Source of the DNA: Acinetobacter nosocomialis
Lineage (GTDB): Bacteria; Pseudomonadota; Gammaproteobacteria; Pseudomonadales; Moraxellaceae
Direction: 5' to 3'
DNA: 64,000 nt
Assembly (NCBI GenBank): GCA_025736915.1
Contig: CP107049.1
Location: 558,001-622,000 of the forward strand
A model generated the notes under the pieces. It made no database searches. It had not been told where the DNA came from and saw nothing but the letters and a program-made list of their open reading frames with translations. Below, piece by piece: positions 1 through 64,000 of this stretch. The position numbers were made by a program, and so were the translations under genes. Position 1 is the first letter of the stretch, and each line of letters begins with the position of its first letter.

Positions 1-24
1 TTAAAGTTAAGGAACAAATTAAAA

Positions 25-1311
25 ATGAATATTTTAGTTTTAGGTAGTGGTGGTCGTGAACATGCTCTAGCATGGAAAATCGCGCAAGATACCAAAGTTA
101 CTCAAGTTTTTGTTGCACCTGGTAATGCTGGAACTGCAACAGAAGAAAAATGCGTTAACGTTCAACTTGATATTTTAGACAACCCAGCAATTATTGCTTT
201 TGCTAAAGAAAATAATGTTGAACTCGTTGTTGTTGGTCCAGAAGCACCATTAGTAAATGGTGTAGTAGATGCTGCACGTGAAGCTGGTGTAAAAATTTGG
301 GGACCGACTCAATATGCAGCACAACTTGAAGGCTCAAAAGCATTTGCTAAGCACTTTTTAAAACGCCATAACATTCCAACTGCTTTTTACGATGTATTTA
401 CTGAAGTTGATGCAGCTAAAGCTTATGTTGAAAAAAATGGTGCACCAATCGTTATTAAAGCTGACGGCCTTGCTGCTGGTAAAGGCGTAATCGTTGCAAT
501 GACCAACGAAGAAGCTTTTGCAGCAATTGATGACATGCTTGCAGGTAATAAGTTTGGTGATGCTGGTTCGCGTGTTGTAATTGAACAGTTCCTTGCTGGT
601 GAAGAAGCTTCTTTCATTTGTATGATTGATGGCAAAAATATTTTACCAATGGCAACTTCACAAGATCATAAACGTATTTTTGAAGGCGACCAAGGTCCAA
701 ACACTGGTGGTATGGGTGCTTACTCTCCTGCTCCAGTTGTAACTCCAGATGTTTTTGAACGTGTAATGACGGAAATTATGCGTCCAACTGTCGATGGTAT
801 GGCGGCTGACGGACATGTTTACACTGGATTCTTATATGCTGGTTTAATGATTGATGAACAAGGTCAACCACGTGTAATTGAATTCAACTGCCGTTTTGGT
901 GACCCTGAAACTCAACCAATCATGATGCGCTTAAAGTCATCTCTTGTTGATTTGGTTGAAGCAGGTATTGCAGGTAATTTACCAAAAGAAGCTGAGTGGG
1001 ATGAGCGTAAGTCAATCGGTGTTGTACTTGCAGCAGAAGGATACCCAGATAGCGTACGTAAAGGCGATGTGATTTCTGGTATCGGCCAATCACCTGAAGA
1101 TACTAAAATCTTCCATGCAGGTACTGCAACTCGTGAAGATGGTCACATTGTGACTTCTGGTGGACGTGTACTTTGCGTAACTGCTTTAGGTGACAGCGTT
1201 CTTGAAGCACAAATTAATGCTTTAGAAGTATGCGGCCAAGTAACTTTCACAGGTATGCAATACCGTAGTGACATCGGTTACCGCGCGATTGCACGTGAAA
1301 AAGCTGAATAA
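25..1311 (+). CDS. purD: Phosphoribosylamine--glycine ligase
   Basis: PurD joins glycine to 5-phosphoribosylamine with ATP, giving GAR, the second step of de novo purine synthesis in the cytoplasm. The 428-residue product has the normal family length. It starts with MNILVLGSGGREHALAWK, the conserved PurD N-terminus, followed by an ATP-grasp domain containing KADGLAAGKGV (about residues 148-158) and the conserved FNCRFGDPETQ segment (about 290-300) that carries metal ligands. AAGGA lies upstream of the ATG. A strong terminator follows, so it ends its transcript; anything upstream (purH is common) is outside the window. Identification is secure. Confidence 0.98.
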   Translation: MNILVLGSGGREHALAWKIAQDTKVTQVFVAPGNAGTATEEKCVNVQLDILDNPAIIAFAKENNVELVVVGPEAPLVNGVVDAAREAGVKIWGPTQYAAQLEGSKAFAKHFLKRHNIPTAFYDVFTEVDAAKAYVEKNGAPIVIKADGLAAGKGVIVAMTNEEAFAAIDDMLAGNKFGDAGSRVVIEQFLAGEEASFICMIDGKNILPMATSQDHKRIFEGDQGPNTGGMGAYSPAPVVTPDVFERVMTEIMRPTVDGMAADGHVYTGFLYAGLMIDEQGQPRVIEFNCRFGDPETQPIMMRLKSSLVDLVEAGIAGNLPKEAEWDERKSIGVVLAAEGYPDSVRKGDVISGIGQSPEDTKIFHAGTATREDGHIVTSGGRVLCVTALGDSVLEAQINALEVCGQVTFTGMQYRSDIGYRAIAREKAE

Positions 1312-1320
1312 AAGTTAGCA

Positions 1321-1350
1321 AAAAAAGCTTCCTATTTAGGGAGCTTTTTT
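1321..1350 (+). terminator. Intrinsic terminator after purD
   Basis: The stem AAAAAAGCTTCC / GGGAGCTTTTTT closes a short loop and ends in a run of six T. It begins 10 bases after the purD stop codon. Confidence 0.85.
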
Positions 1351-1469
1351 ATTTTGTACACCAATAGAAGAAAATGATATAAATTTTTAGAAGATTTATT
1401 AAGATATCAACAAATAGAAAAAAGCCCTCTATATCAACTACATTTTTATTGCTATCATTAGTACATAGT

Positions 1470-1549
1470 TGTAACTGTCATCAGACACTGCTGTTTTAAT
1501 AATTTCCATAAAGACTTGCTCTACAAATTATGCCTGTAGAGAGTTTTTT
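1470..1549 (+). ncRNA. Candidate small RNA ending at a terminator
   Basis: A good intrinsic terminator (arms CTCTACA at 1519-1525 and TGTAGAG at 1535-1541, then AGTTTTTT) stands alone about 200 bases after the purD terminator and about 230 bases before metQ. No ORF leads into it. The simplest reading is a short RNA starting around 1460-1480, but I could not resolve a clear promoter, so the 5' end is a guess. It could instead be a premature stop in a long metQ leader. Confidence 0.35.
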
Positions 1550-1594
1550 AATATTCTAAATTTATGAATGCTCGTTTGGCTACTGTTGGGGATG

Positions 1595-1620
1595 AACTGT
1601 TTGGGGAAACAGTTTTTGTT
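1595..1620 (+). terminator. Second orphan terminator-like hairpin
   Basis: AACTGTTT (1595-1602) and AAACAGTT (1607-1614) form a perfect 8-bp stem around a GGGG loop, followed by a T-rich tail. It lies 46 bases after the first orphan terminator and 160 bases before metQ. It could back up the upstream terminator or attenuate metQ. Confidence 0.6.
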
Positions 1621-1782
1621 TATTAAACAATTACCCTCTGTTATAGCCAAAATATGCAAGCAAATTATGGAACCCCAGAAAAAGATCACAGAGTTTAGAC
1701 TAGTTGTAATTCCAACTCCTCTCTTTTCATATTGATATAGATCAATCGTTATTGTTCTATATCTTAATCAGGACTTTTTTAA

Positions 1783-2655
1783 ATGAAAAAGCTGATCAGC
1801 CTTTTTTTAAGCATGTCAGTAGTATTATTGACAGCATGTAGCAAACAAGAAAATGCTCAACAAGCCGAACAAAACAATGATAGTTCCAAAGTACAAAAGG
1901 TAGTAATTGCCTCTACAGGTTCGGATGCTGACATTTGGCGTTATATCGCATCTTTACCTGAAACCCAAGCTGCTGGACTGAAGTTAGAAGTAAAAAACTT
2001 CTCAGACTCCGTTTCAATGAATACAGCAGTTGCAAATAAAGAAGTAGATTTGAACGCATTCCAAGCTTATTCTTATCTTACTGTATTTAATAATTCAAAC
2101 CCGGATAAGATTGCAGCGGTTTCTACCACTTATATTGAGCCAATGGGGATTTATTCAAGTAAATACAAAAAAATTGAAGAACTTCCTGAAGGTGCAATTA
2201 TTTCAATCCCGGATGATGCTGCCAGCGAATCTCGTGCGCTACTCTTGTTACAAACTGCTGGCTTAATCAAGCTTAAAGCTGACTATAATCCTATTCAGGG
2301 CAGTCCAATTGATGTTATCGAAAATCCTAAAAAGATCAACATCAAACCAATCAAAATGGAAACTGCATTACGTCTTAAAAATGAATTTGATGCAGTTGTA
2401 TTAAATAATACCATAGCACTCGAGGGAGGTTTAAACGTACTCAAAGATTCTATGTTCTATGAACCTATTGATCAAATCTCAAAACTTAGTGTCAACGTTC
2501 TAGCAACTGCTGAATCACGTAAAAATGATCCTGTCTTGCAAAAAGTTGGTAAGCTTTACCACACTGCAGCTGTTAAAAAATACATTGAAGAACACTTTGG
2601 TGGAACAAAAGTTGACGTAGACAAACCAATCAGCTATCTCTCAGAAGCTAAATAG
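1783..2655 (+). CDS. metQ: Methionine-binding lipoprotein, MetQ/NlpA family
   Basis: This is the substrate-binding lipoprotein of a D/L-methionine ABC importer. The 290-residue product starts with a lysine-led signal peptide and a lipobox (LLTAC, Cys about residue 19), so it should be lipid-anchored in the inner membrane. The mature part has the NlpA/MetQ pattern, including the segment DLNAFQAYSYL (about 85-95). An AGGAC Shine-Dalgarno precedes the ATG. metN and metI follow, but a terminator-like hairpin separates metQ from metN, so binding protein may be made in excess. Methionine as substrate is inferred from family and neighbours. Confidence 0.93.
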   Translation: MKKLISLFLSMSVVLLTACSKQENAQQAEQNNDSSKVQKVVIASTGSDADIWRYIASLPETQAAGLKLEVKNFSDSVSMNTAVANKEVDLNAFQAYSYLTVFNNSNPDKIAAVSTTYIEPMGIYSSKYKKIEELPEGAIISIPDDAASESRALLLLQTAGLIKLKADYNPIQGSPIDVIENPKKINIKPIKMETALRLKNEFDAVVLNNTIALEGGLNVLKDSMFYEPIDQISKLSVNVLATAESRKNDPVLQKVGKLYHTAAVKKYIEEHFGGTKVDVDKPISYLSEAK

Positions 2656-2677
2656 TAATATAATAGCCCAAACGTGA

Positions 2678-2706
2678 AACAGGCAAATTATCTTTGCCTG
2701 TTTTTT
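2678..2706 (+). terminator. Hairpin between metQ and metN
   Basis: AAACAGGCAAA and TTTGCCTGTTT form an 11-bp stem with a short loop and a T-run. It sits in the 75-base gap between metQ stop and the chosen metN start. A leaky terminator here would lower metNI relative to metQ. Confidence 0.7.
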
Positions 2707-2730
2707 CTTTCAAGCATAGTTTCTGACGAT

Positions 2731-3756
2731 ATGATTCAATTTAAAAACATTTCAAAGCACTATCAGCTCAAAAGCCAAACCATACGCGCACTCGATCAAA
2801 TCAATTTAGAGATTCCAGAGGGCAGTATTTTCGGCATTATTGGCTATAGTGGTGCAGGTAAAAGTACTTTAATTCGCCTGATTAATTTACTTGAACGACC
2901 AAATGAAGGTCAGGTTATCATTAATCAAAAGGACTTCACTGCTTTAGATGCACGTTCATTACGTCAGGAGCGTGCAAATATTGGTATGATTTTTCAGCAT
3001 TTCAATTTGCTTCAAACCAAAACAGTTGCTGAAAATATCGAAATGCCAATGCGTCTGCTAAATTATAAAAAAGCAGAACGTGAAAAGCGTTTAAATGAAT
3101 TATTAGAGTTTATTGATCTTAAGCATAAAAAAGATGCCTATCCAGATGAACTCTCTGGCGGTCAAAAGCAACGTGTTGGTATTGCTCGTGCTTTGGCAAA
3201 TCATCCTAAAATTTTATTATGCGATGAAGCCACATCTGCACTAGATCCACAAACTACTCAATCAGTTCTAGAGCTTTTAAAGAAAATCAATCAAGAACAG
3301 AAAATTACTATCGTCATGGTTACTCATGAAATGGATGTCATTGAATCTATTTGTGACCATGTTGCAGTTATGGAAGCTGGTAAAGTGATTGAGCAAGGCT
3401 CAACTATTGATATTTTTAGTAATCCTCAGCATCCAACAACTAAAAACTTTATACAAACTGTTTTACATCAACAGTTGCCAGTTAACATTCTAAATCAATT
3501 AGAAAATCAACATCACCACAGCATTTATTGCCTACAATTCTTAGGACGTTCAGCTCAAGAACCTGTGATTCAGTCACTTATTAAACAATATGATATTAGT
3601 TTAAATATCTTATTTGCCAATATGACTGAAATTAATGGCACAGTGATTGGTCAAATGTTTGTACAGCTTTTAGGTGACCCGCAGTTGATCAGTCAAGCGA
3701 TTGAGTTTTTAGAGAAAAATGAAGTGAGCGTAGTTCAATCAGGAGATCAAGTATGA
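2731..3756 (+). CDS. metN: Methionine import ATP-binding protein MetN
   Basis: This is the ATPase of the methionine ABC importer. Walker A is GYSGAGKST (about residues 38-46), the signature is LSGGQKQR, and Walker B is ILLCDEATSALD. The last 80 or so residues match the C-terminal NIL/ACT-like domain by which MetN is inhibited by internal methionine. I place the start at the ATG of MIQFKNISKHYQ, giving 341 residues, close to the usual 343. The reading frame stays open 19 codons further upstream, but that stretch runs through the terminator hairpin and is not conserved-looking. The stop overlaps the metI start (ATGA). Confidence 0.93.
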   Translation: MIQFKNISKHYQLKSQTIRALDQINLEIPEGSIFGIIGYSGAGKSTLIRLINLLERPNEGQVIINQKDFTALDARSLRQERANIGMIFQHFNLLQTKTVAENIEMPMRLLNYKKAEREKRLNELLEFIDLKHKKDAYPDELSGGQKQRVGIARALANHPKILLCDEATSALDPQTTQSVLELLKKINQEQKITIVMVTHEMDVIESICDHVAVMEAGKVIEQGSTIDIFSNPQHPTTKNFIQTVLHQQLPVNILNQLENQHHHSIYCLQFLGRSAQEPVIQSLIKQYDISLNILFANMTEINGTVIGQMFVQLLGDPQLISQAIEFLEKNEVSVVQSGDQV

Positions 3757-4448
3757 GAGATTTAATCGTACAATGGTTAACTGAACTTACTCAGCCTTTC
3801 TGGCACAGTTCCCTTTCTATGGACCAGTTTGTAACTGCGTTACAAGAAACCTTTAATATGGTGTTCTTTGCGCTTATATTTGGTGGTATTTGGGGCTTCA
3901 TCCAAGGCATTATTCTGCTTGTAACTCGCCCAGAAGGGATCTTACCAAACAGATTCATTTATCATTTGCTTAACCCAATTGTAAATGCTCTGCGTTCTCT
4001 CCCATTTATTATTTTGCTTATTGCAGTTATTCCTCTCACCAAGTTCTTGGTAGGCACTTCAATTGGTACATGGGCGGCAATCGTTCCTTTAACGATTTAT
4101 GTTGGACCATATATGGGCCGACTTATTGAAACTTCCCTACTTGAAGTAAATGAAGGAATTATCGAATCTGCTCAAGCAATGGGTGCAACACCTTGGCAGA
4201 TTATTTCACGCTTTATTTTACCTGAAGCTCGTAGTTCTCTTATTTTGAACTTGACGACTGCTACGATTAGCCTTATTGGTGCGACCGCTATGGCTGGTGC
4301 AGTTGGTGCTGGTGGTATTGGTGACTTAGCCATTTCTTATGGCTACCAACGTTTTGATACAAGCGTTGTGATTTTAACAGTGATTATCCTCTTGCTTTTG
4401 GTACAGATTGTACAGACTTTAGGCAACTGGCTCTCTAAGATACGCTAA
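3753..4448 (+). CDS. metI: Methionine ABC transporter permease MetI
   Basis: Inner-membrane permease that forms a homodimer with two MetN subunits. The 231-residue protein has about five hydrophobic segments and the family EAA loop (ESAQAMGATPWQIISRFILP, about residues 140-160), which docks onto the ATPase. It is translationally coupled to metN through a 4-base ATGA overlap. A terminator follows 13 bases after the stop. The call rests on family pattern plus operon context and is firm. Confidence 0.94.
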   Translation: MRDLIVQWLTELTQPFWHSSLSMDQFVTALQETFNMVFFALIFGGIWGFIQGIILLVTRPEGILPNRFIYHLLNPIVNALRSLPFIILLIAVIPLTKFLVGTSIGTWAAIVPLTIYVGPYMGRLIETSLLEVNEGIIESAQAMGATPWQIISRFILPEARSSLILNLTTATISLIGATAMAGAVGAGGIGDLAISYGYQRFDTSVVILTVIILLLLVQIVQTLGNWLSKIR

Positions 4449-4461
4449 GTCATTTATATAG

Positions 4462-4486
4462 AAAGCTCCCTAAACGGGGGCTTTTT
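4462..4486 (+). terminator. Terminator after metI
   Basis: AAAGCTCCC / GGGGGCTTTTT stem with loop TAAAC and a T-run, just after the metI stop. Confidence 0.85.
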
Positions 4487-4594
4487 GTTTTTATAGTCTC
4501 CTGTTATTAAAAAGTTGAGTACATGGCTTAATGCCATTTTCTGTTATCATCAAAATTAATGGTTACTCTTTGGATTTGGTTTCAGGATAAAACA

Positions 4595-5326
4595 ATGCGT
4601 TATAGAATTCATTTTATTGATGTGCAAAATGCCCTACAAAACTATATCTGGATTTTAGAAGATACTGGAACTCATGAAGCCGTTGCAGTTGATCCAACAG
4701 AAGCTGAGTTAGTCACTCAATTTTGCAATGACCATCATTTAACCTTAAAGCAAATTTGGCTTACGCATTGGCATAAAGATCATATCGGTGGCGTTGCAGA
4801 TTTAACGGCTAACTCCACTCTAACTGTATATGGTCCAAGAGATGAATTAAGTAAAATTCCCGGTATTACTCATCCCCTTCAACATGATGACCATCTAAAA
4901 TTTAATGATTTAAAAGTAGAGATTATTGCAACACCAGGTCATACCTTAGGGCATATTGTGTATTTTATTGAGGAACTGAATGCCCTCTTTTGTGGTGATA
5001 CTTTGTTTGCAATGGGGTGTGGCCGACTATTTGAAGGTACGGCAGAGCAAATGTATCACTCATTAAATCGTCTTGCAGCCCTTCCAACCACAACCAAAGT
5101 CTATTGCACGCATGAATATACACTTTCTAATGCTGAGTTTGCTTTAAGCGTAGAACCTGAAAATCATGCCTTACAAGAACGTGCAGAACAAGTTCGTAAG
5201 CTTCGCACGGAAGGTAAAATTACTCTACCAAGTAGTATTGAACTTGAATTGGCAACTAATCCATTTTTACGTGCTGAAAGTGTAGATGAGTTCGCTCATT
5301 TACGTAGTTTAAAAGATAATTTCTAA
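4595..5326 (+). CDS. gloB: Hydroxyacylglutathione hydrolase (glyoxalase II)
   Basis: GloB hydrolyses S-lactoylglutathione to lactate and glutathione, finishing methylglyoxal detoxification in the cytoplasm. The product is a metallo-beta-lactamase-fold enzyme. The dinuclear metal motif THWHKDH is at about residues 56-62, with further ligands in GHTLGH and FCGDTLF, and a C-terminal THEYTLSNAEFA segment typical of glyoxalase II. I start at MRYRIHFIDVQ (243 residues) because CAGGA lies just upstream; the open frame reaches back to 4559 but the extra 12 residues are unlike the family. It is a single gene with its own terminator. Confidence 0.92.
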   Translation: MRYRIHFIDVQNALQNYIWILEDTGTHEAVAVDPTEAELVTQFCNDHHLTLKQIWLTHWHKDHIGGVADLTANSTLTVYGPRDELSKIPGITHPLQHDDHLKFNDLKVEIIATPGHTLGHIVYFIEELNALFCGDTLFAMGCGRLFEGTAEQMYHSLNRLAALPTTTKVYCTHEYTLSNAEFALSVEPENHALQERAEQVRKLRTEGKITLPSSIELELATNPFLRAESVDEFAHLRSLKDNF

Positions 5327-5343
5327 ATTTATGGGCTCTATCG

Positions 5344-5380
5344 AAAGATACAGTTTCATTTTAAGAACTGTATCTTTTTG
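5344..5380 (+). terminator. Terminator after gloB
   Basis: A perfect 12-bp stem, AAAGATACAGTT / AACTGTATCTTT, with a 10-base loop and trailing T residues. Confidence 0.85.
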
Positions 5381-5685
5381 AATAAAGCATGTTTCATGAA
5401 ATTATTTTTTACATTTATTGATTTTAAATCAACTTGTTTTGATTAAATTTCACCCTAATCTTTTTATTTTCAAATAACCATAAAAATTAAATACTTACAT
5501 TTTATTAGTACAAAAATTGATTACATAAAAACTGAATAAATTTATAAAATGAAGAAGATTACTTTATCTCTTTTACTTTTTTTACAAGTTGCAAAATAAA
5601 ACAAAGTTTTCCCCCTTTAAAAAATCTAGGTAAATCCCTATTAATAAATAAGGTGTAAGACACGGATAGAAGAAGGAGTTCTCAC
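5381..5685. other. AT-rich gene-free interval
   Basis: Very AT-rich DNA between gloB and the next small gene. The only clear signal is the AAGGAG ribosome-binding site at 5673-5678 serving the GTG start at 5686. No repeat or RNA fold stood out. Confidence 0.6.
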
Positions 5686-5889
5686 GTGAAAAAGGTTGTT
5701 AAAGCTAAAAATTTAATTGCGTTCCGTATTTGGTTAGAAAAATTAGGGTATTCGGTTAAAAACTTGGCCGATGGAAAAGGTTTCACTTTCAGTTTTAAAA
5801 AAGAGTATGGCTTAGTCACGTGTGATTTGGCTGGTAATGCCTTAGCGATGCAATTAGGTGAAGAGTTTGAGGATCACTTAAAAGCGTAA
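5686..5889 (+). CDS. Small basic protein of unknown function
   Basis: I do not recognise this 67-residue protein. It begins at a GTG with a near-perfect AAGGAG seven bases upstream, which is good evidence that it is translated. The first 20 residues are strongly basic (MKKVVKAKNLIAFRIW), the middle has a FTFSFKKEYG strand-like stretch, and the C-terminus is acidic. There is no signal peptide or membrane helix. It is monocistronic, between gloB and the dctA-type gene, so context gives no function. Regular codon use and the strong ribosome-binding site argue against a chance ORF. Confidence 0.75.
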   Translation: MKKVVKAKNLIAFRIWLEKLGYSVKNLADGKGFTFSFKKEYGLVTCDLAGNALAMQLGEEFEDHLKA

Positions 5890-6055
5890 GCTTGAGCTGT
5901 TTTGCATATACTATTTTCAGTATAGGCAACTTAAAAGTTCTGCTTTCAAAGTAGATCTATATGAGAGTTTGTGAAAATTTTATATTGGCCTCCCATAATT
6001 AAGCATTTACATACAAGATAGTTTTTTTTAAATTAAATTTTCGACTAGATAAAAT

Positions 6056-6107
6056 AAAACCTGTAGCATGGCGCCTCTCCCAAATTGCCAATTGCTACAG
6101 GTTTTTT
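6056..6107. terminator. Bidirectional terminator between small gene and dctA
   Basis: AAAACCTGTAGCA and TGCTACAGGTTTT form a 13-bp stem. T-runs follow on both strands, so it can stop the + strand small gene and the - strand dctA-type gene. Confidence 0.8.
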
Positions 6108-6131
6108 AGTTCGAATTAAAATTTTAAATAA

Positions 6132-7430
6132 TTAATTCGTTTTAGATTTACCTAATGCTTTATCTAGAACGTCCTTGTCCAGAGCTTTGTCCCAACGAGC
6201 AACAACAATTGTTGCGCATGCATTACCAATTAAGTTAGTTAATGCACGACACTCAGACATAAAGCGGTCAATACCTAAAATGAGCGCCATACCTGCCACA
6301 GGTACAGATGGGACAACTGATAAAGTAGCAGCGAGTGTAATAAAGCCTGCACCTGTTACCCCTGCTGCACCTTTTGAACTCACCATTGCCACTAAAAGTA
6401 ATGCAAGTTGTTCGCTAATAGATAAGTCTACATTACATGCTTGTGCAATAAATAAAGCAGCCATAGTCATATAAATGTTAGTACCATCAAGGTTAAATGA
6501 ATAACCTGTAGGAATAACTAAGCCCACTACAGATTTTTCACATCCCGCTTTTTGCATTTTATCCATTAAAGACGGTAAAGCTGCTTCAGATGAACTTGTA
6601 CCTAAAACCAACCAGAGTTCATCTTTGATATAGCGAATTAAAGCAATAATTGAAAAGCCATTGTAACGTGCCACTGCACCTAAAATGATTAATACGAACA
6701 GTACAGCCGTGATATAGAAAGTCATAATCAATAGTAATAAATTACCGATTGATTCGATTCCATAAGCACCAATAGTAAATGCCATAGCTCCAAAAGCACC
6801 AATTGGCGCAAGTTTCATTAACATGCCAACCAAGTAGAAAACTGGTGCCGTTAAGTTATTTAGGAAATCAGTGATTGGACGTGCACGATCGCCTAAAGCA
6901 GCTAAAGAAATACCAAATAGTACTGCCACAAATAGAACCTGCAAAATTTCACCACCAGCAAGCGGACTTACCAGTGTTTGCGGGATAATATTCATGAAGA
7001 AGTCAGTAATATTGGTGGCATGAGCCTTCTCAACGTAAGTATTTACCTTATCGCTGACTAAGGTTGCTGGGTCAATGTTTAGACCTTTACCCGGTTGAAT
7101 GATGTTTGCCACAATCATACCAACCACAAGTGCAAGACTTGAGAAAGTAATGAAATATAGCATTGCTTTACCAGTCACGCGTCCAACCCGACTCATGTTC
7201 GTCATGCTGGCAATACCAGTAACCACAGTCAAAAAGATTACGGGAGCAATAATCATTTTAACGATTTTGATGAATGCATCACCGAGCGGTTTTAAGCTCT
7301 GTCCAAGCTCAGGGTAAAAATGACCAATTAAAACGCCTAAAATAATTGCAAAGATGACCTGTACATACAAAATTTGATGAAATTTCTGTTTTTTCTGTAC
7401 GGTTTCTTGGTCAAGGGTATTGAAATCCAT
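6132..7430 (-). CDS. dctA: DctA-type C4-dicarboxylate:cation symporter
   Basis: This is a member of the dicarboxylate/amino acid:cation symporter family, most like DctA, which imports succinate, fumarate and malate with protons or sodium. The 432-residue length and about eight to ten membrane segments fit. The family motifs [17 protein letters not shown] (about residues 60-76), a serine-rich TSSSEAALP re-entrant loop (about 275-283) and [12 protein letters not shown] (about 305-316) are all present. It is monocistronic with a shared terminator downstream. Substrate preference within the family (C4-dicarboxylate versus glutamate/aspartate) is inferred from overall likeness. Confidence 0.88.
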
Positions 7431-7912
7431 TATCTAAATACCTGTTCGATGGGGATAAAAAAATAAAATATAAAGCGTGCACCACAAGCTGCTTTAAAGG
7501 AAGTGAAGCCATTGTAAAGAATAAAAAATACCCTGTGTTATAAATTTAGAAAATGTAAAATTTAAAAACCATGTATATTTTTGTATATAAAGTCTGTCTT
7601 TTTCTGCATTCTTTAAAATTAAAATTTAGAAAAAAACTTTAAAAATACACCTAACCACTTGTTTGTTATTTAATTAGTTCTATTAATCATCTCTTTATGA
7701 GCTTTTATCTTTTGTTTTTAATTCAACAAAAACATCATTTTTAAAATAAATGATTAAGACAATTTCATGTTTATTTTAAATTATGAGAATTTAGTTTTTA
7801 AATAATAAGAAATATTGATATATAGTTATTTAATAAAAACAAAAGCCTATTTGGTGAGCTATTTAAATAAGCTATTTTTTAGCAATAAAAATAGGAAGTT
7901 ACGCCTATTACT
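7431..7912. other. AT-rich interval between dctA and tetR-type gene
   Basis: About 480 bases without a gene. The left end holds the dctA leader; the right end holds weak inverted repeats (CCTATTT / AAATAGG, 7841-7894) that may end the tetR-type transcript on the - strand. I saw no sigma-54-type -24/-12 element in front of dctA, although such promoters are common for dctA elsewhere. Confidence 0.5.
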
Positions 7913-8473
7913 TTAAACAAATAGGCGTTTTAAAAGACCATGTACGTAATCTAGGCTTAATTCCTGATTGGTAAATAAAATCCGAAATAGCATAGGTGCG
8001 ATTACAGTCTCGATTATTTCTTGGTTCGGTATAGTGAACTCATTACGTAATTTTGCTCGATTTTGAATAATGTCGAGTTGTTGAATAATCAAGGTTTCAC
8101 ATTTACGCGCATTATTAGAATCCGAATTTGACGTATAGAGTACGTCTCGTAATAAATCTTGCCCAACTTCTGAAGCATATTCTTCAAAATATTGTTCAAC
8201 CCATGCTGTGATATCTCGTTCAAATGAACCTAAATCTTTGGGTTCCATATCTGGTTTGAGTTCATTTAAAGCTACATCTGAAAATAGCTGGTTGATATCC
8301 CCCCATCGACGATAAATGGTTGAAGGCGTTACTCCTGCTTGTGCAGCAAGCATTGGAATTGTAATTTGGCTTTGCTCGAAATCTTTTTGTAATTCTTTTA
8401 CAGCATTATGTACCGCAGTTTGTATTCTCTCGCTGCGACCACCAGGACGTAATCCAGTAACAACTTTTGCCAT
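7913..8473 (-). CDS. TetR/AcrR-family regulator
   Basis: A 186-residue TetR-type repressor. The N-terminal helix-turn-helix is clear (ITIPMLAAQAGVTPSTIYRRW, about residues 38-58); the C-terminal ligand domain is of the type seen with efflux regulators. It is divergent from the MFS gene at 8611, and the 137-base gap contains two almost identical 19-bp palindromes, the obvious operators. By analogy with such pairs it probably represses both itself and the transporter until an inducer binds. The inducer is unknown. Confidence 0.88.
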   Translation of the reverse strand: MAKVVTGLRPGGRSERIQTAVHNAVKELQKDFEQSQITIPMLAAQAGVTPSTIYRRWGDINQLFSDVALNELKPDMEPKDLGSFERDITAWVEQYFEEYASEVGQDLLRDVLYTSNSDSNNARKCETLIIQQLDIIQNRAKLRNEFTIPNQEIIETVIAPMLFRILFTNQELSLDYVHGLLKRLFV

Positions 8474-8531
8474 TTATAAACTCTGTAAAGGGATCAAAAA
8501 ATTTATAAATATTTATATCTATATACAAAAT

Positions 8532-8560
8532 ACACTAAAGCTAAGGATTTGCTTTAGTGT
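8532..8560. promoter_or_regulatory. Operator-like palindrome 1 (TetR site)
   Basis: ACACTAAAGC and GCTTTAGTGT are perfect 10-bp arms around nine bases. The core AAAGCTAAGGATTTGCTTT (8537-8555) matches the second palindrome at 15 of 19 positions. TAAAAT just downstream could be a -10 box of the MFS gene. Confidence 0.65.
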
Positions 8561-8574
8561 TAAAATAATGTATA

Positions 8575-8593
8575 AAAGCTAAATATTCGCTTT
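8575..8593. promoter_or_regulatory. Operator-like palindrome 2 (TetR site)
   Basis: AAAGCTAAATATTCGCTTT repeats the core of the first palindrome 38 bases away, close to the MFS start codon. Two copies of one pseudo-palindrome in a divergent regulator/transporter gap is the classic layout for a TetR-type repressor. Confidence 0.6.
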
Positions 8594-8610
8594 TATGTTA
8601 TTGATGTTCT

Positions 8611-9813
8611 ATGAACAATTCAAGTTCAAAACGGTCAAGAGCTGTTTTTCAATTAGATGCTGCAAGCGCTTTGACACTCAACACAATTACGCTTATGACA
8701 TTTATGGCTGCATCTAGTGCGCCAACGCCGCTCTACCGCCTATACCAACAGATATGGCAATTTTCACCGGTCACATTAACTTTAATTTTTGCAACTTATG
8801 CTTTTACGCTGCTGGGATCATTACTAATTATTGGTTCCTTGTCTGACTATATTGGACGTCGACCAGTCATTATTGCTGCCATTTCTCTGCAAATTATTTC
8901 AATGAGCTTCTTCTTATTTGCTTCAGATGTTTCGATGTTATTTATCGCACGAGGCTTACAAGGAATCGCAACAGGGCTTGCTGTTTCAGCTATAGGAGCA
9001 GCCATTTTAGATTTTAGTAAGCTCCATGGCTCACTAATTAATAGTATTACACCTATGATAGGTATGGCTGTTGGGATTTTTCTGACTTGTTCTATTTTGC
9101 AGCTCTCCGCTCACCCCTTACAGCTTGTTTTTGAATTCTTATGTTTTCTTCTTATTTGTGAACTCATTTTAAGTTTTCTTACCCCAGAGACGGTCCAAAA
9201 AAGAACTGGTGCACTTGCTTCTTTGAAACCCGCGATGGCTATTCCTCCACAAACGAAAAGTGCTTTATTAAGTATTAGCCCAATTAATATTGCACTTTGG
9301 ATGGTCAGTGGTTTCTTCTTGTCACTTATGCCATCTTTACTGGCAAAAATTTTCCATACTTCATCGGCATGGCTAAACGGTATTATGTTTATGGCGCTCG
9401 CCCTTTCTGGTGCAGTAGGTATATTAACACTTAGAAAATCGACAAATTTCCGTATTTTATTAACTGGTACGCTTTCAATTGCTATTGGTTCAATCATTTT
9501 ATTTTTAGCAATTAATCTTACAAATGCAGTTGTGTTATTTCTAGGTTCAATTATTACTGGAATTGGTTTTGGTACGGCGTTTATGGGAGCCATTCGTAGT
9601 GTAATGCCGATGGCTCTTCCAGAAGAACGTGCAGGCCTTATGGCTGCATTTTTTGTGGAAAGTTATTTGGCTTTTAGTATTCCTGCAATTTTAGCTGGCT
9701 ATTTTGTAGGGAAAGTTGGGCTGATGCATACAGCAAATAGTTATATTTGTTTTATTGTCTTATTGTCACTTGTTGCCCTTTTCATGATTTTTAGAAATTT
9801 TAAAAATAAATAA
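8611..9813 (+). CDS. MFS transporter, probable drug or metabolite exporter
   Basis: A 400-residue major-facilitator protein with about twelve hydrophobic segments. The family loop-2/3 motif is seen as GSLSDYIGRRPVI (about residues 75-87). N-terminal MAASSAPTPLYRLYQQIW resembles a large group of proteobacterial MFS proteins of unassigned substrate. It is divergent from a TetR-type gene with two operators between them, which points to inducible export. The ribosome-binding site is weak. A bidirectional terminator follows. I cannot name the substrate. Confidence 0.87.
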   Translation: MNNSSSKRSRAVFQLDAASALTLNTITLMTFMAASSAPTPLYRLYQQIWQFSPVTLTLIFATYAFTLLGSLLIIGSLSDYIGRRPVIIAAISLQIISMSFFLFASDVSMLFIARGLQGIATGLAVSAIGAAILDFSKLHGSLINSITPMIGMAVGIFLTCSILQLSAHPLQLVFEFLCFLLICELILSFLTPETVQKRTGALASLKPAMAIPPQTKSALLSISPINIALWMVSGFFLSLMPSLLAKIFHTSSAWLNGIMFMALALSGAVGILTLRKSTNFRILLTGTLSIAIGSIILFLAINLTNAVVLFLGSIITGIGFGTAFMGAIRSVMPMALPEERAGLMAAFFVESYLAFSIPAILAGYFVGKVGLMHTANSYICFIVLLSLVALFMIFRNFKNK

Positions 9814-9819
9814 CTATAT

Positions 9820-9847
9820 AAAAAAGCCTCGAACAGAGGCTTTTTTT
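9820..9847. terminator. Bidirectional terminator after MFS gene
   Basis: AAAAAGCCTC / GAGGCTTTTTTT with loop GAACA, between the convergent MFS and sterol-desaturase-like genes. Confidence 0.85.
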
Positions 9848-9852
9848 AACAT

Positions 9853-11004
9853 TTACTGGTCACGCCAGCGTTTTAAAAAACGTTTTACATACTTTTTAAA
9901 TGGCCAAGTAAACTGTTTTATAAAACTATTTGGAATTTTATAGCCAACTGTTCCATAAACACTTGCCAAATGATTCGGCATATATACAGTTTTAAATAAG
10001 ACATCATAAAGCGGAATAAAAGCAGCGTAATTTTTATCAATCGCAGGTTTTTCTGAAGAGTGATGCCAATGATGAAATTCTGGTGTTGCGATAAACCAAC
10101 GTAGATATGGAAATCGAAAACGTACATTGGAATGAATAAAAATAGCGTGAAATGAAATAAAAATTAAATAGGCAAAAACAGCAGAAGTATGAAACCCTAA
10201 AAGGAAAATTGGTAGGGTAGCAATAAAGCGAGTCATTAAAACTTCAACAACATGTAAACGGGAAGATGCTAGCCAATCCATATATTCAGTCGAATGATGA
10301 ATCGCATGAAAACGCCATAAAAAGTTAACTTCATGCATGGCTCGATGCAACCAATACACCGTAAAATCAACCACAATGAGCAATTCAATGAATTGCAGCC
10401 AAATCGGCTGAGCTTGAACATATGGTACAATTGGATTATCAGGCAAATGCGTAATCCAATATTGAATTGGCATAACCGTTAAGAAGCTAAATAGTTGAAT
10501 ACCAATATGGCTGACCATGAAATATTTCATATCGGTCACCCAGCCCACTCTTAAGATCTTTTGTTCAGGGTTTTTAGCAAAAAAGCCTTCAAGGGGTATA
10601 AAAATAAAAGCCAAGATGACTAGGGTAAGTACAAAATAATCAATGCCTGCATAAAATGGTACGCTTGGAATGACTGGAGCATGAATAACACCACAGCCTA
10701 ATACTGCTGCGATGAGTGCAAAGCATAAACCATAAAAGCCATATCGATTTTGTCGGATGATTGCACTAAATGCTCCAAAACCTGCGCTAATAATAATGCC
10801 TGTGATCAGTCCATAATAAAAAAGACTATAGTGCTTTGCATAAAGTGGACGTAACTCAGGAGTTGTCAGCACACTGGGAAACAAAAAACATAAAGCTCCA
10901 AATAAGCAAAGTAAGCTTAATGCCATGGATATAAAAGCACTAATTTTTCCTAAACCCGCATTAAGCTCTAAATTTTCAAATCTTGCTCTTAATTGATCGG
11001 TCAT
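9853..11004 (-). CDS. Sterol desaturase / fatty acid hydroxylase superfamily protein
   Basis: A 383-residue membrane protein with several N-terminal hydrophobic segments and then the di-iron histidine clusters of this superfamily: HRAMHE (about residues 220-225), HAIHHS (about 235-240) and HHWHHS (about 311-316). Members hydroxylate or desaturate lipids at the membrane using oxygen. The true substrate cannot be read from the sequence; many bacterial members are uncharacterised. Its start is clear and it is transcribed alone, with a terminator of the upstream gene in front of it. Confidence 0.85.
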   Translation of the reverse strand: MTDQLRARFENLELNAGLGKISAFISMALSLLCLFGALCFLFPSVLTTPELRPLYAKHYSLFYYGLITGIIISAGFGAFSAIIRQNRYGFYGLCFALIAAVLGCGVIHAPVIPSVPFYAGIDYFVLTLVILAFIFIPLEGFFAKNPEQKILRVGWVTDMKYFMVSHIGIQLFSFLTVMPIQYWITHLPDNPIVPYVQAQPIWLQFIELLIVVDFTVYWLHRAMHEVNFLWRFHAIHHSTEYMDWLASSRLHVVEVLMTRFIATLPIFLLGFHTSAVFAYLIFISFHAIFIHSNVRFRFPYLRWFIATPEFHHWHHSSEKPAIDKNYAAFIPLYDVLFKTVYMPNHLASVYGTVGYKIPNSFIKQFTWPFKKYVKRFLKRWRDQ

Positions 11005-11114
11005 AATTCATATCAACAGTTCTTATTCTCTATGCCGCGCATGCTAACAAAATTTAATTATTAATTGTAAAAAGAACCTTATTTAACTCAGACTAAAAAT
11101 AGATATATAAATAA

Positions 11115-11155
11115 AACTAACCAATCAACACAAAAACAGGATTAATTGGTTAGTT
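11115..11155 (-). terminator. Terminator after sorbosone-dehydrogenase-like gene
   Basis: Perfect 11-bp arms AACTAACCAAT / ATTGGTTAGTT; on the - strand the stem is followed by TTTTATTT. Confidence 0.75.
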
Positions 11156-11193
11156 ATTATAAATATTTATCTATTTCAGAACGTGGAAATAGG

Positions 11194-12543
11194 CTATTTA
11201 TTTTTATATGGAGTCTCATAGGTTGTTTCAGCAACAGGTGAAACACGCCAAACTGTATTACCAACATCATCTGCGACTAATAGTGCACCCGAAAAATCAA
11301 TTGCCACCCCCACTGGGCGCCCATAAGCCTTACCTTTATCACTGAGGAATCCAGTCAAAATATCTTGCGGTGGACCAGAAGGTTGACCACTTCTAAATGG
11401 TACAAAAATGACTTTATAACCACTGTGAGGCTTACGGTTCCAAGAACCATGTTGCCCGATAAATGCCCCACCTCTAAATTGTGGCATCAGTTCGGCTGCA
11501 TAAAATGTAAGACCTAAAGAAGCCGTATGGTTGCCTAGTGCATAGTCAGGTTTAATTGCACGAGCGACCATTTCTGGATTTTGTGGTTTGACTCGCACAT
11601 CTACATGTTGTCCATAGTAGCTATAAGGCCAGCCGTAAAAAGCGCCATCTTGAACTGAGGTCATATAATCAGGTACTAAGTCACTACCAATTTCATCGCG
11701 CTCATTAACCACCGTCCAGAGTTTTCCACTTTGCGGTTGCCAAGCCATACCATTTGGATTACGCAGTCCTGTTGCAAATGGACGTGACTGACCGCTTGCA
11801 ATATCAAACTCTGTAATTTGTGCACGACCTTTTTCTTGATCTAGGCCATTTTCAGCAACGTTACTGTTAGAACCAACGGTAATATAGAGCTTTGTACCTG
11901 CCGCGTTAGCAATCACATTTTTGGTCCAATGGTGATTTAAAGGACCGCCCGGTAAATCTAATACTTTGGTTCCACTGGCTGTGATTTGAGTTTCACCCTC
12001 TTGGTAAGGGAAACGCACCAGTGCATCTGTATTGGCGATATATAAGTTATTACCGACCAATGCCATACCAAATGGAGAATTTAAGTTTTGAAGAAATACC
12101 GTTTTCTGATCGGCAACTCCGTCTCCATTGGTGTCACGAAGTAAAGTAATACGGTTAGCACTCGGATGAGATGAGCCTGCCCGTCTCATCACAAACGTCA
12201 TGATTTTACCTTTAATGCCTTTACTGTCTTCGGGTTTAGGAGGAGCATCTGTTTCAGCAACTAACACATCACCATTTGGTAATACATAGAGCCAACGTGG
12301 GTGTTCAAGTCCTTTAGCAAATGCTTTTACTTTTAAGCCTTCTGCTGGAGTTGGCATAACACCACTTGGCCACCCTTGCGCGGGTGCTATATTTACGGTC
12401 GGTAATAAGCTTGATTTAGGTTCAGGTAACTTTGGGTCTGGACCATAACTTTCGGTAATCGGATATTGAGAGGATGAAGCACACCCTGTAACTAGAACTA
12501 CAACGGTTGTACCTAAAATCGGCAGTAAAAAACGTGTAAGCAT
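11194..12543 (-). CDS. Sorbosone-dehydrogenase-like PQQ-type beta-propeller lipoprotein
   Basis: A 449-residue exported protein with a lipobox (VLVTGCASS, Cys about residue 21). The mature part is a six-bladed propeller like the glucose/sorbosone dehydrogenases, with the repeated themes [17 protein letters not shown] (about 80-96) and [18 protein letters not shown] (about 260-277) and a calcium-loop-like DTNGDGVAD (about 138-146). Family members oxidise sugars with PQQ; many lipoprotein members are uncharacterised, so activity is inferred. GGAGATAAAGG before the ATG supports the start. It stands alone and has its own terminator. Confidence 0.83.
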
Positions 12544-12725
12544 CCTTTATCTCCATTTTTTATTTTTTCGCAATCAGCACAGGGTAATGCTTTAGAAGAT
12601 AGACTTATAGTTTATTTATTTAACTGTACTGATCATAACATGACATATTTTCAAATTTTTAATACATAACTACAGATTTTGTAGGCACTTAAATCGCTTT
12701 AGTTATTAACTACAAAAATTACAAA

Positions 12726-13145
12726 TTAAAACTTAGCATTAGGATTGTTGCATAAAGCACTTATAAAATCCTCTTTCTCCTTTGGGGAAATCATAATAGA
12801 TGTCATTCTTCCATTTTTCATATAGCTAATTTTGAGTCGATCTAACGATAGCGCTGGAGACGAAAGTGGATTATGAGTAGGTTCTATTTGGGTAATATCA
12901 TCAATATTAATTTTCCAACGGAAAACCAGACTCTTAATGACTAATGTACTATTTTCTACCACATAGTAAGTGCTAAAGATTGGGAACCAAATAACTACAA
13001 TGACTAAACTATAAATTATGAGATGCGAAAAATTGGTGCCCATAGAAGAATGATGAACTTCTTGATAAATTTTAAAAATAATATTGGCAGTGATCACAAC
13101 AAATATTAATAAAAGCCACCAATCAATTTTTGATCTAAATTTCAA
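12726..13145 (-). CDS. Two-helix membrane protein with bacterial PH-like domain
   Basis: This 139-residue protein has two hydrophobic helices near the N-terminus (about residues 10-27 and 42-60) followed by a soluble part with the pattern of the bPH/YyaB-type domain: YYVVENSTLVIKS (about 61-73), a VFRWKINIDDI segment and a SLDRLKISY strand. Such domains usually sit on the cytoplasmic face of the membrane and their function is generally unknown. It lies between two larger - strand genes with gaps of 68 and 180 bases, so it may be transcribed alone. Confidence 0.68.
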   Translation of the reverse strand: MKFRSKIDWWLLLIFVVITANIIFKIYQEVHHSSMGTNFSHLIIYSLVIVVIWFPIFSTYYVVENSTLVIKSLVFRWKINIDDITQIEPTHNPLSSPALSLDRLKISYMKNGRMTSIMISPKEKEDFISALCNNPNAKF

Positions 13146-13214
13146 AAGTTATCCTCCACGTCTAAATCTCATTTATAACGAGTATTTCTATATATTTTTT
13201 ATAAAATAACCGAA

Positions 13215-15047
13215 CTAAAAATTAGCTTTAAATGTTAATGATACAAAATCTCGATCATCTATGGTGCTAAATTCATTAGAACCAAAAAAGTTATTATAGG
13301 CAATCTCTGCTGTATATTTTTGCTGATAAGTCATAGATAACGCTGCACTTACACTCATTTGCCCTTCTTGAAAGTTTTGGCTATATCCATAAACATCATG
13401 TCTAAAACTAAGACTTGGCGTAATCACTGTAGAGGGTAAAATATCTTGATAATTTAATGCGCCACGTAATCGGTAACCAAATGACCATTCATTAAAAAAA
13501 CCATTTTTATTACAAAAGCGTTCATTTAAATTGTCTATTTCTGCATTGGTAAGATGAGCTGTACCATACGGCGTACATTTTAAGTCGCCTGTTTCAGGAT
13601 TATAAGCACCTGTTGAAAGCTCACTACGGCCAAATGCGCCTGTCCGGCCAAACCGATGATTACCAATATCTGCAATATGGTTTAAGGCAAATTCTGTAGA
13701 CCATGTCATCGAATTTGCACCCCAAATATTGAATATGCTATCAGTTGCTCCAACCGAAAATTGTGTTACCGGTAAGCGTACATATCCTTGAATATATTGA
13801 CCTAATTCAACAGTTTTTCCCGGCGGTGCAAATGGTGTTCCTTCCGATAGCACTTGAGCATAGACAATGTCTGTGCCATTTAATTGCAAAGGTTGATTAG
13901 GTTTGTGGGTTAACTCACTAAAAACTGTTGTTGTTCCAACTTTACCAGTCAGACTTAATCCAAACATTTTGATATCTTCAGGGTAGATAGAAAAATAACT
14001 TGCGGTATTAAAATGTTCAGGTCCTGCTGCTGTTACAGCCGTTCCATCAAAGTTTGCATTACGGCTATGGTAGTTCGCATAGTAAATAGCTAGCTCAGCA
14101 TTATTTAAACTTGGTAATGTCTGTTTTAAAGCAATACCATATTGGCCATTGTCCTTTGCTTTTCTACTTTCTGCACGTGGAATATAGGTACGTAAACGAA
14201 TTGCGGTATCCGATAATTTATCTCCACCTCCAGCAATTAAAACTGGACCTGCATTTTCGGGCACAAAGTCTGAAATCTCAAAGAAAGTTCCGTTACCATC
14301 AACAACTGAAGGTCTAAATTTAAATTGATAGAACCCTTCGATTTTCAAATTTTTATTAATGCTTGTGTTAAATGAAAATATTTCGGTTGGAATGATTCTT
14401 TCTTTTGCATCACCACCCGGTCGGTTAATTGCAGTAAAATCAAAGGCACTCACCGAATTTAAACCGTTTTGAAAAAACTGAGATTTCCCCCAATTTAATG
14501 TTTGTTTACCTAATTTGAAATTGATGCTTTTCCCACTGCCTAGTTCAAAATCTTTCCATATATAGGCATTCCATAAATCGATACCTTTGAACTTTGCAAG
14601 CCTTGGCCACGCTGAATCATTAAAGGGTTTAAAGTCTCCGTGTCCTGTCTCATAAGCATGGTCATACCAGTATTTAGTGCTAATGACCGCACCCTGCTGT
14701 TTTCCATTTAGCTTAACTTCAGTTATGCCTCTGATAATCTCTGAAATGGCATCATATTTACTAAAATTCATACGCCCATCATCACCATTTACATCAATGC
14801 TAGCGCCTTGTTTGCCTATTTTGTTTGCGTCAGGCCGATAAAGTAATGAAACGGATGGATCTTGCGTACTCCAACTGGCTCCTAAGCTTAATGTCGTTTT
14901 TGTATCGACCTTCCAGTCTTTATCAATATCAAAACTGGCTGCATTTGCTTTAGACATAAATAAAATTAGGCTTAATGAAACACCTATTTTTTGAATATAT
15001 AAAACGTGATTATTTCTTTGATTTAAATAGACGTAATGACCCATCAT
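13215..15047 (-). CDS. DUF1302 family outer-membrane-type protein
   Basis: A 610-residue protein with an N-terminal signal peptide (cleavage likely after MSKANA, about residue 36) and a beta-rich body ending in phenylalanine, SLTFKANF, as expected for an outer-membrane barrel. The opening SFDIDKDWKVDTKTTLSLG and the WGKSQFFQNGLNSV segment are typical of DUF1302. In pseudomonads DUF1302 genes are usually paired with a DUF1329 gene; no such partner is next to this one. The function of the family is not established; a role in handling hydrophobic substrates is often suggested. The hydrolase gene lies 98 bases upstream on the same strand. Confidence 0.82.
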   Translation of the reverse strand: MMGHYVYLNQRNNHVLYIQKIGVSLSLILFMSKANAASFDIDKDWKVDTKTTLSLGASWSTQDPSVSLLYRPDANKIGKQGASIDVNGDDGRMNFSKYDAISEIIRGITEVKLNGKQQGAVISTKYWYDHAYETGHGDFKPFNDSAWPRLAKFKGIDLWNAYIWKDFELGSGKSINFKLGKQTLNWGKSQFFQNGLNSVSAFDFTAINRPGGDAKERIIPTEIFSFNTSINKNLKIEGFYQFKFRPSVVDGNGTFFEISDFVPENAGPVLIAGGGDKLSDTAIRLRTYIPRAESRKAKDNGQYGIALKQTLPSLNNAELAIYYANYHSRNANFDGTAVTAAGPEHFNTASYFSIYPEDIKMFGLSLTGKVGTTTVFSELTHKPNQPLQLNGTDIVYAQVLSEGTPFAPPGKTVELGQYIQGYVRLPVTQFSVGATDSIFNIWGANSMTWSTEFALNHIADIGNHRFGRTGAFGRSELSTGAYNPETGDLKCTPYGTAHLTNAEIDNLNERFCNKNGFFNEWSFGYRLRGALNYQDILPSTVITPSLSFRHDVYGYSQNFQEGQMSVSAALSMTYQQKYTAEIAYNNFFGSNEFSTIDDRDFVSLTFKANF

Positions 15048-15145
15048 ATTATCTCCCTATAAATATGATTTTTCTTATTTATTGCTTATTACTCAAAGCC
15101 ATCCATTGGCTTTTAAATGGTTTACATAAGCAGGTATTTTTTGTA

Positions 15146-15751
15146 CTAGGCAGGTTGTTCGACCTGATCTAACTGTTGAATGAATTGTTCAGCTAAAGGC
15201 CAATAGCCAAAGCCAGATGCAGGGTTTAAATGTCCTACTTCACCTAAATTTACGAGTTGACTACCCCACTTTTCTGCCATTTCACTTACAGCTTCATAAC
15301 GAGCTAAATGGTCATTGGTGCTTGCAACTAAAATGCTGGGGAAAGGTAGTGTTTGATCTGGTAAAGGACTCCATCCTTCTTGATGAAGTACGGTTGGGCT
15401 TGGATAATTTTCTGGCCAGCTTTCGTTTAAGTCAGGTGGAGCCACAAGCAAAGCACCTTGAATTGGTCTTTGATATTTTGCAGCCCAGTGTGTTGTCATC
15501 AATACGCCTGCGCTGTGTGCAACCAAAATGACAGGCCCTTGTATTTGTTCGAGTTGTGCCTGAATAGCAGCAACTCTATTTTCACAATTGAGTTTGTTGG
15601 TTTGCACAGGAGGTACAGAACGAACCTTTGCTAGCTTTGTTTCTAAGATCGTTTGCCAATGCTCGGGAACATGATCGCGTAACCCCGGAATAATTAAAAT
15701 TGTTGCTTTGGTTTGTATTTTTTCCATTTCGACGCCTGTGAATTTTGCCAT
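15146..15751 (-). CDS. RBBP9/YdeN-family serine hydrolase
   Basis: A 201-residue alpha/beta hydrolase. The nucleophile motif is AHSAG with Ser80, and Asp147 (STNDHLA) and His174 (VGHLN) complete a plausible triad. The opening ILIIPGLRDHVPEHWQT is the family signature. These small hydrolases cleave esters, but natural substrates are mostly unknown. There is no signal peptide, so it is cytoplasmic. An operator-like direct repeat shared with the catabolic operon at 17-23.5 kb lies 73 bases upstream of its start, so it may belong to the same AraC-type regulon. Confidence 0.83.
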   Translation of the reverse strand: MAKFTGVEMEKIQTKATILIIPGLRDHVPEHWQTILETKLAKVRSVPPVQTNKLNCENRVAAIQAQLEQIQGPVILVAHSAGVLMTTHWAAKYQRPIQGALLVAPPDLNESWPENYPSPTVLHQEGWSPLPDQTLPFPSILVASTNDHLARYEAVSEMAEKWGSQLVNLGEVGHLNPASGFGYWPLAEQFIQQLDQVEQPA

Positions 15752-15823
15752 CTAGGATGCATAAGAATTTTTATAAAACTCCATTCACAATAAAGGCTCA
15801 TTTCAGTTAATGGTGTACATAAG

Positions 15824-15852
15824 GCGTCACGGACTTGTCATTTGACGACACA
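15824..15852. promoter_or_regulatory. Candidate AraC-type operator, copy 1
   Basis: CATTTGACGACACA (15839-15852) differs at one base from CATTTCACGACACA upstream of the catabolic operon. A second half-site, GCGTCA (15824-15829), lies exactly 21 bases before ACGACA (15845-15850), two helical turns, as AraC-type dimers like. It could control the hydrolase, the araC-type gene, or both. Identification is by pattern only. Confidence 0.5.
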
Positions 15853-16041
15853 TCTTTTTAAAATTTCGTAAATTAATTAAAATATTTTTTGTAATTACAA
15901 ATGAATCAAAAGAACAGTTTTAAAATTAAGTTGACATCACGATTAGGCTCTTAAATAAAAGCTTTTGTAATGCGAATATTTTAGTTATAACTAGATATGA
16001 GCTGTAAGGAATATGGCTGATTAAGAACAGGAGATAATAAA

Positions 16042-17052
16042 ATGGTGCCTCTTGCGCATACCGCCTCTTTAAAAAATTATTTGGCAGTTGCTCAGCAATT
16101 AGATCTAAATCCCTACCATTTATTATCACGTGTTGGGCTTAGCCAAACTCAATTGAATGATCTTAAACAACGTATTCCTGTCGATAAAGCCATTACCTTG
16201 CTTGAAGACTCAGCCGAGATGAGTAATTGCGATGTATTCGGTTTACATATGGCTGAGCAACGCGAAATCGCGGATTTTGGTGAACTGAGCTTATTATTAA
16301 GTTACCAATATACTTTGAGAGAAGCGCTGCAAACGATTGTTCGTTATAGGAATTTACTCAATAACTCACTTGAAATATATATAGAAGAAATTGACGATAC
16401 AGTTGTTATTCGAGAAGAAGTGGTGACAACAAATTGCGGATATAGCCGGCAAGCCACAGAACTTGCTTTAGGAATCACCCATCGTTTTTGTGCAGCACTC
16501 ATGATGCAAAAATGGCGACCGTTAAGTGTACACTTCACTCATAACCCGCCCAGTGATTTAACTTTGCATCGGCGGATTTTTGGCTGTGCGCTAGAGTTTG
16601 GTAGTGACTTTAATGGTATTGTTTGTACGGCGGCCGAACTTGATACAACAAACCCTCAAGCAAATCTGGCTATGGCCAACCATGCACAACGTTATTTAGA
16701 TATTTTGCAAAATAGCAATGAATCGACCATGATTTTTGATATTCGTAAAAGTATTTATCTTCTTTTGCCAATGGGTCGCGCTACGATTGATCAAGTCGCT
16801 CAAACACACGGTATGCACGTACGGACTTTACAGCGTCGATTAGAAGAAGCTCAGACGAGTTTTAGTGATTTAATGAATGAAGTACGCAAAGATCTCGTAT
16901 TTCGTTATTTAAAAAATCTAAATTATTCACTTGCTCAAGTATCTGATATTTTAGGTTACTCAATGCCGAGTTCTTTTACGCGTTGGTTCATTAGCCAATT
17001 TGGTATGTCACCGAATACGTGGCGTAGTCACAATAAAGCCCTGCTCAATTAA
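16042..17052 (+). CDS. AraC-family regulator with OruR-type N-terminal domain
   Basis: A 336-residue regulator: an N-terminal ligand/dimerisation domain of the OruR/ArgR-like 'arabinose-binding' type (about residues 15-200) and two C-terminal helix-turn-helices (ATIDQVAQTHGMHVRTLQRR and LAQVSDILGYSMPSSFTRWF, about 250-320). AGGAGA precedes the ATG. It is convergent with the seven-gene catabolic operon at 17145-23550, and the same direct-repeat motif occurs upstream of that operon's first gene and in the gap before this gene, so it is the likely activator. The inducer is unknown, probably the operon substrate. Confidence 0.87.
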   Translation: MVPLAHTASLKNYLAVAQQLDLNPYHLLSRVGLSQTQLNDLKQRIPVDKAITLLEDSAEMSNCDVFGLHMAEQREIADFGELSLLLSYQYTLREALQTIVRYRNLLNNSLEIYIEEIDDTVVIREEVVTTNCGYSRQATELALGITHRFCAALMMQKWRPLSVHFTHNPPSDLTLHRRIFGCALEFGSDFNGIVCTAAELDTTNPQANLAMANHAQRYLDILQNSNESTMIFDIRKSIYLLLPMGRATIDQVAQTHGMHVRTLQRRLEEAQTSFSDLMNEVRKDLVFRYLKNLNYSLAQVSDILGYSMPSSFTRWFISQFGMSPNTWRSHNKALLN

Positions 17053-17092
17053 TTTCTCTTTATGTGAAGCCCAATGAAGTCGTTTAAAATAT

Positions 17093-17130
17093 AAGGAAGC
17101 TGGGGAACTATTCCATAACTTCCTTAAAAA
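17093..17130. terminator. Terminator between araC-type gene and operon
   Basis: AAGGAAG (17093-17099) and CTTCCTT (17119-17125) with an inner GGAA/TTCC pairing, followed by A/T-rich DNA on both sides. It separates the convergent regulator and operon. Confidence 0.6.
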
Positions 17131-17144
17131 TTTAATTTTTAAAA

Positions 17145-18155
17145 TTAAAACCACAAGTGCATAAGCCCAAGAACCAATACCACTAAAAATATGCTTTCGC
17201 CGATCATTAAAAGAATCGGTTTAATGCCAACTGATGCTAATTCTTTTAACTGAGTTTTCATACCTAAAGCACTTATTGCGATGACTAAAAACCAGCGTGA
17301 TAAATCATTGATTCCATTTTGAACCATCGCTGGTACCCATCCTATACTGTTAATACAAGCGAGTAGTAGAAAGCCAACGGCAAACCAAGGCAGCAATGGC
17401 GGTCGTTCCCCCGTTGAATCTGCACCTTGCATACGGGTAATCATGGCTGCACAAACAATTACTGGAAGCAGCATTGCCACACGCATGAGTTTAACTACAG
17501 TCGCCGTATCACCCGTTTGGGTAGACATGCTATAACCAGCGCCGACCACTTGCGCCACATCATGAATCGTAGCACCAAGAAACACACCAGCCGCTTGTGG
17601 CGATAACTCTAGCCACTTCGCAATCATCGGATAGACAATCATTGCAAATGTTGAAAGTGCCGACACGCCAATCACGGTAAACAAGGTCGCTTTTTCTTTT
17701 TGCGGATGATTTGGAAAAGCAGCCGATAGTGCCAGTGCGGCTGAAGCACCACAGATTGCCGTTGATCCACCAGTGAGCATGCCAAATAGTTTTTGGAAGC
17801 CTAAAATTTTAGCAGCAATAACAGAAACGGCAATTGTGACAATAACCAGAGTAATGACTAACGCAACAGGCTGCCAACCTAGTGCGGTGATTTGACCCAA
17901 AGTAATACGCATTCCGAGTAAGGCAATACCCATCCGAAGCACACTACGTGCGGTAAACTCGATACCTGCCTTACATTTACTTTCAGCAGCTAAAAAATTC
18001 ACGCTCATGCCGAGCAGTAGCGCAAATAGCATGACTGGTGCGCCATAATGCTCTGATAAAAAACAGGCAGCCGCAGCAACGACCGAACTGACCACAAAGC
18101 CTGGTGCTAATTCTCTTGTACGCTGGGAAAAATTTCTCAAAACTAAACTACTCAT
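17145..18155 (-). CDS. YeiH/UPF0324 family membrane protein (putative sulfate/sulfite exporter)
   Basis: A 336-residue inner-membrane protein with about ten helices and the family segments RMGIALLGMRI, GGSTAICGASA and FLGATIHDVAQVVGAG. The family is annotated as putative sulfate exporter, although direct proof is scarce. I start at MSSLVLRNF (18155) because GGGGAA lies six bases upstream; the frame is open four codons further. Its start overlaps the Rieske gene stop by eight bases. As the last gene of an operon with a TauD-type enzyme, removal of sulfite or sulfate is an attractive but unproven role. Confidence 0.84.
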   Translation of the reverse strand: MSSLVLRNFSQRTRELAPGFVVSSVVAAAACFLSEHYGAPVMLFALLLGMSVNFLAAESKCKAGIEFTARSVLRMGIALLGMRITLGQITALGWQPVALVITLVIVTIAVSVIAAKILGFQKLFGMLTGGSTAICGASAALALSAAFPNHPQKEKATLFTVIGVSALSTFAMIVYPMIAKWLELSPQAAGVFLGATIHDVAQVVGAGYSMSTQTGDTATVVKLMRVAMLLPVIVCAAMITRMQGADSTGERPPLLPWFAVGFLLLACINSIGWVPAMVQNGINDLSRWFLVIAISALGMKTQLKELASVGIKPILLMIGESIFLVVLVLGLMHLWF

Positions 18156-18474
18156 GATTTTCCCCATAACCGATCATAATAAATACCTTGTCCTCGATCA
18201 CTTCTACGGGATAGGTTGCAACTTTGAGTTGAGCAGAATTAACTAAACAGCCATTTGTTAAATCAAAGCGTAAACCATGGGCACAACACTGAATCACTCG
18301 TCCTTCTAAACGTCCACTAAATAGCGATGCGCCCTGATGAGGACAGCTGTCATCGATTGCATACAACTGAGTCGCAACGTTAAATAGTGCGAGAGTTTTA
18401 TCTCCAATTTTTAAAAAAGCCCGCTCACCTGAATTCGGTATTTTTTCAAAAGGCACTTCAAATCGGTTGGTCAT
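18148..18474 (-). CDS. Rieske [2Fe-2S] ferredoxin-type protein
   Basis: A 108-residue soluble Rieske protein with both cluster motifs, CPHQGA (about residues 43-48) and CCAHGLRFD (about 62-70), each giving one Cys and one His ligand. It resembles ferredoxin components of ring-hydroxylating systems and small NirD-like proteins. No oxygenase alpha subunit or ferredoxin reductase is in the window, so it may feed electrons to another operon enzyme or act alone. It overlaps the gene before by ATGA and the gene after by eight bases, so it is part of the operon. Confidence 0.87.
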   Translation of the reverse strand: MTNRFEVPFEKIPNSGERAFLKIGDKTLALFNVATQLYAIDDSCPHQGASLFSGRLEGRVIQCCAHGLRFDLTNGCLVNSAQLKVATYPVEVIEDKVFIMIGYGENHE

Positions 18475-19127
18475 ATCAACTCTCCTTGTGCCAGCATTGC
18501 CTCTTGCATCGCTTGATAAAGCGCATCTGCTGATTGCGCACCCACTAAGGCAGAAGCCCGATCAAAAATAAAGTAAGGCACACCATTACCTCCTGTACTT
18601 GCAGAGATAAAATCTTGATGATCTTGAATAAACAAATCTTTGATAAGCTCAGGTGAGAAGCCACAACGTTTCGTGATTTTGTATAAAGTGGTGGTATTTC
18701 CGATGTCTAACCCATCATAAAAATATGCAGCAAAGAGTTGTTCTAACAACGCATTGCACTGCTCAGGAGTACCTATTTTTAAAGCTTTATCAAATAAGCG
18801 ATGAGCTTTAGCGGTATTTGGCATCCGTTTAATCTGTTCAAAATCGATCTTAAGCCCAACTTTATGTGCAGCTTTATTGACCTGTTCTTGTCTCATACGG
18901 ACTGCGGTCAAACTACCTAACCGTTTCAAATAAAACGTTTGAAACGGTACACCTTCAACAGCTAAATCAGGTATAAGCTGAACACCTCGCCAATGCACAA
19001 TAACTTTGACTTTGGGGTGAAGCTGATAAAACCTATTTATAGCGATCAGTAACTGACGTTTCCCGATCAAACACCAAGGACAAATAAAGTCAAAAAATAC
19101 ATCAATGTGTAATTGCCGAATCATCAT
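18471..19127 (-). CDS. DsbA-family FrnE / 2-hydroxychromene-2-carboxylate isomerase-like protein
   Basis: A 218-residue thioredoxin-fold protein without a signal peptide. The opening IDVFFDFICPWCLIGKRQL carries a CPWC active site (about residues 17-20), and GNGVPYFIFD (about 178-187) is the cis-proline loop. This group includes FrnE-type disulfide isomerases and glutathione-dependent 2-hydroxychromene-2-carboxylate isomerases of aromatic breakdown. The CPWC motif favours redox chemistry or the FrnE branch. It overlaps both neighbours by four bases, so its product is made together with the Rieske protein and the permease. Confidence 0.84.
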   Translation of the reverse strand: MMIRQLHIDVFFDFICPWCLIGKRQLLIAINRFYQLHPKVKVIVHWRGVQLIPDLAVEGVPFQTFYLKRLGSLTAVRMRQEQVNKAAHKVGLKIDFEQIKRMPNTAKAHRLFDKALKIGTPEQCNALLEQLFAAYFYDGLDIGNTTTLYKITKRCGFSPELIKDLFIQDHQDFISASTGGNGVPYFIFDRASALVGAQSADALYQAMQEAMLAQGELI

Positions 19128-20473
19128 TTGTTATTCATCCCGCATTTTTGTATTTGGTTACCTGAATGATTTTTAAGCTCAGTTATTCCTTGCTGCTCAA
19201 AGCGTGAGATATCTTTGTGATAATGGCGTTTGGCATAAAAAAATACGGCTGCTGCTGCAATACTGACCAATGGCATAAGTTGAAATGCGCTATGTAAACC
19301 AATCACATCAGATACTTTGCCAACGACTAAAGGACCAAGCGCTAAACCAAGAAAATTGTTAGCCAGAGTAAGTGTTGCAAATGCAGAGCCATGAACTGAG
19401 TTATGTGTGAGATTGGCCACCATGGCACTAGATGGCCCATTGGTTCCTAGGGCAATAAACATTCCGAGGCAGATGATAAGTAACTGATTCCGTCCCGCAG
19501 GCATAGCAAAAGCAATGAATAAAAGAACACAACCGAACAAGCAGTATGTAATCGCTAAACTGACCTTACGATCTGGACAGTTACGGCCCAAATAATCACA
19601 CAACATACCGCATAGAATTGTGCCTACTGCACTACATAGCAAAATGACCGCTGCCATCACACCTGCCTTGTCAGTACTCATGCCGTAATAGCGATTGAGA
19701 TAACTCGGCATCCAGACAATTACTGTACCACCCACAAATAATTGCAGACCACTACCAATGTAGGTGGCAATGACTGAACGACTTGAATATAAAGTTTTTA
19801 AAGGGCTTTTAATGTGCTGGGTTTTACTACGAATTTTATTTTGAGGTGCTGCGTTTATTCTGTTTTCTTTCACTAAAATTGGATATAGAAAGGCCAAAAT
19901 GAGACCAAATAAAGCAATGCCTCCAAAAGCCCAACGCCAACCGAAATGCTGTGCGAGTACACCACCTAAAGCCACACCCAAAAACGAGCCAAATACGCCA
20001 CCCGCCATAAAAGCACTGGCGAGTGTTGCACGCATTTCTCGTGGGAAAACAGCCACAACCACCGCGATTCCCACGCTGCCATAAGCAGCTTCACCCACAC
20101 CAACCATAAAACGAGCAATAAACATTTGCTCATAATTTTCAGCCAGTGCACATCCTAAAGTCGCCAAACTCCATAAAGCCGCCATAATGGCCAAGCTTTT
20201 AACTCTTCCAAAACGGTCTGCCATTAAAGACAAAGGCAGAGTCAATAAACCCACCATTAAGGCGACAATGCCACTGAGTAAACCTAACTGACTATCGCTG
20301 AGCAACCACTCATTTTTAAGTAAAGGAAAGACTGCGTTTAAGACTTGTCGAGACATGTAATCTGAAATGAGCAAACCAAATGTCAAAGCAAAAACAAGCC
20401 ATGCATAACGACGAGGTATACTGATTGACGTATCAACATCGCTCATCTGATCTGAATACTGATGTGCATTCAT
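19124..20473 (-). CDS. MFS transporter of the catabolic operon
   Basis: A 449-residue permease with twelve hydrophobic segments and the loop motif MADRFGRVKS (about residues 83-92), resembling the spinster-like and aromatic or organic acid MFS carriers. An unusually strong Shine-Dalgarno, AAGGAGG, precedes the ATG, which fixes the start. It is in the middle of a catabolic operon, so it most likely imports the operon substrate. A perfect inverted repeat lies in the 118-base gap before it. The substrate cannot be told from sequence. Confidence 0.86.
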   Translation of the reverse strand: MNAHQYSDQMSDVDTSISIPRRYAWLVFALTFGLLISDYMSRQVLNAVFPLLKNEWLLSDSQLGLLSGIVALMVGLLTLPLSLMADRFGRVKSLAIMAALWSLATLGCALAENYEQMFIARFMVGVGEAAYGSVGIAVVVAVFPREMRATLASAFMAGGVFGSFLGVALGGVLAQHFGWRWAFGGIALFGLILAFLYPILVKENRINAAPQNKIRSKTQHIKSPLKTLYSSRSVIATYIGSGLQLFVGGTVIVWMPSYLNRYYGMSTDKAGVMAAVILLCSAVGTILCGMLCDYLGRNCPDRKVSLAITYCLFGCVLLFIAFAMPAGRNQLLIICLGMFIALGTNGPSSAMVANLTHNSVHGSAFATLTLANNFLGLALGPLVVGKVSDVIGLHSAFQLMPLVSIAAAAVFFYAKRHYHKDISRFEQQGITELKNHSGNQIQKCGMNNK

Positions 20474-20562
20474 ACGACCTCCTTGTATTTTTTATAATTT
20501 CTATTTAGCTAGTGCAGCAACTCACTTTTAAAAAACAAAGCGGATAAGCTGCACTACATTTG

Positions 20563-20584
20563 AGGCCTAAATTCCGTTAGGCCT
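20563..20584 (-). repeat. Operon-internal hairpin
   Basis: AGGCCTAA and TTAGGCCT are perfect 8-bp arms around six bases, directly after the stop codon of the BKACE gene. There is no T-run on the - strand, so it is not a standard terminator. It could protect the 3' end of the upstream mRNA or lower expression of the downstream genes. Confidence 0.55.
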
Positions 20585-20591
20585 TGTCACA

Positions 20592-21644
20592 TTAATTACG
20601 CTGTGGCACGCCCTTTTGCCCTGCTTTACGATTGGGTGCCATACCATTTGCGATTAGAGTTTCTTCAATACTGTTGTATTGCACCCCAATACGATAAATT
20701 TCACGGGCTTCTTTTCCTGAGGCAATTTCACGGCCTAGTTCATGGGCAATCCGAACGGTTTGCTTAATTTGCTCTACAGATGAAAAACGACGTCCGTGAT
20801 GATCAATGATCGTGTCTTCATTACCAACACGGGCATGTAAACCCATTGCCATCGACATGGTGTTAAAAGGCAACACATTTTTGAGCAGAGACTCAGATGT
20901 CAAAGTACATCCATCGGGTACGCGATGAATAAAATTAAAGAAATTAAATGGGTTTGGACCATCAAAACCGCCACCGATTCCAATCCAAGTTAAGTTTAAC
21001 GGCCCCATATACAACCCTTTACGCACCATACGTTCTAGCGTCTCAAGTCCATGCATACCCGTTAACTGAAAGTGCGGTTGAATATTGTTTTTACATAAGC
21101 GCTTAATATGTTCGGCAACCCATGCTGGCCCTGCTGGCACGGTCATTTCTGCATATGCAGCCTGAGTCGCTGGATGTGCCAATGATGTCCCTTCTAAATA
21201 TTCTGGATAGAGCAATTCCATAATATTCATTTGTGTAGTGTTAATTGCCACCGTAACCTGATCGGGCTTTGGTGTAAGTTCAGCCAACATATGTCGGGTG
21301 TCATCACTTAACCATAGAGCTGCCTCACCTTCACTTTCGGGTGCAAATGAAATCGAACCACCTACCTGAATAATCATGTCAGGCACAGCTTCACGAACAC
21401 CTGCAATAAGTTCATTAAATTTTGACAAGCGTTTAGAGCCTTTACCATCAAGCTCACGGACATGTAAATGCAGCACCGTCGCGCCCGCTTCATAACACTC
21501 AACAGCTTTTTGTATTTGCTCATCCATGGTCACTGGAATATCTTCAGGAAAGTCTTCTGGCATCCATTCGGGTCCATACGGTGCAACCGTGATTACTACT
21601 TTTTCCATATTTTCTGGGTGCAATGAGTCGTCAAAGAATTGCAT
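20592..21644 (-). CDS. BKACE-family beta-keto acid cleavage enzyme
   Basis: Enzymes of this family (Kce and relatives, DUF849) use acetyl-CoA to cleave a beta-keto acid, giving acetoacetate and a new acyl-CoA. Metal ligands are visible in HLHVR (about residues 59-63), and the VTVAINTTQMN, GIGGGFDGPN and VGNEDTI segments fit. I start at MQFFDDSLHP (350 residues), six bases after AGGAG. The family covers many substrates (3-keto-5-aminohexanoate, dehydrocarnitine and others), so the common annotation '3-keto-5-aminohexanoate cleavage' should not be taken literally here. It follows tauD by 59 bases. Confidence 0.87.
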   Translation of the reverse strand: MQFFDDSLHPENMEKVVITVAPYGPEWMPEDFPEDIPVTMDEQIQKAVECYEAGATVLHLHVRELDGKGSKRLSKFNELIAGVREAVPDMIIQVGGSISFAPESEGEAALWLSDDTRHMLAELTPKPDQVTVAINTTQMNIMELLYPEYLEGTSLAHPATQAAYAEMTVPAGPAWVAEHIKRLCKNNIQPHFQLTGMHGLETLERMVRKGLYMGPLNLTWIGIGGGFDGPNPFNFFNFIHRVPDGCTLTSESLLKNVLPFNTMSMAMGLHARVGNEDTIIDHHGRRFSSVEQIKQTVRIAHELGREIASGKEAREIYRIGVQYNSIEETLIANGMAPNRKAGQKGVPQRN

Positions 21645-21703
21645 GTGCATCTCCTTATGTATTTTTAGAATTTTCAATTAGATAAAATTATTAACCTATA
21701 GAT

Positions 21704-22552
21704 TTAATAGGTTGCGTCACCAATAATGCCGGCCCGCTCCATTTTTCGGTGGCAAGGTGGATAATCCATGACTGCATAATGTTGTGTGCTGCGGTTATCC
21801 CAAATGGCAATGCTGTTAGGCTTCCAACGCCAACGCACTTGAAACTCTGGAATATAGGCTTGAGAAATTAAGTAACGTAGTAGTTCAGCTGCGCCCGGAT
21901 TGGCATCTTGTCCAAATCTGACGCGCTCTTTGGTGTGATAGTTACTGAAGTGAGTCGTAAACGCGTTGACGTATAAAATTTTCTCGCCCGTTTCAGGATG
22001 AGTACGTACCACTGGATGCTCAGCATCGGGAAACTTTGCTTTTAAGTCCAAGCGTTTTTCAAGTGGCATAGCAGCACCAAAACTCGCCTCTATGCTGTGG
22101 TAGGCACGTAAGTCAGCAATCTTATTTTTAATATCGTCGGGTAAAGACGCATAGGCCATGACCATATTGGTCCACATAGTATCGCCACCCACTGGTGGGC
22201 ATTCAACACAGTGCAACACACATCCCATCGGTGGAACCTTGCGCCAGCTTGCATCACTGTGCCAAGCATTTTCATAACGATCAACAGGACTTTCAGGATG
22301 TTTATAAATCTGCACCAAACCCGGATGATCAGGATGGCTGCCTACCGCAGGATGATCTTCGAGCTGTCCAAATTTTTCTGCAAATGCGACATGATCCTGA
22401 CGGGTTAAATGCTGATCTCGTAAAAACAACACACGGTGTTTAAGTAGTTGTGTGCGAATTTCAGCAAATAATCCATCATCATAAATCGCATCAGCGAGTT
22501 TGACGCCACTGAGCTCTGCACCAATATTGCAAGTTAACTGTTCAATTTGCAT
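21704..22552 (-). CDS. TauD/TfdA-family 2-oxoglutarate-dependent dioxygenase
   Basis: A 282-residue non-haem iron(II) dioxygenase. The facial triad is His98-x-Asp100 (WHSDASW) and His258 (TQHYAVMDY), with Arg273 or Arg269 for 2-oxoglutarate. The family hydroxylates taurine, other sulfonates, phenoxyacids, carnitine precursors and more. I start at MQIEQLTC because GAAGGGAT lies just upstream; the frame is open five codons further to a TTG. The gene begins 11 bases after the end of the oxidoreductase gene. With a YeiH-type exporter in the same operon, sulfonate attack is one hypothesis. Confidence 0.87.
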   Translation of the reverse strand: MQIEQLTCNIGAELSGVKLADAIYDDGLFAEIRTQLLKHRVLFLRDQHLTRQDHVAFAEKFGQLEDHPAVGSHPDHPGLVQIYKHPESPVDRYENAWHSDASWRKVPPMGCVLHCVECPPVGGDTMWTNMVMAYASLPDDIKNKIADLRAYHSIEASFGAAMPLEKRLDLKAKFPDAEHPVVRTHPETGEKILYVNAFTTHFSNYHTKERVRFGQDANPGAAELLRYLISQAYIPEFQVRWRWKPNSIAIWDNRSTQHYAVMDYPPCHRKMERAGIIGDATY

Positions 22553-22563
22553 AAGAAATCCCT

Positions 22564-23550
22564 TCAAATTACAAAGATTGATGAACCTATTGTTTTACGT
22601 GCTTCCAAATCACGATGAGCTTGTACTGCATCCTTTAGCTCATAGCGCTGATTAATTTCAATTTTGATTCGTCCATGCCGAACATGATCAAATAATTCAT
22701 TTGCAAGTTCTTTCTTCTCGGTTGGATCTGCAATGTAATCTGCCAAAGCTGGACGTGTGACAAACAATGAACCTTTCACGGCAAGTAATACCGGATCAAA
22801 AGCAGGAATTGGACCAGACGCTGTTCCTACGCAGACCAACAAACCACGGCGTTTGAGAGAGTCTAATGAGCTCATGAAAGTGGCTTGGCCAACACTATCG
22901 AAAACGACATTTACACCAACGCCACCTGTTAACTCACGTACACGTTCGGCAACATTTTCATAGCTGTAGTTAATGACATGATCACAACCATGAGCTCGCG
23001 CTACGGCAGCTTTTTCTTCTGAAGATGTGGTACCGATAACAGTCAAGCCAAGTAATTTAGCCCATTGAGAAACGATCAGCCCAACACCACCAGCGGCTGC
23101 ATGTAATAAAATTGAATCGCCCGCTTTAAAGTCATAAATGCGGCGCATCAGATAAGCAGCGGTCAGCCCTCTCATGGTCATGGCAGCCGCTGTTTCACAA
23201 GAAATTTCTTCGGGTAATTTAATTAAAGCATTTGCTGGAATTAGACGGTGGGTGCTATATGCACCTAAGGTATTTAAAAAACCTGTATAAGTAACTCGAT
23301 CACCAACTTTAAGCTGAGTCACTCCTTCGCCTAAAGCTTCAATGACACCTGAAGCTTCGACGCCCATGCCATTAGGCATTGGAATTTGATAGGTTCCATT
23401 ACGAAAATATGTATCGGCATAATTTAGACCGACTGCCACATGACGTAGGCGTACTTCTCCAGCTTTTGGATCTCCTACTTCTACATCTTCATAGCGCATT
23501 ACTTCTGGCGTTCCTGTTCCATAGAAACGTATAGCTTTCGTCAACGTCAT
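22564..23550 (-). CDS. QorA-like NADPH:quinone oxidoreductase
   Basis: A 328-residue zinc-free MDR protein, first gene of the operon. A Rossmann motif LLHAAAGGVGLIVSQWAK is at about residues 145-162, preceded by the GMGVEASGVIEALGEGV substrate-domain segment. The cysteines that bind zinc in alcohol dehydrogenases are missing, as in quinone oxidoreductases. It probably reduces an enone or quinone-like intermediate of the pathway with NADPH. An AraC-type direct repeat lies about 85-117 bases upstream of its start, which marks the probable operon promoter. Confidence 0.86.
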   Translation of the reverse strand: MTLTKAIRFYGTGTPEVMRYEDVEVGDPKAGEVRLRHVAVGLNYADTYFRNGTYQIPMPNGMGVEASGVIEALGEGVTQLKVGDRVTYTGFLNTLGAYSTHRLIPANALIKLPEEISCETAAAMTMRGLTAAYLMRRIYDFKAGDSILLHAAAGGVGLIVSQWAKLLGLTVIGTTSSEEKAAVARAHGCDHVINYSYENVAERVRELTGGVGVNVVFDSVGQATFMSSLDSLKRRGLLVCVGTASGPIPAFDPVLLAVKGSLFVTRPALADYIADPTEKKELANELFDHVRHGRIKIEINQRYELKDAVQAHRDLEARKTIGSSIFVI

Positions 23551-23889
23551 GTCCTATTCCATATTTTGGTTTTTTATTGAGTGCCTATAAAAGCAATAAC
23601 CAAAATTACAACAGTTAGGATATGGGCCACTTTACATTTCACGACACAAGCTTAACGTTTAATGACAGCCGAACTTTACTAAAGTTGGTTTTATATTTAT
23701 CTGACGAAATAAGGATTAAGTTCATACCTATCAAAAATTAAAATAATTCTAAATATTTACGATTTGTTTTTTTAAGTTAGCTTTTTAAATGCACTATTTT
23801 TTAATTAAAAATTCCTTTACCCTGACCTACTTTAACTATTTTTAACTTTCACGTTAGCTCAGGCATTTAATTCAGTTCATTTATTTCTT
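23551..23889. other. Divergent regulatory interval between operon and yddG-like gene
   Basis: 338 bases without a gene. The operator-like motif at 23635-23667 is the main signal on the operon side; the yddG side is AT-rich with no distinct box I can name. Confidence 0.5.
23635..23667. promoter_or_regulatory. Candidate AraC-type operator, copy 2 (operon promoter)
   Basis: CATTTCACGACACA (23635-23648) matches copy 1 at 13 of 14 bases. A second half-site ATGACA (23662-23667) lies exactly 21 bases from ACGACA (23641-23646). Read on the operon strand the halves are TGTCAT and TGTCGT in direct repeat, as expected for an AraC-family activator. Confidence 0.55.
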
Positions 23890-24801
23890 ATGTCAAAAAA
23901 TTTAGCAACACTGATTGGTTTAAGTGCCATCCTGATGTGGGCCTCTATGGTGGGTTTTGTAAAACATATCACGACTGTCATCGGCCCAGATATTGGCATT
24001 ACACTGATTTACTCCTTAAGTGCGTTGCTACTCCTAATTATTTTTAGAGTGCCAAATTTTAAGTTAATTTCTAAAAAATATTTAATTTTAGGTGCAATTT
24101 TATTTATCGCTTATGAGCTCTGCTTTTCGTTTGCACTTGCCTATTCAAAAACTGCTCAACAAGCGATTGAAGTAAGCATTGTGAACTACCTTTGGCCAAG
24201 CTTGACGGTTTTAGCTTTTGTCATTTTTAAAGAGTTAAAATTTAATGTATTTATTATTTTAGGCTTAATCATTTCAATTTTTGGCATTATTTTTATTCAG
24301 ACTGGAAATGGAGATTTTAGTCTAAGTCGAGTTATCGACAACTTTTATAGTAATCCTCTAAGTTATATTTTGGCATTTATAGGTGCCATTATTTGGGCTT
24401 TTTACTGCGTGTTGACTAAGAAAATAGGTAAAGGGCAAAATCCTATTTCTATTTTCTTTATTGGTGTTGCTGCAACCTTGTGGCTAAAGTTGTTGTTTAG
24501 TGGTCAAGCCGTTTTGCCATCACTCGATTTAAATACAACTTTATCTTTAGTATTCGCCTCCACAGCAATTGGGCTAGGTTATGCGGCATGGAATATTGGC
24601 ATTATTCATGGTAACACCACCATGCTAGTAGTTGCTTCTTACTTTACGCCCATCATCTCTTCTCTGCTTGCCATGTTGGTTTTACAAACCGAGTTATCAA
24701 TCAGCTTTTGGCAAGGAACGGCTATGGTTACAGCAGGTTCACTCATCTGCTGGCTTTCAACAAATTGGACAGTTATCCGTTCTTATTTTAAAAAGGATTA
24801 A
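23890..24801 (+). CDS. YddG-like aromatic amino acid exporter (DMT/EamA)
   Basis: A 303-residue protein with ten predicted membrane helices in two EamA repeats. The opening LIGLSAILMWASMVGFVKH and the segment SIVNYLWPSLTVLAF are typical of the YddG branch, which exports aromatic and other amino acids. It is divergent from the catabolic operon and convergent with the racemase gene, whose stop is nine bases from its own. Substrate specificity is inferred from likeness only. Confidence 0.83.
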   Translation: MSKNLATLIGLSAILMWASMVGFVKHITTVIGPDIGITLIYSLSALLLLIIFRVPNFKLISKKYLILGAILFIAYELCFSFALAYSKTAQQAIEVSIVNYLWPSLTVLAFVIFKELKFNVFIILGLIISIFGIIFIQTGNGDFSLSRVIDNFYSNPLSYILAFIGAIIWAFYCVLTKKIGKGQNPISIFFIGVAATLWLKLLFSGQAVLPSLDLNTTLSLVFASTAIGLGYAAWNIGIIHGNTTMLVVASYFTPIISSLLAMLVLQTELSISFWQGTAMVTAGSLICWLSTNWTVIRSYFKKD

Positions 24802-24810
24802 AAGCTTAGG

Positions 24811-25539
24811 TCATACTGATATAGAATTATCTGCAACAGAGTTAGTTTTTTGCTCTAAAGCAAAATTTACAGCTTCTTTTGCATGAATGGCGGTGGTGTC
24901 AAATAACGGTATAGAAAATTTAACATTACCAATCAACATACAAATTTCAGTACAGCCTAAAATAATACCTTCGGCACCTTCCGCAATCAGCTCCTCTACC
25001 ACGGTCACATACTTTTGTTGTGAATCTGGATTAATCACACCTAAGCATAATTCGTCATAAATAATGCGATGCACTGTTTTACGACTGCTTTCATTTGGAA
25101 TAATCACCTCAATTCCATGGTTTTGTAATCTAGCTTTATAAAAGTCTTGTTCCATGGTGAAAGCTGTTCCCAATAGTGCAACCTTACTGATATTTTGACT
25201 TAAAATTTCTTTCGCTGTGGCATCAGCAATATGTATAAATGGAACCGTAATGGCCTCTTCAATTTGAGGGGCTACTTTATGCATGGTATTGGTACATAAC
25301 ACTATACAATCTACCCCAGCTTTCTCTAAATTCATTGCTTGCTGAGCTAAGTATTCGCCTGCCTCTTGCCATAGACCTTTCGATTGTAAAGCGGCTATTT
25401 CTTGAAAATCGACACTACTTAAAATGACTTTAGCCGAATGTAACTTGCCTAATTTGTTCTGAACTGTTCTATTCATTTGTTGATAATAAAGCGATGTAGA
25501 CTCCCAGCTCATTCCACCTATTAAGCCAATCGTTTTCAT
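24811..25539 (-). CDS. Aspartate/glutamate racemase family protein
   Basis: A 242-residue PLP-independent racemase-type protein. The two catalytic cysteines are in LCTNTMH (about residue 82) and LGCTEI (about 195), and the N-terminus MKTIGLIGGMSWESTSLYY is the signature of the aspartate racemase/YgeA-like group. It probably interconverts D- and L-amino acids in the cytoplasm; YgeA-type proteins accept substrates other than aspartate. It is transcribed alone, convergent with the amino acid exporter. Confidence 0.87.
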   Translation of the reverse strand: MKTIGLIGGMSWESTSLYYQQMNRTVQNKLGKLHSAKVILSSVDFQEIAALQSKGLWQEAGEYLAQQAMNLEKAGVDCIVLCTNTMHKVAPQIEEAITVPFIHIADATAKEILSQNISKVALLGTAFTMEQDFYKARLQNHGIEVIIPNESSRKTVHRIIYDELCLGVINPDSQQKYVTVVEELIAEGAEGIILGCTEICMLIGNVKFSIPLFDTTAIHAKEAVNFALEQKTNSVADNSISV

Positions 25540-25676
25540 TCGTTTCAGTCCTTTTATTTGATCTATTCTTTATAGCCATAAAAAGCTAAACATGACTAGA
25601 AGGAAATTGCTCTCTTTATTAAATCTATAAACTGTTTTATAAAATATATTTTTTAAAACTAATTAGTAAAAACTTT

Positions 25677-26183
25677 ATGTTAGAAACAGACCGTTTAATC
25701 TTAAAACCATTTGTTCAAGAAGATTTATCTACAGTCATTGAGATGTTACAAGACAAAGATTTTATGGCTTTTTCACCTTATGGTCACTTAACACCTGAAG
25801 CTGCAACGACTCGTTTTTTCGAAATATTAGAGCATTATAAAAAGTATAATTTTGGAAAAATGGCTGTGGTCTTAAAAGATACTCATCAAATTATTGGTTA
25901 TTGTGGGTTTGAAATTTGTGAAGTTGATGGCAAAACAGAAGCTGAACTAGGTTTTAGACTTATTAAAACTCAACGAAATAAAGGCTATATTGTTGAAGCT
26001 TCACTTAAGTTACTAGATGACATGAAAAATCGAAATTTTAAGCATGTGATCGCTTTTTCAGAAAATGATAATTTACCTGCTCACAACCTATTAAATAAGC
26101 TTGGTTTTGAAAAAACCAACTCATCTAGTTATATGGATATGGATGTTATCTTCTTCAAAAAAGATCTATTATTTTCTTCATAA
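25677..26183 (+). CDS. GNAT-family N-acetyltransferase (RimJ/RimL-like)
   Basis: A 168-residue acetyltransferase of the RimJ/RimL type: it opens with LETDRLILKPF and has an EAELGFRLIKTQRNKGY segment (about residues 90-106) for acetyl-CoA binding and a DNLPAHNLLNKLGFEKT segment (about 138-154). It transfers an acetyl group from acetyl-CoA to an amine, possibly a protein N-terminus or a small metabolite. No strong ribosome-binding site is visible. Neighbours do not suggest a target. Confidence 0.85.
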   Translation: MLETDRLILKPFVQEDLSTVIEMLQDKDFMAFSPYGHLTPEAATTRFFEILEHYKKYNFGKMAVVLKDTHQIIGYCGFEICEVDGKTEAELGFRLIKTQRNKGYIVEASLKLLDDMKNRNFKHVIAFSENDNLPAHNLLNKLGFEKTNSSSYMDMDVIFFKKDLLFSS

Positions 26184-26333
26184 GTATTATTCCTATAGAA
26201 AACTTTAAGTTAATGAAGATCTATTTGCTTCAAAGAAGCCATCATTAAACGCACATCAAAAAATATAAGAATTCACGCAAATTTCACGACAGCCTCTTTA
26301 ATTTAATCTTATAAAGTTGGCTAGGATTCATTC

Positions 26334-26906
26334 ATGAAAATTATAACTACTGCCTTAGGGCTGATTACCTTAGTAGGTCTAACAGCATGCAAAAGTGTGC
26401 CTAGTTATTCAAGTGATTATGGTAAAGCCGAACAACAAATTACGGGTGTTACATTAAATGATGAACAAGCACTAGAGATTGGTAATCACTTTGTTGCTGC
26501 GTTTAACACTTTGGGCACACCATCCTTTGTAAGTAATGCAAGTAGTCTTTATGCAGATCAGCTCTATATCAACGATACCCTCTCACAGTTCTCTCAGAAA
26601 AAAGATTTGATTAAACACTTTGAGGGTATGAACACACGCGTCAGTAAGGTCACAGTCAAACTCATTAGTGCAACTCATCATCAAGATAGTGCTTACATCC
26701 ATTGGTACATGACCTATGACTTTAAAATGCTAGGACGCTCGAAAACTATGGCTTCCTACGGAATTAGCCAAATCAAAATTAATGATCAACAGAAAATCAT
26801 TTTCCAACAAGATTTCTGGGACCCAGCAAACGGTCTTTATCGTTCTTTACCTGTATTTGGAGGAGTTTATAAATGGATATTGCCGTTCAAAAAAGCCGAG
26901 TCTTAA
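26334..26906 (+). CDS. NTF2/SnoaL-like lipoprotein
   Basis: A 190-residue lipoprotein with lipobox VGLTAC (Cys about residue 19). The mature part has the cone-shaped NTF2-like pattern: a helix AFNTLGTPSFVSNASSLYAD, then KDLIKHFEGMN and paired strands ending in a QQDFWDPANGLYR motif. Genes of this kind are commonly found with FAD oxidoreductase, DUF1365 and cyclopropane-synthase-like genes in gammaproteobacterial lipid clusters, and here such genes follow about 2 kb downstream on the other strand. It overlaps the next gene by 34 bases. The exact role is unknown. Confidence 0.75.
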   Translation: MKIITTALGLITLVGLTACKSVPSYSSDYGKAEQQITGVTLNDEQALEIGNHFVAAFNTLGTPSFVSNASSLYADQLYINDTLSQFSQKKDLIKHFEGMNTRVSKVTVKLISATHHQDSAYIHWYMTYDFKMLGRSKTMASYGISQIKINDQQKIIFQQDFWDPANGLYRSLPVFGGVYKWILPFKKAES

Positions 26907-27367
26907 TACTTCTAGGTATTTTAATTGCATCTCACGCAAATGCGGCTGAACTAAAGAAATGTAGTTCAGCACCTTTAATGGTAACGAGTCAAAAAGTAGG
27001 AAATGTCAGTTACTTTGCTGAAGACTGCTTAAAAAGCTGGCAAAACCAAAGCATAAAAATGGATTTTAGCTATAACCGAGATATTCCCGAATGGGCATTT
27101 AAGCGGGCGGCAGCACACTATTTGAAGAAAAATATTAGTGGTTTTGATGCAAAATCTCCACTTAATCATATTAATGAGCTTTATAAACCAATTAAGAGCG
27201 GAGATTTATATAGCCTTTACTATCAACATGAAAATCAAAAACTGGAGTTAAAGTTAAATCAAAAACTACTAGGTTCTATAAATAATCCAAATGCAAATCA
27301 ATATTTTAAAATCTGGTTTGGTAGCGAACCATTTAATGCTAAATTAAAACAACAACTATTAAATTAA
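26873..27367 (+). CDS. Chalcone-isomerase-like periplasmic protein
   Basis: A 164-residue exported protein: signal peptide ending at SHANA (about residue 24). The C-terminal KIWFGSEPFNAKLKQQLL is the typical ending of bacterial chalcone-isomerase-like proteins, which probably bind fatty acids rather than flavonoids. A strong GGAG lies 12 bases before the ATG, inside the lipoprotein gene, so the two are co-translated. It probably works with the membrane lipid enzymes encoded downstream on the opposite strand; this is inferred from similar clusters in other proteobacteria. Confidence 0.75.
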   Translation: MDIAVQKSRVLILLGILIASHANAAELKKCSSAPLMVTSQKVGNVSYFAEDCLKSWQNQSIKMDFSYNRDIPEWAFKRAAAHYLKKNISGFDAKSPLNHINELYKPIKSGDLYSLYYQHENQKLELKLNQKLLGSINNPNANQYFKIWFGSEPFNAKLKQQLLN

Positions 27368-27384
27368 TGGCTTAATAAAATCTT

Positions 27385-28080
27385 ATGGGTAATCACTTTA
27401 TCCTCATGGTTGAGGACCATTTTGAACTGGCGGCAACAGTCTGTGAATTTCTTGAAGTGCATGGTTATGTCATCGATCATGCACGTAATTTAGATGCAGC
27501 CCGTTCTTTTCTAAAATCACAGCACTATCATCTTTTACTTCTTGATATAAATTTACCCGATGGTTCTGGTTATGACCTCTGTAATTGGTTACGTACTGAA
27601 CAAGGGGTTGATATTCCAGTGCTGATGCTGACAGCCAGAGATACGTTAGACGACAAACTTAAAGGATTTACTGCTGGCACAGATGATTATTTAGTTAAGC
27701 CATTTGATTTTAATGAATTAGTGATGCGTATTCGTGCCTTAATTAAGAGAGCTGCGGGTGAAGTCGCGAATCATAAAATTCAGATTCATGATTTAATTCT
27801 TGATAGCGCAACTCAAACCGTAGTTCGCGCTGGAAACAATATTGAATTGCCACCTATTCAATTTAAACTATTAAAAATTTTGATGCGCCAGTCTCCGAAA
27901 GTGGTTACCAAGCAAGAGCTTATGATGGAGCTGTGGGGAGACGAAGAACCTGAAAGTGATGCTTTACGCAGTCATATTTATAACTTAAGAAAAATGGTAG
28001 ATAAACCATTTGACCCTAAACTATTACACACAGTAGCAGGTGTCGGTTTAAAGATTGCTTTGGAAAATTCGGCCGATTAA
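27385..28080 (+). CDS. OmpR-family response regulator
   Basis: A 231-residue regulator with a receiver domain (acidic pocket VED at about residues 9-11, phosphorylated Asp54 in LLLDINLP, KPF at about 105) and a C-terminal winged helix (about 135-228). It is the third gene of a + strand operon after the NTF2-like and chalcone-isomerase-like genes. Its probable kinase is on the opposite strand, convergent, and the two stop codons share the palindrome TTAA at 28077-28080. It likely controls both operons, with a membrane lipid signal as a guess. Confidence 0.9.
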   Translation: MGNHFILMVEDHFELAATVCEFLEVHGYVIDHARNLDAARSFLKSQHYHLLLLDINLPDGSGYDLCNWLRTEQGVDIPVLMLTARDTLDDKLKGFTAGTDDYLVKPFDFNELVMRIRALIKRAAGEVANHKIQIHDLILDSATQTVVRAGNNIELPPIQFKLLKILMRQSPKVVTKQELMMELWGDEEPESDALRSHIYNLRKMVDKPFDPKLLHTVAGVGLKIALENSAD

Positions 28081-29405
28081 CTTAGATATACCACAACAAT
28101 TAAACCTGTTGCTTGTTCTAAGTCTAATTCAGGATGTGTAGCTAAATAGTATTGCCGATCAAACAGTTCGACTCGCCATCCTAATTGTTTGCAAAGCTTT
28201 TGCACCAGTTGTAACCCAATGCCATGACCTTTAGCTTTTAAAGAGAGTTGTGAATCACTAAGTTCCTGAACCTTCACATCATTTGGTAAAGAAATTCCGA
28301 TGCCATTATCCGCAATAATTAGGCTATTTTTTTGTTGGATAATATCGATTTGTGAACCTTGGGAATAATTAAGAGCATTACGCAAAATATTACTTAAGAC
28401 CATTTTGGTCATAGATGGATATAACCAGCGTGGTTGTTCGGCTGAGTCTGGGTGAATATGCATATGTATACCTTTACTCACACTTACGCCTTCTAAACTT
28501 TCGACTAAGTCCTCCACAATTTCAGACAATAAATTCTTTTCAGACGGTAAACTTTTTACCGTATTACGCGCAATCGCAAGTAAAGTGTCGACGAGCAATT
28601 GCATATCTTCAATGGTATTGTGAAGGCGAGTTAAAGCTTTGTCTTCTCCATACTTGGTCTGACAAAGTTGCACATTACCCTTCAAAATCGTGAGCGGCGT
28701 GCGCAGTTCATGACTGACATCTCCCGTAAACTCTCGCTCGCGTCGAATAAATTCACTTAAAACTTGATGATATTTTTCAAGAGCCTGTTTTAAGTACTCT
28801 GCTTCCATATTGCCATTGGTATTTATATCTTTAAATGGAGATGCTTGTGTGTCTTGATGTGCCCAATCAATATTTTCTAACGCATTTGCTAAACGTGTAA
28901 TAGGTGAAAAATAGCGCCTCGCTCTTCGATTTGACCACCACAAAAAGCTATATAAAACAGACAAACTGAACATGAGTGGTGCAAGTCCAAATAACCAGAC
29001 CAACTTATTGACATTACTTTCGCCAAACACCAACAGTACATGCTGGCCGTTTCGCTCACCATATACGGTCATACGTTCTTTACCATCAATAAAGATTCGA
29101 TGTACCCCACTCTCTAAATGCATATCTTTAAAGGGTTGAGGAGCGATCTGTGTATTCCACCGATATCCATATAAGTTTTTAGTGTCTGGCAGGTCTGCAT
29201 TGGGATTGCGATCTATACGCAACCAATAATGCTCCATTTCCTGTTCTAAAGCCGTTTTAAGTAAAGAGCCTTTAATCACCCAAGCACTACATGCCAACCC
29301 GACCACGATCGATAAGGCAATTAGACCTATCTGCAACCAATAATATCGATTGAACATTTGGGCTAATGGATGACTAGCTTTGCCATCGTTTCGAGTTCTT
29401 ATCAT
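28077..29405 (-). CDS. Membrane sensor histidine kinase, probable partner of the convergent regulator
   Basis: A 442-residue kinase: two membrane helices (about residues 25-45 and 140-160) flanking a periplasmic sensor of about 90 residues, H-box DVSHELRTPLT (about 237-247), N-box NILRNALNYS and G-box ADNGIGI. I start at MIRTRNDG because the open frame further upstream begins with TTG and overlaps no ribosome-binding site; this is uncertain. It is the last gene of the lipid-modification operon, 29 bases after the methyltransferase stop. Partnership with the convergent regulator is inferred from position. Confidence 0.87.
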   Translation of the reverse strand: MIRTRNDGKASHPLAQMFNRYYWLQIGLIALSIVVGLACSAWVIKGSLLKTALEQEMEHYWLRIDRNPNADLPDTKNLYGYRWNTQIAPQPFKDMHLESGVHRIFIDGKERMTVYGERNGQHVLLVFGESNVNKLVWLFGLAPLMFSLSVLYSFLWWSNRRARRYFSPITRLANALENIDWAHQDTQASPFKDINTNGNMEAEYLKQALEKYHQVLSEFIRREREFTGDVSHELRTPLTILKGNVQLCQTKYGEDKALTRLHNTIEDMQLLVDTLLAIARNTVKSLPSEKNLLSEIVEDLVESLEGVSVSKGIHMHIHPDSAEQPRWLYPSMTKMVLSNILRNALNYSQGSQIDIIQQKNSLIIADNGIGISLPNDVKVQELSDSQLSLKAKGHGIGLQLVQKLCKQLGWRVELFDRQYYLATHPELDLEQATGLIVVVYLS

Positions 29406-29434
29406 ATCTTTATCGCCGGGATAGGCTGTCAAAA

Positions 29435-30484
29435 TTACAATGATCGCTTTTTAAATAAATAGTGACCAATGACCCACTCTTGTCCTTGTTCAAAACCAAA
29501 AAGCTCGGCACAAGCCATGAAGAAAATACGCCAGCGTTGCCACCAAATATTGGCATCTTTTCCATAGATTTTTTTAAATAGCGGCTTAAGCTCTTGCTCT
29601 TGATTATCCATATTTTCAAGCCAAGCATTCGCGGTTCTCATATACTGCTCACCCGACCACTGCCAGTGCTGAGCCAACTCTAGGTGCTCTTGGAAATGCA
29701 AAAAAGTTGAAGTTGAAGGCATTAAACCGCCAGTAAAGAAATACTTGGACATCCAATCATAGTCTGATTTTACTTCAAAAGGATAATGCAAAAAGCGATG
29801 ACAAAAAATATGGCACCAGAGTAAGCCGTCAGGCTTTAACCATCCCTGAATTTTTTCAAATAGACGTTGATAGTTTCGGACATGTTCAAACATTTCGACC
29901 GATACAACACGATCAAATTGGCCTTTATCTAATTCAAGTACATTTACATCACAGGTGAGCACTTCGACATTGGTTAAACCTCTCAATTCTGCTTGCCCAA
30001 GAATATGCTTCTTCTGCGTTGCAGAGTTTGAAACAGCCGTAATCTGTGAATGTGGAAAGTTTTCTGCCATCCATAAAGTTAAAGAACCCCATCCACAGCC
30101 TAGCTCTAAAATGTGTTGACCATTTTTGAGTTGTGCACGTTCACAATAAAGCTGAAGTGCAAGCTCCTCTGCCTGATCTAAAGTTGTTGTTTTAGTTGGA
30201 AAATAACATGCACTATATTTGAGTCTTTTTCCAAGCACCGCCTGAAAGAACTCAGTCGGTAATTCATAGTGCTGCTCGTTTGCCTTGTCCGTTTCAACAG
30301 CGATTTCGCTCTTCTTCAGCATATTAAGCACATCCATATAGCACTGTGCTCCTTGCTCAGGGTCATAACGGCCTTCTTGAATTAAACGCTTTTTGCTTAA
30401 AGCACGAATTGCAGCCCTGATTGCATGGTCTGGAACAACACCACTTTCAACAATTTTCAAAGACTGATGAACGATAAAATCCAT
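29435..30484 (-). CDS. Cfa/coclaurine-N-methyltransferase-like SAM-dependent methyltransferase
   Basis: A 349-residue methyltransferase. The SAM loop is LELGCGWGSLTLW (about residues 122-134), preceded by HYELPTEFFQAVLG and YSACYF, the motifs seen in fatty-acid-modifying Cfa relatives. Unlike full-length Cfa it lacks a large N-terminal lipid-binding part and instead has a helical N-terminus, which is the pattern of coclaurine-N-methyltransferase-like proteins. It is the second Cfa-type enzyme of the same operon, so the two may act in sequence or on different acyl positions. Substrate not known. Confidence 0.82.
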   Translation of the reverse strand: MDFIVHQSLKIVESGVVPDHAIRAAIRALSKKRLIQEGRYDPEQGAQCYMDVLNMLKKSEIAVETDKANEQHYELPTEFFQAVLGKRLKYSACYFPTKTTTLDQAEELALQLYCERAQLKNGQHILELGCGWGSLTLWMAENFPHSQITAVSNSATQKKHILGQAELRGLTNVEVLTCDVNVLELDKGQFDRVVSVEMFEHVRNYQRLFEKIQGWLKPDGLLWCHIFCHRFLHYPFEVKSDYDWMSKYFFTGGLMPSTSTFLHFQEHLELAQHWQWSGEQYMRTANAWLENMDNQEQELKPLFKKIYGKDANIWWQRWRIFFMACAELFGFEQGQEWVIGHYLFKKRSL

Positions 30485-30492
30485 ATGCGCAC

Positions 30493-31272
30493 CTATTTTT
30501 TGGGTTTTCGCGGAATAAACATTGATGTTTTCTGTTGATAATCAAGATAATTTTGACCGCGACTTTTAATTGCCTGTTTTTCGCTAAATGGAATACCTGT
30601 GACGTAGTATAAAAATAGCCACATCAATAACGGATAAATCCACAATACATATTGGCCCGCAGCTAAACCAATGATTGGATAGGCAAACCAGTGTAACCAT
30701 TCAAAAAAATAATTTGGGTGACGGGAATAGCGCCATAAACCTTGGTCCATGGTCTTTCCCTGATGTTCTGGGTTTAATTTGAATCGATATAACTGCTGAT
30801 CAGCGAGCTGCTCTCCAATTAAGGCTATGCCCATGATTACAGCAGCAATCTCTAGAGTAACTTTATATCCACTATCCCATGCAGGTACCTCTACATTGAG
30901 TAGCATCCACATCGGTAAAAAGAATAAAAGCACTAAAAAGGTTTGAAATATAAAAAATAAGAAGAAGCCCAAATGCTGGAACTTACCCATTGCCTGACGC
31001 ATACTCGCGTAACGGCCATCTTCTTTTTGTTCAGATTGATAACGTCTTAATAGATGCCAAAATAATCTTAAAAACCATAGGCCACTAAAAAGACCAATAA
31101 AAATTCGTACTTCAACAGGAGCAACTGAAATAAGTAGAGAAGACACAATAATATTCACTGCCAGACAGAAACTCCATGCGGCGTCCACAATCCCAGCACG
31201 ACCATTTGCAGTGGCGAGTAGCCAACTCAGCAACATGATGAGTAAATCCAGAATCAGTAAATTCCATAACAT
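30493..31272 (-). CDS. DUF1295 steroid-5-alpha-reductase-like membrane protein
   Basis: A 259-residue membrane protein with about seven helices and the C-terminal GLWRYSRHPNYFFEW motif (about residues 180-194) that defines DUF1295 and relates it to 5-alpha-reductases and isoprenylcysteine methyltransferases. These reduce conjugated double bonds using NADPH. I start at the second ATG because AAGGAG is seven bases before it and only one base before the first. In this operon it may reduce the double bond left after methylation of an acyl chain; this is an inference. Confidence 0.82.
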   Translation of the reverse strand: MLWNLLILDLLIMLLSWLLATANGRAGIVDAAWSFCLAVNIIVSSLLISVAPVEVRIFIGLFSGLWFLRLFWHLLRRYQSEQKEDGRYASMRQAMGKFQHLGFFLFFIFQTFLVLLFFLPMWMLLNVEVPAWDSGYKVTLEIAAVIMGIALIGEQLADQQLYRFKLNPEHQGKTMDQGLWRYSRHPNYFFEWLHWFAYPIIGLAAGQYVLWIYPLLMWLFLYYVTGIPFSEKQAIKSRGQNYLDYQQKTSMFIPRKPKK

Positions 31273-31301
31273 GAGCATTCTCCTTGCTTGATGTGTTTGG
31301 G

Positions 31302-32501
31302 TTAGTAACTGGTACTTTCAAACAACAAGTGAACATTGCTTATCACGCCTTCTTTAAAGCCACCCTCGCAATAACATAAATAGAAATCCCACATTCGAAT
31401 AAAGTTTTCATCAAAACCAAGAGCCAAAACCTGTTCTCGGGCTGCTAAAAACCTCTCTCTCCAGTGATGAATTGTTTGTGCATAACTTAGACCAATGTCA
31501 TTTAAATGTTTTAACCTCAAACCACTTTCAGAGGCGGTTTGGGTCAATATCGCTATGCTAGGAATAAAGCTACCAGGGAAAATATAGCGTTTAATATAAT
31601 CGACTGTATTTAGTGCTTTTTTATAGCGAAAATCTTCAATGGTGATGGCTTGAATAAATGCCAAACCTTTCGGTTTTAAGAGTGCTTTACACTGATCAAA
31701 ATATGTCGACAAATATTGCGCACCAACTGCTTCAACCATTTCAATTGACACTAACTTATCAAACTTTCCTTCAAGCAAACGGTAGTCTTTGAGTTGCACA
31801 TCAATTCGATGTGCCAAGCCAGCTTCATTTACACGAGTAACGGCTTCATCATATTGCGCTTGCGAAATAGTAATTGTGGTCACTTTACAGCCATAGTGTT
31901 GAGCTGCATAAATTGCAAAACCACCCCACCCACTTCCAATTTCAACCAAATGATCTAATGGTTTTAAATCGAGATTTTTACAGATAATGTCTTTTTTTAA
32001 GTCAGATGCTTCTTCAAGTGTCATATTTTCATGTTCAAAAACTGCACTTGAGTACATTAAAGATGGATCTAAGAAGAGTTTAAAAAAGTCATTGCTTAAG
32101 TCATAGTGCTCAGCAATATTCTTACGGCTACCCGTTATAGAATTCTTTCTATTTCTATACCAAGCCTTGAGCAAAAACTGGCTGGCTTGAGCAATCGCAT
32201 TCTGATTAATCTGGTCTAATACATCTCGATTACGCGCTAATATCTGAATCAACTCGACAAGTTGTTGACTACTCCAATCGCCACGGATATAACCTTCTGC
32301 CGCTCCTAAAACGCCATTTTTTAAAATGAGATCCATGAGTAACGGGTTGTGAACCTCAACCACCACATGCAGATCTGAGATTTCGCCAACCGTACCATTC
32401 CACGCGCCCTGAAAAGTAATCTGTCCATGACGTAATTTAAGAAGACTCTTGAGTAGCAACGGTAGCGAGTCATCTTCACCATAAAGAAATGTTTTTATCA
32501 T
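31302..32501 (-). CDS. Cyclopropane-fatty-acyl-phospholipid synthase-like methyltransferase
   Basis: A 399-residue Cfa-family enzyme, close to the E. coli Cfa length. It has an N-terminal lipid-binding part, then HYDLSNDFFKLFLDPSLMYS (about residues 128-147), the SAM loop VEIGSGWGGFA (about 185-195) and YIFPGSFIP (about 288-296). Cfa proteins methylenate the double bond of membrane phospholipid acyl chains; some relatives instead add a methyl branch (10-methylene fatty acids, furan fatty acid precursors). It overlaps the DUF1365 gene by four bases. Next to a DUF1365 and an FAD oxidoreductase gene, methyl-branch or furan chemistry is at least as likely as cyclopropane formation. Confidence 0.88.
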   Translation of the reverse strand: MIKTFLYGEDDSLPLLLKSLLKLRHGQITFQGAWNGTVGEISDLHVVVEVHNPLLMDLILKNGVLGAAEGYIRGDWSSQQLVELIQILARNRDVLDQINQNAIAQASQFLLKAWYRNRKNSITGSRKNIAEHYDLSNDFFKLFLDPSLMYSSAVFEHENMTLEEASDLKKDIICKNLDLKPLDHLVEIGSGWGGFAIYAAQHYGCKVTTITISQAQYDEAVTRVNEAGLAHRIDVQLKDYRLLEGKFDKLVSIEMVEAVGAQYLSTYFDQCKALLKPKGLAFIQAITIEDFRYKKALNTVDYIKRYIFPGSFIPSIAILTQTASESGLRLKHLNDIGLSYAQTIHHWRERFLAAREQVLALGFDENFIRMWDFYLCYCEGGFKEGVISNVHLLFESTSY

Positions 32502-33289
32502 GTCTTATCTACCTTGATCTTTTTAGGATGACGATAAAATGGAACTTTTTTTCGCCATAACTTAAATGCTTCTAAATATATGGAAAACAGCATTTTAAAA
32601 GGTGCTAGGCTGTTCATAAGAGCATATCGATATTGCTGTGAAGGAAATGTGATGGGCACAAGTTCAAAGCGCATAGTGGCATCAAAGACTTGTTTTTTCT
32701 GTTCAAAGAGCTGCATATGAATAACATTTTGTAATTCTGAAAAACTAAATCGCCAACGGTAAGTCAACTGCATGGGCATAAACGGCGATACATGAAATGA
32801 TTTTTCAAAGTTAAAATCGAAACTCTGATAGTCTCCCACATTACATTGATGTTTTATGCACTCATGCACATAGACTTTCCGCTCATTCCACGGGGTGTTG
32901 GTAATTTCACTTAAGATAAATAGAGGTTCGCCTGTTTGGGATAAAACAAAATAAAATACGACTGAATTAAACCGAAAACCTAAACAACGCGGTAAAGCCA
33001 ATACTCTAATTTCCCATTCAGGCTTAATAACAATACTATTATTTTGCAGCAATGCTTTTTCTATCTTTTCCTTAATAGAACCGCTGTACATATTTAAAAA
33101 ATCATTTTCGGATAGTTTTAATACATTCCAGTGATCCGTCGACCAAAGTGAACAATCTTTTGTAATTTCATTTAGTTGATCTGGATCGAACCACAAATAA
33201 TTTAAGGTCGAGGTAAATTGGTGTGGTTTGGGGCTATAACGTCTATGACGAATAAGTGCAGGAGCGATAGCAAGTTTATTTAATAACAT
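32498..33289 (-). CDS. DUF1365 protein
   Basis: A 263-residue protein of DUF1365, opening with RHRRYSPKPHQFTSTLNYLWFD, shown by the segments PRCLGFRFNSVVFYFVL and VHVSPFMPM-like SFHVSPFMPMQLTYRW. The family is almost always found between an FAD oxidoreductase gene and a Cfa-like gene, as here, and is thought to help modify membrane acyl chains, but no activity is firmly known to me. It overlaps the Cfa-like gene downstream by four bases and lies 25 bases after the oxidoreductase. Confidence 0.84.
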   Translation of the reverse strand: MLLNKLAIAPALIRHRRYSPKPHQFTSTLNYLWFDPDQLNEITKDCSLWSTDHWNVLKLSENDFLNMYSGSIKEKIEKALLQNNSIVIKPEWEIRVLALPRCLGFRFNSVVFYFVLSQTGEPLFILSEITNTPWNERKVYVHECIKHQCNVGDYQSFDFNFEKSFHVSPFMPMQLTYRWRFSFSELQNVIHMQLFEQKKQVFDATMRFELVPITFPSQQYRYALMNSLAPFKMLFSIYLEAFKLWRKKVPFYRHPKKIKVDKT

Positions 33290-33314
33290 TTGAGAAGCCT
33301 CCTGCTTTTAATAT

Positions 33315-34577
33315 TTATAACACTAAGATTTGCTCTACAACACGAGCTGCACTACGGGCCCCATCTTCATGAAAGCCCCATCCCCAATACGCTCCACAAA
33401 ATGAAGTACGATTTTGTCCATTAATCTCTTGCCAGCGTGATTGGGCTTGAATTGCTTTTGCATCAAATACCGGATGACGATACTGACGTTCAACCAAGAC
33501 GTCTTCAGCTTTAATTTTCATATTCGGGTTTAAAGTACAAAAAATCTGGGTTTTACAGGGTAAATTCTGCAAATTATTCATCCAGTAAGTAAAACCATAA
33601 TGTATGTCGTACTCATCGTTTTGAACTTGTGATGTTGGCGTTACATGTACATGCCAACTTGCCCACTGCAAACGGCTTTTAGGCATAATCGAAAGATCAC
33701 GGTGAACCACCATTCGATTATCTTGATAACCAAATTGGCTTAATATTTCCCGTTCAAGTTCTGACGCATCTTTAATTAAACTTAGGCTATCGTCAGCATG
33801 GCTGGCAAAAATTACCCAGTCATATTGTGCTCGCCCTTCTGAAGTTTCGACCAAGACTTTTTCTGGTGAACGGCTCACAGCATTTACTTCTGCAAATTTC
33901 CATTCAAGGGATGGGCAGTTCTTTTGAATAGCACGGATATAACTTGCCGAGCCATGTTTAACTGTTTGCCATTGCGGCCGCTCTTTTAGCTGTAACATGC
34001 GGTGATGTTGAAAAAAACTCACCACAAATCGATATGGAATTTGGCCTACCTGCTCAACGGGAGCCGACCATAATGCGCCGCACATCGGATAAAGATGCTC
34101 ATAACGGAACTCATGACTATATTTATGGAGGTCTAAATATTCTTCAATCGATAAATTAGCATCAATATCTGCCACGTCTATATCTTTATTGTCATCATAA
34201 AAACGTAGCAAATCTGAGAGCATTTGTAGAAATTTACGGTTTAAAAAGTTCTGCGGACGAGCAAAGAGTGACCATTTTTTTGAAGGATTATATTGAAGTC
34301 CACTGACCAGATTATTCACTGAAAAACTCATATCGCTACTTTGAGTTTCGACGCCTAATTTTTTAAGCATGTCGGTAAATAACGGATAGTTGTAGTCATT
34401 AAACACGATAAAACCACTATCTACCGCGACTTTAGCACCTTCTATCTCTAGCTCGTGAGTGTCAGTATGACCACCAAAATAGTTATTTTTTTCATATACC
34501 GTAACTTGATGCTGTTTTGACAATTTCCAAGCAGCATAAAGCCCCGATATACCCGAACCAATAATGGCAATCTTCAT
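33315..34577 (-). CDS. FAD-dependent oxidoreductase of the lipid cluster
   Basis: A 420-residue flavoprotein with an N-terminal dinucleotide-binding motif IAIIGSGISGLYAAWKL (about residues 3-19) followed by the acidic VYEKNNYFGGHTDTH, the usual start of the amine-oxidase-like FAD family linked to DUF1365/Cfa genes. The related UfaD and BfaA proteins take part in furan and 10-methyl fatty acid formation in other bacteria; a similar job is inferred here from context. It overlaps the desaturase gene by ATGA. Confidence 0.85.
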   Translation of the reverse strand: MKIAIIGSGISGLYAAWKLSKQHQVTVYEKNNYFGGHTDTHELEIEGAKVAVDSGFIVFNDYNYPLFTDMLKKLGVETQSSDMSFSVNNLVSGLQYNPSKKWSLFARPQNFLNRKFLQMLSDLLRFYDDNKDIDVADIDANLSIEEYLDLHKYSHEFRYEHLYPMCGALWSAPVEQVGQIPYRFVVSFFQHHRMLQLKERPQWQTVKHGSASYIRAIQKNCPSLEWKFAEVNAVSRSPEKVLVETSEGRAQYDWVIFASHADDSLSLIKDASELEREILSQFGYQDNRMVVHRDLSIMPKSRLQWASWHVHVTPTSQVQNDEYDIHYGFTYWMNNLQNLPCKTQIFCTLNPNMKIKAEDVLVERQYRHPVFDAKAIQAQSRWQEINGQNRTSFCGAYWGWGFHEDGARSAARVVEQILVL

Positions 34578-35545
34578 AACACTTCCCCATTTTCAATTTT
34601 TTCTATCGGTAGATCTTTAATTTTTTTATATTGGTAAACTTTATTCGGTACGGGTTTTAACCCCCATACCAAACCAAATAAAGACATGATTTTGAGAATA
34701 TAAAAGGTGATATCAATCTGCCACCAATGAAAACCTTGTCGTACACTGCCCGCGTAAAAGTGATGGTTATTGTGCCAGCCTTCACCCAAGGTAATTAAAG
34801 AGAGAAAGAAATTATTACGGCTATCATCTGGAGTATTAAATTCTCGTGAGCCATAACGATGAGCAAGTGAGTTAATACATAAAGTTGCATGAATTAAAAG
34901 AACAGTAGAAATCACAAATCCCCATACTAAAAGCTGTAGACCATTGGTCCCCAATTCAGGGAAATGCTGCGCAAGCCATGAACCTAGACCGTAAATTGCT
35001 AAGGCCGTCAAAATCACAATAGGTAAGCTAAATCGGTCGAGCCAAATCAACTCTGGATACTTTAACCAGTCTTTAATGACCTTTTTTCGAGTGGCAAAAT
35101 TTTGTTCATTTAAAAACCAGCCCACATGGGAGTACCAAAACCCTGCTTTCGCTGAATGCGGGTCCTGATCGGTATCGGTAAAGTGATGGTGATAACGGTG
35201 GTGTGCTGCCCACCATAACGGTCCGCGCTGTGCACTCATGGTTCCAATCAGAATGAAAATGAATTGAACAATACGTGATGTTTGAAAAGTTTTATGCGAA
35301 AGATAACGATGGAAAAAAGCAGTAATTGCGAACATGCGAAGAAAATAAAAACCAAGCATGAAGACCACAGCGAACCAAGACACCCCCACCCAAAAAGCGG
35401 CTAAACAAGCGATATGCAATAAAATAAAAGGTATGATTCTTAACCATTGAATTTTCTTTTCAATGATATATTCACCCGAACTAGTAAGCTGCGCATTTTC
35501 TGAATCTGACCAGCTATCGATCCAGCGTAGAAAAAATTTAGACAT
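34574..35545 (-). CDS. Membrane acyl-CoA / fatty acid desaturase
   Basis: A 323-residue integral-membrane desaturase, first gene of the lipid operon. The three histidine boxes of the delta-9 type are present: HRYLSH (about residues 79-84), HRYHHHFTD (about 115-123) and HNNHH (about 257-261), with hydrophobic pairs between them. It would introduce a cis double bond into a saturated acyl chain, which the Cfa-like enzymes need as substrate, so the operon order follows a plausible pathway: desaturate, methylate, reduce. Confidence 0.9.
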   Translation of the reverse strand: MSKFFLRWIDSWSDSENAQLTSSGEYIIEKKIQWLRIIPFILLHIACLAAFWVGVSWFAVVFMLGFYFLRMFAITAFFHRYLSHKTFQTSRIVQFIFILIGTMSAQRGPLWWAAHHRYHHHFTDTDQDPHSAKAGFWYSHVGWFLNEQNFATRKKVIKDWLKYPELIWLDRFSLPIVILTALAIYGLGSWLAQHFPELGTNGLQLLVWGFVISTVLLIHATLCINSLAHRYGSREFNTPDDSRNNFFLSLITLGEGWHNNHHFYAGSVRQGFHWWQIDITFYILKIMSLFGLVWGLKPVPNKVYQYKKIKDLPIEKIENGEVL

Positions 35546-35665
35546 TGATTCTTCCTGATCTAAAGCATTTCTTTATTTATTAATTTAGAAAATGCGCAAT
35601 GAATTTTATGTGAAGATCACAAGATTATGAGCTAAATCTAAAAACCAACATAATCAGCAACTTCA

Positions 35666-36232
35666 TTAGTTCGTTTGTTTTGTTTTAATGAGTTTGGACA
35701 CATCATAGCCATAATATTTTGCTGTTTGCAAATAGGAGTTATATGTCGCCTGATCAATTTGAGGACTACGAGAAAGAATCCATAAATAGTCTGTGCTTGG
35801 TCCGCCCACTAAAGCGACTTGATAATCTGGATCAACTCTTAACACCCAATAATCACCTTTGGTAAAAGGAATCCATCGGAGGCCAGAAGGTAAAAAGCTT
35901 ACTTCTAATTTACTGTTACCTTCATTTTGCGGATAAGCTACACCTTCAGATGAAATCACTTCGCCTTTTTTAGTCGTACAACTATTTAAAACGCCCACTG
36001 TTTTATCTGCGTTAATGGAATAAGTTGCCGTGGTATTGGCTACACAATTACGCTGAAAAAACATAGGTAAATGGGCAATTTCATACCACTTACCTGCGTA
36101 TTGATTAATATCGATAGAATCAACAGCCACTGGGTTAATCGTTAGACCTGCATAAGTACTCAAAGAGGTTGCTAGACTAACTAAGGCCAGACCGCTGCTC
36201 ATCACAAGTGATTTAAATAATAATTTCATCAT
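35666..36232 (-). CDS. Bacterial lipocalin (Blc-like)
   Basis: A 188-residue exported lipocalin. The GKWYEIA motif (about residues 46-52) and the end motif YLWILSRSP (about 149-157) define the family. The N-terminus is a plain signal peptide ending near STYAG rather than a clear lipobox, so it is likely periplasmic, unlike E. coli Blc. Lipocalins of this type bind fatty acids and lysophospholipids. It lies 120 bases upstream of the desaturase gene on the same strand and may be linked in function to the lipid operon. Confidence 0.88.
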   Translation of the reverse strand: MMKLLFKSLVMSSGLALVSLATSLSTYAGLTINPVAVDSIDINQYAGKWYEIAHLPMFFQRNCVANTTATYSINADKTVGVLNSCTTKKGEVISSEGVAYPQNEGNSKLEVSFLPSGLRWIPFTKGDYWVLRVDPDYQVALVGGPSTDYLWILSRSPQIDQATYNSYLQTAKYYGYDVSKLIKTKQTN

Positions 36233-36325
36233 TACCCTCTTCTATTTATTTCATATGTTTAAACATACGCCAGAGGGTTGTGAACAAAGTGTGAATTTTA
36301 AAAATCAAGAAGCACTATTAAATCG

Positions 36326-37729
36326 TTAATTTAGAATCTTTGATGTATTTAAAACTGGAAAATCAAGCTCAAAACACACGCCCTTAAGTGTGTTATAAAC
36401 ACGGTATGAGCCATGATGTAAATCCATAATAGAAGCCACAATAGAAAGTCCTAAACCACCAGTCTGACTCTCATCAGTTCGGCTTGAGTGGCATTGGTAG
36501 AATCTTTCAAAAAGATGCTCAAGTTGATGTTCAGCAATTGAAACACCTCCCGTTACCACAGTCAGGCTCACCCATTGTCTATGTTCAATCATTTGATTTT
36601 TAGTTGCGATATAAATAGTCCGCCCTTTACCACCATGAACCAGCGCATTTAACACAAGATTATAAACGGCTCTTTGAAATAGCTCTGGATCTGCAAATAA
36701 CTTTTGAGCTTCTAAATTAAAACTAAAATGACAGTCTTGTTCTTCAGCTTGATATTCAAAAATCTGGCATAACCCTTCTAAAACGTCTTGTATATTTATT
36801 TCTTGTTTGTTAACAAGCACCATTTTTTGATCGGCTCTTGCCAAGAAAAGCATGCTATCAATCATGCGTTTTAATCTGTGGTAGTCGTCTAAATGGGACA
36901 CTAGCAAATCTTCATATTGTTCAACCGAACGTTCGCCAGTTAAAGCAATCTCAGTTTGCCCAATCAGATTATTTAAAGGCGTGCGGAACTCATGAGCAAT
37001 ATCTTCAGAAAAACGGTTGAGCTGCGTATAGCCCTTTTCGATACGCTCAAGCATATGGTTTATATCTTTAGAAAGCAGCTCAACTTCTAAAGGTGAATTT
37101 GGGAGGTTTAATCGTTTCTGTAGCTGATTTACGTTAATAGAATGAGTTTGCTTGCGAAGCTGTTGTAGCGACCGTAAACCTAAATGACACGCTAAAATAC
37201 AAAGCACAAAGATTGCAAACACGCCCCCAAACACATACATCAAGAGACTTTCTTGAAAAGGTAAAAGAATATTGATGCGTTCCGACCATTGTTTACCTGC
37301 AATCAGTAGATAAGGCTCTTGATTAATGGTTATGGTTTTCCACGCAATTCGTGTTGGATATGGATTGTTAGCTAAATCTTGAAACTGAAGGTTATTACGC
37401 TGTGCAAGCTGTGGTAGCTGAATATGGAGCGGATTGATATTAATTAAAGTTTTGCCTTTATGAATAAGCAGAAACAAGTTGTCTTGGTTACCAAGCATGT
37501 TTTGATACAGCTTAGGCCGCGCAATGATTTGCTCTACATTTTCGCTATCTTGCAGCAAAATTTCCAAACGGTTAATTCTGTCTGCTAAAGCCTTATCTTG
37601 CTGCTTTAATAAAATCTGGTTAATGCCTAAATAGGTCATAAAGCCGACGGAACATAAAATTAAGGCAGAACAAAGCGTGACCAGTAATGTAATACGGACT
37701 TCAAGCGAACGTAGAAATTTAAAGTTCAT
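36326..37729 (-). CDS. HprS/CusS-like sensor histidine kinase
   Basis: A 467-residue kinase of the heavy-metal-sensor branch: membrane helices at about residues 12-34 and 162-184, a periplasmic sensor between them, HAMP, H-box DIAHEFRTPLNN (about 245-256), N-box NLVLNALVHG and FERFYQ. The G1 box reads VVTGGVSI rather than DxGxG, in line with CusS-type kinases. It overlaps the regulator gene by ATGA. Because the divergent genes include a hydroxyisourate hydrolase and the intergenic box resembles the HprR/CusR box, I favour an HprS-like oxidant sensor over a copper sensor, but metal sensing is possible. Confidence 0.87.
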   Translation of the reverse strand: MNFKFLRSLEVRITLLVTLCSALILCSVGFMTYLGINQILLKQQDKALADRINRLEILLQDSENVEQIIARPKLYQNMLGNQDNLFLLIHKGKTLININPLHIQLPQLAQRNNLQFQDLANNPYPTRIAWKTITINQEPYLLIAGKQWSERINILLPFQESLLMYVFGGVFAIFVLCILACHLGLRSLQQLRKQTHSINVNQLQKRLNLPNSPLEVELLSKDINHMLERIEKGYTQLNRFSEDIAHEFRTPLNNLIGQTEIALTGERSVEQYEDLLVSHLDDYHRLKRMIDSMLFLARADQKMVLVNKQEINIQDVLEGLCQIFEYQAEEQDCHFSFNLEAQKLFADPELFQRAVYNLVLNALVHGGKGRTIYIATKNQMIEHRQWVSLTVVTGGVSIAEHQLEHLFERFYQCHSSRTDESQTGGLGLSIVASIMDLHHGSYRVYNTLKGVCFELDFPVLNTSKILN

Positions 37730-38397
37730 AAGCTAACCGATATTTTATAGCCCAAGCCACGTATGGTATGGATAAGTTTTGGTTCATATCCTTCATCAAT
37801 TTTGCTTCGTAAACGGCGTACTGCAACATCAATAAAGTTGGTATCGGTGTCAAAGTTAATATTCCAAACTTCGGAACCAATTTGTCTACGCGTCACAATT
37901 TGCTCTTTGTTAAGTAACAAATAACGCAACAAATTAAATTCGGTTTTGCTCAGCTCAATTAAGTTTCCATTACGCCATACTTTATGGTTGACCACATCCA
38001 TTTTTAAATCACTAATAGCTAGCTCGTTTTCTTGCAGATATTGCTGTCGTCTTAACAGACTTTTAATACGTGCCAACAGTTCAATATAGGAAAAAGGTTT
38101 AGCCAAGTAGTCATCTGCACCTAACTCTAACCCTTTCACTCTATCCATGACATGATCTTTTGCTGTTAAGAAAATCACCGGAATTTTTGAAAACTGACGT
38201 AGTACTTGTAATACACTCCAGCCGTCTATGTCCGGCAACATCACATCAAGAATAAGCAAGTCATATTGATCTCTCTTTAGCATTTCCAAACCTTGCAGCC
38301 CTAAGTGAACACACTCCGCTTGATATCCAGATTCTTTTAACCCTTTGACCAAATAAGTGGCGATCTTGATCTCGTCTTCAATAATAAGGATACGCAT
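37726..38397 (-). CDS. HprR/CusR-like response regulator
   Basis: A 223-residue OmpR-family regulator with a receiver domain starting MRILIIEDEIKIATYLVKGL, phosphorylated Asp51 (LILDVMLPD), KPFSY at about 100 and a winged helix from about 130. It belongs to the CusR/CopR/HprR branch. I start at MRILIIEDE; the frame is open five codons upstream without a ribosome-binding site. It is divergent from a secreted HbpS-like and a secreted hydroxyisourate hydrolase gene, with one CusR/HprR-type box in the gap, so it likely controls both directions. Confidence 0.88.
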   Translation of the reverse strand: MRILIIEDEIKIATYLVKGLKESGYQAECVHLGLQGLEMLKRDQYDLLILDVMLPDIDGWSVLQVLRQFSKIPVIFLTAKDHVMDRVKGLELGADDYLAKPFSYIELLARIKSLLRRQQYLQENELAISDLKMDVVNHKVWRNGNLIELSKTEFNLLRYLLLNKEQIVTRRQIGSEVWNINFDTDTNFIDVAVRRLRSKIDEGYEPKLIHTIRGLGYKISVSL

Positions 38398-38419
38398 TTT
38401 GTAGAGACTCATTTGAAAG

Positions 38420-38446
38420 ATGACAACTTTGTAATGTGATTGTCAT
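38420..38446. promoter_or_regulatory. HprR/CusR-type box between regulator and target genes
   Basis: ATGACAA-CT-TTGTAAT (38420-38435) has the two-base spacing of the known CusR box ATGACAANNTTGTCAT and matches it at all but one defined base. The changed half, TTGTAATG, is the HprR-type half. A further TTGTCAT is at 38440-38446. Confidence 0.65.
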
Positions 38447-38501
38447 GCTTGAAATTAGGCAATTTGTTTAAGATTTTCAAAGCGACATAGAGGCAATCAT
38501 T

Positions 38502-38990
38502 ATGAACAAAATAAACTGGCTGCTACTCACAACAGTGCTATTTGCAAATAGTACTTTTGCACAGCCCCCTGCTTTGAATCAAGTTTATTCGTTAGATCTT
38601 AAAACTGCCCATCTGCTAGCCGACAGTGCTAAACAGGCATGTAAACAACTAAATCAAAATATTGCGGTCGTTGTTGTAGATCGTGGCGGTAATACTTTAA
38701 CTGCCGAGCGGCATGAGTTGGTAGGCCCGCATAATTTAATGGCTGCCGAGAAAAAAGCCTATACCGCGTTATCGACCAAAACATCGACCTTAATTTTAAG
38801 CCAAAACAGTAACCAAAACCCCGATGCAAAAAATTTAACCACCGTAGCGAATTTACTTTTGTTAGGTGGTGGCGTACCTGTTCGTTTTGAGAACCAAGTG
38901 ATCGGCGCGATTGGAGTTGCGGGTGCTGGCGGCGCACAAAATGACAATCAATGCGCAAGCAAAGCCATTGAAACCGTTTTTAACTCATAA
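38502..38990 (+). CDS. Secreted HbpS/GlcG-like protein
   Basis: A 162-residue exported protein: signal peptide ending at STFA (about residue 20), then a GlcG/HbpS domain with AVVVVDRGGNTL (about 55-66) and LGGGVPVRFENQVIGAIGVAGAGG (start about 126). HbpS in Streptomyces is a redox- and haem-responsive accessory protein of a two-component system, which suits its place opposite an HprSR-like pair. It is 11 bases before the hydroxyisourate hydrolase gene, in one operon. Confidence 0.84.
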   Translation: MNKINWLLLTTVLFANSTFAQPPALNQVYSLDLKTAHLLADSAKQACKQLNQNIAVVVVDRGGNTLTAERHELVGPHNLMAAEKKAYTALSTKTSTLILSQNSNQNPDAKNLTTVANLLLLGGGVPVRFENQVIGAIGVAGAGGAQNDNQCASKAIETVFNS

Positions 38991-39001
38991 GGAGCTTCAT
39001 C

Positions 39002-39403
39002 ATGACTAAATCATTCATTGCTTTATCTTCGTTATTTATTGCTTCGGCTACATTTGCACAAACTAATCCGCTAAGTGTGCACGTGTTAAATCTAGAAACG
39101 GGTTTACCCTCTTCTCAAGTTGAAGTCGTTTTAGAGAAAAATACCAATAACCAGTGGGTTAAACTCAACCAGCAAGTGACCGATTCAAATGGTCGTATTA
39201 CAGCACTCTATCCAGAAAATAAAAAACTAGAACAAGGCATTTATAAAGTGACGTTTAAAACTGAAGAATGGTTTAAAAAGAACAAACAGCAAACTTTTTT
39301 TGCCGAAGTACCTGTCATTTTTAAAGTGGATGGAAGCGTAAATCACTACCATATTCCTTTATTACTTAGCCCTTACGGTTACTCAACCTATCGAGGCAAC
39401 TAA
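39002..39403 (+). CDS. hiuH: Secreted hydroxyisourate hydrolase (transthyretin-like)
   Basis: A 133-residue protein of the transthyretin-like family that hydrolyses 5-hydroxyisourate in urate breakdown. The signal peptide ends at ATFA (about residue 19), so it is periplasmic like E. coli HiuH. LSVHVLNLETGLPSSQVEV and YHIPLLLSPYGYSTYRG carry the active-site residues. The C-terminal signature is YRGN instead of the usual YRGS/T, a conservative change. In E. coli hiuH is under HprSR control; the same arrangement is seen here. Confidence 0.88.
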   Translation: MTKSFIALSSLFIASATFAQTNPLSVHVLNLETGLPSSQVEVVLEKNTNNQWVKLNQQVTDSNGRITALYPENKKLEQGIYKVTFKTEEWFKKNKQQTFFAEVPVIFKVDGSVNHYHIPLLLSPYGYSTYRGN

Positions 39404-39410
39404 AATAGAA

Positions 39411-39445
39411 AACCCCTTTATCTGTTGTACACAAATAAAGGGGTT
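39411..39445. terminator. Bidirectional terminator between hiuH and pqiC
   Basis: AACCCCTTTAT / ATAAAGGGGTT, a perfect 11-bp stem between two convergent operons. Confidence 0.85.
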
Positions 39446-39462
39446 GGTTAAAAGCGATTCGT

Positions 39463-40170
39463 TTACGAACAAACACCATTGCTAATAACTGATTTTTTAT
39501 TCGAATCTAACGCCACAATTGAAGCAGACACTGTGTTAATAATTTGAGTCATGGCCTCACTTGAAGCATTCACAATCGCATCCATTTTCTTAGCTTTCTG
39601 ATCAATCGGCTGCTTAAAAGCAATTCGACAATTCAGTTGAGATCCAGCATTGGTAATGACTTTTGCATTATTTGACTCTAATTGAGTCGGCGGTATTTGA
39701 CGCTTCACCACCCAAGACACCGCAATATTAATATAGCTTTTATCAACAATATCAAAATGAGAAAAGTCTGTAGAAACTCGATATAAAGGCTGATTGTTTC
39801 CAGCAAGCCCACTGCTATAACTGTCAATTGCCCCTAACTTCTGTTGCAAACCCGCCGATAAGGTATCGCGTAATTGCGTACTCATGGTTGATGTCCAACG
39901 CTCATTATCAAGTACAGTCGACTTACCATTGCTGTCTTGGAGCACCAAAGGCGCACGGTCTAAACGATCTGGTAGTCCAACCGGTAAAACTTCAATGACT
40001 CGAATACTCGAGCTCACTGCTGGAGTAATTTTAGGGCTAATCGTATAGTAGTTTGGCGTTGGCGAACTAGAACAGGCTGTCATGGCAACTGCCGTTAAAA
40101 GTACCCCACTCCCAAGCAACCATTTGGCTGCTTTAGAGTGCTGAAATAATTGGTTCTTTTTATTTTTCAT
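39463..40170 (-). CDS. pqiC: PqiC-like outer-membrane lipoprotein
   Basis: A 235-residue lipoprotein; the start is at MKNKKNQLFQHSK, since the open frame upstream is inside pqiB. The lipobox is VAMTACSSS (Cys about residue 32). The body follows the ABC-type transport auxiliary lipoprotein pattern (PNYYTISP, IRVIEVLPVGLPDRLDRAPLV). In the PqiABC system the lipoprotein forms the outer-membrane end of a lipid bridge with the PqiB tunnel. It overlaps pqiB by 11 bases. Confidence 0.85.
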   Translation of the reverse strand: MKNKKNQLFQHSKAAKWLLGSGVLLTAVAMTACSSSPTPNYYTISPKITPAVSSSIRVIEVLPVGLPDRLDRAPLVLQDSNGKSTVLDNERWTSTMSTQLRDTLSAGLQQKLGAIDSYSSGLAGNNQPLYRVSTDFSHFDIVDKSYINIAVSWVVKRQIPPTQLESNNAKVITNAGSQLNCRIAFKQPIDQKAKKMDAIVNASSEAMTQIINTVSASIVALDSNKKSVISNGVCS

Positions 40171-41827
40171 CGTTGGCCTCTGGTCTCTTACCACGAATAA
40201 TAGATTCAGGATGTTGCTCAATATAATCTGACATGAGTTGTAAAGAAGCAGCCGCACGGGTCATTTGTTGCAGTGCCTTACGGACGTCCTGTTGCAACGG
40301 CGCATCACTCGACAAAATAGACTCGGATGATCTTACAGTTTTACGAACATCATCTAAGGTTGCTTGTAAACCAGGTGCGACTTTACCGTCTAACTGTTTA
40401 ACCAGCTTGTCGGTAGATTCAATGGCAGTATTCATATTGTTAAGCGTTTTACGCACATCTTGCCCAATTTCAACTAGTGGGAATTTGGTTAACTTGTCAG
40501 CAATTTGAGAAACCTGTGCCTGTAAACCACTTAACTCTGTTGGCGTAGTTGGAATAACTACACGGCCATCTTTCAAGACTTGTAAACTTGCCGGTTTCGC
40601 TTTAGGGAACTTATCTAAAGCAATATAGTTTTGACCCGTTAAGAGGTTGCCCGTTCTCATTTGTGCACGCCATCCATGCTCAACAAAATCTTTGAAAATT
40701 TCACTGTTTGGATTGAGTGCTAAGCCATTTTCAACGCGTGACGGATAAATAACCGCCTCAACACGCATACGAATCTGCTTATAGTTGTTATAAAACTCTG
40801 CATTAATTGATTTAATATTACCAATTTCAATGCCCATGAAGTCGATTGGTGCACCCGCTGCTAACCCACGTAATGAATGATCAAAATACATAATCACACC
40901 ACGAGGCTGCCCGTCTGGTTCTTTGAGAGCTTCAGATTTTGAATCCCAAAGCGTAAAGCTGCTCTTATTGGCAGCGGTAGTCGCATTTGAATTTTCAGGG
41001 AAACCAAAAGCAATACCGCCAGCAACAATGCTCGCAAGCGATTGAGTATCTAAATTAAAGCCTGAAGCATTCAAAGTCACATCAATACCACTTGCTTGCC
41101 AAAAGCGTGCATCTGTAGTCACAAACTTATCATACGGTGCACGAATAAAAGTCTGAAGCTGCACACTTTTACCGTCGTCAGCTAGCTTATAAGCAGTAAT
41201 TTGTCCAACGTTAATTCGGCGGTAATAAATCGGTGAACCGATATCCAAAGATCCCAAGTCATCGGCTGTTAAGAAAAACTCTTTACCCGGTACGTCGGAA
41301 GTAATCACTGGCGGTATTTCTAAACCCGTAAATTCAAGTTTTTTCTCAGGTGACTTCCCGCCATCTACTTCAATATATGAACCTGACAATAAAGTGTCTA
41401 TGCCTGAAACTCCACCCGTCCCAATTCGTGGTCGTACTACCCAAAAACGTGAATCTTGCGCGGCAAAGTTACTGGCATTTTTACGTAAATCAATTCGCGC
41501 AATAATATGTGAGCGGTCATCGGCCAAATCAATTTGCCGTACCACACCAATATCCACCTGCTTATAGCGCACAGTTGTTTTACCTGCAACTAAGCCTTCG
41601 GCTGTGCGAAAAGACACCTCAATGGTTGGCCCATTAGAAAGTAGCGCCTTCACCGCCAAGGAAAGTGCAATTAAAAGCGCAACTAGTGGAATAAGCCAGA
41701 TGAGTAAAGGTTTCCACCGATTTTTCTTTTCTTGAGGTTCGGGTAAATCATTCATGTTTTCCAGTTCAACATCTGTCTCATGATGATCTGAGGTACCGCC
41801 GGTTGTTTTGTTTTCAGACATACTCAT
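40160..41827 (-). CDS. pqiB: PqiB, MCE-domain lipid transport protein
   Basis: A 555-residue protein anchored by one N-terminal helix (about residues 37-57) with three MCE/MlaD domains, each beginning with a pattern like ISFRTAEGLVAGKTTVRYK (about 67-85), FFLTADDLGSLDIGSPIYYR and MYFDHSLRGLAAGAPIDFMG, and a long C-terminal coiled coil. In E. coli PqiB forms a hexameric tunnel across the periplasm. I start at MSMSENKTT; it lies seven bases after the pqiA2 stop. Its length is close to the E. coli protein (546). Confidence 0.9.
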   Translation of the reverse strand: MSMSENKTTGGTSDHHETDVELENMNDLPEPQEKKNRWKPLLIWLIPLVALLIALSLAVKALLSNGPTIEVSFRTAEGLVAGKTTVRYKQVDIGVVRQIDLADDRSHIIARIDLRKNASNFAAQDSRFWVVRPRIGTGGVSGIDTLLSGSYIEVDGGKSPEKKLEFTGLEIPPVITSDVPGKEFFLTADDLGSLDIGSPIYYRRINVGQITAYKLADDGKSVQLQTFIRAPYDKFVTTDARFWQASGIDVTLNASGFNLDTQSLASIVAGGIAFGFPENSNATTAANKSSFTLWDSKSEALKEPDGQPRGVIMYFDHSLRGLAAGAPIDFMGIEIGNIKSINAEFYNNYKQIRMRVEAVIYPSRVENGLALNPNSEIFKDFVEHGWRAQMRTGNLLTGQNYIALDKFPKAKPASLQVLKDGRVVIPTTPTELSGLQAQVSQIADKLTKFPLVEIGQDVRKTLNNMNTAIESTDKLVKQLDGKVAPGLQATLDDVRKTVRSSESILSSDAPLQQDVRKALQQMTRAAASLQLMSDYIEQHPESIIRGKRPEANDEK

Positions 41828-41834
41828 TGTTCTT

Positions 41835-42644
41835 TTATTGACTGGGATTAATGGAATCATTATTCAACGGCGAATGTTCGTCTTGAATAACTGTGGTTTT
41901 TTCCGAAGAAAAATGGTTGGGCTTGTTGGTATTTTGAGAGGCATAAAAATTATCCCAAATAATACGCGGGTCAAAACTTAAAGATGCAAACATGGTTAAA
42001 ACCACAACTGCGCCGAAAGCAATAGAACCCGGCCCTGCTAAAATAGTCGCAAGCGATTGAATCTGAATAAGCGCGGTTAATAAAGCCACCACAAACACGT
42101 CAATCATGGACCAACGCCCGACAAACTCAACGATACGGTACAGTTTAATACATTGCTCTGGGGTAAATTTCCATGCGGCCGATGACTGTATATATACAAC
42201 CAATAACAGGAAATACAAAATAAATAGCTTAAGCATCGGAATAAAAATACTGGCCATAAAAATGACCACCGACACTAAATAGTCTCCATTTTGCCAAAAG
42301 TAAATCACCCCACTCATGATGGTATCTTTTTGGCTACCTAAAAGTGAGTCGGTTATCGTCATGGGCAACACGTTTGCCGGTACATACAAAATAGTTGCAG
42401 CTACCACCAGCGCAAAGGTACGGTTTAAACTTCCCGGCTTACGCTCATGCAATACGCTATAGCATCGAACACAGCGTAAAACTTGATGTTTTTTACCAGT
42501 GGCTGTTTTATCTAGTTTTGATGAGTTTAATAAACCACAGCAGTGACACAATATAAGCGAAAGATCTTTGGCTCTTGGATACTGCTTTAGAACCATACCC
42601 GTGTTTTCATTTTTCGGTGCAGTCACGTTTTTTATCGTTTTCAT
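41835..42644 (-). CDS. PqiA C-terminal-half homologue
   Basis: A 269-residue membrane protein with a zinc-ribbon-like start (CHCCGLLNSSKLD and LRCVRCYSVL, about residues 34-65) followed by four helices. It matches one half of E. coli PqiA (417 residues with two such halves). The other half is the separate gene just upstream, which ends with a 4-base overlap with this start. Together they would make the inner-membrane part of the PqiABC lipid transport system. Confidence 0.87.
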   Translation of the reverse strand: MKTIKNVTAPKNENTGMVLKQYPRAKDLSLILCHCCGLLNSSKLDKTATGKKHQVLRCVRCYSVLHERKPGSLNRTFALVVAATILYVPANVLPMTITDSLLGSQKDTIMSGVIYFWQNGDYLVSVVIFMASIFIPMLKLFILYFLLLVVYIQSSAAWKFTPEQCIKLYRIVEFVGRWSMIDVFVVALLTALIQIQSLATILAGPGSIAFGAVVVLTMFASLSFDPRIIWDNFYASQNTNKPNHFSSEKTTVIQDEHSPLNNDSINPSQ

Positions 42645-43249
42645 AATGGTGACCTATCAATCTCATTCCATATGTCACTGACCTTTATGGATGTAATATA
42701 AACCATCAATAGACTTAAGACCGCAAATGCCCACAAGGCAATTTCCGGAATAACGAGCACCATCCCCATTAACTTTACCAGGGTGACCAAAATTCCGATC
42801 AGGAATACCTCAACCATTCCCCACACTCTCATAAAGTACAGTGTTCGGAGGGCGCCAACTAAAAACTTTGGTCGTCTTTTAAATATACTGACCGTACCGA
42901 GGACATAGCCCAGTAATAACAAATATGAAAGCGGTACAATAAACGTAGTAATTAAAATCAGAACACCCACAAAAGCCCGATCATAATGAAACATGACCCA
43001 TACGGCGCCCAATAAAGTGGTTTCGGATATGTTGCCTTGTAGTTCAATTTTTACAATCGGAAAGCTATTGGCAATAACAAATACAATTAAGGCCGTTAAA
43101 ATGAGGGCTAACAACGTAGTAAATGGTTTGGTATGCCGATAAAGCTCCGCACCACAGCAGACACAATAAGCTCTTTTTCCGTAAGCAAGCGGGACTCTAC
43201 GATAGACGGTATCGCACTCCTCACAACCTGCTAATTCTTTAAGCTTCAT
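42641..43249 (-). CDS. PqiA N-terminal-half homologue
   Basis: A 202-residue membrane protein with CEECDTVYRRVPL and YCVCCGAELYRH zinc-ribbon-like cysteine pairs (about residues 9-38) and four helices. It is the first gene of the pqi operon and is fused to the second PqiA half in E. coli but separate here. No SoxS-type box could be recognised upstream; Acinetobacter regulation may differ. Confidence 0.87.
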   Translation of the reverse strand: MKLKELAGCEECDTVYRRVPLAYGKRAYCVCCGAELYRHTKPFTTLLALILTALIVFVIANSFPIVKIELQGNISETTLLGAVWVMFHYDRAFVGVLILITTFIVPLSYLLLLGYVLGTVSIFKRRPKFLVGALRTLYFMRVWGMVEVFLIGILVTLVKLMGMVLVIPEIALWAFAVLSLLMVYITSIKVSDIWNEIDRSPL

Positions 43250-43370
43250 AGTTATACTCTAAGGTTTATCGTTTTACTGTGTCACATATCGCTCTTTTTA
43301 TTACTAAGATAAATTAAAATATAAATCAATCTAAAAGCTATATCAGACAATGGAAATTTTAGAATAAAAA

Positions 43371-44255
43371 TTACCGTAGGTGCTGTTCAATATATTGTTG
43401 AAACTGCTGAATAATATGTACAGATTGTGTGGTGGAATTGAAATAGAGACCAAAATTTAAAGGCTTAAGCTCCGGCAATACATCACTTTCTATGCGATGA
43501 ATGTCTGAAGGAATCTGAAAACATGATCTCAAGCTTATACCTATACCCGCCCTTACAGCAGGCCACAATGCCTGAACAGAATTACACTCATAAGCAATAT
43601 GCCAAGGCAGCCCAACCTGTTCCAGTGCTTCAATAGCCATTTGCCTTAAAATGCATGGTTGCTGCAATACCACGAGTGGAGTGGAAGCTTTATCTTCAAT
43701 GATTTGCTGAATATGGGCATGGGCGCAAAACAACCATTTTGTCTCGACACTTTTGAGTTCATAAAAGTTTTCAATTACGGGGTTTTGCTGCCAAATAAGC
43801 GCCAAATCTAATTCTTGCTTTTGTACTTTCTCAATCAAATTCTGATTTCGATCGACCTGAATTTGAAACTGTACATTAGGATGCTGCAACATAAACTGAG
43901 CGATGAGTTGCTGTAAGGTTCCCTCAGCAAAATCTTCTTGTAGACCAAAACGAATAACACCACTGGCCTGAGTCCGATGCAGCTTTAGAAGTACCGTATC
44001 ATTAATGGCCAACATGTTTTTAGCATGGCTCAATAACAATTCACCACTAGGGGTTAATTCTAATAAACGCCCCTGTTTTCTAAGAAGCTGGCAGCCCGTT
44101 TGCTGTTCTAATTTTTTTAATTGCGCGCTAATTGCGGCCGGTGAACGGCATAAGTATTGTGCTGCTAGCTGATAACTTCCAAGCTCAATTCCCTTAACAA
44201 AGGCACGTAAGGCGTCTAAATCAAGATTAGTGAGGGCTTTAGTATAATCATTCAT
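43371..44255 (-). CDS. LysR-family regulator
   Basis: A 294-residue LysR-type protein with an N-terminal winged helix (LDALRAFVKGIELGSYQLAA, about residues 13-32, then CRSPAAISAQLKKLEQQTGC) and a periplasmic-binding-protein-like effector domain. It is divergent from the CMD-like/tautomerase pair, with 77 bases between, so it probably controls them. The effector is unknown. Confidence 0.9.
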   Translation of the reverse strand: MNDYTKALTNLDLDALRAFVKGIELGSYQLAAQYLCRSPAAISAQLKKLEQQTGCQLLRKQGRLLELTPSGELLLSHAKNMLAINDTVLLKLHRTQASGVIRFGLQEDFAEGTLQQLIAQFMLQHPNVQFQIQVDRNQNLIEKVQKQELDLALIWQQNPVIENFYELKSVETKWLFCAHAHIQQIIEDKASTPLVVLQQPCILRQMAIEALEQVGLPWHIAYECNSVQALWPAVRAGIGISLRSCFQIPSDIHRIESDVLPELKPLNFGLYFNSTTQSVHIIQQFQQYIEQHLR

Positions 44256-44332
44256 AAAAACCGAATCATTAGTTAGAAAAGTTTTGATTTTTTAAACTAT
44301 AACAAACTGCCATATTAGCAACAACAGCATCA

Positions 44333-44665
44333 ATGTTGAGTTCCAAAATGTTCAGAAAAATTGATATTCATAACTTAGAAAGTATTTCGCCCAAGCTGTA
44401 TGAGTTCGGCAAAGACTACTTATTTGCAGATATCTGGCAAAGGCCTGTGCTTGATACTCAAACACGTTGTTTTATTACAATCACCGCACTTGTTTTACAA
44501 GGCCGTTATTCGCAGCTTGAATGGCATATAAAAAATGCCTTAACTGAAGGCATCACGAAAGAACAAATTATTGAAGCCATTACCCATATTGCTTTTTATG
44601 CAGGCTTACCTACTGCCATTTCAGCACTTGAACATATGCCAGAGGAGATATGGTCATGCCCATGA
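44333..44665 (+). CDS. Carboxymuconolactone-decarboxylase-like protein
   Basis: A 110-residue protein of the CMD family, shown by TRCFITITALVLQGRYSQLEWH and the HIAFYAGLPTAISAL end. The CxxC of AhpD-type peroxidase partners is missing, so it belongs with the CMD/gamma-carboxymuconolactone branch. Two ATG codons (44333 and 44348) are possible starts and neither has a strong ribosome-binding site. It overlaps the tautomerase gene by 10 bases. Paired with a tautomerase and a LysR, an organic acid or aromatic side pathway is likely. Confidence 0.83.
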   Translation: MLSSKMFRKIDIHNLESISPKLYEFGKDYLFADIWQRPVLDTQTRCFITITALVLQGRYSQLEWHIKNALTEGITKEQIIEAITHIAFYAGLPTAISALEHMPEEIWSCP

Positions 44666-45066
44666 TTCGTTTTACAACCAGTTATGCATATACAGATCTT
44701 GAAAAAGCGCAAATATCGAAAATTGTGCAGACTTGTATGGAAAGTTATTTTGATACTCCCCCAAATGATTGCTTTCATTTCTTTGAGCACTTAGCTCAAG
44801 GCAATATATATGTTGATCCTAATTACTGGGTGGAATCTTCCCGCACTGAAAAATTTATGCTGCTATACATCACTTCTGGTAAAGCCAGAACAGCTCAGCA
44901 AAAATCAGATTTAATGCAGCATGTAACAGCAGAGCTCCATCAAAAATTTAGCATTCCTGAGCAAGATGTCATGTTTGTGATTGTGCAAAATAGCGCAGAA
45001 GATTGGTGCTTTGGACATGCACAGCGTGCTGATCTTTATTTGAAAACATTAAAATCAATTAATTAA
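44656..45066 (+). CDS. Tautomerase-family protein
   Basis: A 136-residue protein. I start at MPMIRFTTS: GAGGAG is eight bases upstream, and after loss of Met this leaves an N-terminal proline, the catalytic base of the tautomerase superfamily. The body continues with a KFMLLYITSGKARTAQQKSDL segment typical of the longer tautomerase group. It overlaps the CMD-like gene upstream by 10 bases and is followed by a strong terminator. Confidence 0.84.
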   Translation: MPMIRFTTSYAYTDLEKAQISKIVQTCMESYFDTPPNDCFHFFEHLAQGNIYVDPNYWVESSRTEKFMLLYITSGKARTAQQKSDLMQHVTAELHQKFSIPEQDVMFVIVQNSAEDWCFGHAQRADLYLKTLKSIN

Positions 45067-45120
45067 TTTTCTAATTTAAATCGTTCCAACCCATCATTTT
45101 TAATAAGTTAAATTATCTCA

Positions 45121-45157
45121 AACATAAAGCTTCGATATAAAGAAGCTTTATGTTTTT
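45121..45157 (+). terminator. Terminator after tautomerase gene
   Basis: AACATAAAGCTTC / GAAGCTTTATGTT, 13-bp stem, loop of eight, then a T-run. Confidence 0.88.
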
Positions 45158-45647
45158 ATATAAATTTTATTTAAATATAAGTAAATTTTAAAACTTAAAT
45201 ATTATTATGAAGATTAATTTAAATATATAGAATAAATTATGCGACACGATTAACAAAAATTTAATTTTAAGTAGATTATTTTTTAATTTATATAAAAATT
45301 AGGACCAGTCTAGCAATTAAAAATTAATTATTTAAATATCAATATATTAACAATTTATTTTCAAGATTAGATATAAGAAAAACGCTTTAATCTCACAAAA
45401 TATTCTTTATATTATTGTAAATAAATTTTACCTTTCATTAAAAAATTAATAGTTGATTTAAACACTCAGAATTACCACCAGACCTTGGGTCACACGCATT
45501 TTAAGCACATTAATTTTTATAATTAAACTTAAGAAAACCACTCAACTTAAAGGTTTGCTTAAGTAATTTTCATACTGTATTTTAAAAAATGAAAAATAAA
45601 TAATTTTATATATTAAAGATAGATCTAATAATAAAAGTGAGATCAAA
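45158..45647. other. Very AT-rich interval before aspT
   Basis: About 490 bases without a gene, almost all A and T. It must hold the aspT promoter; GTGAGATCAAA directly precedes the ATG. No repeat or RNA fold could be made out with confidence. Confidence 0.55.
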
Positions 45648-47333
45648 ATGATTGAATGGTTACAAGGTGTTTTAAAGCACAGCCCCGAAATATTATTGTT
45701 CTTATCACTCGCAATCGGCTTCTGGATTGGACAGTTCCAGTTTGGAAAATTTCAGTTTGGTGGAGTCGCAGGTTCCTTACTTGTAGCGGTCGTTTTAAGT
45801 CTTATTGGCGTACCGGTCGATAACGGCGTTAAAGCAATTTTGTTTGCTCTTTTCATTTACGCCGTAGGGTTTGAAAGTGGCCCCCAGTTTTTTAAATCAC
45901 TCGGACCACAGTCTATAAAAGAAATTTTGTTAGCAGTATTTATGGCAGTGTGTGGTTTAGTCACTGTTTTGGTCATGGCTAAGATTTTCCATCTCGATAA
46001 AGGCTTGGCTGCCGGACTCGCCGCTGGAGGCATGACTCAATCAGCCATTATTGGTACTGCTGGAGATGCCATTTCTAGACTCGATCTGCCTCTGGCTGAA
46101 ATTCAAAGACTTCAAGCAAATGTCGCGATTGGCTATGCGGTGACATACATTTTCGGTTCGTTGGGTGCAATCATTGTATGTGTAAATATCTTGCCTAAAT
46201 TTATGGGTAAAGAAATTCACGACGATGCTTTAAAAGCCCAAAGTGAACGACTTAAAGGTGCTTTTGAACTTGCACCGGGTCAGGAACTGGCAATGCCCGA
46301 GATTGTTGGCCGTATTTATAAAGTTAAACAAGCCAATGGACACACTATTGCGGAAATTGAAGCAAAAGAAGCCAGTATTACGATTGAACGGTTAAAACGT
46401 AAAGATCAGTTTATTGATGTTGCTCCTGAGCTGACATTACAGACTGACGATGTGGTATTGCTGGTTGGTCGCCGTGCAAATGTAGTTTCAGTTGCCGAGC
46501 AAATTGGGAGCGAATTACAGTCATCGCAAGGTATGGAAATGATTATGGATACCAGCGATGTCATCCTGAGAAATTCCAAATACATTAACCGTACCTTAGG
46601 TGATATTAAGGCCAATACTCCAGCTTATTTGAAGCATGGTATTTATGTACTTTCGATTAAACGTAACGATGAAACTCAACCTTTAAGTGATGACACCGTT
46701 TTAAAGCAAGGTGATGTCGTTACTGTCTATGGTACAAAAAGTGACCTCGATCGTTTAGTGAAAGAAGCTGGTAAAGCCTTACCTGAAAGCCTAAAAACAG
46801 ACTGGATTTTTCATGGTGCAGGTCTTGTCGTTGGCTTAGTGATTGGTCTTTTTGTGATTCGTTTGGGCGATGTGCCATTAACGCTTGGCGCTGGCGGTGG
46901 TGCTTTACTGTCAGGTCTTCTGTTTGGTTGGATTCGTAGTCGAAATCAGGTACATGGCAATATGCCGTTAGCGGCTTCACAGCTTCTTAAAGACTTAGGT
47001 TTGGCAGGCTTTGTTGCAGCGGTTGGCTTACAATCAGGTTTACAGGCCATTCAAACCATTAAAGAAAGTGGTCTTTCACTCTTTATGATTGGAGTAGTTG
47101 TAACACTGGTTCCGTTGCTGCTTTCTATGCTGTTTGCTCGTTATGTTCTGCGTTATAGCAACGTTGCGGTAATGGCTGGAGCGCTATCTGGTTCACGTAG
47201 TGCAAACCCTGCTTTTGGTGCCATCTTAGACAAAGCAGGCAACTCAATTCCGACTGTTCCTTTCGCAATCACCTATGCCCTCGCAAATGTGTTCTTGACC
47301 TTACTCGGACCACTGATCGTAGGCTTAGCCTGA
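45648..47333 (+). CDS. aspT: Aspartate:alanine antiporter AspT
   Basis: A 561-residue carrier of the aspartate:alanine exchanger family: membrane segments at both ends with two TrkA-C-type cytoplasmic domains between them (about residues 205-375). The repeated GMTQSAIIGTAGDAIS (about 127-142) and SGSRSANPAFGAILDKAGN (about 515-533) are the family's GxxT-type motifs. It swaps aspartate in for alanine out. With the decarboxylase aspD next to it, the pair makes a proton-motive-force generating and acid-consuming cycle, known in lactobacilli. The genes are 56 bases apart. Confidence 0.93.
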   Translation: MIEWLQGVLKHSPEILLFLSLAIGFWIGQFQFGKFQFGGVAGSLLVAVVLSLIGVPVDNGVKAILFALFIYAVGFESGPQFFKSLGPQSIKEILLAVFMAVCGLVTVLVMAKIFHLDKGLAAGLAAGGMTQSAIIGTAGDAISRLDLPLAEIQRLQANVAIGYAVTYIFGSLGAIIVCVNILPKFMGKEIHDDALKAQSERLKGAFELAPGQELAMPEIVGRIYKVKQANGHTIAEIEAKEASITIERLKRKDQFIDVAPELTLQTDDVVLLVGRRANVVSVAEQIGSELQSSQGMEMIMDTSDVILRNSKYINRTLGDIKANTPAYLKHGIYVLSIKRNDETQPLSDDTVLKQGDVVTVYGTKSDLDRLVKEAGKALPESLKTDWIFHGAGLVVGLVIGLFVIRLGDVPLTLGAGGGALLSGLLFGWIRSRNQVHGNMPLAASQLLKDLGLAGFVAAVGLQSGLQAIQTIKESGLSLFMIGVVVTLVPLLLSMLFARYVLRYSNVAVMAGALSGSRSANPAFGAILDKAGNSIPTVPFAITYALANVFLTLLGPLIVGLA

Positions 47334-47374
47334 TTTTATACATTGAATTAGAAATTTTATTCATCTCACTATAA

Positions 47375-48988
<1,614 letters not shown>

Positions 48989-48996
48989 GTACATAT

Positions 48997-49028
48997 AAAA
49001 AGTGAGGCTCTAGCAGCCTCACTTTTTT
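48997..49028. terminator. Bidirectional terminator after aspD
   Basis: AAAAAGTGAGGCT / AGCCTCACTTTTTT around loop CTAGC, between convergent aspD and the SDR gene. Confidence 0.88.
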
Positions 49029-49052
49029 ACGACCAATTTATTCATTGTTTAT

Positions 49053-49817
49053 CTAGGTTTTACAAATAGTCACTCCACCATCGGCGAGTACAGCACTGCC
49101 TGTAATAAAGCTTGCATCATCACTCACTAAAAAGAGCGCCACCTTTGCAATTTCATCGGGTTCTGCTAAACGTTTCATCGCATGTATGCTTTTTACAAAC
49201 TCTAGAACTTCTGGAGAAGAAGCGGCCTCTTGACCCATTGAAGTATTTGTTCCTCCGGGTAAAAGTGCATTTACTCGAATGCCTGACGTTGCATATTCTG
49301 CTGCCATCACTTTAGTTAAACCAATGAGTCCTGCTTTGCTTGCAGCATAAGCCGCCATTTGAGGAAACCCGATATGATGACCGACAAAAGATGATGTAAA
49401 CAGTATTGAACCATAGCCTTGCTTTAACATGACTTTAAGCTGCTCTCTGGCAGACTGAAACGCACTGGTTAAATTGCTATGAATCACATGATTCCAATTT
49501 TCATCGGTTGTGTCGTGAGTCAGTTGATATTCTCCCAACAGGCCTGCGTTATTAAACGCAATATCTAACCTGCCATAATATTGCGTAGCCATATCAATTG
49601 CTTTTTGCATGGTTGTGGGGTCATTAAGATCCCCTGCAATAAAGTGTGCAACGACTCCGTCTCGATTCAAACTATCGCAAAGCTCTTTTAAAACACGCTC
49701 ACGGCGTGCAACCAGAATAACTTTCGCTCCTTCGGCTACAAATAACGACGCGGCACTTAAACCTATACCTGAACTTGCACCTGTAATAATAGCCACTTTG
49801 TCTTTTAATCTGCTCAT
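49053..49817 (-). CDS. Short-chain dehydrogenase/reductase
   Basis: A 254-residue classical SDR. The cofactor motif TGASSGIG is at about residues 12-19, NNAG at about 89-92, the catalytic Ser in FTSSF and the YAASK Tyr/Lys pair at about 154-158. I start at MSRLKDK, an ATG with GGA nine bases upstream; a GTG two codons earlier is also possible. Genes of this kind oxidise or reduce a wide range of alcohols and ketones; the substrate is not predictable. It is transcribed alone. Confidence 0.88.
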   Translation of the reverse strand: MSRLKDKVAIITGASSGIGLSAASLFVAEGAKVILVARRERVLKELCDSLNRDGVVAHFIAGDLNDPTTMQKAIDMATQYYGRLDIAFNNAGLLGEYQLTHDTTDENWNHVIHSNLTSAFQSAREQLKVMLKQGYGSILFTSSFVGHHIGFPQMAAYAASKAGLIGLTKVMAAEYATSGIRVNALLPGGTNTSMGQEAASSPEVLEFVKSIHAMKRLAEPDEIAKVALFLVSDDASFITGSAVLADGGVTICKT

Positions 49818-49939
49818 ACTCACAATTCCATCTTGATTAAATTGATGGATATATTTTGAGTAACCCGAAGAAAATAGACTCTCTGATTCTTGCTGTTTTT
49901 AAAAAATTAACTCTATAAAAACAGCCTACTAAAACAATT

Positions 49940-51007
49940 TTAGGTTCGTGCCAGTTCTGCTTCTTTCTCTAATAATGCACGTTTACGCTCAACGCCCCAA
50001 CGATACCCCGAAATAAAACCGTCATTTCGAACCACACGATGACATGGAATAGCAACAGCTAACATGTTTGCTGCACACGCCCCTGCAACGGCCCGAACGG
50101 CTTTAGGTGAACCTATCTTTTGGGCTATATCGGAATAACTGGCTGTCTGCCCCGCAGGAATTTCTTTCAAGGCTTGCCATACTCTTTGTTGAAATGCAGT
50201 CCCTTGAATATCTAGCGGTAAATCTAATCCAATTTGTGGCGCTTCAATAAACCCGACAATATGCGCAATCAGTTGCTCAAACTCATCATCACACCCTATC
50301 AAATCAGCTTCTGGAAATTTATCTTGTAAATCTTTTAAAAGCTTTTCAGGGTCATCGCCTAGCAAAATTGCACAAATTCCTTTCTGACTTTGGGCAACTA
50401 AAATGTCTCCTAAAGAGCACTCACCTATGGCGAAAAAAATGCGTACACCCTTACCACCAGATTTCCACTCTTTCGCTGTCATACCCAATAGCGAATTTGA
50501 ATTTTCATAGAACTGACTATTTGAATTAAAACCTGCATTAAATATTGCATCAGTCACACTGATATTTTCATCTAGGTTTTCTCTTAGCTTTTTACTTTTA
50601 TGGGCATCGGCATAGCCTTTAGGTGTTAGACCAGTAATTTGCTTAAAAACTCGGTGAAAATGGTATACGCTCATTCCCACATGATCTGCCACGTCCGATA
50701 AAGACAAGTTTTCTTCATGTAGTTCAATATATCTACAAGCTTTCTCGATTTTGTCTACAAGTTTTGGATCGTGTGCATTCGAGAGTCTATTTTGTACTTT
50801 TTGGCTTGCTCGATAACCATTTTTTTCTGCTTGCGCAGCACTCTCAAAGAACACTACATTCTCTTTTTTAGGTAGCCTTTTTGTACTTGATGGCAGGCAG
50901 TACATACCTGAGGTTTTCACGCCATAAACAAAATATGCATCAGCTTCTGTATTTCGATCTACAATTGCTTGCCATCTCTCTTCGTCTGTTATCCACTGAT
51001 TTTTCAT
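49940..51007 (-). CDS. ada: Ada-type O6-methylguanine-DNA methyltransferase with degenerate N-terminal domain
   Basis: A 355-residue three-part protein: an N-terminal Ada domain (1-75), an AraC-type helix-turn-helix domain (about 85-180) and a C-terminal O6-methylguanine methyltransferase with active site PCHRVVR (Cys about 322). The N-terminal domain of E. coli Ada binds zinc with Cys38, Cys42, Cys69 and Cys72. Here only the first remains (Cys37, in GMYCLPSS); the others are Ser41, Ser68 and Val71. Phosphotriester sensing through a Cys4 zinc site therefore looks lost, while the repair active site looks intact. ATG at 51007 is preferred since GAGGTGAG precedes it. Confidence 0.88.
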   Translation of the reverse strand: MKNQWITDEERWQAIVDRNTEADAYFVYGVKTSGMYCLPSSTKRLPKKENVVFFESAAQAEKNGYRASQKVQNRLSNAHDPKLVDKIEKACRYIELHEENLSLSDVADHVGMSVYHFHRVFKQITGLTPKGYADAHKSKKLRENLDENISVTDAIFNAGFNSNSQFYENSNSLLGMTAKEWKSGGKGVRIFFAIGECSLGDILVAQSQKGICAILLGDDPEKLLKDLQDKFPEADLIGCDDEFEQLIAHIVGFIEAPQIGLDLPLDIQGTAFQQRVWQALKEIPAGQTASYSDIAQKIGSPKAVRAVAGACAANMLAVAIPCHRVVRNDGFISGYRWGVERKRALLEKEAELART

Positions 51008-51085
51008 TTTGCTCACCTCAATTGCAATTTAATCTTTGATGACTCATTTTCGCAACTTTGTTGATAAGCAAAACTCTTGGTATTG

Positions 51086-51979
51086 CTATTTTAATCTTTT
51101 CAACGCAAAAACATTCCAATGCAACTTTACTCCCAGCACACCCAATAAAATTAAACCTGCACCTAAAATTTGAGTACTGGTCAGCACATGATCAAAGAAG
51201 AAATAATCAATCACTATGGTCGATATAGGATAAATAAAAGATAAGATCGCAATGTTATTTAAAGGTATTTTCTTAAATGCCGAGTACATTAAATAGTAAA
51301 GAAATGCCGTATGTAAAACTCCAAGCCCAAGTACGAACAACCACTGTTGACCTATCGGTGGGTTTGCAAAAACCGATATAAACGGAGTCATAACAATGGC
51401 CCCACTTAAGGTCTGTATAAGCACAATTAATAACGGCGGTGTGTTAGTTAGTTTTTTAGTCATTAGAACAGATATTGAGTACAGAGTAGTAGCAACTAAA
51501 ACCAGCCCCAAACCGACTAACTGATTAGAGTTCACCGAGGCACTGCCCAAACCTATAATTACGATGAGCCCAATAAAAGCGACTATGGTCCATAGCACAT
51601 CACTTTTATTTAGCTTTTCATGAAAGACCCAAGCCCCTAAAAATAAAATCACAAACGGGTTTACGTGATAAACAATCGTGGCTAAAGAAATAGAAGTTTT
51701 AGGGAAAGCAGCAAATAGCAGAACCCAGTTAAAAATAATAAGTAAGCCCGAAGTCACCATTAAAAATAGTTCTTTTTTGCCAAAGTATACTTTCTTAAAG
51801 TGGCCATAGAATAAACAGATGGGTATTAAGCATAGTGCTGATATAAGGCAGCGAAAAAATACAATGTTAATTGGTGATTGACCTGATTTAATCACAAATA
51901 GACCAATACTCCCTGAAAGCAGCATAGCTACAACCATTTCAAGTGTGCCGACTTTTCTTTTTAACTTGTGATCGTCCAC
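51086..51979 (-). CDS. EamA-family DMT transporter
   Basis: A 297-residue membrane protein with ten helices in two EamA repeats (KRKVGTLEMVVAMLLSGSIG at the start, SVLMTKKLTNTPPLLIVLIQ in the second half). DMT proteins of this type export amino acids or related metabolites. I start at a GTG at 51979 because GGAG lies six bases before it; the frame is open to a TTG at 51991. The substrate is unknown. Confidence 0.82.
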   Translation of the reverse strand: MDDHKLKRKVGTLEMVVAMLLSGSIGLFVIKSGQSPINIVFFRCLISALCLIPICLFYGHFKKVYFGKKELFLMVTSGLLIIFNWVLLFAAFPKTSISLATIVYHVNPFVILFLGAWVFHEKLNKSDVLWTIVAFIGLIVIIGLGSASVNSNQLVGLGLVLVATTLYSISVLMTKKLTNTPPLLIVLIQTLSGAIVMTPFISVFANPPIGQQWLFVLGLGVLHTAFLYYLMYSAFKKIPLNNIAILSFIYPISTIVIDYFFFDHVLTSTQILGAGLILLGVLGVKLHWNVFALKRLK

Positions 51980-52188
51980 AACTTTCTCCAATACCTTTAT
52001 ATCGTTAATTAATTGACTTATTTATATTTATCTAGTCGACTAGAGTTTCTTCAAATATGCCTTTGAATCTCAATAGAAATAAAACCCAGTCTATTTGAAT
52101 AAACTAGGTTTTTAGTAACTTAAGCCCAAAAGTCTAATTTCTTGTAAAACATACTAAATTGAACGTTGTTACTAATGTTCATACACTC

Positions 52189-52755
52189 TTATTTTTCTAA
52201 ACCAATCTGCTTCATGAATGCTTGGTTATCCCAAAATAAATATTCTTCATCCATCGTGCCATTCTTCCAATGACCTACCGTCACCATTTTAAATTTAAAT
52301 GCTTTGCCCGTAGGTGGAATAGTTTTGCCGTTACCAATTGGCATAGGTTGACTAAAATTACCTTCTATCTCACCAACAACACTTGTCCACTCTCCAGAAG
52401 CGATGCGTATAGGGTGTGTTTTGATTTTGGTATTAGGTGCAAAAACGAACATTTTTTTTAGTTCAACAATATGGTCTGGAATTCCAACCGTCGTACTTCC
52501 ATCTGGGTAATGCACGCGAATATTAACAGCATGACTTTCTTTCAAACGATCCCATTTTTGATTGCTATAAACATCAAAATCTAAGGTATCAAATTTAATG
52601 AGATGTTCCTTACCAATACGTTCTGCTTCTCTATATTGAGCTAGCTCTTTTGCATCTTTTTTTGACAATACCGAATCTGCTTGACTGGCAGTAGTGCCCA
52701 ATGTCATGACTAGGCCTAAAGCGATATGTGTAAATACACCTAATTTTTTCATCAT
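52189..52755 (-). CDS. Secreted SnoaL/ester-cyclase-like protein
   Basis: A 188-residue exported protein; a signal peptide ends near SQADS (about residue 28). The body, with HLIKFDTLDFDVYSNQKWDR, HYPDGSTTVGIPDHIVELKK and an EYLFWDNQAFMKQIGL end, is of the NTF2-like/SnoaL ester-cyclase pattern common in periplasmic proteins of unknown function. AGGAAAA precedes MMKK. No operon partner is visible. Confidence 0.72.
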   Translation of the reverse strand: MMKKLGVFTHIALGLVMTLGTTASQADSVLSKKDAKELAQYREAERIGKEHLIKFDTLDFDVYSNQKWDRLKESHAVNIRVHYPDGSTTVGIPDHIVELKKMFVFAPNTKIKTHPIRIASGEWTSVVGEIEGNFSQPMPIGNGKTIPPTGKAFKFKMVTVGHWKNGTMDEEYLFWDNQAFMKQIGLEK

Positions 52756-53197
52756 ATATTTTCCTGGCAGCAATTTGAGTGGATTTGTAGTTAAACAATT
52801 TTCACACTCTTTTAATTATCAATTTATTATTTACAAGCTTTACCAAACCTATTTATTAATGAATGGATAGCTTTTAGAGTATGCTTGGGATGATTTATGC
52901 AGTCAAATACATAAAAACTTGTAGGCCATCTAAAGAGTGAAATGAAAAAATAATTTAATGATTAAAAGCTTTTATCAAATAATTCAATTATATAATTGCT
53001 CTTTATTTAAGCTCATTTTTTTAGATTAAAATAAAACCATTATGAACTTAAAGTAAAAAAACTACTAAAAATAAAGCCTTCCACTCTATTTTAATCAATA
53101 TGTTTTAAGTATTAATTAAAAATCAAATATCTAACTATTTTACAAATGTACTGTAAAAAGGATATATGAAGTTATACCCTTTTCAATCTGACAGGAG
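52756..53197. other. AT-rich interval
   Basis: About 440 bases without a gene between the SnoaL-like gene and the small hypothetical gene. Nothing beyond short A/T runs stood out. Confidence 0.5.
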
Positions 53198-53395
53198 CTA
53201 TGAATGATGTCTAAGTATATGTACTAAATGCTTATAATCCTTGCTACAAGCTTCTTCTATAACTTTATTAATATCACTTTTAGACCAATTCTGTTTGGAC
53301 GCAGCAAAAATAAAGACTGCTAATAAAACAAACTGATGTTCTCCAAAGCGAAAATAAACATTATTAACCTTTTTCGATGGTTTAAATAAATTCAT
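53198..53395 (-). CDS. Small hypothetical protein
   Basis: A 65-residue protein not recognised. It starts at MNLFKPSKKVNN, the only ATG; a TTG further upstream would add 13 residues. It has a hydrophobic centre (EHQFVLLAVFIFAASKQ) and a helical C-terminus rich in Lys and His. No strong ribosome-binding site is visible. It stands alone in AT-rich DNA, so it may be a chance ORF, but the amino acid composition is protein-like. Confidence 0.5.
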   Translation of the reverse strand: MNLFKPSKKVNNVYFRFGEHQFVLLAVFIFAASKQNWSKSDINKVIEEACSKDYKHLVHILRHHS

Positions 53396-54009
53396 AGCGG
53401 TGTTACATACATCATTCAAGGTTAATAAAATCAAATAATTTAATTATTTATTATATAGTTAATGCAAAATTCAGTATAAAACATATTATCTATGATATTT
53501 TTTAATTAAAATTTAGGCACTCTTCTATTTATAATTATAAATCAATAAGTTAATTACAATTAATTAGATAAACTTTATAAGATTGAATTTTATTTAATAT
53601 TTTTAATATATCAAAAAATTTAATTAGCTCTCTATTTAATACTTAGTTTCAAGGTTTTAAGTAAAATATGGGCATGAGTTGGTAAACAAATCAACTTTGC
53701 TGTCATAGCCTGATGAAGAAAAATTGCCCATTTATACATTGTAAAAAACTAACTATTCAGGGATATATCTAAAAATGGAGATAGATCGAACGAGGTTGAG
53801 AATGATGCAAAATACTCTAAATTTTGATCAATCTTATTAAATTAAACATTACATTTTTATAAATTAGATCATAATTCAACATATACCATTAAATACATAC
53901 AGTTCTGTCTGCTTTTTTGTTTAAATTTTATCCATTGCGACTAGTCTAACCGCCCTTCTATAAACTAAAATAACAAACCTAACACTTCCACAAATTGCAA
54001 TAAACCCTT
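53396..54009. other. AT-rich interval with a weak fold
   Basis: About 610 bases with no gene. ATGGGCA (about 53668) and TGCCCAT (about 53727) can pair across 50 bases with an inner AGTTG/CAACT stem; this is weak and could be chance. The rest is unstructured A/T-rich DNA. Confidence 0.4.
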
Positions 54010-54591
54010 ATGAATGCACAAATAAAATTAAAAAAACCATCAAAACGAGAAATCATTCTAAGCACTGCAACTCAGCTCTTTATTCAGGAAAGTTATATCG
54101 CTGTCGGTATAGACCGTATTATTGCTGAATCGGATATTGCTAAAGCGACTTTTTATAAACATTTTCCATCTAAAGAAGAACTGGTGGTCGCTTGCTTACA
54201 GCAGTTAAAACTCGATATTCAGACTGCTGTAGAAGAGCATATCTCGACACAATCAGTTCCTTTAGAAAAATTAGAACAACTGTATATGTGGTACATCAAT
54301 TGGGTAAATCAAAATGGTGCCAGAGGGTGTCCATTTCATAAAGCACGTATGGATGTAGGAAGCTTATACCCGTCTATTCAAGTCGTGCTAGATGAATATC
54401 GAAATTGGTTATTTGATACCACTACTTCTATTGTTAAGGAATTAGAAATAAAGGACCCTATAACGCTAACTCACCTATTTCTCTCTCTTCTAGATGGCTT
54501 AATTAATGGGTCTGTTTGCGAAGACAATCCGATTGAACCAGAGAAAACTTGGAACTATATCAATACATTAATTGAGCTAGAGACAACCTAA
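54010..54591 (+). CDS. TetR-family regulator
   Basis: A 193-residue TetR-type protein: helix-turn-helix with GIDRIIAESDIAKATFYKHF (about residues 32-51), then a C-terminal domain with ARGCPFHKA (about 100-108), the type in which a short Cys-Pro-Phe motif marks reactive-compound sensors. It is followed by a small membrane protein gene in the same direction, 127 bases away. Its target is unknown. Confidence 0.87.
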   Translation: MNAQIKLKKPSKREIILSTATQLFIQESYIAVGIDRIIAESDIAKATFYKHFPSKEELVVACLQQLKLDIQTAVEEHISTQSVPLEKLEQLYMWYINWVNQNGARGCPFHKARMDVGSLYPSIQVVLDEYRNWLFDTTTSIVKELEIKDPITLTHLFLSLLDGLINGSVCEDNPIEPEKTWNYINTLIELETT

Positions 54592-54718
54592 CTGGAAATC
54601 CAACCCTATATTTTCTAAAGAAATTAATTTATGTTCATCTCGGATAGCTTCTGCTTAAAATGAGGCTATCATCTTTTATTTCAATAATTTAGACATACAA
54701 TATTAAAAGTAATACTTT

Positions 54719-55048
54719 ATGAAAGCAGATAATAATTTACTAAATTCATCATTTAAGCAACGTACCCCTATTGGACTTATCATTTGTTATCTCATATTAG
54801 GTTTACCAGCCAGTCTAGCCATTGGTAGTTTAATTGCCCAACTTCTGACAATTAATATATCCAACTTTGAAGGGGGGCGTGGTTATGCTTGGATATCGAT
54901 ATGTATGGTTGTATCTCTGCTCTCTTATCTCACTTGTTTAATTACTCTACCTATTCTTTTAAAAAGATATGCTAAGGCTCTCTCTACTTTTGTGGTCATC
55001 TTTGGAATACTAAGTATCTTTTGCTTAACTTTTTTCTCATCTCTATAA
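54719..55048 (+). CDS. Small three-helix membrane protein
   Basis: A 109-residue protein with three hydrophobic segments (about residues 17-45, 58-80 and 88-107) and a basic RTPIGLIICY start. I do not recognise it. It follows the TetR-type gene on the same strand and ends at a strong palindrome. It could be the target of that regulator. Confidence 0.68.
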   Translation: MKADNNLLNSSFKQRTPIGLIICYLILGLPASLAIGSLIAQLLTINISNFEGGRGYAWISICMVVSLLSYLTCLITLPILLKRYAKALSTFVVIFGILSIFCLTFFSSL

Positions 55049-55216
55049 AACAGATAATTATTTTGGGTTTTAAATATCTTTGTTGCTATGACCCAATAGT
55101 TTTTAGCTAGATGAATCTAATAGAGGTCCTATTTTATTCATCATAACTTACCAACTTTTTCTGAGAGTCGTATTGTAAAGTCCCAAAGAGTAGTCACTTA
55201 CCTTTACCCTTAAAAC

Positions 55217-55248
55217 TGGCATGGTTATAGCCATGCCATATAACTTTT
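55217..55248. terminator. Terminator-like palindrome between convergent genes
   Basis: TGGCATGG and CCATGCCA, perfect arms with loop TTATAG, followed by AACTTTTT on the + strand and GTTTTAAG on the other. Confidence 0.65.
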
Positions 55249-55271
55249 TATATTCCTATCATTTAATTGAT

Positions 55272-55832
55272 TTACCTTAAACAGGTGGGCTTAAAAAAGC
55301 ACTCCATGGCTATATCCCTGTGCTCCAAACTGTTCGAGCTTAAGACCTGTAGCAACAAACCATCTATAAGGTTTATCACCATGTTGGCATCGAATTTTGG
55401 CTCATTAATTTCTCCGCTAAAAATCAGATCAAAAATTTCATGGCGCAACCATTTTCGATATTCAACCGCCATACGGTAAGCTTGCGGGTGAAGCAGTTTT
55501 ATTTCAAAAATAGCTTTAAGTAAAAGGTTATACAGGCTGTTTAAATTGGTATGTAAAACAATAATTTCTTTGAGTTTATTTTTTGACGTGTAGTAACGGT
55601 TTGAGTAGATGATAGAGAGCACTTCTTCTCTCAGTAAGCTTTTTTGAAAGGCGATGCACATTTCGATCAGGTGTTCTTTCGAGCCAAAATATTTATAAAA
55701 CGTGGATTTGGTGATGTTGGCTTCTTTAGCAATCAGGTCTACGCCTACATTATGGAACCCATGTATCGTCATGAGTTGAATGGTAGTTTGAATTACATGT
55801 AGTTTTTTGGAAGATGTTTCTAAATTTCGCAT
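55272..55832 (-). CDS. TetR-family regulator
   Basis: A 186-residue TetR-type protein with the helix-turn-helix NVGVDLIAKEANITKSTFYK (about residues 28-47). The C-terminal half (EIKLLHPQAYRMAVEYRKWL) is of the type seen with regulators of fatty acid or drug response genes. It ends at FKPTCLR, rather abruptly. No divergent partner gene survives on its 5' side: that side holds a broken fragment and the structured element, so its original target may have been lost. Confidence 0.84.
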   Translation of the reverse strand: MRNLETSSKKLHVIQTTIQLMTIHGFHNVGVDLIAKEANITKSTFYKYFGSKEHLIEMCIAFQKSLLREEVLSIIYSNRYYTSKNKLKEIIVLHTNLNSLYNLLLKAIFEIKLLHPQAYRMAVEYRKWLRHEIFDLIFSGEINEPKFDANMVINLIDGLLLQVLSSNSLEHRDIAMECFFKPTCLR

Positions 55833-55901
55833 AGTTTTACCGCTTAAAATAATTTTTTGTTGTATATAAAAGAGATATAAATACCCTCACTCTTAAAATG
55901 A

Positions 55902-56151
55902 GTGCTAAATACAGGTATAAGAAAGCCGCACAATAATGGTGTGCTCGCCTATCTCGGTTTTGTTGTTGCTATGATTTTTGGTCGTAACGATTTTTAAGGC
56001 GTAGAAAACCTAGAGTCGATTAAACCGTTTTATAGACTTTTTAAGCGGTATGGGCAAAGAGAATTTGGCAAAGGCCAATAAAGAAGAATTAGTACGCATG
56101 TGCGAACTCCTTTGGGTAATAAAGAAGTTTCACCATATTACTGTCAAATAA
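55902..56151 (+). pseudogene. Gene remnants in two frames
   Basis: A stretch with protein-like coding in pieces. From the GTG at 55902 to the TAA at 55995-55997 one frame reads ...NNGVLAYLGFVVAMIFGRNDF, a membrane-helix-like tail. From 56014 to the TAA at 56149-56151 another frame reads RLNRFIDFLSGMGKENLAKA followed by a helical, Leu- and Lys-rich segment ending in FHHITVK; a TAG sits just upstream of it at 56011-56013 and the only ATG is at 56050. No ribosome-binding site is seen. I read this as the decayed end of one or two genes, perhaps mobile-element derived. Confidence 0.4.
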
Positions 56152-56172
56152 TGGTGGCGAAACGAGAGAAGG

Positions 56173-56328
56173 TTGACAGACTGATACCCAAAAGATCAGC
56201 ACACCCGAAGGTGTCCCCCTCCCGTTCCGCCGCAGAGGGGGCACGCAGGGATGCCCACAAAAAAGAAATTCTTTTTCGTGTGCTTTGGGTATCCGACCTG
56301 TCAAAGTCGGCTGGCAATGTAGGCCAGC
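56173..56328. ncRNA. GC-rich multi-hairpin element (candidate structured RNA or mobile repeat)
   Basis: A long imperfect inverted repeat frames the element: TTGACAG-ACT-GATACCCAAA plus GCACAC on the left (56173-56204) pairs with GTGTGC-TTTGGGTATC-CGAC-CTGTCAA on the right (56278-56304). Inside are three small hairpins: CACC/GGTG, CCCCTC/GAGGGG and GGGCA/TGCCC. Just outside is GCTGGC/GCCAGC (56310-56328). CCGAC/GTCGG (56293-56310) is an alternative pairing. In 56201-56260, 42 of 60 bases are G or C, in otherwise AT-rich DNA. It could be a structured RNA, a prophage-type antisense regulator or a MITE-like repeat. Confidence 0.5.
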
Positions 56329-56605
56329 AGGCAAAGAATAGTGCTCTACCCTATTACAGTCAAGCATACAAAATGACATTTGTTTTAATTTAGAGCATTA
56401 AAAAAGTAAGCTAAATAATTAAAATTTATTGTTAAATTGGGGTTTATAAAGTGATGATCTGTACGGGAATCTAAAAACTACCAGCAAGGAGATAATCAGT
56501 CTAAAATTTAAACAATATAAAATAGATCATTTAAAGCCAGATTAGATAACGCCTTATTGTTATCTTTGAAAGTTAGTGTATTAACAAATATGATTTCTTT
56601 ATTAA
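56329..56605. other. Interval right of the structured element
   Basis: No gene. ATTACAGTCAA (56352-56362) echoes ATTACTGTCAA (56137-56147) on the other side of the structured element, as direct repeats of an inserted unit might. AGATAAC/GTTATCT (about 56545-56571) forms a 7-bp hairpin beyond the 3' end of the next - strand gene. Confidence 0.45.
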
Positions 56606-56824
56606 TTACCGAATATAGATGGGATCTTCTTCAACAAAAAAGATCTCACCCGAAGAAGGTAAAATCCATTGATAAGTTCCTTCTATTTTCTTCATTTTTT
56701 CTTTAAAAATATCATATATCGCTATAAGGTTATGTTTTTCATCATATTCTCCTATATAACCACGATCCTTTTCTTCATGAAACTCTCTAAACATTTTATG
56801 GACTTTAACAGCTCTACGTTCCAT
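56606..56824 (-). CDS. Small hypothetical protein
   Basis: A 72-residue protein, not recognised. GGAG lies nine bases before the ATG, which supports translation. The sequence is charged with regular turns (GYIGEYDEKHNLIAIYDIFK, then EGTYQWILPSSGEIFFVEED) and reads as a small beta-rich domain. No signal peptide or helix. Its neighbours are other small unknown genes. Confidence 0.68.
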   Translation of the reverse strand: MERRAVKVHKMFREFHEEKDRGYIGEYDEKHNLIAIYDIFKEKMKKIEGTYQWILPSSGEIFFVEEDPIYIR

Positions 56825-56936
56825 AACCGTTCTCCTTTTTTATTATCAATAAAATTATTATGATCTCTTTTTATTTTAAATTCAAAAAAGCTCTCAGATA
56901 CATTACAGAAATACCACTTAAATATTTATTATAAAT

Positions 56937-57407
56937 CTAATATTTATCAAACCTAAATTTTTTCATGTCATATGGTATATCTAGCCTCACACTCCACAGG
57001 CTTAAGTTTTCACTAATTATAACCGCATCAACTTCAAAAGCATCCCTTTTATTAAAACCTTTTATTTTCAAAAAATCAGAAAAACTATGAGCATTTATTT
57101 TATTAAGATATCCTACTCTTAAAGTATCAATATATACTGCTATTTTATTTGTTTCTTTTTCTAGACATATTACAGCATTTTTAAAAACAGTAACTCTATC
57201 GCCATCTTGCTCACCAACCAAAGTTATTAACTCTTCCTGATACAAAGTTACAACTATTTCATGCTCAAAAAAATTTTTATTTTCAGTAAATATTTTTCCA
57301 GCTATTTTTATAGTTTTCTCAGGCAACTCTAAATAAACTTTTGAAAAAAACTTAATTAAAAAATAAGCACCAATAACTAAAAAAACAATTACTATAATAA
57401 AAAACAT
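56937..57407 (-). CDS. Membrane-anchored hypothetical protein with HIRAN-like segment
   Basis: A 156-residue protein with one N-terminal helix (MFFIIVIVFLVIGAYFLIKF) and a soluble beta-rich part. The stretch IAVYIDTLRVGYLNKINAHS, with a later VDAVIISE strand, is reminiscent of the HIRAN domain end (AV-value, IGYL, then E-A-rich strand), but the likeness is weak and the anchor would be unusual. I would not assign a function. It is in a cluster of - strand small genes. Confidence 0.6.
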   Translation of the reverse strand: MFFIIVIVFLVIGAYFLIKFFSKVYLELPEKTIKIAGKIFTENKNFFEHEIVVTLYQEELITLVGEQDGDRVTVFKNAVICLEKETNKIAVYIDTLRVGYLNKINAHSFSDFLKIKGFNKRDAFEVDAVIISENLSLWSVRLDIPYDMKKFRFDKY

Positions 57408-57503
57408 TTCAAAATATTCCTCTTAATCTTAGAAATTGGAAAAAAGAATAGAAACTCTTTCTACCAATTAATATTTTAAGAAAAAATAAATTTTATAATA
57501 ATA

Positions 57504-57653
57504 TTATTTTTTCTGATTTTCATCATTTTGATTTAATTTTTCTAAATCATTCTGACCAGGACTTTTAGGAACAAACTCTTTACCATCTTGCTGCTGCTGT
57601 TGTTGCTGTTTTGATTTTTCTTGATCATTTTTAACTTGGTCATGTTGAGACAT
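57504..57653 (-). CDS. Very small hydrophilic glutamine-rich protein
   Basis: A 49-residue ORF with AGGAGAG ten bases before its ATG, which supports translation. It contains seven consecutive Gln (encoded by mixed CAG/CAA codons) and is otherwise Lys, Asp, Asn and Gln-rich with no hydrophobic core, so it should be disordered. It resembles in style the 50-residue ORF at 58618 on the other strand. Function unknown. Confidence 0.6.
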   Translation of the reverse strand: MSQHDQVKNDQEKSKQQQQQQQDGKEFVPKSPGQNDLEKLNQNDENQKK

Positions 57654-57879
57654 TAGAGTCTCTCCTATTTAATGATGTGCAGATGATTATCTAGCACTTA
57701 CTGACAATATTCCCTTTATGCAAACTTAGATACTATACAAATGTATCTAAATGTCATCACCTTGTTTATTATTAAGATAATTAATAATTATATTTTTTCA
57801 TTTTAATTTTCAACAATCTACAAAATTAATAAAATTTTTGATAAAAAATTCTAAATTAAAATTCTCATGACTACATATT

Positions 57880-58191
57880 TTATTTTCTTTCGGCAGAAAT
57901 ACTTTTTATAAAACTCGCCAACCACATAATATATTCATGTTTGCTATCTAAACTAGGCAGCAGACTTAAATCTATTTTGATAACACGTTCTTTCATTGGT
58001 CTATTTAAGCAGTTTTCGAAATCAATATTACTATACATCAACCTTAATTGATGGATAGCAGCTTCTTTTTTTATCTCTACTAGTAGCTTATTAAGATAGT
58101 CGACTCTCCCCTTATTAGTCTGATTTTTAAAACTAATATTCCTATAAACACATTCAGCAACATCAAAATATTTTTTTACTTCAGTATCCAT
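57880..58191 (-). CDS. Hypothetical protein
   Basis: A 103-residue, mostly helical protein, not recognised. It starts MDTEVKKYFDVAECVYRNIS after AAAGAGA; a later segment RVIKIDLSLLPSLDSKHEYI and a C-terminal helix follow. No membrane helix. It lies between other small unknown genes. Confidence 0.62.
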   Translation of the reverse strand: MDTEVKKYFDVAECVYRNISFKNQTNKGRVDYLNKLLVEIKKEAAIHQLRLMYSNIDFENCLNRPMKERVIKIDLSLLPSLDSKHEYIMWLASFIKSISAERK

Positions 58192-58617
58192 ATTATTTCT
58201 CTTTTTTAAATTTAATCTAACTAAGTATGCATTATTTATCTAAAAATGTATCTTTAAGTTGTTCAAATATATTTACAAGTAAGTAGTTAAAGACTTTTAC
58301 ACTTCAAAACTTTCAACCTTATAATTTATATCATTAAAAAAATTAAAAACCTACACATTTAAATACATTTTCACAAGTAATTTATGTTTAGGGTTTCTAA
58401 AAATTAAAATATTAATTTATATGTTACATCCTGTATTTAACTAAATGATGTTTTTACATATATATCAACACTCAAATCAATTTACAGAAATATTATGTCG
58501 ATAACTAGCCTATTTTTAGAACATATCACTACATAGTGCTCTCACAACTACCGTAATGTAACTAAATTAAAGGTCTAGTATAAAGCTTCCTTACTACTAT
58601 TATTAAAGAAGTTTAAA
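58192..58617. other. AT-rich interval
   Basis: About 425 bases with no gene. AAGAAG just before 58618 is the likely ribosome-binding site of the small + strand gene. No other signal could be supported. Confidence 0.5.
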
Positions 58618-58770
58618 ATGTCTGATTTTAAAGATTTTTCCAAAAAAGCAACTCAAGAGCAAAATAATTTCAACCCTAAATCAACTGAGGAAAAAATTGA
58701 GAAACCAGTTCAATTTCCTGAAGTTGACAATCCTTCACCAGAAAATAACGAGAAGGAAAATAAACATTAA
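58618..58770 (+). CDS. Very small acidic hydrophilic protein
   Basis: A 50-residue ORF starting MSDFKDFSKKATQEQNNF and ending NEKENKH. It has AAGAAG seven bases before the ATG and a clean terminator 32 bases after the stop, a good sign of a real transcript. The product is rich in Lys, Glu, Asn and Pro and has no hydrophobic core, so it should be disordered. It is not recognised; small stress-type proteins of this composition are frequent in Acinetobacter, which is only an analogy. Confidence 0.66.
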   Translation: MSDFKDFSKKATQEQNNFNPKSTEEKIEKPVQFPEVDNPSPENNEKENKH

Positions 58771-58802
58771 AATTAATTAAATATACTCTTTAATTAATAT
58801 AA

Positions 58803-58824
58803 AAGCCCTATTTAATATAGGGCT
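58803..58824 (+). terminator. Terminator after small acidic protein gene
   Basis: AAGCCCTA / TAGGGCTT stem with an A/T loop, followed by TCTAT; T-run is short. Confidence 0.65.
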
Positions 58825-59020
58825 TCTATATTAAAGATTTTAAAAAAATCATTGACTTATTATCATTTTTCACAATTTCTTTTCACTCATCTAAAATCTA
58901 TCAACTATTTTTTACAAAGATATAATCTTATAATTTAATTGAATATTTTAAGTTAATATTTTATTTCTTTTAAATCCATTTCAAAACAAATGATTATTTT
59001 TAGCAATATTTACTACTTAT

Positions 59021-59266
59021 TCAATTTGGAAACTGAGTTAAATCCTTTAATTTAAACTCTGGCTCTATATGTGTTTGGATTAGTAAAATCAGCTCTTCAT
59101 TGACTTGTCTAATCAGCAGAGCCTGTAATCGACTATCTTCAATTTCATCAAGCAACCGAATAATAATATTTCTAAGCCATTCACACTCTAACTCCTTCTC
59201 AGCATTTTTTTGGGTTAGATATTTTAAAAGTTTATCTCTTTCAATTAATTGATCACTCATACCCAT
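59021..59266 (-). CDS. Small helical hypothetical protein
   Basis: An 81-residue protein, almost entirely helical by composition (NAEKELECEWLRNIIIRLLD), with a coiled-coil look. The start may be at 59266 or at the second ATG (59260); GCAGG lies just upstream of both. Not recognised. Confidence 0.6.
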   Translation of the reverse strand: MGMSDQLIERDKLLKYLTQKNAEKELECEWLRNIIIRLLDEIEDSRLQALLIRQVNEELILLIQTHIEPEFKLKDLTQFPN

Positions 59267-59392
59267 ACCTGCATCCTACTTTATTTTTTATATTACAATC
59301 CCAAAAATACAAATTCATTAAATTTCATGTATAGAGAAATTTAAAAAATATTTTTATATTAATCAATTCAGTTTCTATCATGCATGTTTAAT

Positions 59393-59614
59393 TTAAATAT
59401 TTTCAATATTTATCAAATATAATTCAATTTTCTTTTGAGCTTCAAAAAAGTCTATTTCTTTACTAATCCAAAATGAAAAAATTTGACCATTTAAATGAAA
59501 ATACTCTTTAGTATATTCTGAGAAACTATCACAATAGTGATTCTCTACTTTAAAAAAGCTTTGATTATCATGCCTTTTCTGACCATTTAGTAGGCCACCA
59601 ATACAAATATCCAT
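59393..59614 (-). CDS. Small hypothetical protein
   Basis: A 73-residue protein, not recognised, with two aromatic-rich strands (FFKVENHYCDSFSEYTKEYF and IFSFWISKEIDFFEAQKKIE). The ribosome-binding site is weak. It lies between other small unknown genes and could be a chance ORF. Confidence 0.45.
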   Translation of the reverse strand: MDICIGGLLNGQKRHDNQSFFKVENHYCDSFSEYTKEYFHLNGQIFSFWISKEIDFFEAQKKIELYLINIENI

Positions 59615-59867
59615 TTTATACCAAAAATTATTTAAAATTGACTATAACACACATACACTTATGATTTTAAAAAGAGTTGTTATTTTTAAAAATTAAACCT
59701 TAAATAAAATATTTTAAAATTTGTTATATCTAATTCAATTTACAGGGAATAAAATTTATAACACATGATTTTGAATAGCTTAACGACCAATAATATTAAA
59801 AATATTTCTTCTTAGATAAGATAAATCTCTATATGCTGTAATGAACCACTTATAGAAAATTATTCCA

Positions 59868-60101
59868 ATGGCCCAGCAGACCCTGCTACAAGAGCTAAAC
59901 GCCCGAATTGAATATTACTCTACAAGAACAGACTATCCCTTACGTAGAATTTTGATTGGTTACCGGGCCTATGCAAAACTTATGCTATGCTCATCTTTCT
60001 CAGATGAAGTTATGAACTCCGCAATTGATCCAAACAAACGAAAATATAAAAAGTTAAAAATCAAAGTCACCAAAGATGATAACCAACTCGATCTTGAATA
60101 A
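59868..60101 (+). CDS. Paralogue A of a small basic protein family
   Basis: A 77-residue protein beginning MAQQTLLQELNARIEYYSTR and containing IGYRAYAKLM (about residues 30-39), then DPNKRKYKKLKIKVTKDD. It matches the gene at 61279 in about 60 of 77 positions. The charged end and the conserved RAYAKLM-type segment suggest a small structural or nucleic-acid-related domain, but I do not know the family. No strong ribosome-binding site is seen. Confidence 0.68.
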   Translation: MAQQTLLQELNARIEYYSTRTDYPLRRILIGYRAYAKLMLCSSFSDEVMNSAIDPNKRKYKKLKIKVTKDDNQLDLE

Positions 60102-60116
60102 TGAAAGCAAAATCTA

Positions 60117-60329
60117 TCAATAGAACTTTGCATCACCGACAAGACGAATTTTAAATCGTCTGTGCAACAACATGTATGGTGTTGGGGCGATTCGAATTTG
60201 GTTTTCAATAATTTTATTGACGCGTTCAGCATCATTTACTTCGCATTCACTTAGAAAGTTTTCAAGTTTAGGTGCGACTAGTACATTGTATTGAGGATCT
60301 CGAATATCCCCAATAGAACAAATAATCAA
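60117..60329 (-). pseudogene. Probable gene remnant
   Basis: A 70-codon stretch reading ICSIGDIRDPQYNVLVAPKL and, further on, RIAPTPYMLLHRRFKIRLVG. The sequence is protein-like, but the only start is a TTG with no ribosome-binding site, and a stop lies two codons before it. I read it as the C-terminal piece of a longer protein, cut off at its 5' side. The parent family is not recognised. Confidence 0.4.
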
Positions 60330-60379
60330 AAATTAACTCAATCTTAGTAACTAGAATTAATTTAAATAGTATTTAAACT

Positions 60380-60772
60380 CTAATGGTCTGCTTTTGAACG
60401 TTTTTTTAAATTCGGTGATATATCATTAATTTGATTACATGCTGTTACTGCATGCACTAATGGTGCTAGCTTGTTTAAAAGCTCAATCAAGCTCGGCATA
60501 TTATATGCAACAAAATAATCGACATTTGCTCCTACTGGGCAATATTCAATTAAATATTTGGGCAGTCTTGAACCATTTTGTAATTCATATACTTCAATTG
60601 GATTTCCTAGTATTGAATCATCTATTTGATAAACTCCATACTTTCCAAAATAACCAAGTGCAATTATAGCTTTAGATATATCATGCTCATTAAATAAAGT
60701 AAGATAAGCGGCAAGAAAATTATGCTGATGAATCCATCCCTTTTTAAAATGATATCCCCATATTTCATTCAT
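60380..60772 (-). CDS. Hypothetical protein
   Basis: A 130-residue protein starting at MNEIWGYHFKKGWIHQHNFL, after GGTGAGGTG. It contains ISKAIIALGYFGKYGVYQID (about residues 33-52) and ends SPNLKKRSKADH. No family is recognised, and no signal peptide or clear membrane helix is seen. It lies between the two paralogues. Confidence 0.6.
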   Translation of the reverse strand: MNEIWGYHFKKGWIHQHNFLAAYLTLFNEHDISKAIIALGYFGKYGVYQIDDSILGNPIEVYELQNGSRLPKYLIEYCPVGANVDYFVAYNMPSLIELLNKLAPLVHAVTACNQINDISPNLKKRSKADH

Positions 60773-60978
60773 TACACACCTCACCAACTTAAAAAGTAAT
60801 AGTGACTTACACTATAAAACTTAGCATATCTCACTGTAATATTCAGTTGTGAGAAAGTAATATCAGATTCTCTTCTTGATCAGGTCATAGCACACTAACT
60901 GTGAGAAAAATTCTAAGTCTTGTTATTGGAATAAATAAAAACTTAAAAAAGTCTTTTCTCTTTCAATCATATGTAAAA

Positions 60979-61007
60979 CAAAAAAGCCAATTCTTTCGAA
61001 TTAGCTT
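60979..61007 (-). terminator. Terminator on the - strand
   Basis: AAGCCAATTC / GAATTAGCTT around loop TTTC with one mismatch; on the - strand it is followed by a T-run. The gene or RNA it ends must lie to its right. Confidence 0.7.
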
Positions 61008-61009
61008 AA

Positions 61010-61072
61010 TTACAACAGACCAGCTTTACTTGAAAATTGCTTCTTGGTTTTATTGTTCGCAACAATCTTCAT
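61010..61072 (-). CDS. Candidate 20-residue mini-protein
   Basis: The ORF reads MKIVANNKTKKQFSSKAGLL. AAGAAAAG lies immediately before its ATG, and its stop codon is two bases from the stem of a - strand terminator, so the reading frame and the transcript end fit together. It is short and basic. It could instead be part of a small RNA that ends at the terminator; either way a - strand transcript in this gap is likely. Confidence 0.4.
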   Translation of the reverse strand: MKIVANNKTKKQFSSKAGLL

Positions 61073-61278
61073 CTTTTCTTGTTATAGGCTTAACTTAACT
61101 TTTCATTATGACATTTCGGTTAAAAAAACAGCTTGCACCTATATAAAAACAAACTTGATACACAAAATAGTAGTTTTAGCGAACTGAGTCACAATTTAAG
61201 CAACTTGTATATTTTAAATACATATTCCACTAAACATTTAAGTCTATTATGCTTGAGTTATCTAAGTGTTAAGTATGT

Positions 61279-61515
61279 ATGATGGAACAGCAAACTTTAT
61301 TACAAGAACTGAACTCTCTCATTGAATACTATTCAAAAAGAACCGATTGCCCACCTACTCGAATACGCATTGGCTATAGAGCGTATGCAAAGCTCATGCA
61401 ATGCCCGCCTTTTGCAGATGAAGTAATGAACTCGGCGCTAGATCCAAATAAACGAAAATATAAAAAGATAAAGATTAAAATTACCAAAGATGATGACCAA
61501 TTAGAGCTTGAGTAA
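61279..61515 (+). CDS. Paralogue B of a small basic protein family
   Basis: A 78-residue protein (or 77 from the second ATG at 61282) starting MMEQQTLLQELNSLIEYYSK, with IGYRAYAKLMQCPPFADEVM (about residues 31-50) and DPNKRKYKKIKIKITKDD. It is the closer twin of the gene at 59868 and lies 1.2 kb beyond it, same strand. Most differences are in the first half; the second half is nearly identical. No function is known to me. Confidence 0.68.
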   Translation: MMEQQTLLQELNSLIEYYSKRTDCPPTRIRIGYRAYAKLMQCPPFADEVMNSALDPNKRKYKKIKIKITKDDDQLELE

Positions 61516-61552
61516 GTTTATAAAAATTAAGCATTTCTTTTCTTTTAAAGTC

Positions 61553-61577
61553 AAAAAGCCCATGAACTGAGCTTTTA
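61553..61577 (-). terminator. Terminator after csuE
   Basis: On the - strand AAAGCTCA pairs with TGGGCTTT around GTTCA, then a T-run, 20 bases after the csuE stop. Confidence 0.7.
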
Positions 61578-61597
61578 TCTTCTATATAAATCAGCTT

Positions 61598-62617
61598 TTA
61601 AAACTCGACTTGTACCGTAACCGTATCTTGATACGTTCCCGCTGGTACTGTGTCTGCATTTTCATCGACAATTTTTGTGGTAAAGACATAGCTCTGCTGC
61701 GTCACTCCGTTATGTACACCGGGGTTAAGAGTCGCATTTAAACTCGACCAACGCTCGTTACCACTACCCCATCGATCATTCGATGAGTTTTTGAAAATAT
61801 CGTATTTTAAATATGTATTTCCCGTTTGTGACTTCATCGCTCGTTGGTTGCCGTTTTGCGGGGAAAGCCCATTATTTAAACTCACATAATATGGCGTATT
61901 TACAGAGCAACGTATTCCCATAGACGACTGCACAGGCTCAAGCTTAGAAGCAAAAGCGGCCGTACCAAAGTTTACGTCTTGCGTTAAAATTCGGCAGTCC
62001 GGAAGCACAGTAATGGAGAGTGAACCAAGCGAGTCTGCTCCACTTCCCCAATTAAAGCCAATTCCTAATGCCCCACGTCTAAATCCTGGGCTTTCAAAGA
62101 AGACCCCGATTCCCACAATCGCAACTGCGGGTACAGAATAGAACCATTTTACTTTTAATGGTGAGTCAGCTTGATACACACCCGGAGACACACTTTGCCC
62201 AGCCGGAAGACGGATATAGAAAGGCAAATTACCATCTGGCCCACTAAAAAGATTGACCAGCGTAAAGCTACTCATGTCTTTTTCTTGGCCTAAGCTAATG
62301 ATTTCATTGTTACTATCTAAAATAACAGCATTGAGTTTTTCTCCAGTTTGAGCATTGGTAAATGAATTCGACATTTGCTCAACCCGATATTTTAAATAAG
62401 TCATGTTCGCCAAAGCTAAGCTAAAACCCGTACACGACAAACCCGAATTAAACTGTGAAGAGTTTTCACCGTTTTCCGTTAAATAGATAGACGGAACCGA
62501 AATAGAAGATGAACCGGAAGCACTCACACTACATGCAGCATGAGCCAAATTTCCAGCCAGCATCAGTCCAGAAAACATACATAAATGACTGAGTAATTTT
62601 TTTGTTTTTATTTTCAT
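61598..62617 (-). CDS. csuE: Csu pilus tip adhesin
   Basis: A 339-residue exported protein, the length of CsuE of A. baumannii. The signal peptide ends near NLAHA (about residue 27). It has two spore-coat-U-type domains with Cys pairs, an N-terminal adhesin-like domain with hydrophobic loops (VPAVAIVGIGVFFESPGF, about 175-192) and a C-terminal pilin-like domain ending in VTVQVEF. CsuE sits at the tip of the Csu archaic chaperone-usher pilus and drives attachment to hydrophobic plastics. It overlaps csuD by four bases and is the last gene of the operon. Confidence 0.85.
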   Translation of the reverse strand: MKIKTKKLLSHLCMFSGLMLAGNLAHAACSVSASGSSSISVPSIYLTENGENSSQFNSGLSCTGFSLALANMTYLKYRVEQMSNSFTNAQTGEKLNAVILDSNNEIISLGQEKDMSSFTLVNLFSGPDGNLPFYIRLPAGQSVSPGVYQADSPLKVKWFYSVPAVAIVGIGVFFESPGFRRGALGIGFNWGSGADSLGSLSITVLPDCRILTQDVNFGTAAFASKLEPVQSSMGIRCSVNTPYYVSLNNGLSPQNGNQRAMKSQTGNTYLKYDIFKNSSNDRWGSGNERWSSLNATLNPGVHNGVTQQSYVFTTKIVDENADTVPAGTYQDTVTVQVEF

Positions 62618-64000
62618 GGTAAAGATACCTCATGACACATAACAGGCTTAACCACCACAATCTGTTGCTTGGCTTGTTCTACATCTACAGAAAAATCTGC
62701 CTTACATACGCTCTGATCTGAACGTTGAACAGTCACGGTGTTGTTCGGTTTTAAGTTTTCTAAATAGACAATGCCATCCATTCCCACATAAGATGACTCT
62801 TGGTCAGCTCTATGCACCACAGAACCAACAGGCATAGGTTTGCCGTCTGCTTGAGTTAAATAAACGTTGGCAGCAATAGACTGATGAACTGGGAACTTAA
62901 TCACAACACCCGATCCGCGTTTAGCAGCAATACGTTGTTCAACTTGCGTGATGGTAAAGTTTGAAGGTAAATCGATTGGGTCGACGCTGTATTTACCCGA
63001 ATAGTAAGGCGTAACGGATGGCACAAAAATATGGCCTTTTTTATTACTGCGGCCAATTAAACTGTTTTCGTATCTAACCAGAACATCGGGTACTTGGTTG
63101 GTATCGACCAATGCAAAAGAATCGCCTAAACGGTTTGAAGCAAATACCTCACCCGCCATATAAATAAGTGAACCTGATAGACCAAACCAATAGTTATAGT
63201 CATGGTTTCCAGACATACCAAAGTCAGTATTGATATAACCGTTACGGTAATTGATGCGTGCCTGATTTAAATCCTCACTATTTTCATTATAGCGTCGGGT
63301 TAAATCGACACCGAAACCACCTTCAGACGGTACAGAACGGTTGAAATTAACATAGCCCGTATCGCCCTCTTTATTAAATGCATAACCCGAGTTCACAGTC
63401 GCGTTTCGCTGGAACAGTGGTATCGAAAGCTGAAATGCAGCACTCCACTCTTTTTCGATAAAGTCACGGTTGGCACTTAATGAAACGGTCACCCCATTCA
63501 TATAAGTCGGTAAAACAGGTGCCCATGACAAGTTTAAAAAACGGTTTTTAAAGTCATTTGCTTTGGTATTGATATAACCAACACCAAAGGTGCCTGAGTT
63601 TTTAGTCGCAAAATAAGTATTGGCCGTTAAGCTTTTATTGCTATTGACCGAAATTAAATTGCTATATTGCAGCCGTGAAAGATCGGTATATTCATCATCA
63701 CGCTGGTTATGGTTAATGCTAAAACCAAACCTATTACGGTTATAGCTGTACCCAACCGTATATTGTTTCCCTTCCAAGTCTTTCGTCCGATCTTCAGACA
63801 TAGATTTATCGGCTTTACTTTGGCTAAAAGAAGCACTCAGCACACCTAAGTTTGCAAGTTTGAGTACAGACCCAGCACCAAATAACTGTAAGTCTGAGGA
63901 AAGCTCAGTACGTCCTTCTACAGTCAGCCAGTCATTTACCCCATAACGGGCGTCGGCTGCACTTGCAAACTTTCCATAAGAGAAATTTTTAAGTCCGTAG
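62614..64000 (-). CDS. csuD: Csu-type outer-membrane usher, 5' end beyond the window
   Basis: This is the C-terminal 462 or so codons of a fimbrial usher; the frame is open to the right edge of the window with no stop, and the usual length is about 830. Visible are the barrel strands (YSYNRNRFGFSINHNQRDDE, GVDLTRRYNENSEDLNQARI) and the C-terminal plug/pilin-release domains with RGSGVVIKFPVHQSIAANV and CKADFSVDVEQAKQQ. It exports and assembles pilin subunits from the chaperone CsuC. The next genes upstream (csuC, B, A, A/B) would lie outside. Confidence 0.85.
   Translation of the reverse strand, partial: YGLKNFSYGKFASAADARYGVNDWLTVEGRTELSSDLQLFGAGSVLKLANLGVLSASFSQSKADKSMSEDRTKDLEGKQYTVGYSYNRNRFGFSINHNQRDDEYTDLSRLQYSNLISVNSNKSLTANTYFATKNSGTFGVGYINTKANDFKNRFLNLSWAPVLPTYMNGVTVSLSANRDFIEKEWSAAFQLSIPLFQRNATVNSGYAFNKEGDTGYVNFNRSVPSEGGFGVDLTRRYNENSEDLNQARINYRNGYINTDFGMSGNHDYNYWFGLSGSLIYMAGEVFASNRLGDSFALVDTNQVPDVLVRYENSLIGRSNKKGHIFVPSVTPYYSGKYSVDPIDLPSNFTITQVEQRIAAKRGSGVVIKFPVHQSIAANVYLTQADGKPMPVGSVVHRADQESSYVGMDGIVYLENLKPNNTVTVQRSDQSVCKADFSVDVEQAKQQIVVVKPVMCHEVSLP

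Follow-up and report, generated by a model that had tools for sequence, protein, structure and literature searches.

What does a cluster of seven minus-strand genes in Acinetobacter nosocomialis do, and on which substrate does it act? In the window, meaning the whole 64,000-nucleotide stretch of DNA that was analysed, an earlier note had described a seven-gene catabolic operon at 17145-23550, and profile scans recovered all seven genes with the families it named. The gene set is widespread, yet annotated by family only, under such public names as TauD/TfdA family dioxygenase or 3-keto-5-aminohexanoate cleavage protein. Operon 1 begins with qor (22564..23550), encoding a QorA-type zinc-free MDR NADPH:quinone/enone oxidoreductase, followed by tauD (21704..22567; PF02668, 220 bits; TTG start, with the ATG at 22552 a possible alternative) for a TauD/TfdA-family Fe(II)/2-oxoglutarate dioxygenase. 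Next come a BKACE-family (DUF849) enzyme (20592..21644), an MFS permease likely to take up organic anions (19124..20473; PF07690, 184 bits), a DsbA/FrnE-like thioredoxin-fold protein with a CPWC motif (18471..19127; PF01323, 74 bits), a Rieske [2Fe-2S] ferredoxin-like protein (18148..18474; PF00355, 55.6 bits) and a YeiH/Cons_hypoth698-family exporter (17145..18167).

With the longest open starts, the distances between these genes from qor to yeiH are -4, 26, 118, -4, -4 and -20 bases. The 4-base overlaps described earlier were confirmed and a 118-base gap is present, but the 8-base overlap arises only when the second ATG of YeiH is taken as its start (-8 instead of -20). For the BKACE gene, the ATG at 21644, preceded by AAGGAG, is more likely the start than the TTG at 21677, and it widens the gap to TauD from 26 to 59.

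The seven genes do form an operon, but they are too small a unit. The true unit also contains a plus-strand gene for an AraC-family regulator (Arabinose_bd and HTH_18 domains; 16042..17052; PF12625, PF12833) and, on the minus strand, genes for an RBBP9/YdeN-type serine hydrolase (15146..15751; PF06821, 152 bits) and a DUF1302 protein (13215..15047; PF06980, 472 bits). We assign these three to the unit because their adjacency is kept in many relatives, where the DUF1302 gene adjoins the hydrolase gene, and because an operator-like repeat stands before both operons. The earlier reading of a seven-gene unit had missed all three genes and the repeat, and the link to propionyl-CoA genes was not visible to it. 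The regulon would thus consist of operon 1 (qor-tauD-BKACE-MFS-dsbA-rieske-yeiH), operon 2 (hydrolase-DUF1302) and araC in between.

AraC-type proteins use direct repeats with a 21-bp period. Two minus-strand direct repeats of that period, each without mismatch to the pattern, were found, one 84 bp before qor (23635..23667) and one 66 bp before the hydrolase gene, in the divergent gap to araC (15818..15850). They are the only 0-mismatch sites in the 3.87-Mb genome, which holds one further site with 3 mismatches; a reversed-pattern control gave 1, and 100 shuffles of the window gave 0 matches. An equivalent repeat precedes qor in 80/80 relatives and the hydrolase gene in all 46 loci in which that gene was placed, against 0 for the reversed pattern. 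The pattern itself was built on the two window sites plus a few relatives, which makes its occurrence in these sequences partly a given; the real tests are its rarity genome-wide and its position before ligase genes. Similar repeats with 1-4 mismatches occur in some relatives before a second TauD-BKACE pair, or before a CoA ligase gene followed by prpB-prpC; four of the six Acinetobacter ligase-prpB regions carry it upstream of the CoA ligase with 2-4 mismatches. Across 31 other genomes the pattern matched 88 times and its reverse 12 times, so single 3-mismatch sites can arise by chance. A search allowing as many as 4 mismatches gave no copy of the repeat in the Caballeronia and actinobacterial loci. 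From these patterns the AraC regulator likely controls both operons, which would form one regulon through the shared putative operator.

Comparison of gene neighbourhoods, which had been proposed as a check, showed all seven genes of operon 1 colinear on one strand in 80/80 named relatives (24 Acinetobacter, 56 Pseudomonas). These are the best 80 of 405 BKACE matches, and the sample therefore leans to close kin; such colinearity nevertheless argues that the arrangement is not due to chance. The AraC regulator was present in 73 of the 80 (tblastn). Plasmids of Novosphingobium, Rhodococcus, Tsukamurella, Caballeronia, Streptomyces and Azoarcus carry a core of AraC, Qor, TauD, BKACE, MFS and hydrolase genes with rearrangements and losses, and no AraC gene was seen beside the core genes at the Azoarcus locus. 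Counting the window's own genome, the BKACE occurs in 32 of 149 Acinetobacter genomes and the TauD (E<=1e-90) in 14 of 398 Pseudomonadota genomes.

Genome context supports a catabolic role. ScoA and ScoB are encoded near the operon in 10/80 named loci and in the operon variant L155, and a PHA synthase-like gene adjoins ScoAB in three Pseudomonas loci. Streptomyces locus L122 has an acetoacetate-CoA ligase (771 bits, cut-off 521), with a 70% identical homologue in Streptomyces L130. In Caballeronia grimmiae, prpB-prpC-acnD-prpF lie directly downstream of the core genes, and a CoA ligase gene and then prpB follow DUF1302 in 6/27 extended Acinetobacter regions; prpC is present in 5 of those 6, while the sixth contig ends in prpB. 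All four compared genomes with such a region hold a second prpBC copy elsewhere (85.1-99.5% nucleotide identity). By these counts, ScoAB and prp genes are both missing beside the operon in most relatives, and prp genes were found in 1/12 plasmid loci searched. The near relative G082, which has the operon, gave no PrpC match at E<=1e-60 and so cannot remove propionyl-CoA by this methylcitrate synthase. Gene content, conservation, the common operator-like repeat and the acetoacetate and propionyl-CoA gene neighbours are established by computation. Judged by them, soil bacteria like Acinetobacter and Pseudomonas probably use the set to take up an organic acid or ester and oxidise it to acetoacetate and, in some hosts, propionyl-CoA. 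The operator, the hydrolase and the ScoAB and prpBC neighbours narrow the substrates to sources of these two products.

On balance we favour a ten-gene, AraC-controlled catabolic regulon for an organic acid or ester that is anionic and perhaps hydrophobic, in which the BKACE-type enzyme would release acetoacetate and an acyl-CoA. The substrate would enter through the DUF1302 protein, which may have an outer-membrane role, and the MFS permease (150 bits against TIGR00893, below its cut-off of 395), and the serine hydrolase, whose S80, D147 and H174 are invariant in 9/9 sequences, would open an ester or lactone. Oxidation of the carbon next to an anchored anion by the TauD-type enzyme may follow, and the QorA-type enzyme may yield a beta-keto acid by NADPH-linked enone reduction or by dehydrogenation. 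With acetyl-CoA, the BKACE-type enzyme would convert this acid to acetoacetate and a shortened acyl-CoA, ending in some hosts in propionyl-CoA; ScoAB or acetoacetate-CoA ligase would return acetoacetate to acetyl-CoA. The acetyl-CoA-dependent cleavage proposed earlier gains indirect support from the acetoacetate-handling genes that adjoin the operon in some lineages. YeiH would export a toxic anion, most simply sulfite, and such an exporter hints that the substrate is possibly a sulfonate. Other substrates weighed were penicillic acid, furanones, valerate, betaines and plant hormones, none of them backed by evidence.

The TauD-type enzyme matched the solved structure PDB 5vn6 (526 bits). H103, D105, H263 and R274 are invariant in 13/13 sequences, and we take the first three to be the HxD...H iron site and the last to be the 2-oxoglutarate Arg. 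H72 and R278, presumably the anion-site His and Arg of the TauD fold, are likewise invariant in 13/13. A plain taurine-type enzyme is not supported, as the protein scored 241 bits against NF007104 taurine dioxygenase (cut-off 313) and all 12 operon-type TauDs have Glu99 at the position of Asn95 in E. coli TauD, which we assume contacts the taurine amine. A second TauD of the same genome (C1:3583940) keeps the usual Asn, and standard taurine use by the operon enzyme was rejected on this ground and on the score.

As a special form of the preferred regulon, TauD may oxidise the carbon of a sulfonate or sulfate ester, with sulfite or sulfate leaving via YeiH; were this carbon beta to a carboxylate, one step would give the beta-keto acid for BKACE. 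The invariant His/Arg pair fits this route, but the same pair aligns in PlaO1, which to our knowledge is not a sulfonate enzyme. YeiH scored 239.6 bits against PF03601, over the gathering cut-off, and was found in 80/80 gamma-proteobacterial loci and in Novosphingobium, G449 and G379, with distant homologues in Rhodococcus (33%) and Streptomyces L130 (31%, other strand). A 2026 report (PMC12880088) connects YeiH of Salmonella with resistance to sulfite, which supports both this route and the anion exporter of the earlier note. On the other hand, no YeiH gene was seen near the core genes in the Caballeronia, Tsukamurella, Azoarcus and Streptomyces NBC_00147 loci, sulfite dehydrogenase was absent from the annotations of the plasmid regions viewed, and YeiH (TIGR00698, 165.4 bits, cut-off 232.6), like TauD, falls under the curated cut-off of its named sub-family. 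We regard this route as unlikely, if worth keeping in view. Its most specific version strikes us as quite improbable as a whole; here an aerobic route would lead from a beta-sulfonated or sulfated carboxylic acid straight to a beta-keto acid through oxidative desulfonation, TauD freeing sulfite, YeiH exporting it and a Tyr-less BKACE giving propionyl-CoA and acetoacetate, under a two-operon AraC regulon of Acinetobacter and Pseudomonas with core relatives in Burkholderiales, sphingomonads and actinobacteria.

Another form of the preferred explanation, to which we give the same low weight as the general sulfonate route, is a CoA-free beta-oxidation like carnitine breakdown, in which TauD, in the manner of gamma-butyrobetaine hydroxylase, would hydroxylate the beta carbon of a carboxylic acid, the QorA-type enzyme would act as the dehydrogenase and BKACE would cleave the resulting beta-keto acid. 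Gamma-butyrobetaine hydroxylase carries an extra N-terminal domain; the operon enzyme has a single TauD domain (residues 8-279 of 287, Pfam) and no extra N-terminal one. Two general points speak against this form: the carbon usually oxidised by TauD-type enzymes is the one beside the anchored anion, and QorA-type enzymes work as reductases rather than as alcohol dehydrogenases. The Qor protein scored 354.1 bits against NF008024 NADPH:quinone reductase (cut-off 348), with PDB matches to 9kuj (329.5 bits) and the 2-haloacrylate reductase 1wly (269 bits), and the Pfam scan found no 3-hydroxyacid dehydrogenase family among the ten window genes. In its favour, a second BKACE stands together with an SDR dehydrogenase in the related L177 cluster, and the end logic is that of carnitine and deoxyribonate catabolism as described in PMC12482172 and PMC6365646.

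The BKACE-type enzyme matched PF05853 with 204 bits (gathering cut-off 24.8). With residue numbers of Kce transferred through HMMER alignments, H59, H61, R272, E276 and D277, mapped on Kce 2y7d, are invariant in 111/111 aligned sequences; the Zn ligands (His-x-His and Glu) are retained, and R272 and D277 presumably have active-site roles. The position of Kce Tyr145 is Thr195 in the window BKACE and holds T in 89, Y in 11, A in 7, S in 2 and G in 2 of the 111, and that of Kce Glu143 is Gln in 109/111. The presumed roles of Kce Glu14 and Glu143 are given no weight as proof. Since most sequences lack the Tyr and have the Gln, the reaction of the enzyme may differ. A weak AlphaFold model (mean pLDDT 69.8, ten-sequence alignment), used for this purpose only, had Kce 2y7f as its best fold match. 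The functions of Kce, 3-oxoadipate and 3,5-dioxohexanoate BKACEs were rejected, with 128.3/382, 93/350 and 86.6/430 bits, all below the NCBIfam equivalog cut-offs.

Such an enzyme might not perform retro-Claisen cleavage at all and might instead acetylate or decarboxylate its substrate like BsfD, with a product other than acetoacetate. The replaced Tyr, said in the accessible text of PMC12871164 to occur in all canonical BKACEs, suggests this, as does an extended loop that follows the third strand and carries an invariant Arg-His; this loop resembles the BsfD insertion of about 20 residues with Arg91 described there. Against it stand the acetoacetate-handling genes that some gamma-proteobacteria and Streptomyces carry next to the operon, and also L155, in which the BKACE has the Tyr and the same neighbours and operator are kept; the Tyr change thus does not separate two pathways. 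We judge this reading somewhat less probable than the two before it, and the Tyr-less variant a good test of how the BKACE family works.

It is very unlikely that the genes serve to detoxify enones, quinones or thiol-reactive compounds and not to support growth, with Qor, DsbA-like protein, Rieske protein and exporter as a stress module; the first three are redox proteins by family (DsbA-like, 59.6 bits against FrnE, PDB 5cnw; Rieske, matching ferredoxin chains of Rieske oxygenases below the cut-offs of named ferredoxin families), but a permease, a hydrolase and DUF1302 or TonB receptors share the neighbourhood or operator, to which some genomes add CoA ligases, ScoAB and prpBC.

No described pathway with the same gene set was found in the open-licence literature, in agreement with the earlier judgement. 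A study of indole and skatole degradation in Acinetobacter piscicola (PMC11434297) names tauD in its transcriptome tables, with no tie to the operon in the part available, and was set aside. Compared with taurine dioxygenase TauD, the operon enzyme shares fold family, iron ligands and anion-site His and Arg, and differs in its curated score and amine-contact residue. BsfD, of flavophos biosynthesis, is described in the available text of PMC12871164 as a DUF849 protein with the longer strand-3 loop and without the catalytic Tyr, like the enzyme here; compared by description, it differs in belonging to a biosynthetic phosphonate cluster and in carrying Phe where the present enzyme has Thr in place of the Tyr. 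In Pseudomonas aeruginosa carnitine catabolism (carnitine dehydrogenase, BKACE, DhcAB), BKACE turns 3-dehydrocarnitine into betainyl-CoA according to the portion available of PMC12482172, and both systems would have BKACE act on a beta-keto acid. The ten genes include no carnitine dehydrogenase or DhcAB family by Pfam, whereas TauD, QorA, hydrolase, DsbA-like, Rieske and YeiH are additional. The oxidative deoxyribonate pathway (SDR, BKACE, lactonase, MFS), as the accessible part of PMC6365646 presents it, likewise groups a BKACE, MFS transporters and a hydrolase, and yields acetoacetate that needs re-activation; in contrast to the regulon proposed here, it has an SDR with no TauD or QorA described in that text, and yields glyceryl-CoA, not propionyl-CoA.

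All seven genes that the earlier note had grouped as an operon are present on the - strand, and profile matches place them in the families it named: Qor (22564-23550), TauD (21704-22567), a BKACE-type enzyme (20592-21644, from the likelier ATG start), an MFS permease (19124-20473), a DsbA/FrnE-like protein (18471-19127), a Rieske protein (18148-18474) and YeiH (17145-18167). An araC gene adjoins them on the + strand (16042-17052). It is followed on the - strand by genes for a PF06821 serine hydrolase (15146-15751), presumably of the RBBP9/YdeN type, and a DUF1302 protein (13215-15047). Three further genes on the same strand after DUF1302 (9853-13145) were found in the nearest relatives only; we take them to encode a sterol-desaturase-like protein, a sorbosone-dehydrogenase-like protein (449 aa) and a small membrane protein. 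The host is near A. calcoaceticus, A. seifertii and A. lactucae, with BKACE 98-99% identical.

The best supported reading is an AraC-controlled catabolic regulon that would convert an anionic acid or ester to a beta-keto acid, which would then yield acetoacetate and an acyl-CoA able to lead to propionyl-CoA. We infer the sequence in which hydrolase, TauD and Qor would act.

Gene neighbourhoods were compared at 80 loci (24 Acinetobacter, 56 Pseudomonas) from a BKACE scan of the named genomes; close relatives are over-represented among them because these are the best 80 of 405 matches. The operon held up in other genomes, with the seven genes on one strand and in identical order at 80/80 loci. 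By strict tblastn, AraC was close to the operon in 73 of the 80 and the hydrolase in 46; looser blastp found the hydrolase in more, and some contigs stop short of its position. BKACE occurs in 32 of 149 Acinetobacter genomes, as a 234-residue fragment only in one (G125), and TauD at E<=1e-90 in 14 of 398 genomes of the phylum. Plasmids of Novosphingobium, Rhodococcus, Tsukamurella, Azoarcus, Caballeronia and Streptomyces also carry a core of Qor, TauD, BKACE, MFS and hydrolase, sometimes rearranged and usually accompanied by AraC. No AraC was seen in the Azoarcus core region; of the core, TauD and BKACE alone were recognised in C. metallidurans (L118), and a distant BKACE alone in Ensifer (L123).

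A direct repeat with a 21-bp period, to which AraC may bind, lies upstream of both qor and the hydrolase gene. Its consensus matched twice in the window versus 0 times in 100 shuffles. At <=3 mismatches the 3.87-Mb genome contains three matches, against one for a reversed control pattern; two are exact (window 15818-15850 and 23635-23667), and the third, with 3 mismatches, lies elsewhere in the genome. Sites with <=3 mismatches stand 71-97 bp before qor in all 80 named loci and 58-73 bp before the hydrolase in 46/46, while the reversed pattern occurred neither at these positions nor across all 1.61 Mb of the named loci. Each of the 31 other Acinetobacter genomes with a BKACE match had at least two sites (88 in total versus 12 for the reversed pattern). 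Some such sites went into building the pattern, which partly explains its presence in these loci and genomes; the independent evidence is its rarity elsewhere. The repeat is less well conserved (2-3 mismatches) in Novosphingobium locus L114 and in genome G449, and at <=4 mismatches was not found in Caballeronia loci L112 and L121 or actinobacterial loci L115, L116, L122 and L130.

Related clusters were also observed. Three Pseudomonas loci (L083, L108, L109) carry an extra TauD (73-74%) and BKACE (62-63%) pair immediately before qor, and this pair has an operator-like site of its own (1-2 mismatches). Beside the BKACE cluster of L164, from G449, a second cluster (12100-17600) comprises AraC, two TauDs, a 2,4'-dihydroxyacetophenone dioxygenase/Dke1-like cupin and an alpha/beta hydrolase; the first of its TauD genes is preceded by an operator-like site (3 mismatches). 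Similar sets that lack BKACE are found on Paraburkholderia terrae and Pseudomonas aeruginosa H15 plasmids. Region L177 (5399-8446) encodes an SDR, a double carboxymuconolactone-decarboxylase-like protein and an MFS permease beside an additional BKACE (59%) and an additional DUF1302. These genes make up a BKACE cluster within the same region that is related to the operon but differs from it.

Among 111 BKACE-type sequences, H59, H61, R272, E276 and D277 were kept in all. Gln stands at the position of Glu143 of the enzyme Kce in 109, and the Tyr145 position is occupied by Thr (89 sequences), Tyr (11), Ala (7), Ser (2) or Gly (2). According to a 2026 preprint, Tyr is present there in all BKACEs, and BsfD, with Phe at the site and a longer loop, performs different chemistry (PMC12871164). 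Because locus L155, whose operon variant carries Tyr, has the same neighbours and operator, we take the change to be variation inside a single pathway; an altered reaction of the BKACE-type enzyme is a real rival.

Acetoacetate, the expected BKACE by-product, is activated by ScoA and ScoB. Genes for both were close to the operon in 10 of the 80 named loci, six in Acinetobacter (opposite strand, ~4 kb upstream of BKACE) and four in Pseudomonas (same strand, downstream), and also in L155. An acetoacetate-CoA ligase is encoded in Streptomyces locus L122 (771 bits against a cut-off of 521), and a homologue 70% identical to it in L130, also Streptomyces. A PHA synthase-like gene adjoins ScoAB near the operon in L083, L097 and L108; that of L108 scored 699.8 bits with the class II model, under the cut-off of 855.4.

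Of 27 extended Acinetobacter regions, some of which end early with the contig, six have a CoA ligase and prpB behind DUF1302, five of them with prpC as well; L188 is one of these, and its prpB and prpC score above the cut-offs for methylisocitrate lyase and methylcitrate synthase. Four genomes (G038, G050, G122, G136) were compared, and each has a second prpBC elsewhere, 85.1-99.5% identical in DNA, which suggests that the pair was duplicated and, in some of them, recently underwent gene conversion. Twelve genomes have the ligase (>60% identical) in the locus, those with two identifiers and equal coordinates being counted once; an operator-like site with 2-4 mismatches precedes it by 38-53 bp in seven, one has a 5-mismatch site and four have none. 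Among the six regions with prpB, the site is present in L175, L179, L188 and L190 and absent from L176 and L191. Among 12 plasmid loci, prp genes were recognised in just one, that of Caballeronia grimmiae, where prpB-prpC-acnD-prpF lies directly behind the operon. In the window genome, prpB-prpC-acnD occurs at one locus, away from the operon. G082 has the operon and no PrpC match at E<=1e-60, which speaks against an obligatory methylcitrate role.

Relatives of TauD encoded on Burkholderiales plasmids share 65-80% identity with it, and among solved structures 5vn6 matches it best. All 13 aligned sequences have the iron ligands, as well as His72 and Arg278 of the anion site. The position of E. 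coli Asn95, which we take to be the amine contact, is Glu in 12/12 operon-type TauDs, whereas the second TauD of this genome has Asn there. S80, D147 and H174 of the hydrolase, invariant in 9/9, probably form its triad, given the fold family. A sulfonate substrate would account for the TauD fold and for YeiH, whose Salmonella counterpart is tied to sulfite stress resistance (PMC12880088); however, several distant lineages showed no YeiH close to the operon. Carnitine-like beta-hydroxylation instead is just as probable as a sulfonate substrate. In L121, from Caballeronia sp. Sq4a, an annotated SulP-family inorganic anion transporter (3618-5324) lies ~3.7 kb before BKACE.

The proposed AraC-controlled regulon was compared with known systems. 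In agreement with the earlier note, no described pathway with this gene set was found in the open-licence literature, though a subscription paper may exist. Carnitine catabolism (PMC12482172) and deoxyribonate catabolism (PMC6365646) resemble the proposed route at its end, whereas the upstream enzymes of the regulon differ from those of both.
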